A stretch of 25,407 nucleotides of DNA from an uncultured Methylobacter sp. (GTDB lineage Bacteria > Pseudomonadota > Gammaproteobacteria > Methylococcales > Methylomonadaceae). The position numbers and the translations under genes are program-made. The notes below the pieces were generated by a model. It did not search any database, had not been told where the DNA came from, and saw only the letters and a list, made by a program, of their open reading frames with translations. The stretch's first letter is position 1; every line of letters begins with the position of its first letter. Shown here one piece after another: positions 1-25,407 of this stretch. The stretch lies in NCBI GenBank assembly GCA_903831545.1, contig CAIKYI010000405.1, forward strand, positions 1-25,407. The letters are read 5' to 3'.

Positions 1-119
1 ATGCGGCAAATATTACCGATACCCTGGCTGCCGGTATAGAAAAAGCCGACCAACTTATCGCTAGCGGCGCGGCAAAAGCCAAGTTTGAAGCGCTGGTTGA
101 GTTTAGCCGGGGATGTTAG
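1..119 (+). CDS. trpD: Anthranilate phosphoribosyltransferase, C-terminal end (partial)
   Basis: Only the last 38 codons are present, read from base 3 to the TAG at 117-119; the gene enters from the left edge. The visible tail includes LAAGIEKADQLIASGAAKAK followed by FEALVEFSRGC. It matches the C-terminal helices of TrpD, which usually end in an 'IxSGxAxxKLExLVxFS' pattern. TrpD transfers phosphoribose from PRPP to anthranilate, the second step of tryptophan synthesis. The following gene is trpC, which supports the call because trpD-trpC adjacency is common in gammaproteobacteria. Nothing can be said about the catalytic part, which lies outside the window. Confidence 0.85.
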   Translation, partial: AANITDTLAAGIEKADQLIASGAAKAKFEALVEFSRGC

Positions 120-136
120 ATTTAAAAATAATGTAG

Positions 137-154
137 AGGCGAATTTATTCGCCT
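137..154. repeat. Short palindromic hairpin between trpD and trpC
   Basis: AGGCGAA (137-143), a TTTA loop and TTCGCCT (148-154) form a perfect 7-bp stem 17 bases after the trpD stop. It lacks a following T-run, so it is a poor intrinsic terminator. It looks more like an extragenic palindromic repeat unit, and it sits directly beside the larger palindrome at 161-231. Confidence 0.6.
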
Positions 155-160
155 AATCTG

Positions 161-231
161 GTTCCCACGCGCTGCGGTCTGCCTCACAACGCGGCGCGTT
201 GAGATTGCATTCCCACGCAGCGTGTGGGAAC
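161..231. repeat. REP/BIME-like palindromic repeat with nested hairpin
   Basis: The outer arms GTTCCCACGCGCTGCG (161-176) and CGCAGCGTGTGGGAAC (216-231) pair over 15 of 16 bases. Inside lies a second, perfect hairpin, CAACGC-GGC-GCGTTG (187-201), so the element can fold as a stem with an internal arm. GTTCCCACGC/GTGGGAAC cores are of the repeated extragenic palindrome type; I recall similar elements from methanotroph genomes but cannot search here. It lies inside the trp gene pair and could lower or stabilise trpC message, or be neutral. Confidence 0.7.
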
Positions 232-268
232 TAGACCAAACCGCAAACCTTCAAATAGAAACCAAACA

Positions 269-1069
269 ATGACCAACACACCTGATATTTTAAAAAAAAT
301 TCTCGATAAAAAAGTCGAAGAAGTTACCCGGCGCAAATTAGGCATGACGATTGCCAATCTGGAAGAAATTGCTTCAGGCGTAGAAGGTCCACGCGGCTTT
401 TATAATGCATTGCAAAGCAAAGTTTCAGCTAAAAAGCCGGCCATTATTGCAGAAATTAAAAAAGCTTCACCCAGCAAAGGCGTGATTAGGGAAGATTTTA
501 ATCCTATCACCATAGGACAGGATTACGCCATGAATGGCGCAACTTGTCTTTCTGTGTTAACCGACAAAGAATTTTTTCAGGGCTCGGAAGTATATCTGCA
601 AATGGTCAGAGAACGCTGCCCGCTGCCGGTGTTAAGAAAAGATTTTATGATCGATCCCTATCAAATCTATGAAGCCCGCGCCTTGGGTGCCGACTGCATA
701 TTACTGATAGTCGCGGCTCTGGAAGATGCTCAAATGCACGAGTTGTCAGATACCGCAAGCAAACTGGGTATGGATGTTTTGGTGGAAGTTCACGATGCAA
801 AGGAGTTGCAACGGGCATTAACCCTGGACACCAAGTTGATCGGTATCAATAACCGAAATCTGCGTACTTTTGAAACTTCCTTGCAAACTACATTGGCTTT
901 AAAAGAGCAAGTTCCCACTGATCGTTTAATCATCACCGAAAGTGGCATTCATAGCCACGACGATGTGCAGTTGATGCTGGATAACGAAATTTATACGTTT
1001 CTGGTTGGCGAAGTGTTTATGAGGGCGGAAAGTCCGGGGCAAAAGATGAGAGAGCTGTTTGCTTTGTAA
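269..1069 (+). CDS. trpC: Indole-3-glycerol phosphate synthase
   Basis: This 266-residue single-domain TIM barrel makes indole-3-glycerol phosphate from CdRP in tryptophan synthesis, in the cytoplasm. Family signatures are in order: [11 protein letters not shown] (about 61-71, with catalytic E62 and K64), LRKDFMID (123-130, catalytic K125), [17 protein letters not shown] (193-200), ITESGI and [11 protein letters not shown]. Length is normal for a monofunctional TrpC; there is no fused TrpF. The frame is open upstream to a GTG at 224, but that stretch lies in the palindromic repeat and encodes a non-homologous basic tail. The ATG at 269, beginning [12 protein letters not shown], is therefore chosen although its ribosome binding site is weak. 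A weak hairpin AGATTT/AAATCT (1073-1091) follows the stop. Confidence 0.95.
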
Positions 1070-1114
1070 ATCAGATTTATGATTCAAATCTTTAATGAAT
1101 AGAGATAAACAACA

Positions 1115-1921
1115 TTGCAGAATATAAACGCTAAAATGCCCATTGGCGTTTTTGATTCAGGCGTGGGCGGCTTATCGGTTTTACATGAGATTCGAAGACT
1201 ACTGCCAAATGAAGACTTACTCTATGTAGCCGATTCGGGTCATGCGCCTTATGGCGATAAGTCCCAGCAGTTTATCGAGCAACGCTCGATTGCGATTAGC
1301 GAGTTTTTGGTGAGCCGCAACGTTAAAGCCATAGTCGTCGCCTGTAATACGGCAACAGGAGCCGCGATTGCAACCCTGCGTTCAAAATTCTCTGTGCCGA
1401 TTGTTGCGATGGAACCAGCAGTAAAACCTGCGGCAGCACTGAGTAAGACCGGTGTTATTGGTGTTTTGGCAACCAGTCGAACCTTGGCTAGCGCAAATTT
1501 TGTGCAGTTGTTTGCGCGTTATGGTGGCGATGTCCGAATAGAAGGTCAGGCTTGTCCTGGACTGGTTGAAGAGGTGGAAGCGGGCAATCTGTCCGGTTCG
1601 CAATCCCGATTATTATTGGAACGCTATGTCTTGCCACTGCTGGAACGGGATGCTGACATTATTGTGCTTGGTTGCACTCATTATCCATTTTTAGCGTCGC
1701 TGATAAAGGAAATAGCAGGACCAACGGTGGCAGTGATAGATTCAGGCGCTGCCGTTGCCAGGGAACTTTACCGTCGACTTGAAGTGGAGCAATTGTTGGC
1801 TGGTGATAAAGAAGAGGGTACCGAGTTGTTTTTGACCAGTGGATCTCTGGCTCAGGCGGAACCAATATTTTCCCAATTGTGGAAGGAAAATGTAGATTTA
1901 AGCGCTTTGCGTGACAGGTAA
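1115..1921 (+). CDS. murI: Glutamate racemase
   Basis: Interconverts L- and D-glutamate in the cytoplasm, supplying D-Glu for peptidoglycan. The protein begins with PIGVFDSGVGGLSVL and carries both catalytic cysteines: C77 in VVACNTATGAA and C187 in VLGCTHYPF. Length is 268 residues from a TTG start at 1115, or 261 from the ATG at 1136. I favour TTG because GAGA lies about 10 bases upstream of it, whereas the ATG has no visible Shine-Dalgarno; the seven extra residues lie before the conserved core, so the choice is uncertain. The gene starts 45 bases after trpC on the same strand and may be read through from it. It converges on the cyclic-di-GMP gene at 1964. Confidence 0.95.
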   Translation: MQNINAKMPIGVFDSGVGGLSVLHEIRRLLPNEDLLYVADSGHAPYGDKSQQFIEQRSIAISEFLVSRNVKAIVVACNTATGAAIATLRSKFSVPIVAMEPAVKPAAALSKTGVIGVLATSRTLASANFVQLFARYGGDVRIEGQACPGLVEEVEAGNLSGSQSRLLLERYVLPLLERDADIIVLGCTHYPFLASLIKEIAGPTVAVIDSGAAVARELYRRLEVEQLLAGDKEEGTELFLTSGSLAQAEPIFSQLWKENVDLSALRDR

Positions 1922-1934
1922 TCATCCCCAATAA

Positions 1935-1955
1935 TTTCAGCCATTGGCGCTGAAA
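1935..1955. terminator. Hairpin between convergent murI and GGDEF/EAL gene
   Basis: TTTCAGC (1935-1941) and GCTGAAA (1949-1955) form a 7-bp stem with a 7-base loop, in the 42-base gap between two convergent stop codons. On the minus strand the stem is followed by TTATT; on the plus strand it is followed by AAAAATTTT. It is a plausible two-way terminator, though the U-tracts are not ideal. Confidence 0.5.
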
Positions 1956-1963
1956 AAAAATTT

Positions 1964-4900
1964 TCAAATATTAGACGTCCATGCTGACGGTGCTTTCCAT
2001 GCTTTAACCCATTCTTCAAGATTAAACGCTGGCATAGGTTTGGCAATTCCGTAACCTTGTGCGAGATTGCAACCAGCTTGTAAAAGAGCAATGCCGTGTT
2101 CGCTTGATTCAACTCCCTCCGCAATGACTTGACGTCGGAAAGATTTTGCCAAACCGATGATTCCTTGCACGATAGCCAAAGCGTTTTCGTCTGTTAACAT
2201 ATCGCGCACAAAAATCTGGTCGATTTTTATTGTTTCTACCGGCAGGTGTCTTAGATAACTAAGCGAAGAATAACCGGTGCCGAAATCATCCAGCGCAAAC
2301 TTTATACCTAAGTCCTGACAGTTTTTGATTACCTTGGAGGTAAGATGTAAATCATGCAGCGCCTGGGTTTCCAGTATTTCCAGTTCAAAATGGGTCGGAT
2401 TGATCGTGGGCCAGCGTTCAAAGGCATAAGAGAGTTGTTGAATAAAGTCGTCTGCTTGCAGTGATCTGGCGGTGACATTTACACTGATTTGAAGTTGTAG
2501 GCCTGAACGAAGCCAGTTCTCCATGTGTTGCAAGGCCTGATCGATAACCCAGGCATCAAGTTTTATGGCTAATTCACTGTGATCAATCAGTGGTAAAAAA
2601 TCACAAGGCATAAGCAAACCGCGCTCGGGATGTTGCCAGCGAATTAATGCTTCGGCACCGAAGACAATACCTTTTTGCATGTCAACTTTAGGCTGGAAAA
2701 ACAGTTCAAATTCTTTGTTTTCAAGTGCAAGTCCAATGCGGTTAAGAGCCTCTCGGTGCGCATGGAGTTTACGATCCAGCTCAAGATTATAAATATGAAA
2801 GCAGTTTTTACCATCCTTTTTGGCCTGATACATGGCTTGATCGGCCTGCCGTAATAGGGTATCCGGGACCGAATAATCACTGGCTTGATGTTGAGTGTCA
2901 GATTTCATGTAGTCATCAGGATAAATACTGATGCCAATGCTGGCGGATACACAGACAGACTGGTTACCCAAGAGAACGGGGCCATTGATAGTTTCCAGCA
3001 GACGATGCAAAGTAATCTCGCAGTCTTCTACCTTGTCCAGTCCAAGTAATAAAAATACAAATTCATCGCCGCCTAAACGGGCAACGGTATCACCATCGCG
3101 GAGTGCATTTTTTATGCGCTGGGCAATTTGGATCAGTAATTGGTCGCCCGCTTCATGGCCAAGTTTATCGTTAACAGCTTTAAAACCATCCAGATCAAGA
3201 TAGCCGACAGCCATTAAGCAGTTATCACGTTGGGTTTGGGCAAATGCCAGGTGCATGCGATCTGCCAAAAGAATCCGGTTTGGCACACCGGTGAGCGGAT
3301 CGTAGTGGGCGATAAGTTCCAGCTTTTTTTCATGTTCTTTAAGTGGAGTAATATCCGAAGAGGTTCCTATATAATGCGTTATTTCCCCCTGTTTATCAGC
3401 TACCGCAGAAATGGTAAGCCATTCGGCAAAGATGTCACCATTTTTCCTGCGGTTCCAAACTTCGCCACACCAATAGCCTTTTTCAATGATTGTTTGCCAC
3501 ATGGTTTTATAGAAACGGTGATCGTGAAGTCCCGATTTGAGAAAATTGGGTTTATTACCCAGCACATCGTTTCTTGAATAACCTGTTACTTTGATGAATG
3601 CAGGATTTATGTCGATAATATTGCTATGCACATCGGTAATCATGATGCCTTCCTGAGTGCTTGCAAAAACGCTGGCTGCCATACGTTGCTGCTCTTCAAC
3701 GCGCTTTTTTTTACTTATTTCGCGGCGTAAACGCATATTCCAACTAAAGATAAAAACAAGCAGTAAAACTGCCGCTATGGCGTAGAGTACAAATGTTGCG
3801 ATTTTTATGCCGGGCTCATATTTTAAACTCATCCACCGATTCTGGATGCTTTCCTTTTCGGACTGGGGAATATCGGCAAGCGCTTTGGTAAGCAGGGTTA
3901 GCAGTTCGGGATTATCCTTGGTGACAGCCATGCGGTGTTGGCTTTTATAATGGGTATCCCCGGAAAAGCCGAGATTTAGCATGCCATCCATTTTAACTGC
4001 GTAGTTTGCGGAGGCGGCATCGCCAATATAGGCATCGGCTTTGCCACGACTGACCAAGGTTAATGCCTCATGTACATTTCCAGCAGGTAACAATTGTAGT
4101 TTAGGGTGGTCACGCATTATCATTTCTTGCATGAAATAACCCTTTTCCAGCGTTACCTGTTTGCCGTAAAGACGTTCCAGGCTGTCGACAAAGCCATTAT
4201 TGCTATCGCTGATAATAATGACGGGTGTAGATAAATAAGGCTCCGTGAAAAGCAGATAGCGCTCACGGTCGGGGGTTTTATTGGCATTGGAAAGCATTTC
4301 CAGTTTACCTTGTTGCGCCATTGCCAAGGTTTCATTCCAAGACGTACTTGCTACCATTTCCAGCTTGACGCCCAGTCGTTGCTGGATTAGGGCCAGATAT
4401 TCGGTACTTAAACCTAAAAAATTGCCATGCGTGTCCATCCATTCATACGGCGCAAAATCCGGGTCAATTCCTATGTGAACAACAGGATGAGCTTGTAGCC
4501 AGCGTTTTTCCTCCGGGGTGAAATCGATTTTTCCTGTTTGTACCTGCCCGTAAATGAAGCCTTCCAGGTGATCTGTTGAACTGACCAAGCCCAGTTGTTG
4601 ATAAGTGTTAGCAATGCGTTGAAAACGTTTGATGTCAGTGTGACCAATTGGAATGGTCTCGGGTAAAATCATCTTTACCGTTTCCTGCGCTTCAAAACGC
4701 AGGTGATCGGCAGAAAGCCGGTTTCCGGGATTATATTTATCCAGAATGAGCTGGATCAGTTCATCTTGATGTTTGAGCGCATAATCCCAACCCTTAAGCG
4801 AAGCGCGCAAAAAACGCCGGACTCTTTCCGGATGCTGTTTGATTTCCTGTTCGGTGGTGAAGAGATTGTCGCTTAAAAAATCCACGCCATAATTTCGGGG

Positions 4901-5497
4901 ATCAATAATGTTTATGTCGATGCCGTGTTTTTTAAAATAATCAATCTGGTCGGTTAGATAGGCAACCATGACATCTGTTTTGCCACTGAGCAAGTCGTTG
5001 GGGTTGAAGGAGTTATCTAAATGGGTAAATTGCTGAGAGGAAATGCCTGTTTCGTAAAGCATGGCCAGTAGCGGCGCATTGTCGTAACTGTCTTCCATGA
5101 CCCTTTTGCCCTTGAGTTCATAGGGACTGACTATGCCTGAGTTTTTTAAGCTAATGTAAACCAGCGGGTTATGTTGAAAAATGGAGGCCAAAATGACGAC
5201 TGGCTTGTCCAGTAGTCGTTGCTCCAAAAGACCGGTATCGGAAACACCGTATTGGGATTCATTTTTTAGAACTTGATCGATATTGTTAACGCCAGGAATA
5301 CGCTCGTGAATAGAAACATCCAGCATTTCTTCTGCGTAAAAACCTTTCTCCCTGGCAGCATAGTAACCCGCAAACTGGAAAGAATGTAACCATTTAAGTT
5401 GTAATGACACCTGTTCTGCAGACGGCTCAGAACCTGCAAATAAAGGTAACGAACAGAATCCAACATATAATAGTGTAGCAAGCCGGAGCAGAGTCAT
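1964..5497 (-). CDS. Membrane sensor with two solute-binding domains, PAS, GGDEF and EAL (cyclic-di-GMP turnover)
   Basis: This 1177-residue protein has a signal peptide (1-22) and an NMT1/THI5-like binding domain (about 28-320; LQLKWLHSFQFAGYYAA is typical). A family-3 solute-binding domain follows (about 338-557), then one membrane span (566-586), PAS (about 605-720), GGDEF (about 725-900) and EAL (about 915-1165). The cyclase signature GGDEF is intact (809-813), and an inhibitory RxxD site (R800-D803) lies five residues before it. The EAL half keeps EALIRW (E949), SVNVTARSL, DDFGTG (1070-1075), KIDQIF and AEGVES, so both activities look possible. The binding domains should lie in the periplasm and sense a small molecule; the ligand is unknown. 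The ATG at 5497 precedes a good signal peptide but has no strong ribosome site. It is transcribed divergently from the gene at 5811. Confidence 0.9.
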   Translation of the reverse strand: MTLLRLATLLYVGFCSLPLFAGSEPSAEQVSLQLKWLHSFQFAGYYAAREKGFYAEEMLDVSIHERIPGVNNIDQVLKNESQYGVSDTGLLEQRLLDKPVVILASIFQHNPLVYISLKNSGIVSPYELKGKRVMEDSYDNAPLLAMLYETGISSQQFTHLDNSFNPNDLLSGKTDVMVAYLTDQIDYFKKHGIDINIIDPRNYGVDFLSDNLFTTEQEIKQHPERVRRFLRASLKGWDYALKHQDELIQLILDKYNPGNRLSADHLRFEAQETVKMILPETIPIGHTDIKRFQRIANTYQQLGLVSSTDHLEGFIYGQVQTGKIDFTPEEKRWLQAHPVVHIGIDPDFAPYEWMDTHGNFLGLSTEYLALIQQRLGVKLEMVASTSWNETLAMAQQGKLEMLSNANKTPDRERYLLFTEPYLSTPVIIISDSNNGFVDSLERLYGKQVTLEKGYFMQEMIMRDHPKLQLLPAGNVHEALTLVSRGKADAYIGDAASANYAVKMDGMLNLGFSGDTHYKSQHRMAVTKDNPELLTLLTKALADIPQSEKESIQNRWMSLKYEPGIKIATFVLYAIAAVLLLVFIFSWNMRLRREISKKKRVEEQQRMAASVFASTQEGIMITDVHSNIIDINPAFIKVTGYSRNDVLGNKPNFLKSGLHDHRFYKTMWQTIIEKGYWCGEVWNRRKNGDIFAEWLTISAVADKQGEITHYIGTSSDITPLKEHEKKLELIAHYDPLTGVPNRILLADRMHLAFAQTQRDNCLMAVGYLDLDGFKAVNDKLGHEAGDQLLIQIAQRIKNALRDGDTVARLGGDEFVFLLLGLDKVEDCEITLHRLLETINGPVLLGNQSVCVSASIGISIYPDDYMKSDTQHQASDYSVPDTLLRQADQAMYQAKKDGKNCFHIYNLELDRKLHAHREALNRIGLALENKEFELFFQPKVDMQKGIVFGAEALIRWQHPERGLLMPCDFLPLIDHSELAIKLDAWVIDQALQHMENWLRSGLQLQISVNVTARSLQADDFIQQLSYAFERWPTINPTHFELEILETQALHDLHLTSKVIKNCQDLGIKFALDDFGTGYSSLSYLRHLPVETIKIDQIFVRDMLTDENALAIVQGIIGLAKSFRRQVIAEGVESSEHGIALLQAGCNLAQGYGIAKPMPAFNLEEWVKAWKAPSAWTSNI

Positions 5498-5810
5498 AAA
5501 AATTCACTATTAAAAAAAGGTAATTTTAGCATTTCGCCGTACGGTTTGTGTGATTGTAATTTGGAAATATGGAAAATGAAGCAAAGGAATGGGTATGAAA
5601 TAACTTGTGCTGCTTTGATTTGACGAGCATTTAGAGGCTAATGAATTCGGTGCTACAAATGCTCAAATTATTGCTTAGGCATTCCTTTATATATAAAACT
5701 TAACAGTTGATCAAGCAGATTTATTTTTGCCTATAAGTAGTTAATATTGATTTTAAATTAAATGCACTTATAGTTGCGCAACAAAAACATAAAATTTTAG
5801 AGAGTAAATT
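5498..5810. other. Divergent intergenic region, 313 bases
   Basis: An AT-rich spacer between the divergent GGDEF/EAL and DUF475 genes; it must hold both promoters. Rightward candidates are TTGCTT (5671-5676) with TATAAA (5692-5697; spacer 15) and TTGATC (5707-5712) with TATAAG (5732-5737; spacer 19). Neither is strong. GAGAG at 5800-5804 is a good ribosome site for the ATG at 5811. TerC-family genes can carry a yybP-ykoY manganese riboswitch, but I see no GGGGAGUAG-like core here. No small gene was found. Confidence 0.5.
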
Positions 5811-6827
5811 ATGCAATATTTTCGTCTTTCGTTTATCGTCACCATCGCTTGTCTTGCTACAGCCTATTATTGGGCTGGCTTAATGGGGGTTTTTATTGCC
5901 AGTATTCTTGGCGTCCTGGAAGTTAGTTTGTCATTTGATAATGCTGTAGTTAACGCGTCAATTTTAAAGCGTATGGACGAACGCTGGCAGCAATATTTTT
6001 TAACCTGGGGGATTTTGATTGCCGTTTTCGGTATGCGTCTGTTATTTCCAATTGTAATCGTTTCGGCGGCAACCGGTATCGGCTTTATGGGCGTTACCGA
6101 AATGGCCTTAAACGATACTGCAACTTATGCCAAGCATTTAACCGAGTCACATGTCCAAATTGCGGCGTTTGGCGGCATGTTTTTGCTGATGGTGTTTTAT
6201 TCGTTTATTTTTGATGAAGAAAGAGAATTGCATTGGCTGGGCTGGATTGAAAGAAAAATGGGCTCCTTTGGCAAGCTTGAAGCTATTGAAATTATTATGG
6301 CTTTGGGGCCGTTGTTAATCCTTCAAAACTTTTTGCCACAGGAAATTCGTTTGGATGCGCTGGTTGCCGGTGTTACCGGTGTTATTTTGTACGTGGTGGT
6401 AGACAGTTTGGCTGCTTTGTTTGAGCACGAAGAAGAAGGTGAAGAGGTAGTCGCTGTACTTAAAAAAAGCGGCATGATGAGTTTTGTTTATCTTGAAGTA
6501 TTGGATGCCTCTTTTTCTTTTGATGGCGTCATTGGTGCCTTTGCAATTACTCAGGACGTGGTCATTATTATGCTGGGTCTGGCTGTCGGTGCCATGTTTG
6601 TGCGAAGTTTAACGGTATATCTGGTGCGGAAAGGTACGTTGGATGAGTTTGTGTTTCTCGAACACGGCGCTCATTATGCGATTGGGGTGTTAGCAGGCAT
6701 TATGCTGGGCAGCATGACCTATGAAATTCCTGAAGTTATTACCGGCTTGACTGGCGCTGTATTGATTGGTTTGTCGGTGATTTCGTCTATTCGATACAAG
6801 AAACGGCAAAGCAAAATCGCAGATTAA
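5811..6827 (+). CDS. DUF475 family (TerC-like) integral membrane protein
   Basis: A 338-residue polytopic inner-membrane protein with about eight hydrophobic segments. It has two internally related acidic motifs, EVSLSFDNAVVNA (37-49) and EVLDASFSFDGVIGA (229-243), the hallmark of the DUF475/TerC superfamily. An acidic cytoplasmic-type stretch HEEEGEEV lies at about 206-213. TerC relatives are linked to tellurite resistance and to metal, especially manganese, export. By family the conserved Glu/Asp residues in the membrane are candidate ion ligands, but the substrate of DUF475 proteins is not established. A clear ribosome site (GAGAG, 6 bases before the ATG) supports the start. It lies 168 bases before the small secreted protein and efflux operon on the same strand, so a role in metal homeostasis is a reasonable inference. 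Confidence 0.85.
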   Translation: MQYFRLSFIVTIACLATAYYWAGLMGVFIASILGVLEVSLSFDNAVVNASILKRMDERWQQYFLTWGILIAVFGMRLLFPIVIVSAATGIGFMGVTEMALNDTATYAKHLTESHVQIAAFGGMFLLMVFYSFIFDEERELHWLGWIERKMGSFGKLEAIEIIMALGPLLILQNFLPQEIRLDALVAGVTGVILYVVVDSLAALFEHEEEGEEVVAVLKKSGMMSFVYLEVLDASFSFDGVIGAFAITQDVVIIMLGLAVGAMFVRSLTVYLVRKGTLDEFVFLEHGAHYAIGVLAGIMLGSMTYEIPEVITGLTGAVLIGLSVISSIRYKKRQSKIAD

Positions 6828-6995
6828 GATCATAGATAAATCCGGTCTGGTTTTCTTGATTAACAGCATTAAGTAAATCCCGCTTACAATAGAAGCACAG
6901 AATAGATTTGATTTATATAAATTGCGATAAAGGTGAGTGAAAATTAAAATCAAAAAAAATATTAAACGGTTTTTAACTAGCTTGGCAGATTTAGA

Positions 6996-7391
6996 ATGAC
7001 TACAAGATTACGTATTTTTACCGTTATATTTCTGGCAATTTTGCAATTGATTGCACCGTTAGTGCATGCTCACACTGGCGAGAACATTCCAGTTCCAGGA
7101 TTTCATGTTCCGGGACTGGAAATGTATGGTGTTGATCATGTTGAGTTTGAGTCCCAGGTAATAAGCCGTGCTTTCAGTTCTGACGGCATCCTGGTGGCTG
7201 TTGATGCAGGCATGATAGACAAAAAAATTAGTGTTGATACAGAAGATAATGGACCTTATCTGCAGTATCAGGCGCTGGCAATTAATATCGGCCCCTCCCC
7301 GTTTTATACTAAAATTCCTTCGCAATCATCTCAGATTGTTTGTCGGTTAATCGCACCCTCGCAAACTCCTCGAGCGCCGCCTGCTCAGTAA
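6996..7391 (+). CDS. Small secreted protein of unknown function preceding the efflux operon
   Basis: 131 residues with a clear signal peptide (about 1-25, cleavage after LVHA). The mature part starts HTGENIPVPGFHVPGLEMYG and ends in a proline-rich tail, TPRAPPAQ. It has one cysteine near the C terminus and a few histidines, and no membrane span after the signal. I do not recognise a named family. Small exported proteins often stand just upstream of czcC-type genes (CzcI-like), with proline/arginine-rich ends, and this one sits in the same place; that comparison is positional and I see no firm sequence match. The ATG at 6996 gives the signal peptide at once; its ribosome site is weak. There is a 110-base gap with its own promoter signals before the next gene. 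Confidence 0.7.
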   Translation: MTTRLRIFTVIFLAILQLIAPLVHAHTGENIPVPGFHVPGLEMYGVDHVEFESQVISRAFSSDGILVAVDAGMIDKKISVDTEDNGPYLQYQALAINIGPSPFYTKIPSQSSQIVCRLIAPSQTPRAPPAQ

Positions 7392-7443
7392 GCTCTGTTG
7401 ACGTCTGGTTTTCAATAGGCTTGCAGGATGCTGGAGCCATCGT

Positions 7444-7471
7444 TTGAACAACCGAAGATTCTTTTTATAAC
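7444..7471 (+). promoter_or_regulatory. Predicted sigma70 promoter of the efflux operon
   Basis: TTGAAC (7444-7449) and TATAAC (7466-7471) are spaced by 16 bases, matching 4/6 and 5/6 of the consensus. Transcription would start near 7478, giving a leader of about 24 bases before the ATG at 7502. The start would fall inside the palindrome at 7473-7486. Confidence 0.5.
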
Positions 7472-7472
7472 G

Positions 7473-7486
7473 CGGCAATATTGCCG
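7473..7486. promoter_or_regulatory. Perfect 14-bp palindrome at the predicted transcription start
   Basis: CGGCAAT-ATTGCCG is a perfect dyad lying immediately downstream of the predicted -10 box and over the expected start site of the efflux operon. This placement suits a repressor operator, for example a metal-responsive one. It could equally be a small 5'-leader hairpin. No regulator gene for it is visible next door. Confidence 0.45.
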
Positions 7487-7501
7487 TATCGAGCTTGACT
7501 T

Positions 7502-8776
7502 ATGTTTTTTTTGAACTTTTTGAAAAGGCTCATTCCCGTTGTTGTGCTTGGGCATGTGGTTTTTTTTGCGGCTATATCACTCAGCTTTGCTGAATCATCG
7601 CTTATTGTCGAGCATCATGATTCGATTGAAAGTGACGCTGGCTTAAGCCTGGCTAAAGTCATCGCCCTAACCCTGGAAAAATATCCTGATGTAAGCTGGC
7701 TTAATTCGCTGGAAGAAGAGGCTGTAGCCCTGGCTCAGCGAGGTAAAAGTTGGACAGCCGGAGCTTCGCAGGCAGGTTTACGCTTTCAGGAAGCGACCAG
7801 TGGCACCCTTCATTATATTGACGCTTATGTTCAGGTACCGCTCTGGAATATAGGGCAGCGTGATGCCGAACAATCCGTTGCCAGACAAGCTGAAAATAAT
7901 GCAATGTCACAAGCGGAAGCGGTCAAGTTACGGGTGGCAGGATTGATACGCGGAGCTTTATGGGATATGGCGCTGGCAGACATTACTTATGAGCAGGCAA
8001 AAGCGGAACTTACAGTGACTGAGCAGTTATTGGCCAAAGTTAAGCGACGTGTCGAATTGGGAGATTTGCCTCGTGCTGATTTATTGCTGGCGCAATCGGA
8101 GTCCTTGCAGAAACGCTCAGTGGTAACGCTAGCGGAAGCTGAATTAATGCATGCCCGTAAACGTTATGCAAGTATCACGCAGATAACAAAAATGCCCGGC
8201 GATTATCAGGAAAAGCTGGTAGATATTGTCAAGATCCAGCAAAGTCACCCTGCCTTGGTGGCCATTAACAGTCAGATTGAACGTAAACAGGCCGAGCTTA
8301 ACGCCATTAAACAGGTTGGTTCCGGACAGACTAATGTCGCGGTCGGGATCAACAGTGATCGCTTTACCAATGATACGCGAAGTAACATGACCGAGAGTTT
8401 TAACATTGGTGTTACCGTTCCCTTTGGCGGTAGCGGGTATCTGGCGCCGAATATTGCAGCGGTTAATGTTGATTTAAACAAACTACTTGCGGAGCGTGAA
8501 CAACTGAATCGTACTTTGGAACAAGCTCACCACGAGGCCGAACATAATCTGGAAGTTAATCGGGTAGAACTGGGCATTGCCAATGAGTTAAGGCAGGTTG
8601 CCGAACAACATTTAAAAATGACTCAATCAAGCTTTTCGGTGGGAGAAATTGATCTGATGGATTTGTTAAGAATTCAGTCCAGAACCCAACAAGCGGTTTT
8701 AAACGCCAGGCAACGGGCGGTCATGTTACAGCGTGATATTGCGTTTTATAATCAGGCCGTAGGAGTTACGCCATGA
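7502..8776 (+). CDS. TolC-family outer-membrane channel of heavy-metal-type RND efflux (CzcC-like)
   Basis: A 424-residue outer-membrane efflux protein forming the exit duct of the tripartite pump. It has a hydrophobic signal sequence (about 1-30, cleavage after SFA). The long alpha-helical coiled-coil repeats are typical of the OEP family, with segments such as AEQQLKMTQSSFSVGEIDLM-type helix starts near the C terminus (FSVGEIDLMDLLRIQSRTQQ). Length fits CzcC/CusC proteins; there is no lipobox cysteine after the signal, unlike CusC. Its stop overlaps the next start (ATGA, 8773-8776), so it is translationally coupled to the adaptor gene. The ribosome site before ATG 7502 is weak. The metal substrate cannot be read from this subunit. 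Confidence 0.85.
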   Translation: MFFLNFLKRLIPVVVLGHVVFFAAISLSFAESSLIVEHHDSIESDAGLSLAKVIALTLEKYPDVSWLNSLEEEAVALAQRGKSWTAGASQAGLRFQEATSGTLHYIDAYVQVPLWNIGQRDAEQSVARQAENNAMSQAEAVKLRVAGLIRGALWDMALADITYEQAKAELTVTEQLLAKVKRRVELGDLPRADLLLAQSESLQKRSVVTLAEAELMHARKRYASITQITKMPGDYQEKLVDIVKIQQSHPALVAINSQIERKQAELNAIKQVGSGQTNVAVGINSDRFTNDTRSNMTESFNIGVTVPFGGSGYLAPNIAAVNVDLNKLLAEREQLNRTLEQAHHEAEHNLEVNRVELGIANELRQVAEQHLKMTQSSFSVGEIDLMDLLRIQSRTQQAVLNARQRAVMLQRDIAFYNQAVGVTP

Positions 8777-9876
8777 AAAGTTATCAATTTGTACTGTTAT
8801 TAAATTTGGCTTTGTCTGTTTGCTCGACAGCCATAGCCGAAAACACCATTCAAATATCCCCGGAGAATTCGACTAACCTTGGTGTGAAACTGGGAAAAAT
8901 GGAAGCCGTTAGCCAATTTCCGGTGTTGTCAGCCCCGGCCAATATAGTCATTCCGCCAACCCAGGAATATGTGGTCAGTGCAGCACAGGCCGGTTTTATT
9001 GAAAAAATGAATGTGGCGGTAGGTGACAAGGTTGTAAAAGGTCAGATTTTGGCTCTACTCAACAGCCCGGATCTGTTGGTGTTACAACAGGAATATCTTA
9101 AAGCCGATAATTCGCTGCAATTGGCTACGGCAATTTATCAGCGAGATAAAAAACTGTTACAGGAAGTTGTTATTTCTGATCGACTCTGGCAGGAAACCAG
9201 TAGCCAATATCATTCTGCTGTTTCTGAGACCGATAAACAAAAGCAATTGCTGGAAATTACCGGTATGACTACCAGTGATGTTGCCCAGTTTGGTAAAACT
9301 CACCGCTTAAGTCGACAATTAAATGTCCATGCGCCGATTACCGGAGTGGTCATAGAGCGCTTGGCCGTTGTGGGAACGCATATCGATATGATGGCTCCGC
9401 TTTATCGAGTCGCTAATCTTGATGAGCTTTGGCTGGAAATTGCCATTCCCCAGGAACGTATTTCCACTATTAAAGTTGGTGATCGGGTCGAGATTGAAAA
9501 CTCAAAAGTCACTGCAAAAATCAGCCTGTTAGACCAAAGCGTCAATCCTGAAAACCAGACTATTTTGGCGCGAGCAGTGGTCGATAAGCAAAGTCAGGGA
9601 TTATTACGGGCAGGTCAACGACTTAATAGCCGAATTATTCAGCTTAGCGACAAAGCTACCTTTAAAGTTCCAAATGCGGCGATTGCCCAGAACGAAGGTA
9701 AAGCCTTTCTTTTTATCCGCAGGCCAGATGGTTTCATGGTCACTCCGATTACAGTCATCGGTAAACAGGATGCTGATTCCATCATTAGTGGTGAATTTAT
9801 CGGAACAGAAGATATTGCCGTTAACGGTGCCGTTGCGCTAAAAGCTAACTGGCTGGGATTGGGGAGTGAAGAATAA
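8773..9876 (+). CDS. Periplasmic adaptor (membrane fusion) subunit of RND efflux pump, CzcB-like
   Basis: 367 residues with a signal peptide (1-22, cleavage after TAIA). The split lipoyl-like domain is recognisable by AGFIEKMNVAVGDKVVKGQ (about 75-93) and by its return half VHAPITGVVIERLAVVGTHI. A helical hairpin lies between them, and a beta-barrel region begins about LWLEIAIPQERISTIKVGDR. The adaptor bridges the pump and the TolC channel across the periplasm. It lacks the His-rich N-terminal extension seen in some CzcB proteins. It overlaps the upstream channel gene by 4 bases and the downstream pump gene by 1 base (TAATG), so the three are one operon. Substrate is not deducible from this subunit. 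Confidence 0.88.
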   Translation: MKSYQFVLLLNLALSVCSTAIAENTIQISPENSTNLGVKLGKMEAVSQFPVLSAPANIVIPPTQEYVVSAAQAGFIEKMNVAVGDKVVKGQILALLNSPDLLVLQQEYLKADNSLQLATAIYQRDKKLLQEVVISDRLWQETSSQYHSAVSETDKQKQLLEITGMTTSDVAQFGKTHRLSRQLNVHAPITGVVIERLAVVGTHIDMMAPLYRVANLDELWLEIAIPQERISTIKVGDRVEIENSKVTAKISLLDQSVNPENQTILARAVVDKQSQGLLRAGQRLNSRIIQLSDKATFKVPNAAIAQNEGKAFLFIRRPDGFMVTPITVIGKQDADSIISGEFIGTEDIAVNGAVALKANWLGLGSEE

Positions 9877-12800
9877 TGTCTAATCTGATTCGTTTCGCAC
9901 TGAGTCAGCGCCTGTTGATGATGTTACTGGTCGGATTGTTATCAGGTGGCGGTTATTATGCGTTTAAAAATATTCCGATTGATGCTTTTCCTGAAGTGTC
10001 GCCAACGCAGGTAAAAATTATTGTTAAAGCGCCGGGCATGACGGCTGAAGAAGTTGAAGCCAGAATCACAGCTCCCATCGAAGTCGAACTGCTGGGGATT
10101 CCGTATCAAACCATGCTGCGTTCTCTTGCAAAATATGCCTTGACCGACATTACCATCGATTTTAAAGAAGGAACCGATATTTACTGGGCGCGGCAACAAA
10201 TCGCCGAACGCTTAAATACCATGTGGGGAAGTTTACCGGCAGGAGTTGAAGGCGGAATTGCGCCAATGACTACGCCTTTAGGCGAAATGTTTATGTTTAA
10301 TATAGAAGGCGGCGATTTAAGTATGATGGAGCGCCGCAGTTTATTGGACTGGGTGATAAGACCGGCTTTGCGAACCGTTTCGGGTGTGGCCGATGTCAAT
10401 TCTCTGGGGGGACTGGTCAGAAGTTTTGAAGTTGTACCTGATAACACCCGCATGTCGGCCCGGAGCATCAGCATGGTGCAATTGACTACCGCCTTGCAAA
10501 ATAATAATCGAAACGACGGTGCCGGTCGCATGACTGATGGCGAAGAAGCCTTGATCGTGCGCGCCGAGGGACGTATTAAAACGCTGGAAGATGTCGGCAT
10601 TATCGTGGTTGACAGTAAAAATGGTGTGCCTATCACCATTAGTGACGTTGCCACAATCAGGGTTGGCGCTTTGACTCGCTATGGCGCGGTCAGTAAAAAT
10701 GGCGAAGGTGAAGGCGTCACCGGTTTGGTGTTAAGTTTACGCGGTGCCAATGCCAGACAAACCATCAAGGGTATAGAAAAGAAGCTTGCCGAAATCAGTC
10801 CGGGTTTTCCTAAAGGCGTTGAAGCCAAGATTTTTTACAATCGCGGCATTTTGGTAGATAAAGCGGTAAATACGGTTTTACATGCCCTGCTCGAAGCCAT
10901 TGCCCTGGTCATTATTCTGCTGATTTTATTTTTGGGCAATTTACGCGCCGCGTTGGTCGTGGCTTTTGCCTTGCCCTTGGCTGCCATGTTTACTTTTATT
11001 TTGATGGACTACATGGGCATGTCTGCAAACCTGATGAGTTTGGGGGGACTTGCCATTGCCATCGGTATGCTGGTTGATGCAGCCGTGGTAGTGGTCGAAA
11101 ATTTGATTACCCATCTGGCCCATACCGAAAAAGCCAGCCGCTTGCCCAGGTTGCACGTAATTTACCGTGCAACCAGCGAAGTTGCAGCACCGGTGGTATC
11201 CGGTATTTTGATTATTATCATTGTGTTTTTACCGTTGCTGACTTTACAAGGACTGGAAGGCAAATTGTTTACGCCGGTGGCATTAACCATTGTTTTTGCG
11301 CTTAGTGGTTCCCTGATTTTATCTCTGACCGTTATTCCGGTGATAGCCTCCTATTTGTTAAAAGAAGTATCCCACGAAGAACCGTGGTTGCCCAGACAGC
11401 TGCAAATGCTTTATCAACCGTCTTTGGTCTGGTGTATTGCCAACAGCAAGAAAGTCTTTGTTGCTGCAGGTTTGCTGCTGGTGGTAACGCTTGTTGTTTT
11501 TACCCGGATTGGCAGTACTTTTATGCCGACCCTGGACGAAGGCGACATCATTGTGCAACTGGAAAAATTACCCTCGATTACTTTGGAGCAATCGGTTGAC
11601 CTGGATATTCAGGTGCAAAAAAATCTGCTTAAAAATGTTCCTGAAATCGTCCATATTATTGCCCGCGTCGGCTCGGATGAACTGGGACTTGATCCCATGA
11701 GTTTGAATGACACCGATACCTTTTTGGAGCTAAAGCCAAAAAATGAATGGCGTATGGACACCAAAGAACAATTACTGGATGAAATTCGCAAGGTGATGGC
11801 GCAAACGCCAGGTATAGCCTTTCAGTTTACCCAGCCGATTGAAATGCGTGTTTCAGAAATGCTGACCGGAACGCGTGGTGATGTGGCGGTTAAATTGTTC
11901 GGTACTGACCTGGCCGTGTTAAATGACAAGGCGCAGCAAATTTCTGAGGTGTTGAAAGGCATTACCGGTGCCAGCGATGTGTTCGCCAAACAAAATGCCG
12001 GGATGCAGTTTTTGCAGTTGACCATTGATAAATCGGCGGCTGGGCGTTTGGGGCTTGATAGCGATAGCATTGAAGCCTTATTAAGGGCGCAGATTGAAGG
12101 CTTGAAGCTGGGTATTGTTCAGGAAGGCATAAAACGAACACCGTTAATTTTACGAGGCAAAAGTAATACTGCCGATTTTGACAATCTGCAAATTACCTTG
12201 CCGAATGGCGGTCATGTGCCGGTAACCGCCGTTGCGAAAATAGAAAAAGTGGAGGGCGTCGTGTCAGTACGCAGAGAGCATGGCCAGCGCTTTGTGGTTA
12301 TTACCAGTAATGTGCTTAACCGGGATCTGGTCGGTTTTGTTGATGAAGCCCGAAAAGCGGTTGCCGAAAAAATTGAATTACCGGTTGGCTATACGGTTGA
12401 ATTTGGCGGGCAGTTTGAAAACCAGCAACGTGCGGCGGCGACCTTGTCTCTGGTAGTGCCCATTTCGTTAGGGTTGATTTTTTTGCTATTGTTTTCAACG
12501 TTCGGCTCAGTACGGCAAGCCGTATTAGTGTTATCCAACATTCCGCTGGCAATGATCGGGGGCGTATTTGACTTATGGGCGTCCGGCGAATATCTGTCGG
12601 TACCAGCCTCGGTCGGATTTATTGCGTTGTTGGGGATAGCTGTTCTGAATGGCGTAGTTATGGTCAGTTATTTTAATCAGCTGATTGCAACCGGTATGGA
12701 TATCGTTAAAGTTGTGTTAGTGGGGTCTTCCCGGCGTTTACGCCCGGTATTAATGACCGCCAACATTGCAGCCTTCGGTTTGATTCCCCTATTGTTTGCA

Positions 12801-12938
12801 ACTGGCCCGGGCTCTGAAATTCAGAGACCTCTGGCTATCGTAGTGATTGGGGGACTGGTATCGTCGACTTTTTTAACGTTATTCATCTTGCCGATTTTGT
12901 TTAAATTATATGGATTGTCGCCGGAGCTTAAACGATGA
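9876..12938 (+). CDS. Heavy-metal-type RND pump subunit, CzcA/CusA family
   Basis: A 1020-residue inner-membrane proton antiporter with the usual RND layout: N-terminal span, periplasmic porter loop (about 35-330), spans 2-6, a second porter loop (about 550-840) and a final set of spans. Opening residues IPIDAFPEVSPTQVKI are typical of the metal-efflux (HME) branch. The span-4 signature reads GLAIAIGMLVDAAVVVVEN (391-409), with D401 and E408 kept. The DFG of classic divalent-metal CzcA is replaced by A395-I396-G397, as in CusA-type HME4 proteins. However, the three CusA substrate methionines do not appear at matching positions in PIEMRVSEMLTGTRGD and nearby. Metal specificity is therefore open. 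Its stop overlaps the DUF3240 start (ATGA). Confidence 0.9.
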   Translation: MSNLIRFALSQRLLMMLLVGLLSGGGYYAFKNIPIDAFPEVSPTQVKIIVKAPGMTAEEVEARITAPIEVELLGIPYQTMLRSLAKYALTDITIDFKEGTDIYWARQQIAERLNTMWGSLPAGVEGGIAPMTTPLGEMFMFNIEGGDLSMMERRSLLDWVIRPALRTVSGVADVNSLGGLVRSFEVVPDNTRMSARSISMVQLTTALQNNNRNDGAGRMTDGEEALIVRAEGRIKTLEDVGIIVVDSKNGVPITISDVATIRVGALTRYGAVSKNGEGEGVTGLVLSLRGANARQTIKGIEKKLAEISPGFPKGVEAKIFYNRGILVDKAVNTVLHALLEAIALVIILLILFLGNLRAALVVAFALPLAAMFTFILMDYMGMSANLMSLGGLAIAIGMLVDAAVVVVENLITHLAHTEKASRLPRLHVIYRATSEVAAPVVSGILIIIIVFLPLLTLQGLEGKLFTPVALTIVFALSGSLILSLTVIPVIASYLLKEVSHEEPWLPRQLQMLYQPSLVWCIANSKKVFVAAGLLLVVTLVVFTRIGSTFMPTLDEGDIIVQLEKLPSITLEQSVDLDIQVQKNLLKNVPEIVHIIARVGSDELGLDPMSLNDTDTFLELKPKNEWRMDTKEQLLDEIRKVMAQTPGIAFQFTQPIEMRVSEMLTGTRGDVAVKLFGTDLAVLNDKAQQISEVLKGITGASDVFAKQNAGMQFLQLTIDKSAAGRLGLDSDSIEALLRAQIEGLKLGIVQEGIKRTPLILRGKSNTADFDNLQITLPNGGHVPVTAVAKIEKVEGVVSVRREHGQRFVVITSNVLNRDLVGFVDEARKAVAEKIELPVGYTVEFGGQFENQQRAAATLSLVVPISLGLIFLLLFSTFGSVRQAVLVLSNIPLAMIGGVFDLWASGEYLSVPASVGFIALLGIAVLNGVVMVSYFNQLIATGMDIVKVVLVGSSRRLRPVLMTANIAAFGLIPLLFATGPGSEIQRPLAIVVIGGLVSSTFLTLFILPILFKLYGLSPELKR

Positions 12939-13240
12939 AGAGTAATCAATATTTAGTCACAATCAATGCACCGGTTAGCATTGAAGAAGCCATTGTTGAT
13001 TGTCTGTTAATCCTGGAGTCGGAATTTGGTTTTAGCAGTTTTCAAGTCAATTCGCATGATCACAAAAACAAAAACTTATCGTTAGCAGAACAGGTGAGTG
13101 GCAGGAAGAAAAGTATCCGTTTTCAAATGTATGTGTCAGAGCAGGGATTGCCTTTGCTGTTAGCGCAACTGAGGTCGGATTTTTCCGGTTCAGGGATTAA
13201 ATACTGGGTGCTGCCGGTGATTGAAAACGGGGTTATTTGA
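12935..13240 (+). CDS. DUF3240 family protein, small PII-like partner of the RND pump
   Basis: A 101-residue soluble protein with no signal peptide. The pattern is beta-alpha-beta-like: YLVTINAPVSIEEAIVDCLL, then FGFSSFQVNSHDH, then IRFQMYVSEQGLPLLLAQLR, then GIKYWVLPVIENG. This matches what I know of DUF3240 proteins, which lie beside CzcA-type efflux genes and are thought to share the GlnB/CutA-like ferredoxin fold. Its HDHKNKN loop could bind metal, but this is speculative. The start overlaps the pump stop by 4 bases, so the two are translationally coupled, and it is the last gene of the efflux operon. A role as cytoplasmic sensor or modulator of the pump is inferred from context. Confidence 0.75.
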   Translation: MKSNQYLVTINAPVSIEEAIVDCLLILESEFGFSSFQVNSHDHKNKNLSLAEQVSGRKKSIRFQMYVSEQGLPLLLAQLRSDFSGSGIKYWVLPVIENGVI

Positions 13241-13255
13241 AGTATATTTGTGTTT

Positions 13256-13293
13256 TTTTATCGATCTCACGCCGGAGCGTGAAATCGATAAAA
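13256..13293. repeat. Palindrome between convergent efflux operon and chemoreceptor gene
   Basis: TTTTATCGAT (13256-13265) pairs with ATCGATAAAA (13284-13293), and inside it TCACGC (13267-13272) pairs with GCGTGA (13277-13282) around a CGGA loop. One C/A mismatch separates the two blocks. The T-rich arm is on the 5' side and the A-rich arm on the 3' side on both strands, the reverse of an intrinsic terminator with a trailing U-tract. It may still stop transcription by its long stem, or be a protein-binding dyad. It shares the ATCGAT half-site with the palindrome at 18255-18279. Confidence 0.6.
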
Positions 13294-13298
13294 TCAGA

Positions 13299-15617
13299 TT
13301 AAAACTCTTCCCAGTCATCGTTTGCTTTAGGTGCGGGCATACTGATTTTTGCTGTTCTGGCCAATGTGGGTTGTTTTGTGAGCATCGCGGTAGTTGCCGG
13401 AATATGTCGTTGCTTGGTATCTATCTTGAAAGAGCCTACTATAACCGCCAGGCCTTTTGCCTGCTCTTCAAGCGATTCCGCAGCCGCAGCCGCCTGCTCG
13501 ACCAGCGCGGCGTTTTGTTGGGTTACGTTATCCATTTGTGCTATGGCCTGATTAACCTGTTTTATGCCCGTGCCTTGTTCCTCGGAAGCCTTCGATATAT
13601 TGGCCATTATCACCGTCACTCCCTTAATCGAATTGACAATCTCGGTCATGGTTTTACCAGCATGATTAACTAGCTTGGAACCTTCCCCTACCTTATCGAC
13701 GGAATCACTAATCAGGTTTTTAATTTCTGCAGCTGCGGCTGCGGCACGTTGAGCCAGATTACGCACTTCTATTGCAACAACGGCAAATCCTTTACCTTGA
13801 TCGCCTGCTCTGGCGGCTTCAACGGCCGCATTAAGGGCAAGAATATTGGTCTGAAACGCAATGCCATCAATGACCGAAATGATGTCAACTATCTTGCGCG
13901 AAGATTCGTTAATCGCTTCCATAGTAACAACAACCTGATTCACCACCTCTCCGCCTTTACCTGCTATGCTGGCTGCGCTGATCGCCATAACATTGGCTTG
14001 TTTGGCGTTCTCTGCATTATTGTGTACAGTCACTGTCAATTCATGCATGCTGGCTGCTGTTTGTTCCAGGCTGGCGGCCTGTTCTTCAGTACGTTGCGAT
14101 AGATCGTTATTGCCCGAAGCAATTTCTTTAGCCCCGGTATTAATGTCGCCAGAGACATCACTAATTTGGCCGATGATTTCTTTTAGTTTTTCAACTGTGG
14201 TATTGGCGTTATCTTTAAGTTGTCCGAAGGTGCCGGAATATTCGTTGGTGATGGTTTCCGTTAAATCACCCTCTGCTATGGCGCTCAGTACCCGCACAAC
14301 CTCATTAAGCCCGTCATTACAGACTTGCATCAGTTGGTTAATACCATCTGCCGCCTGTTCGTAGAAGCCGTGTAGTTCACCCGGGTCGATATAATAGCTA
14401 AAGTCACCTTTAACAGCCGCTTTAATAGCCTCAGCCACTTTTATTTCTACAAGGACTTCAGCGGTACGATCGACCCATTCCGCTGCGGTACCCAAACGAG
14501 TGCCTTGTTCGTCGAATACCGGGTTAGCGGTGACTACTAAATGATGGCCATGGACAATAATATTAGACAGGGAAGCCCCAGTTGCCGTGTTAAGCATAGC
14601 TTCCTGATGAGCGGGATCTTTATGGAATTGGTCTATATTGGAGCCAACCAACTTGTCCACTGAAAAAGTTGGCAGCTCTAACCTGATATCGGCTTCAATC
14701 TTGGTCAATAAGTTAACAACTGCTTGATTTGCGTAAATAATGGTGCGTTCATTATCGGCAATCATCACCCCGGTACTGACATTATCCAGGGCAATCTTGA
14801 TGCGTGTCACTTCTTCAATTAACTTATTTGCTGTGGTAATACGCCCAAGAATTTGCTGCTGCATTTGTTTCATTGCATATAACAAACTGCTTTTATCGTC
14901 GGCAGCAATGTCAATGCTTCTGTCTAAGTTACCTTTGGCAATTTCCTGCGCGATACCTTTTGCGTAGAAAGGATCAATGCCCAACTGTCTGCCCAAATAA
15001 TTGGTTAAATAAAGTGCGATAAAGATACTCGCCAATACGACGCAGAGGGAAGTCAACCACATAAAATTGGCAATATCTTCAGCGGCTTGCGCAAGGGTAG
15101 TGGTGATGGACTTTTCATTGTCGACGGCGGTATCTCTAAACGCCGTCATTCTTCCCGCCAAAACTAACGAAGCCTGATCAAACTCTACCATCATGACGTT
15201 GCCGGCCTGGAGACCATCAGAAATATAAGCCTCCGCCATGCGTTTACCCAATAAATAAAACGAGTCAAAAGCGTGGTCAATAGCCGCCAACTCGGTTACT
15301 TGGGTCGCCGATAGCTGATATTCATGAATTTGTTTGATCATTTTCTTGAAATCATCGGCATAAGCTTGCGCCTCTTTAAAGCCTCTCGGATTGTGAGTCG
15401 CAGACACATCAGTTAAAAACTGCTGTACCTGAACGACATCAAACGCCATTTTTTCTGCGGCCCAGGCTTGAGGTGACACTAAATCGCGTAACTCCGCCAT
15501 CCCTTTGCGAGAGCTGGAAAATTGCTCTAAAGCCAATCCTGTCAAGATAACCATCAATAATATGATCGTACCAAACCCTATCATCAAACGCGTTTTAAAA
15601 CTTATGAAACTTTTCAT
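13299..15617 (-). CDS. Methyl-accepting chemotaxis protein with HAMP, PAS and CheR-tether tail
   Basis: A 772-residue receptor with a first membrane span (about 10-30), a mostly helical periplasmic sensor (about 31-183) and a second span (about 185-206). Then come HAMP (about 206-258), a PAS-like domain (about 270-385), a second HAMP-like linker (about 395-480) and the long signalling coiled coil (about 485-730). The signalling tip DGIAFQTNILALNAAVEAAR (584-603) is canonical, so it should dock CheW/CheA. The C terminus is DWEEF (768-772) after a flexible Pro/Ala/Lys linker, matching the pentapeptide that tethers CheR/CheB in some receptors. It follows the HAMP-protein gene by 58 bases on the same strand, so it is probably the last gene of the porin-cytochrome operon. 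The ligand is unknown; a redox-linked cue is suggested by context. Confidence 0.92.
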   Translation of the reverse strand: MKSFISFKTRLMIGFGTIILLMVILTGLALEQFSSSRKGMAELRDLVSPQAWAAEKMAFDVVQVQQFLTDVSATHNPRGFKEAQAYADDFKKMIKQIHEYQLSATQVTELAAIDHAFDSFYLLGKRMAEAYISDGLQAGNVMMVEFDQASLVLAGRMTAFRDTAVDNEKSITTTLAQAAEDIANFMWLTSLCVVLASIFIALYLTNYLGRQLGIDPFYAKGIAQEIAKGNLDRSIDIAADDKSSLLYAMKQMQQQILGRITTANKLIEEVTRIKIALDNVSTGVMIADNERTIIYANQAVVNLLTKIEADIRLELPTFSVDKLVGSNIDQFHKDPAHQEAMLNTATGASLSNIIVHGHHLVVTANPVFDEQGTRLGTAAEWVDRTAEVLVEIKVAEAIKAAVKGDFSYYIDPGELHGFYEQAADGINQLMQVCNDGLNEVVRVLSAIAEGDLTETITNEYSGTFGQLKDNANTTVEKLKEIIGQISDVSGDINTGAKEIASGNNDLSQRTEEQAASLEQTAASMHELTVTVHNNAENAKQANVMAISAASIAGKGGEVVNQVVVTMEAINESSRKIVDIISVIDGIAFQTNILALNAAVEAARAGDQGKGFAVVAIEVRNLAQRAAAAAAEIKNLISDSVDKVGEGSKLVNHAGKTMTEIVNSIKGVTVIMANISKASEEQGTGIKQVNQAIAQMDNVTQQNAALVEQAAAAAESLEEQAKGLAVIVGSFKIDTKQRHIPATTAMLTKQPTLARTAKISMPAPKANDDWEEF

Positions 15618-15675
15618 TAATCAACCGTTGTTGTACTTTGAAAATTGCGTTGGATTTGCAACAAACTCACCCGTA

Positions 15676-16236
15676 TTAAAGCTTCTTGACAAGCCGGTTC
15701 AGCTCATTTATCTGCTCAAGCTGCTGTGTTGTGATGTTTTGATCTTGCGTTAATTGTTCAAGTTGAGTATTGATCTGGGTAAGCAAGTCCAAGTGCTGAG
15801 TTTTTTTAGTGCGTAGCTTGTGGACCATATCGCTAAAAGCCAAACCCAGCTCCTGAAGTTGGTCTTTTTCCCGCAAAGACAAATGTGTGTCGAGATTACC
15901 CGAACCGACCTCCTCGCAGATTTTTTTAAATCGATACAAGGGACCTACGATTTTATGGGTGGCATACAAGACCATAAACATTGATATCGATCCGGCGATA
16001 ACAATGGACACCACGTTACCGATCAAGATGGATAGCCCTAGCCTATCCCAGGCATTGACAATATTGGCATGAGCGGATTGCGATTGTGCTTGTAAATCTC
16101 CGCCGGTTATCCAGAAAATCAATAATGCAGAACATAGTCCTGATAATAAAATCATCAGAAAAACTCCAATAATGTAGCGGGTCTGGATAGATTGATGGAT
16201 AAAAATCTTTCGACGTTTGAATTGTGTTCTGGACAT
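15676..16236 (-). CDS. Two-span membrane protein with HAMP domain and C-terminal coiled coil
   Basis: 186 residues: a basic N terminus, span 1 (about 21-43), a short periplasmic loop (about 44-65), span 2 (about 66-92), HAMP (about 92-145, with HKIVGPLYRFKKICEEVGSG) and a Gln/Leu-rich coiled coil (about 147-186). No kinase, cyclase or methyl-accepting output domain follows, so it cannot signal alone in the usual way. Similar short HAMP proteins with the 'THKIxGPLYRFKK' motif occur near multiheme cytochrome genes in deltaproteobacteria, to my recollection. Its start overlaps the cytochrome stop by one base, so the two are co-translated. It may relay the state of the cytochrome or porin to the chemoreceptor just downstream, for instance by helical-bundle contact; this is inference. 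Confidence 0.75.
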   Translation of the reverse strand: MSRTQFKRRKIFIHQSIQTRYIIGVFLMILLSGLCSALLIFWITGGDLQAQSQSAHANIVNAWDRLGLSILIGNVVSIVIAGSISMFMVLYATHKIVGPLYRFKKICEEVGSGNLDTHLSLREKDQLQELGLAFSDMVHKLRTKKTQHLDLLTQINTQLEQLTQDQNITTQQLEQINELNRLVKKL

Positions 16237-16742
16237 TACTTGGACCCCGGGTTTGAATTATGACAAATTAAGCAAAGTTCGCCATCAACATTATTGCGGC
16301 GTAGTAAAAAACTCTTGTGCAAACGTTCGGCATTAAGTATTCGATCCATAGTACTAAAGCTGGCTTGGGGCCGATCGCTGACAAGAGTGCCGTGCGTGTA
16401 ATGACAGGTTAAACAGGACAAGGTGTTCTTTTTGTTTAAGGGCATATCGGCCGGTATTTCAAAATCCAGCTTTAAGCCTACTTTATGCCCGTCATCTGCG
16501 TTATGACAATCCGTGCACATGGCTACGCCATCTTTGCTGAACTCGGCACTGTCGAATTTTTTGTTTTTGGTATTCAGTAAATCGGTCTGGTCATGATGAA
16601 TTTCGGCAGCATGACAACTGGCACATTCGACGGACTTGCCAGTCGCAGAAATAGTATGCGGATTTTCCTCCGCAGGCACTGCAAAAGCGCCAAGCAACAA
16701 CAGCCCGGCAGTGAATTTAAATAACATTTGAAGATTAGTCAT
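16236..16742 (-). CDS. Periplasmic tetraheme c-type cytochrome (doubled CXXCH family)
   Basis: 168 residues with a signal peptide (about 1-24, cleavage near VPA) and four CXXCH haem sites: C40-H44, C76-H80, C110-H114 and C157-H161. Histidines such as H49, H50, H86 and H117 could be distal ligands for bis-His haems. Spacing and the segment LHKSFLLRRN before the last haem are like the doubled-CXXCH cytochrome family found in extracellular or periplasmic electron-transfer chains. No catalytic domain is visible, so it is an electron carrier or redox sensor. It overlaps the porin stop and the HAMP-protein start by one base each. The tight packing argues that the three proteins work in one complex or pathway. 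Haem attachment would need Ccm proteins encoded elsewhere. Confidence 0.9.
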   Translation of the reverse strand: MTNLQMLFKFTAGLLLLGAFAVPAEENPHTISATGKSVECASCHAAEIHHDQTDLLNTKNKKFDSAEFSKDGVAMCTDCHNADDGHKVGLKLDFEIPADMPLNKKNTLSCLTCHYTHGTLVSDRPQASFSTMDRILNAERLHKSFLLRRNNVDGELCLICHNSNPGSK

Positions 16743-18184
16743 TAAAAAGCCACCACTATTTGCGCAATACCCAATTTTTTATCAAAATAACGCTCTTGGG
16801 TTGCGGTTCCAAGAGAGTCTGTGTATTCAAATTTTAGCTTAAAATACTCATTAAACTTGTAATTCAAGCCAAGAGATAATGCGGAAACATTATTGATAGC
16901 AACCAGGTTGCCATCAAAATCATCGGCCTGTCGGTTATGCGGCTGCCATCTGCCGTAACGGGCAAAAGCAATGACCGGATAATGGATAAAACTTTCCAGA
17001 TTGGCCAGCAACGTTGAGTGATAACCAAGCTCGTTGGGCTTGCCAAGCACGGTAGTGCCATCGGTGGATTCGAAATTAGCGTTGACCCATAAGAATTCGT
17101 TTTGTAACCTTAAAAAACCATAGCCCAAACTTAAATCCGCAGCATACACCGTGTGCCGGACATTGTTGTTTTTATCAAGATCGCTCAAGTGCGACACGCC
17201 AAACTCAATGCCTTCGGGAGCATTTTTATGGGTACGATAGATGTTTTGTCCAAGCGATACCCCCAGGCGTCCACCCAGAGATGTTCCGTCATTAGCATAC
17301 ATTGCGTCAGTCCAAAACGCGGAAAAGTTAAACATCTTCCAGGAACCATAGGAACGCACACCATCACCGTTATAGCCGCCAAATTGCATTCTTGAGGTGG
17401 TGATCGGCGCAGTGATCGTCACGCGATCCTTGTTGGCAAAGTTTTGATAATCGCTTGAGAAGGGCAAATCAAATCGGCCTGCCTGTATATGAAACCCCTG
17501 GTTATTAAAAATCCGGCCTCTGGGTGGAATGGAATTATCAAACTGGTGGTAATCAATTAACGCAACTGCAATGCCTGCGCCACCTGCACCAATTCCCCCG
17601 GGCCCGCTGCCCCCACAGGAAATCGCAGCCGGAGCTGAGAACTCGGAGCCAGATGAGTTACCGCACAAAACCAGCGCCGAGCTTGCAGCAAAATTGTCGT
17701 TATGCGCATACTCCAGGTCAAGTTCAATTGAACCCACGCTAAAAGTCTGGTTAGTCGAATTATCGGTTTTAGCATTAACATCAAAAAAGCCGCTAATATC
17801 CAGGCCTTTTTCTTTTGCCTTTTCTCTTAATTCTTCTACTTCTTCAGTCAAGTCACCGAGTTTGCTGATAATACCCGGCTCAGATTGGGCGTCGGGCGCT
17901 TTCACCGGTTTAGGCTGTGCATTTTGTGAAATTTTTACGTCAGTAGCTGCAACGGATTGCGGCGAGGGACTCGGCGCTGCCTTGGGGGCATGTTCCAATT
18001 GCTGGAGTCGAGCTTCCAGTTCAGCAATTTTCTGGTCTTTTTCCTTCAACAGACCCGCGACAATCTGTCGGATATGTTCATCAGAAACGCTGGTAGCATC
18101 TGCTGTGGCATGAGCTATAGGTATCTGTAAGGTTAACAAAAAAATGGAAATCTTTGCTAATAGAGGGATGCTTGGATAAGTCAT
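16742..18184 (-). CDS. Porin-like outer-membrane beta-barrel with N-terminal coiled coil
   Basis: 480 residues from ATG 18184; the frame also has a TTG two codons earlier. A signal peptide ends near AHA. A coiled coil follows (EKDQKIAELEARLQQLE, about residues 48-64), then a Pro/Ala-rich linker, a second helix (LTEEVEELREKAKEKG) and a barrel starting at LDISGFFDV. Alternating aromatic strands run to a terminal phenylalanine (QIVVAF), the classic barrel end. The helix-plus-barrel plan recalls trimeric OprO/P-like porins. A glycine-rich insert (about residues 190-205) with two nearby cysteines (CGNSSG and SCGGSG) probably forms a surface loop. Coupling to a tetraheme cytochrome gene is reminiscent of porin-cytochrome conduits, but this barrel is smaller than MtrB/PioB, so a plain porin is equally possible. 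Confidence 0.8.
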   Translation of the reverse strand: MTYPSIPLLAKISIFLLTLQIPIAHATADATSVSDEHIRQIVAGLLKEKDQKIAELEARLQQLEHAPKAAPSPSPQSVAATDVKISQNAQPKPVKAPDAQSEPGIISKLGDLTEEVEELREKAKEKGLDISGFFDVNAKTDNSTNQTFSVGSIELDLEYAHNDNFAASSALVLCGNSSGSEFSAPAAISCGGSGPGGIGAGGAGIAVALIDYHQFDNSIPPRGRIFNNQGFHIQAGRFDLPFSSDYQNFANKDRVTITAPITTSRMQFGGYNGDGVRSYGSWKMFNFSAFWTDAMYANDGTSLGGRLGVSLGQNIYRTHKNAPEGIEFGVSHLSDLDKNNNVRHTVYAADLSLGYGFLRLQNEFLWVNANFESTDGTTVLGKPNELGYHSTLLANLESFIHYPVIAFARYGRWQPHNRQADDFDGNLVAINNVSALSLGLNYKFNEYFKLKFEYTDSLGTATQERYFDKKLGIAQIVVAF

Positions 18185-18202
18185 AACCAATTTCTTATAA
18201 TT

Positions 18203-18234
18203 ATTATAAATTGAAAACAGTTCATATTATTATA
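18203..18234 (-). promoter_or_regulatory. Candidate promoter -10 boxes of the porin-cytochrome operon
   Basis: Two perfect TATAAT hexamers on the minus strand lie at 18208-18203 and 18234-18229. The distal one would start a transcript about 38 bases before ATG 18184. No good -35 box is seen 16-18 bases upstream of either; the palindrome at 18255-18279 lies there instead, centred near -44. The region is AT-rich, so chance matches are possible. Confidence 0.4.
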
Positions 18235-18254
18235 ACTTGCAGTTGATGTTGATA

Positions 18255-18279
18255 CCCGTATCGATCAATCGATAGCGGG
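18255..18279. promoter_or_regulatory. Dyad upstream of the porin operon, possible activator site
   Basis: TATCGAT-CA-ATCGATA (18259-18274) is a perfect dyad, extended by CCCG on the left and CGGG on the right with one bulged base. It lies in the 161-base gap between the HD-GYP regulator and the porin genes, where a -35 box would be expected. It may bind a transcription factor, or form the hairpin that ends the upstream transcript, although no T-run follows. Confidence 0.45.
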
Positions 18280-18345
18280 GATGGTTGGCCTTACCAAAAT
18301 GTAAAGGTTCGAGTATGATTTTTTATATTCATCATTCTCTTTTGG

Positions 18346-19953
18346 TTACACGATGTCGGCAAACTGTTCGGTAATCAGATAAAATTCGGCTTCGTGAGTC
18401 AAAAAAGCCTCGACAATGTCTGGGTCAAAATGGATGCCACTGCCTTGGTTTATTATGGCATTGGCTTTATCTCGTGGAAACGGTTCTTTGTAAACGCGTC
18501 TGCAAGTCAGGGCATCGTAAACATCCACCAACGCCAGAATTCTTGCAACCAGCGGAATAGACTCACCTTGCAGACCCTGTGGATAGCCGCTGCCATCCCA
18601 TTTTTCATGATGTCCATAAGCGACATCCATACCGCATTTGATAAAACTTTGTGAGGGATATTGATCATACACTGTACGTAGAGTGTCACCGCCAATTTTG
18701 GCATGTGTTTTCATGATTTCAAATTCTTCCGGGGTTAAGCGACCCGGCTTTTTCAGGATGGCATCAGGAATGCCCACTTTGCCGATGTCATGCAGCGGCG
18801 ACGAGCGTACCAGGTCATTGGTGAATTCCTGGGTAATGATATCCTGGAATTTTTCGGTTGCGGCCAGAAACGAACAGATTAAGGCGCAGAGCTTTTTAAG
18901 GCGGAGTAGATGCGCTCCTGTTTCAGGGTCACGATATTCGGATAACTTTGCCAGCGCAGAAATGATGGCATCCTGTGCATCGTCAAACGCTTCGTGATTC
19001 CAGTGACTCAGCAACGCAGTGGCGGTGACATCTGCCATGCCGGTTAACGCTTCCAGCGCATCGGGTTCAAGTATCACATTACTTCCAGCCAGATTAAGCA
19101 GACCCAATACGCCCTGTTGGCCGTTTAATGGAACAGACATGAACGGTTGTCCAAGAAACAGTGATTTGTCAAAGTCATGAATGGTTGTTTCGGGCAAACC
19201 ATTGTGCTGCCAGATTTGTTTGTCGGCTAAGGTTTTGGAGGTGACGCCGACCGGACAGTTTTTAGCATGAAACGGCGCCAGATCAAGGTCAGGAGGGAAA
19301 TGACAGGTAAAATGCTCATCCAATTGTGGACTGAGCCATAAAGTGATGTCGTGCAAATTGGTGAGTTCGCTGACAGCATTAATCAATGCAGGGATAATGG
19401 TGTGCGAATGGCTTAATTGCGTCATGTTTGCGACATAACGATATTGCAATTGCAAGGCGCGGGTTTTTTTGGTGACTAGTGATTCAAGCTGGGTGTTCAG
19501 TTGACTGAGTTGTTGATTCGCCTGTTGCAACTGAGTTTGCAGTATTTGTTCAGACATCCGCAGCCGGTATTGTTCCAGGCTGTCTTTAAGTGTTTCCAGC
19601 AACACTTCCTTGGGACAAGGTTTGTTGAGAAAACGTGAAATATGTGCGTTATGTAAGGCATTAATGGCCACGTCGAGTTCTGCCCGACCGGTAAGCATCA
19701 TCAGCACTGTATCAGGATAGCGTTGATAGACGGTATTCAGAAACGTAATACCATCTATTCCGGGCATATTATAATCGGAAACTACAATAGCAAACGGTCC
19801 TTCAGTGGACATTAGGGTTAAGGCCGCGGTGCCGCCTTCTGCGATGGTGATGTCGAACTCTTTTCGTAGCTGGCGTTTTATTCCCTCCAGCAATAGCACT
19901 TCATCATCGACAAAAAGGATTTTTTGGCTGATGTTGGAAGATGATAAGGTCAT
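18346..19953 (-). CDS. Response regulator with REC, GAF-like and HD-GYP domains (cyclic-di-GMP phosphodiesterase)
   Basis: 535 residues. The receiver (about 10-125) has the acidic pair D16/D17, phospho-acceptor D60 (VVSDYNMPGIDG) and K111. A coiled-coil linker (about 130-172) and a GAF-like region (about 175-315) follow, then HD-GYP (about 325-520). Catalytic signatures are complete: HDIGKVGIPD (388-397), HAKIGG, HHEKWDGSGYP (448-458) and DVYDALTCRRVYK. It should hydrolyse cyclic-di-GMP when phosphorylated, like RpfG. The start ATG at 19953 has a good ribosome site (GGAG, 6 bases upstream). It lies 90 bases downstream of the HDOD regulator and belongs with the kinase at 21285-22739, the likely phosphodonor. 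Confidence 0.92.
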   Translation of the reverse strand: MTLSSSNISQKILFVDDEVLLLEGIKRQLRKEFDITIAEGGTAALTLMSTEGPFAIVVSDYNMPGIDGITFLNTVYQRYPDTVLMMLTGRAELDVAINALHNAHISRFLNKPCPKEVLLETLKDSLEQYRLRMSEQILQTQLQQANQQLSQLNTQLESLVTKKTRALQLQYRYVANMTQLSHSHTIIPALINAVSELTNLHDITLWLSPQLDEHFTCHFPPDLDLAPFHAKNCPVGVTSKTLADKQIWQHNGLPETTIHDFDKSLFLGQPFMSVPLNGQQGVLGLLNLAGSNVILEPDALEALTGMADVTATALLSHWNHEAFDDAQDAIISALAKLSEYRDPETGAHLLRLKKLCALICSFLAATEKFQDIITQEFTNDLVRSSPLHDIGKVGIPDAILKKPGRLTPEEFEIMKTHAKIGGDTLRTVYDQYPSQSFIKCGMDVAYGHHEKWDGSGYPQGLQGESIPLVARILALVDVYDALTCRRVYKEPFPRDKANAIINQGSGIHFDPDIVEAFLTHEAEFYLITEQFADIV

Positions 19954-20043
19954 GCAGGCTCCAAAATTTTGGCAATGAGGTATAAATCAGGGTTAGTAAA
20001 GTTTATAAAACTCAGAAAAAGCTTGTCTGCTATTGTATGGATT

Positions 20044-21267
20044 TTATTTGGCATTGTGGTTAGCCAGTACTTTATCAGCCAATAATTGCCAGCTGGGTAA
20101 GCGTTCAAATTTATTGATGCGTTGCAGGTAGGCGGTATCCAGGGTCATGTCAAACAATCGGTCGCAGCCAGACATAACAGAAGGCTTTAACAGGCAAGCG
20201 GCAACATGTACAGCGGTCAGGCCATTCATGTCATTGTAATCGGTATCGTTGGGATTGTTTTGTAACAGAATGGCCTCGATAATACGCGGCGGAATTTTCC
20301 ATAGACTTAAAACATAGGCTGCGCCTTCTGAACGCGTGAAACCAAAAATAGCCATTTCCAACTCGGCAACCGGCGTATCGGTGTTTTGGACGTATTCCAT
20401 CAAAAGTTTTAGTTTATTGCCGCCGCGCGACAGGAAGATCAGCAGTCCCATGTTGTGTAACAGTCCGCCCAAATAGGCTTGATCGGGACGATCCTCAAGC
20501 TGGTGTTCCGCTAATGCAATAAGCCGCGCCAGGTCAGCAACACGACTTGCGTCTTGCCACAGATGTTCCATGTAGAACTCCAGCTCAGGATTTAAAACCG
20601 GAAAGGCATTTTTAACATGCACCGACAGCACCAGGTTATTCAGTTTTTTGAGACCGATCAGATTAACAGCGTCAGTCAGGTTTGAAATAACACGATTCAA
20701 GCCAAAATAAGGCGAGTTGACCAGTTGCAATAGTTTGGCTGACAAAACCATATCGCTGGCAAAAATTTTGGCAATATCATTGATGGTAGTGTTTTCGTCG
20801 GCAATAGCCGTATTTAGTTCATGGTAGATTTTCGGCAGACTGGGAAGATGGTTGGGATCGCCGACTCCAGCGATAATCTGCGGGTTGCGCAAGCAGTCCT
20901 GGATTTTAAAAATTTGCGAAATAGCCTCACGCAAAATTTCTGAACTACAGGGTTTGCTGAGATATTGATGGGCAACTTCCAGTCCGCTTTTAAGCGTTGC
21001 TTCATCGGCATAGCCGCTGAGGATAATACGTACCGTTCCAGGGTATTGCTCGCTGACTATTTTAAGCAGTTCGTCGCCGCGCATTTCCGGCATCATCATG
21101 TCGCTGACGATTAAGTCTATTGCTTGTTGAGCCATCAATTGCAGCGCTTGCGGACCGTTCCTGGCAAAAAACAACTGCCATTGATCACGAAAAGGGCGCA
21201 ACTGGCGCTGAATGCCGCTGATGACGTTTTCGTTATCGTCTACAAACAGGATGTTTTTTTTAATCAT
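20044..21267 (-). CDS. Response regulator with REC and HDOD domains
   Basis: 407 residues. The receiver (about 4-120) has D10/D11, phospho-acceptor D56 (LIVSDMMMPEMRGD) and K105. The HDOD domain (about 138-345) carries LPSLPKIYHEL, the NSPYFG signature (184-189) and GLLHNMGLL. Here the HD pair reads H271-N272, as expected for a domain that does not act as a phosphohydrolase. HDOD proteins are signalling adaptors in proteobacteria and often share operons with HD-GYP and GGDEF proteins. The gene begins 17 bases after the kinase stop, so it is co-transcribed with it. Its partner and output are not known; binding to another protein rather than DNA is expected, as no DNA-binding domain is present. 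Confidence 0.9.
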   Translation of the reverse strand: MIKKNILFVDDNENVISGIQRQLRPFRDQWQLFFARNGPQALQLMAQQAIDLIVSDMMMPEMRGDELLKIVSEQYPGTVRIILSGYADEATLKSGLEVAHQYLSKPCSSEILREAISQIFKIQDCLRNPQIIAGVGDPNHLPSLPKIYHELNTAIADENTTINDIAKIFASDMVLSAKLLQLVNSPYFGLNRVISNLTDAVNLIGLKKLNNLVLSVHVKNAFPVLNPELEFYMEHLWQDASRVADLARLIALAEHQLEDRPDQAYLGGLLHNMGLLIFLSRGGNKLKLLMEYVQNTDTPVAELEMAIFGFTRSEGAAYVLSLWKIPPRIIEAILLQNNPNDTDYNDMNGLTAVHVAACLLKPSVMSGCDRLFDMTLDTAYLQRINKFERLPSWQLLADKVLANHNAK

Positions 21268-21284
21268 GAGCCTTATTCCTGACT

Positions 21285-22739
21285 TTAATGTTTCGTAGGT
21301 AACTGGATGTGGAATGTGGTGCCGATTTCCGGGGTGGATTCAAAAAACAATTTACCCTGATGGTTTTCAACAATAATACTGTGCGACAGACTTAATCCTT
21401 GCCCCGTGCCTTTGCCAACAACTTTGGTGGTAAAGAACAGGTTGAAGACTTTTTCCTGTATCTCCGGTGGAATGCCGGCACCGTTATCCTCGATCAAAAT
21501 TTCAACGTAATCATCAAGTTTGCGAGTGGTGATTTTAATCAGGCCTATACCTGCATGCCCCTCTTCAATCGCATGAGCGGCATTGATGATTAGATTGAGA
21601 AAAACCTGATTAAGTTCATTGGGATAACATTCTATGGTGTCTATATCGGAGGCAAAATCGGTTTCAATGTCGGCAATGTATTTATAGCTGTTGCGACTCA
21701 GGGTTAGAGCGCTGTTAATTGCCTGATGCAGGTTGATTGCCTGTTTGTTTTGATTTTGTTCGACATGGGAAAATGATTTCATCGCTTTGACAATTTCTGC
21801 AACCCGCTCTACGCCTTCTAGTGCCTGATTTATAGCTTTTGGACTGTCTTCGAGAATAAAGTCGAGATCGTATTTGTTTATCAATCCGGCCAGCTGTGGC
21901 TTTAAGTTATCATCGGCCAAATCCAGCAAGTCTTGCTGAAAAGCGATGATGTCGGCAAAATTAACTTGCAGTGCCGAGAGATTATCGCCAATGTATTGAA
22001 TCGGTGTGTTAATTTCATGGGCAACCCCAGATGCCAGCTGGCCGATAGCTTCCAGTTTTTGGGCTTGAACAAGTTGGGCTTGCAGGATTTTGGTTTCGCT
22101 GATGTCGTCAATCAAACCGGAAAAAAACAGATCGCCGTCAATCTCCATCGGGTTAACACGCAGCAGGGCCGGAAAATTGGTACCATCTTTACGCAATGCT
22201 TCCACCTCGCGGCGCTGGCCAATGATGGAGGGTATTTTGGTGTCTATATAACGTTTGAGGTAGCCATCATGGTTAATGGCAAGAGCTGCAGGCATTAAAC
22301 AAGAGACGTTTTTGCCGATGATTTCGCTGGCGCTATAACCGAATATTTGTTCGGCGGATTTATTGAAGCTTTGTATGCAACCTTTTTGGTCGATAGTAAT
22401 AATTGCGCTGGCCGCAGTATCCAGTATCGAATTAAGTTGTGTGGAGCGGCGTTCCGAGTTGAGTCTGGCTTCATCGGTCGCCTGAGTTCGTTCAGTCACG
22501 ATTTGCTTAATCAAAGGTCTTAATGCTAGCCACCACAGCATCGGTGAGCTTAGGCAACTTAACAGCACAGTATCTAAAATTGAAACCTGCATGAGCGTAA
22601 GGACAATGCCAAGCTGTGTAATCTCATCAAGTACAAGCATGACGCCCATTTCTGAAATACCAATAACAGCAATGATTATGAGCAGTGAAGAAGCAAAGTT
22701 ACGCTTTAGCAAGCGCTCAGGCAACAATGACTTAATCAT
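21285..22739 (-). CDS. PAS-domain sensor histidine kinase
   Basis: 484 residues: two or three hydrophobic spans at the N terminus (about 17-37 and 42-75) with almost no periplasmic loop, PAS (about 98-216), dimerisation helix with the phospho-acceptor H241 in GVAHEINTPIQYI, and a HATPase domain (about 335-482). The N box NLIINAAHAIEE (N386), the G1 box IEDNGAGIP (D418) and the G2 box GKGTGQGLSLSHSI are intact. An ATP-dependent autokinase at the inner membrane is expected, sensing through PAS rather than through a periplasmic domain. No receiver is fused; the two response regulators directly downstream are the obvious targets. The ATG at 22739 has no Shine-Dalgarno; instead AACCTCCT, its complement, stands just before it. 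Confidence 0.92.
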   Translation of the reverse strand: MIKSLLPERLLKRNFASSLLIIIAVIGISEMGVMLVLDEITQLGIVLTLMQVSILDTVLLSCLSSPMLWWLALRPLIKQIVTERTQATDEARLNSERRSTQLNSILDTAASAIITIDQKGCIQSFNKSAEQIFGYSASEIIGKNVSCLMPAALAINHDGYLKRYIDTKIPSIIGQRREVEALRKDGTNFPALLRVNPMEIDGDLFFSGLIDDISETKILQAQLVQAQKLEAIGQLASGVAHEINTPIQYIGDNLSALQVNFADIIAFQQDLLDLADDNLKPQLAGLINKYDLDFILEDSPKAINQALEGVERVAEIVKAMKSFSHVEQNQNKQAINLHQAINSALTLSRNSYKYIADIETDFASDIDTIECYPNELNQVFLNLIINAAHAIEEGHAGIGLIKITTRKLDDYVEILIEDNGAGIPPEIQEKVFNLFFTTKVVGKGTGQGLSLSHSIIVENHQGKLFFESTPEIGTTFHIQLPTKH

Positions 22740-23238
22740 AGGAGGTTATATCCTTAAGGGTTGCGTTTGAAATTATCGAATCTTACCACAGCAAGAATAA
22801 AGGATGAGTAATTGAATAAGTAACAAATCATAAAACTGGCCAAGGTAGGCAGAAATATATCCCTTATTTGTCGGATAGGTCTTTATACGGTTGAAATAGG
22901 GGCAATATAGGTATTTGTACGGATATACGGAACTAATTAAATACTGTTAGTATCTATCTCAAATGTTAATAGGGCTTTTAACCAAGTTATAAGTGTAGAA
23001 AATTTAAAAATCAAAGTCGCTTCGCTTCTTTAATATTATGAGCGTTACGGGTGATTTTAATATAAACATAATAGATAACCCTTATGAGTTTTGTCATCAA
23101 CTGTAATCTACAAAATTGGCCCCAGTTATTTGGCATATATAGGCTGAATCAATGGTGTCCGTTTACATCCCGATGTGTGTATGGCAATAAACTTACACAG
23201 CAGTAATTCGTGATTTACATACTAATAGGTTTTAGAAA
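22740..23238. other. Divergent intergenic region, 499 bases
   Basis: AT-rich spacer between the histidine kinase and the Fis-type regulator. It holds a short dyad ATACT-GTT-AGTAT (22941-22953), a TACGGA pair (from about 22918 and 22926), and ACATC-CC-GATGT (23165-23176) upstream of the regulator. A weak rightward promoter could be TTTACA (23162-23167) with CAATAA (23185-23190). I found no -24/-12 (sigma54) promoter and no convincing small gene. Confidence 0.5.
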
Positions 23239-24642
23239 ATGCAAATGACCATCCATACTGTTAAGTTAGACTGTCTGGCTTCAAAGGACTATCAAGAATC
23301 GGTAATCTGCTCATTGCTAGAGTTAGGTAAAACACCGGTGCTTGTTGATACGAAAGTTTGGCTGGAAGGCCAGATTAAGGATCCGTGTAGCCTGATAATT
23401 TTGGTATTGCCTGAAAAAAACGCGATGATTGAAAAAATCGTCAAGGCTATCACTGCAACGCCAAATTCTCGGTATTTTGTCGTTTTTCCGGTGTTAACCG
23501 AGGAAATAAGCCCAATTTTAAATGCCAGTAGCGACTGCTGCTGCTGGCCTTGCTCTCCACTCGAATTGGAATTTCGCTTGGAGCGCTTGGCAGCCAAGTA
23601 TTATCACTCCCTTGATGCATCCAAACTTGACAAGGAAACCGCAGCATGGAGAAACCTGAATTTAATTGGCCAATCTTCAAAGTTCCTAGATATGCTGTCC
23701 TTTATAAAAAAAGCCTCCGAATGCCAGGCACCGGTACTTATTGAGGGTGAAACAGGATGTGGAAAAGAAGTGACTGCCAGAGCGATTCATTATTTGGGCA
23801 GTCGCAAGGATTTTCCATTTATTCCCATGAATTGTGGTGCGGTTCCTGACCAGTTAATTGAAAACGAATTATTTGGCCATGAGAAAGGCGCGTATACCGA
23901 TGCAAAACAAAGTCAGGTTGGCTTGGCCGAGCAAGCAGACGGCGGAACATTGTTTCTAGATGAAATTGAAGCTTTATCGCTTAAAGGACAGGTGACTTTA
24001 TTACGGTTTATTGAAGATAATATGATCAAGCCCTTGGGCGCAATAAAAAGTAAAAAAGTGAATGTAAGGATTTTGGCGGCAAGTAATATTTGTTTATCAG
24101 AGCTGGTAGCTCAGGGTACCTTTAGACAGGATTTGTTATTCCGTTTAAATCTTTTGCATATCGACTTGCCGCCACTCAGAACTCGCAAGGCAGATATACC
24201 AAAGCTTGCAGAACATTTTATGAGCAAATACCGGCGTCAGTATCAACAACCCGAAAAGCGATTTCATCCCGATGCGGTTGCCTGGATGGAAACTTATCAT
24301 TGGCCGGGAAATGTGCGCGAGCTGGAAAATTTTGTGCACCGATCATTTTTACTGTCCGATCATCCCGAAATAATCCCGACCGATAGTCAGCAGGAAACCC
24401 AAGAAACCCATTCGAGAAGAAAATTGGTGGACCGCAGGCAGGCAGTTGATTTTGATACTTCTTTTAACGAAGCGAAAAATCAGGCCATTAATAATTTTGA
24501 GCAAAGTTATCTGACCAGGCTCATTTCCAATTCTAAAGGCATTGTTACCCAAGCCGCTGATTTGGCGCAAAAAGAGCGTCGCTCATTGGGTAAGTTATTA
24601 AAAAAACACGATATAAACCCTACCCAATACCGCTGTAATTAA
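23239..24642 (+). CDS. AAA+ Fis-family regulator with degenerate receiver and GAYTDA motif
   Basis: 467 residues. The N-terminal domain (about 1-120) has a receiver-like layout but no phospho-acceptor Asp, and a cysteine cluster DCCCWPC (C100, C101, C102, C105) near its end. The AAA+ domain (about 140-375) has Walker A GETGCGKE (170-177), Walker B TLFLDE (237-242) and the sensor and arginine positions FRQDLLFRLN (295-304). The C terminus is a Fis-type HTH (about 420-460). The sigma54-contact loop reads GAYTDA (217-222) instead of GAFTGA; the Gly-to-Asp change falls at a residue important for opening sigma54 complexes. It may belong to a known divergent branch rather than being broken. Its target genes are unknown; it is divergent from the kinase operon. 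Confidence 0.88.
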   Translation: MQMTIHTVKLDCLASKDYQESVICSLLELGKTPVLVDTKVWLEGQIKDPCSLIILVLPEKNAMIEKIVKAITATPNSRYFVVFPVLTEEISPILNASSDCCCWPCSPLELEFRLERLAAKYYHSLDASKLDKETAAWRNLNLIGQSSKFLDMLSFIKKASECQAPVLIEGETGCGKEVTARAIHYLGSRKDFPFIPMNCGAVPDQLIENELFGHEKGAYTDAKQSQVGLAEQADGGTLFLDEIEALSLKGQVTLLRFIEDNMIKPLGAIKSKKVNVRILAASNICLSELVAQGTFRQDLLFRLNLLHIDLPPLRTRKADIPKLAEHFMSKYRRQYQQPEKRFHPDAVAWMETYHWPGNVRELENFVHRSFLLSDHPEIIPTDSQQETQETHSRRKLVDRRQAVDFDTSFNEAKNQAINNFEQSYLTRLISNSKGIVTQAADLAQKERRSLGKLLKKHDINPTQYRCN

Positions 24643-24655
24643 GGCAGGCAACAGT

Positions 24656-24673
24656 GGGTGAAGTCATTCACCC
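24656..24673 (+). terminator. Probable terminator hairpin of the Fis-type regulator gene
   Basis: GGGTGAA-GTCA-TTCACCC is a perfect 7-bp stem with a 4-base loop, starting 14 bases after the stop codon. Only TTAAATC follows, so the U-tract is weak. Confidence 0.55.
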
Positions 24674-24776
24674 TTAAATCAAAAGTTGTAGCGCTTTCTC
24701 TTTCAAGAGCAGTGCGTTGCAACCCGGTCAAAATTCAAAGCCAGGTTTGTGCTCTCTAAGCCTTGATGGATGGAGT

Positions 24777-24792
24777 CCAAAGCTGGCTTTGG
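24777..24792. repeat. 16-bp palindrome CCAAAGC-TG-GCTTTGG
   Basis: A perfect dyad with 7-bp arms and a 2-base centre. The same CCAAAGC and GCTTTGG arms recur at 25063-25089 with a longer spacer, so it may be part of a repeated element. Confidence 0.5.
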
Positions 24793-24945
24793 TTATTGTT
24801 AAACTGAGCCAAAAATGGAACGTGGATGACGCGGATCTTATGGATTTACAGGGGTTTTTAAAACCTAAACCTGCTTTCTTGCGCTTAATTAATCCCTGTT
24901 CCATTAACTGTTCAGTATCAATGCCTTTAAGCATAAAACTGGAGT

Positions 24946-24966
24946 AAAACAGCTTTAGCTGTTTTT
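24946..24966. terminator. Strong bidirectional intrinsic terminator
   Basis: AAAACAGC-TTTA-GCTGTTTT is a perfect 8-bp stem with a 4-base loop, an A-tract before it and a T-tract after it. It can work on both strands. No clear gene lies next to it, so it may end a small RNA in the region or a transcript read leftward from beyond the window. Confidence 0.6.
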
Positions 24967-25062
24967 ACAGGCAATACCTGAAGCTATTGCACTCCCTTTT
25001 TTTAAATAACTGGCGCTTAACTTAACGGCATTATGTTCAGTTAGTGATAATCAGTAATCTGT

Positions 25063-25089
25063 CCAAAGCACAGCTGAAGGGAGCTTTGG
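25063..25089. repeat. Inverted repeat CCAAAGC/GCTTTGG
   Basis: Perfect 7-bp arms (25063-25069 and 25083-25089) separated by 13 bases. The arms are identical to those of the palindrome at 24777-24792, 286 bases to the left; both are preceded by a T. Confidence 0.5.
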
Positions 25090-25248
25090 CAATTTTCGTA
25101 GGGTTATTTATTGTGAGTTACCTAATTTTTTTTAACTTAGGTCGTTGACGCCGTGAGCTGAAATTACTGCAAATCAGCATGTTGAGACTAAGTCTTGTCT
25201 CTTTAGTCCTTTAAATATAAAGAAGCTGAGTATTCCGTACAAAGTAAC

Positions 25249-25280
25249 GTTCAACCGGGTCAAAAATCACCCAGTTGAAC
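25249..25280. repeat. Hairpin, first copy of a paired element
   Basis: GTTCAACCGGGT (25249-25260) pairs with ACCCAGTTGAAC (25269-25280) over 11 of 12 positions around an 8-base loop CAAAAATC. A related copy lies 92 bases downstream. Confidence 0.6.
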
Positions 25281-25346
25281 ATTATTTAAGGCATAAATGC
25301 AAAATCTTTGTAAAACAGTGTGATACGGCATTTATTGCTCGATTAA

Positions 25347-25366
25347 CTGGGTCATAAATAACCCAG
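25347..25366. repeat. Hairpin, second copy of the paired element
   Basis: CTGGGT (25347-25352) pairs with ACCCAG (25361-25366) around an 8-base loop CATAAATA. The core GGGTCA-AAAT-ACCCAG layout and the flanking GAA-ATT bases match the copy at 25249-25280, but the outer arms no longer pair, so this copy has diverged. Confidence 0.55.
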
Positions 25367-25407
25367 GGTGAATATTTTTTAATATTAATTTTCATAAAAA
25401 TCAATAA

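Follow-up and report, generated by a model that had tools for sequence, protein, structure and literature searches.

To our knowledge, taxis guided by the redox state of the periplasm or the extracellular surroundings is known in only a few systems. The best known redox-taxis sensors hold their cofactor within the receptor itself. DcrA of Desulfovibrio is reportedly a c-haem chemoreceptor, tying c-type haem to a methyl-accepting protein, and an oxygen or redox input is said to have been proposed for it. Aer2-type receptors, found in Pseudomonas, Vibrio and Shewanella, combine a PAS domain carrying a haem-ligand His and a Trp with HAMP and MCP signalling domains and a C-terminal tether motif. 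In Shewanella, congregation and energy taxis depend on extracellular electron transfer, linking c-type cytochromes with a chemoreceptor; the genes described are the outer-membrane cytochrome genes mtrBC/omcA and, at the distant locus tag SO_2240, a Cache-domain receptor gene, and neither the abstract nor the Discussion of the report mentions a HAMP-only protein (PMC5789149). Finally, a barrel gene adjoins a multihaem c-type cytochrome gene in the MtrAB, MtoAB and PioAB electron conduits, among them a decahaem cluster reported in Methylobacter (PMC13322032).

The window analysed here, 25,407 nucleotides from an uncultured Methylobacter sp., contains four open reading frames on the minus strand that encode a porin (482 amino acids), a tetrahaem cytochrome (168 amino acids), a stand-alone HAMP protein (186 amino acids) and a chemoreceptor (772 amino acids), with intergenic gaps, in that order, of −1, −1 and 58 bases. 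As with DcrA, c-type haem is associated with a methyl-accepting receptor, but here the receptor has no CxxCH motif (its only cysteines are at 192 and 433), the haems are carried by a distinct cytochrome and a distinct HAMP protein comes in between. The receptor shares the domain features of the Aer2 type listed above; unlike Aer2-type receptors, it crosses the membrane twice, possesses a periplasmic domain, adjoins the porin–cytochrome–HAMP triad and falls well short of the NCBIfam Aer2 equivalog cut-off (NF041847, 509.1 bits against 1200). The MtrAB-like conduits resemble the locus in pairing barrel and multihaem cytochrome genes in a methanotroph; they differ in that here the porin model is of a 16-strand diffusion type, the haems number four, a HAMP protein and a receptor are present and the genome's own MtrA-type decahaem gene lies on another contig.

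The porin–cytochrome–HAMP triad

The porin gene (16742..18190, minus strand) has two candidate start codons, TTG at 18190 and ATG at 18184, and ends at 16742. Its product has a hydrophobic N-terminus, a coiled coil at about residues 37–66 and, in the structure model, a barrel at residues 131–481 with the 16 strands of general and OprO/P-type porins. The best structural matches are OprO, OprP and OmpC, with 9–14% identity among the matches listed. Searches of Pfam (E ≤ 0.01), including Porin_O_P (PF07396), and of NCBIfam gave no match for the window's porin, and comparison of its profile with solved structures returned nothing credible; one homologue, P0313, does carry PF07396. MtrB was absent among the matches listed in the fold search, which by itself excludes nothing. 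On the strength of the structure model the protein is probably an outer-membrane barrel, as originally predicted.

The cytochrome gene (16236..16742, minus strand) encodes a signal-like hydrophobic stretch at the N-terminus and four CxxCH motifs, at residues 40–44 (16611..16625), 76–80 (16503..16517), 110–114 (16401..16415) and 157–161 (16260..16274), each on the minus strand and invariant in the alignment (A1). It matches Paired_CXXCH_1 and Cytochrome_C7, both barely above cut-off, and, weakly, an MtrC/MtrF domain (28 bits, cut-off 30), whilst the MtrA/DmsE profile TIGR03508 scores 23.3 bits against a cut-off of 192.2. The AlphaFold model, with a pLDDT of 45.2, was left out of fold searches, and the only hit of the cytochrome profile among solved structures, OmcS (E 0.22), was not accepted as a match. 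Across 11 triad genomes searched, 10 gave no match to an MtrA/DmsE-type decahaem cytochrome at E ≤ 1e-15.

Of 35 distinct cytochrome loci, 31, mostly from methanotrophs, show the order porin–cytochrome–HAMP. The gaps between genes range from −64 to 18 bases in all of these triads but one, which has a gap of 213 bases in a frame that is split in two. All nine named Methylomonas isolate records fetched have the triad and, in eight of these, Methylomonas sp. LW13 included, a receptor of 538–543 amino acids lies directly downstream. The gene order is thus conserved across genomes, and the possibility that it is a one-strain oddity was rejected.

Beyond the conserved triad, 155 bases upstream of the porin gene, lies a gene for a response regulator with an HD_5 (HD-GYP-type) domain (18346..19953, minus strand), and further upstream, also on the minus strand, are genes for a response regulator–HDOD protein (20044–21267) and a PAS histidine kinase (21285–22739). 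In a relative (G015), orthologues of the last two come after that of the window's receptor. Scans for promoters and terminators gave counts somewhat above those in shuffled sequence (15 versus 9.9 and 9 versus 5.6), a difference that settles nothing.

The HAMP protein and its multihaem partners

The HAMP protein (15676..16236, minus strand) comprises two hydrophobic membrane spans with a short loop between them, a HAMP domain at residues 93–142 and a C-terminal tail. The HAMP match scores 24.6 bits, just below the Pfam cut-off of 25 bits, and the Pfam domain search found no output or other domain. Its gene follows the cytochrome gene in 33 of the 35 distinct loci, and all 25 cytochrome-positive genomes among 151 from the family encode a stand-alone HAMP protein. 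The original prediction, correct in describing an output-less two-span HAMP protein, regarded its position between cytochrome and receptor as telling: this holds for its fixed place after the cytochrome but not for its place before the receptor, which varies.

Pairing with multihaem cytochromes extends further. A gene with at least two CxxCH motifs lies within 1.5 kb of 70 of 106 stand-alone HAMP open reading frames, and the window's output-less two-span HAMP protein, next to a multihaem cytochrome, makes such a pair. In G613, a MAG titled 'Deltaproteobacteria bacterium', and in relatives from its class, pentahaem cytochromes are neighbours of homologues of the HAMP protein that likewise stand alone; these cytochromes align with the window's cytochrome in the C-terminal haem region (hhalign probability 97.1). 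These sequence relationships point to a cytochrome–HAMP pair that may be the older element. In 19 HAMP–cytochrome loci, no gene listed in the vicinity of the HAMP gene matches the window's receptor, so the pair can apparently occur without the receptor. We also considered whether the HAMP protein is a decayed receptor, which seems less likely: its N-terminus and loop are conserved in their own right, it has a partner gene of its own, and its homologues occur in loci with no listed match to the window's receptor.

The loop, presumably periplasmic, contains His56 (16069..16071, minus strand). Of 41 gammaproteobacterial HAMP rows, 30 have His at this position, and the 11 from genus g14, which lack the cytochrome, have Tyr; in the class of G613, a five-haem neighbour accompanies 28 HAMP rows that carry the loop His. 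Across the 106 HAMP open reading frames, 58 have both the His and a multihaem neighbour, six the His only, 12 the neighbour only and 30 neither (Fisher 3e-11), but a tree-aware test, in which about two of six pairs were informative, both concordant, was not significant (median p 0.5). Among the 12 neighbour-only rows, eight come from a different arrangement (L273, L274, L278 and L288) and one rests on a 92-residue frame (L248). Besides its four CxxCH motifs, the cytochrome has only three other invariant His residues (29, 86 and 117); the 31 pentahaem cytochromes have five CxxCH motifs and five other invariant His, of which His 205 was left out as a ligand because it falls in a stretch matching a phosphatase N-terminal (fibronectin-like) domain. 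His56 is at most a candidate haem ligand; the invariant Met75 or Lys143 could equally serve.

The chemoreceptor and its link to the triad

The receptor (13299..15617, minus strand) consists of TM1, a periplasmic domain, TM2, PAS, HAMP and an MCP signalling domain, with matches to MCPsignal (PF00015, 174.5 bits), PAS_8 and HAMP_2 and hydrophobic spans at about residues 4–36 and 181–210. The genome also encodes a CheA-type kinase domain. The PAS domain (residues 262–400; 14418..14834, minus strand) finds a match in the Aer2 haem-PAS (E 3.9e-32), its FHKDPAHQ aligning with FHKNPAHQ of Aer2, and for this reason strengthens the redox theme. By our own count of residues, His332 of the receptor corresponds in this alignment to Aer2 residue 234, and Trp381 to residue 283, presumably Aer2 W283. 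Aer2 H234 is reported to be the haem ligand (PMC13401364), and by its likeness to Aer2 the window's PAS is probably of the haem-binding type. The C-terminal DWEEF (13302..13316, minus strand) fits the pattern -x-[HFYW]-x2-[HFYW] given for CheR tethers in a report that also describes the 36H heptad class as a trait of Aer2-like receptors (PMC7184735).

The periplasmic domain, which includes the motif VQVQQFLTDVSATH (residues 62–75; 15393..15434, minus strand), is common to triad-linked receptors of differing output. Thirteen of its positions are invariant in 19 receptors, about four of these following from the selection of 18 of the 19 by motif, whilst the signalling parts differ (the window's receptor and a 538-residue Methylomonas receptor are 30.5% identical). 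Against the PDB the domain gave no credible match (best E 0.99). Receptors with the shared domain sit at the triad in 14 of 35 cases, compared with 6 of 302 other receptors (21 genomes). The domain is found in 31 of 37 family genomes with a stand-alone HAMP protein but only 13 of 114 without; by genus, the figures are 10 of 12 and 0 of 17. It was not matched in three cytochrome-positive genomes (G032, G036 and G094).

An MCP-homologous gene lies within 1.1 kb of 24 of the 31 triads; in a further three (L069, L090 and L117) a contig end or a withheld stretch truncates the receptor, which is seen only in part, and in four none was seen within that distance. It is directly downstream, co-oriented and within 200 bases in 16 of the 31, its position relative to the triad varying between downstream, upstream and divergent; G007, where the receptor contig was suspected of continuing the triad contig but no overlap was seen between their ends, was left out of the downstream cases. 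A receptor or receptor-like gene lies within 1.1 kb of the triad in 19 of 21 triad genomes, three of them with the receptor seen only in part (G001, G016 and G571), against 0.37 expected from receptor density, although these 21 were chosen from 36 cytochrome-positive genomes (G032 and G585, with no receptor seen within 1.1 kb, are among the 15 not chosen) and linkage counts of this kind ignore tree kinship and run high through shared ancestry and near-duplicates. On the linkage figures we rejected the idea that the receptor is a neighbour by chance. In G015, other receptor types sit at the triad and the shared-domain receptors elsewhere in the genome; in G144 these are also elsewhere, the nearest receptor being 3.5 kb from the triad.

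The tie between triad and chemoreceptor, and hence the link to taxis, is well grounded because it draws on the receptor linkage, the common periplasmic domain and its genus-level co-occurrence with the HAMP protein. The original prediction therefore fared well in its taxis link, as it did in its tetrahaem cytochrome, its chemoreceptor and its four co-oriented genes with 1-base overlaps and a 58-base gap, to which we add the strand, minus.

Possible functions of the locus

The reading we favour, tentatively and at slightly less than even odds, is that the locus provides a split redox-sensing input for chemotaxis. The general 16-strand porin would admit a small redox-active solute to the periplasm, where either the solute or periplasmic carriers would exchange electrons with the tetrahaem cytochrome. 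The HAMP protein, in the inner membrane and with a short periplasmic loop bearing His56, would be the membrane partner of the cytochrome, its HAMP domain transmitting state inwards; together the two may feed or accompany the receptor which, through its HAMP-associated periplasmic domain and Aer2-type haem-binding PAS, would relay to CheA information on redox state or oxygen in both periplasm and cytoplasm. We infer the cellular locations, the cytochrome–HAMP and HAMP–receptor contacts, the direction of signalling and redox state as the signal. Speaking against a split sensor are the 13 genomes with the receptor domain and no HAMP protein, the shared-domain receptors away from the triad in G015 and G144, the four of 31 triads with no receptor within 1.1 kb, the three cytochrome-positive genomes with no receptor-domain match, the 19 loci with a HAMP–cytochrome pair and no receptor match among the listed genes, and the non-significance of the His–multihaem association on independent pairs.

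HAMP domains are normally signal transmitters rather than anchors. This weighs against an unlikely though serious alternative in which the receptor is co-regulated with a triad that acts as a small unit for electron transfer or detoxification: the porin admits substrate, the cytochrome reduces or oxidises it and the HAMP protein does no more than anchor the cytochrome or serve as its scaffold. The receptor would then be co-located since taxis to the same niche (low oxygen or a given acceptor) is useful, with no direct signal from the cytochrome, and as it carries its own Aer2-type PAS it could sense oxygen unaided. Such a unit accords with a fixed triad beside which receptor type and position vary, with HAMP–cytochrome pairs lacking a matching receptor among the listed genes and with the G015 receptor orthologue beside histidine kinase and HDOD genes instead of the triad. 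Yet receptors at the triad retain one periplasmic domain despite their different outputs, and from genus to genus this domain goes with the HAMP protein, which co-regulation alone would not require.

In a further alternative the HAMP protein would be a receptor modulator, mixing into the chemoreceptor membrane layer and tuning it, with cytochrome and porin as passengers of separate function. The receptor domain is indeed present in nine of the 12 HAMP-positive, cytochrome-negative genomes, although in one of the nine (G130) a contig end falls inside the HAMP gene and the lack of a cytochrome may merely reflect the assembly. We consider this improbable, given that HAMP homologues in the class of G613 accompany multihaem cytochromes in loci where none of the listed genes matches the receptor, that every cytochrome-positive family genome has the HAMP protein and that the orphan HAMP proteins of g14 differ in the loop. 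Least probable, and now very doubtful, is the device first proposed, a porin–cytochrome conduit that exports electrons whilst the HAMP/receptor pair reads the flow. The 1-base overlap of the barrel and cytochrome genes, the sub-threshold MtrC/MtrF match and the Shewanella precedent, in which taxis requires a receptor together with genes for extracellular electron transfer (PMC5789149), fit such a conduit. The outer-membrane electron-transfer path was not borne out, however: we rejected it as the leading reading on porin fold (16 strands, OprO/OprP/OmpC-like) and haem number (four, not 10), and the MtrA/DmsE score, the siting of the genome's decahaem gene, the rarity of decahaem matches in triad genomes and the report of the Methylobacter conduit as a different, decahaem locus (PMC13322032) all count against it.

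Returning to the split sensor, a bolder form of it, which we hold to be rather unlikely, is that a stand-alone HAMP protein and a multihaem cytochrome form an ancient and little-described split redox sensor common to methanotrophs and the class of the 'Deltaproteobacteria bacterium' MAG. The loop His56 may complete or touch the one haem that is left without an invariant distal His from the cytochrome itself, so that haem redox state would move the HAMP domain, and methanotrophs would have wired this sensor to receptors sharing a matching periplasmic domain.

A 2025 study reported chemotaxis genes up under hypoxia in Methylomonas denitrificans FJG1 and also mentions that a gene has been deleted in Methylomonas sp. 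LW13 (PMC12607906). That many methanotrophs carry a conserved three-gene unit, usually beside a chemotaxis receptor, suggests a little-described form of redox steering. If the split-sensor reading is true, haems, membrane transmitter and chemoreceptor would be separate proteins, making redox taxis testable in cultured methanotrophs, and the finding would bear on how methanotrophs position themselves at oxygen–methane interfaces.

The gene run and its surroundings

All four genes of the run lie on the minus strand of the window: the porin (18190 or 18184 to 16742), a cytochrome that starts with a hydrophobic stretch and contains four CxxCH motifs (16742-16236), the HAMP protein, with two hydrophobic spans joined by a short loop and with a HAMP domain falling just below the Pfam cut-off (16236-15676), and a receptor with two spans and periplasmic, PAS, HAMP and MCP domains (15617-13299). 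Successive genes overlap by 1 base as far as the HAMP protein and a 58-base gap then precedes the receptor, which confirms the co-oriented arrangement of the original prediction. The receptor C-terminus, DWEEF, matches the CheR-tether pattern as an excerpt of PMC7184735 gives it, and no CxxCH motif was found in the receptor. The window's genome assembly (3.6 Mb, 805 contigs, 72.7% completeness) yields 15 MCP-domain matches and one match to a CheA-type kinase. Named homologues come from Methylobacter, Methylomonas and other Methylococcales.

Ahead of the porin lie co-oriented genes for a histidine kinase, a response regulator-HDOD protein and a response regulator-HD_5 protein (18346-22739). In a relative (G015, locus L294), orthologues of the receptor, the kinase (73%) and the HDOD protein (80%) form one contiguous run that lacks the triad. 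Convergent with the receptor, on the plus strand at 7502-13240, are three genes that look to us like heavy-metal efflux of the CusCBA type. A DUF3240 gene, the only one here on which Pfam was run, comes after them. Elsewhere in the same genome, at the end of contig C337 (L295, 7186-8762), a monohaem and then a decahaem MtrA/DmsE-type cytochrome gene are found, an order resembling that of the Methylobacter cluster in an excerpt of PMC13322032.

Conservation of the triad and its linkage to receptors

The cytochrome is present in 25 of 151 genomes of the Methylomonadaceae, and all 25 have the HAMP protein. The HAMP query matches 44 of the 151; we counted a stand-alone protein in 37 (36 with more than 90 bits, plus a contig-edge fragment in G130), leaving uncounted seven weak matches within long frames. 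Among 369 genomes drawn from the class, the cytochrome was found only in the window's own genome, G158 and G287. Of 201 genomes searched across the order, 28 have the porin; four of these belong to other families, and in one of the four (G531) no cytochrome adjoins it.

From 68 loci, two (L119, L159) were dropped for want of a cytochrome match; the remainder, collapsed by the last 60 residues and excluding the window itself, gave 35 distinct cytochromes. Porin, cytochrome and HAMP genes keep this order and orientation in 31 of these loci, so the order is not unique to the strain; such uniqueness was what the original prediction named as counting against it. In 33 of the 35 the HAMP gene comes next after the cytochrome. 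The four exceptions are a contig edge where the porin is not seen (L070), a degenerate copy (L084), a locus without the HAMP gene (L157) and a cytochrome alone (L158). L084 is a second copy in G094, with an intact HAMP gene, a one-CxxCH cytochrome remnant and no porin. No description of the triad, or of a HAMP–multihaem cytochrome pair, was found in the open-licence papers searched.

An MCP-homologous gene lies within 1.1 kb of 24 of the 31 full triads, directly downstream, co-oriented and at most 200 bases away in 16 of these. Three further triads (L069, L090, L117) show a receptor seen only in part, cut at a contig end or an unavailable stretch; in L117 the visible part has a periplasmic domain and HAMP domains and not the MCP signalling domain. 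No receptor lies within 1.1 kb in the other four: the nearest is 3.5 kb upstream in L067, past a gene whose product resembles the EAL/GGDEF protein of the window, and 3.1 kb away in L115, past a GGDEF-EAL gene, whilst the gene after the triad in L118 is transposase-like and in L073 no receptor is seen. In 21 genomes of our choosing from 36, 19 have a receptor within 1.1 kb against 0.37 expected, a comparison to which common descent makes it meaningless to attach a formal probability. These linkage counts ignore kinship. Placement varies, however, from downstream to upstream and co-oriented (L071, L081, L085, L114, L125, L151) or divergent (L116), and this variety argues for an association that would have arisen repeatedly or been maintained.

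Domains of the triad receptors

The receptor PAS domain matches that of the Pseudomonas aerotaxis receptor Aer2 (E 3.9e-32 to 3vol, 1.2e-30 to 4hi4). Counted along the 4hi4 alignment, the His of FHK aligns to Aer2 234 and a Trp near the alignment end to 283, which we take to be the oxygen-stabilising residue; both are kept in the window's receptor (His332, Trp381). The His at 234 is named as a haem ligand in an excerpt of PMC13401364. Since further triad receptors bear a hemerythrin domain (L114) or CZB domains (L133, L151), an oxygen/redox theme recurs at triads.

Receptors directly downstream have no single common output. The window type has a PAS domain and a W-x-x-F end and the Methylomonas type (538-543 aa) ends in ISQFK/RL, with 30.5% identity between their signalling parts over 311 columns. 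The two types nevertheless have one periplasmic domain in common, marked by a QxQQ(F/W)LTD motif, and other receptors share it. An alignment of 19 such receptors (18 selected by the motif, plus L114 as a manual addition) has 13 invariant positions, about four of them owing to the motif-based selection.

The 21 genomes hold 35 receptors with this domain (hand count, fragments merged) against about 337 MCP matches in total. Of these 35, 14 are at a triad, as against 6 of 302 others, a figure obtained by subtraction, some partly seen receptors lying outside the 337. Within the family (n=151), the domain is present in 22/25 cytochrome-positive and 22/126 cytochrome-negative genomes, in 31/37 with the stand-alone HAMP protein and 13/114 without, and, by genus, in 10/12 HAMP-positive (hand-counted) and 0/17 HAMP-negative genera. 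Counter to this pattern, G032, G036 and G094 have the cytochrome but no such receptor, domain-bearing receptors of G015 and G144 lie away from the triad, and in 13 genomes the domain occurs although the HAMP protein is absent.

Cytochrome–HAMP pairs beyond the family and the loop histidine

In a MAG titled Deltaproteobacteria bacterium, the gene immediately after a 5-haem cytochrome encodes a stand-alone HAMP protein. HAMP matches (E <= 1e-8) occur in 85 of 242 genomes of its class; 60 were taken as loci and the first 20 sorted by neighbour gene. Of the 19 HAMP genes called there, 13 directly follow a 5-haem cytochrome, two are separated from one by a GGDEF-like gene, one follows a 3-haem gene and three have no adjoining multihaem cytochrome. 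The C-terminal haem region of the window's cytochrome aligns with the pentahaem cytochromes (hhalign probability 97.1, E 7e-11, 71 columns), a score of the kind that CxxCH-rich profiles can inflate. The evidence points to cytochrome and HAMP protein as the older pair.

Several class loci (L236, L237, L240, L244-L246) have runs of genes for 5- and 8-haem cytochromes and for other proteins of similar size, with the HAMP gene at the end or inside; in L245 a 2-haem gene replaces the first one. Pfam, covering L236 and two genes of L244, found NHL/beta-propeller proteins and additional multihaem cytochromes. Between pentahaem cytochrome and HAMP gene, L234 has a diguanylate cyclase gene (5328-7277) whose product itself bears a HAMP domain and L235 a gene similarly matching the window's EAL/GGDEF protein (3686-5692). 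In L273, L274, L278 and L288, two HAMP genes alternate with 7-haem and 4-haem cytochrome genes; their proteins have no His at the loop position.

The window's HAMP protein has a histidine (His56) in its putative periplasmic loop. When the stand-alone HAMP ORFs of the two groups are pooled (106, near copies included), 58 have the His and a multihaem neighbour, 6 the His only, 12 the neighbour only and 30 neither (gammaproteobacteria 28, 2, 0 and 11; the Deltaproteobacteria-titled MAG's class 30, 4, 12 and 19). Ancestry accounts for much of this association: about two pairs are informative in an independent-pairs test, whose median p is 0.5. Within the family, one genus (g14) has a divergent HAMP protein (~31-37% identity) without the cytochrome and with Tyr in place of the His. 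Its loci (L089, L091-L096, L098, L099) have neither cytochrome nor porin near the HAMP gene, whose neighbours in L089 encode LpxK, a cytidylyltransferase and a glycosyltransferase; the other loci have genes of similar size. That His56 ligates a haem is a bold guess, and an unlikely one.

The cytochrome and HAMP protein may form a redox input that the receptor reads, a mechanism we propose tentatively. With considerably greater confidence, we regard the triad as a conserved unit functionally tied to chemoreception.
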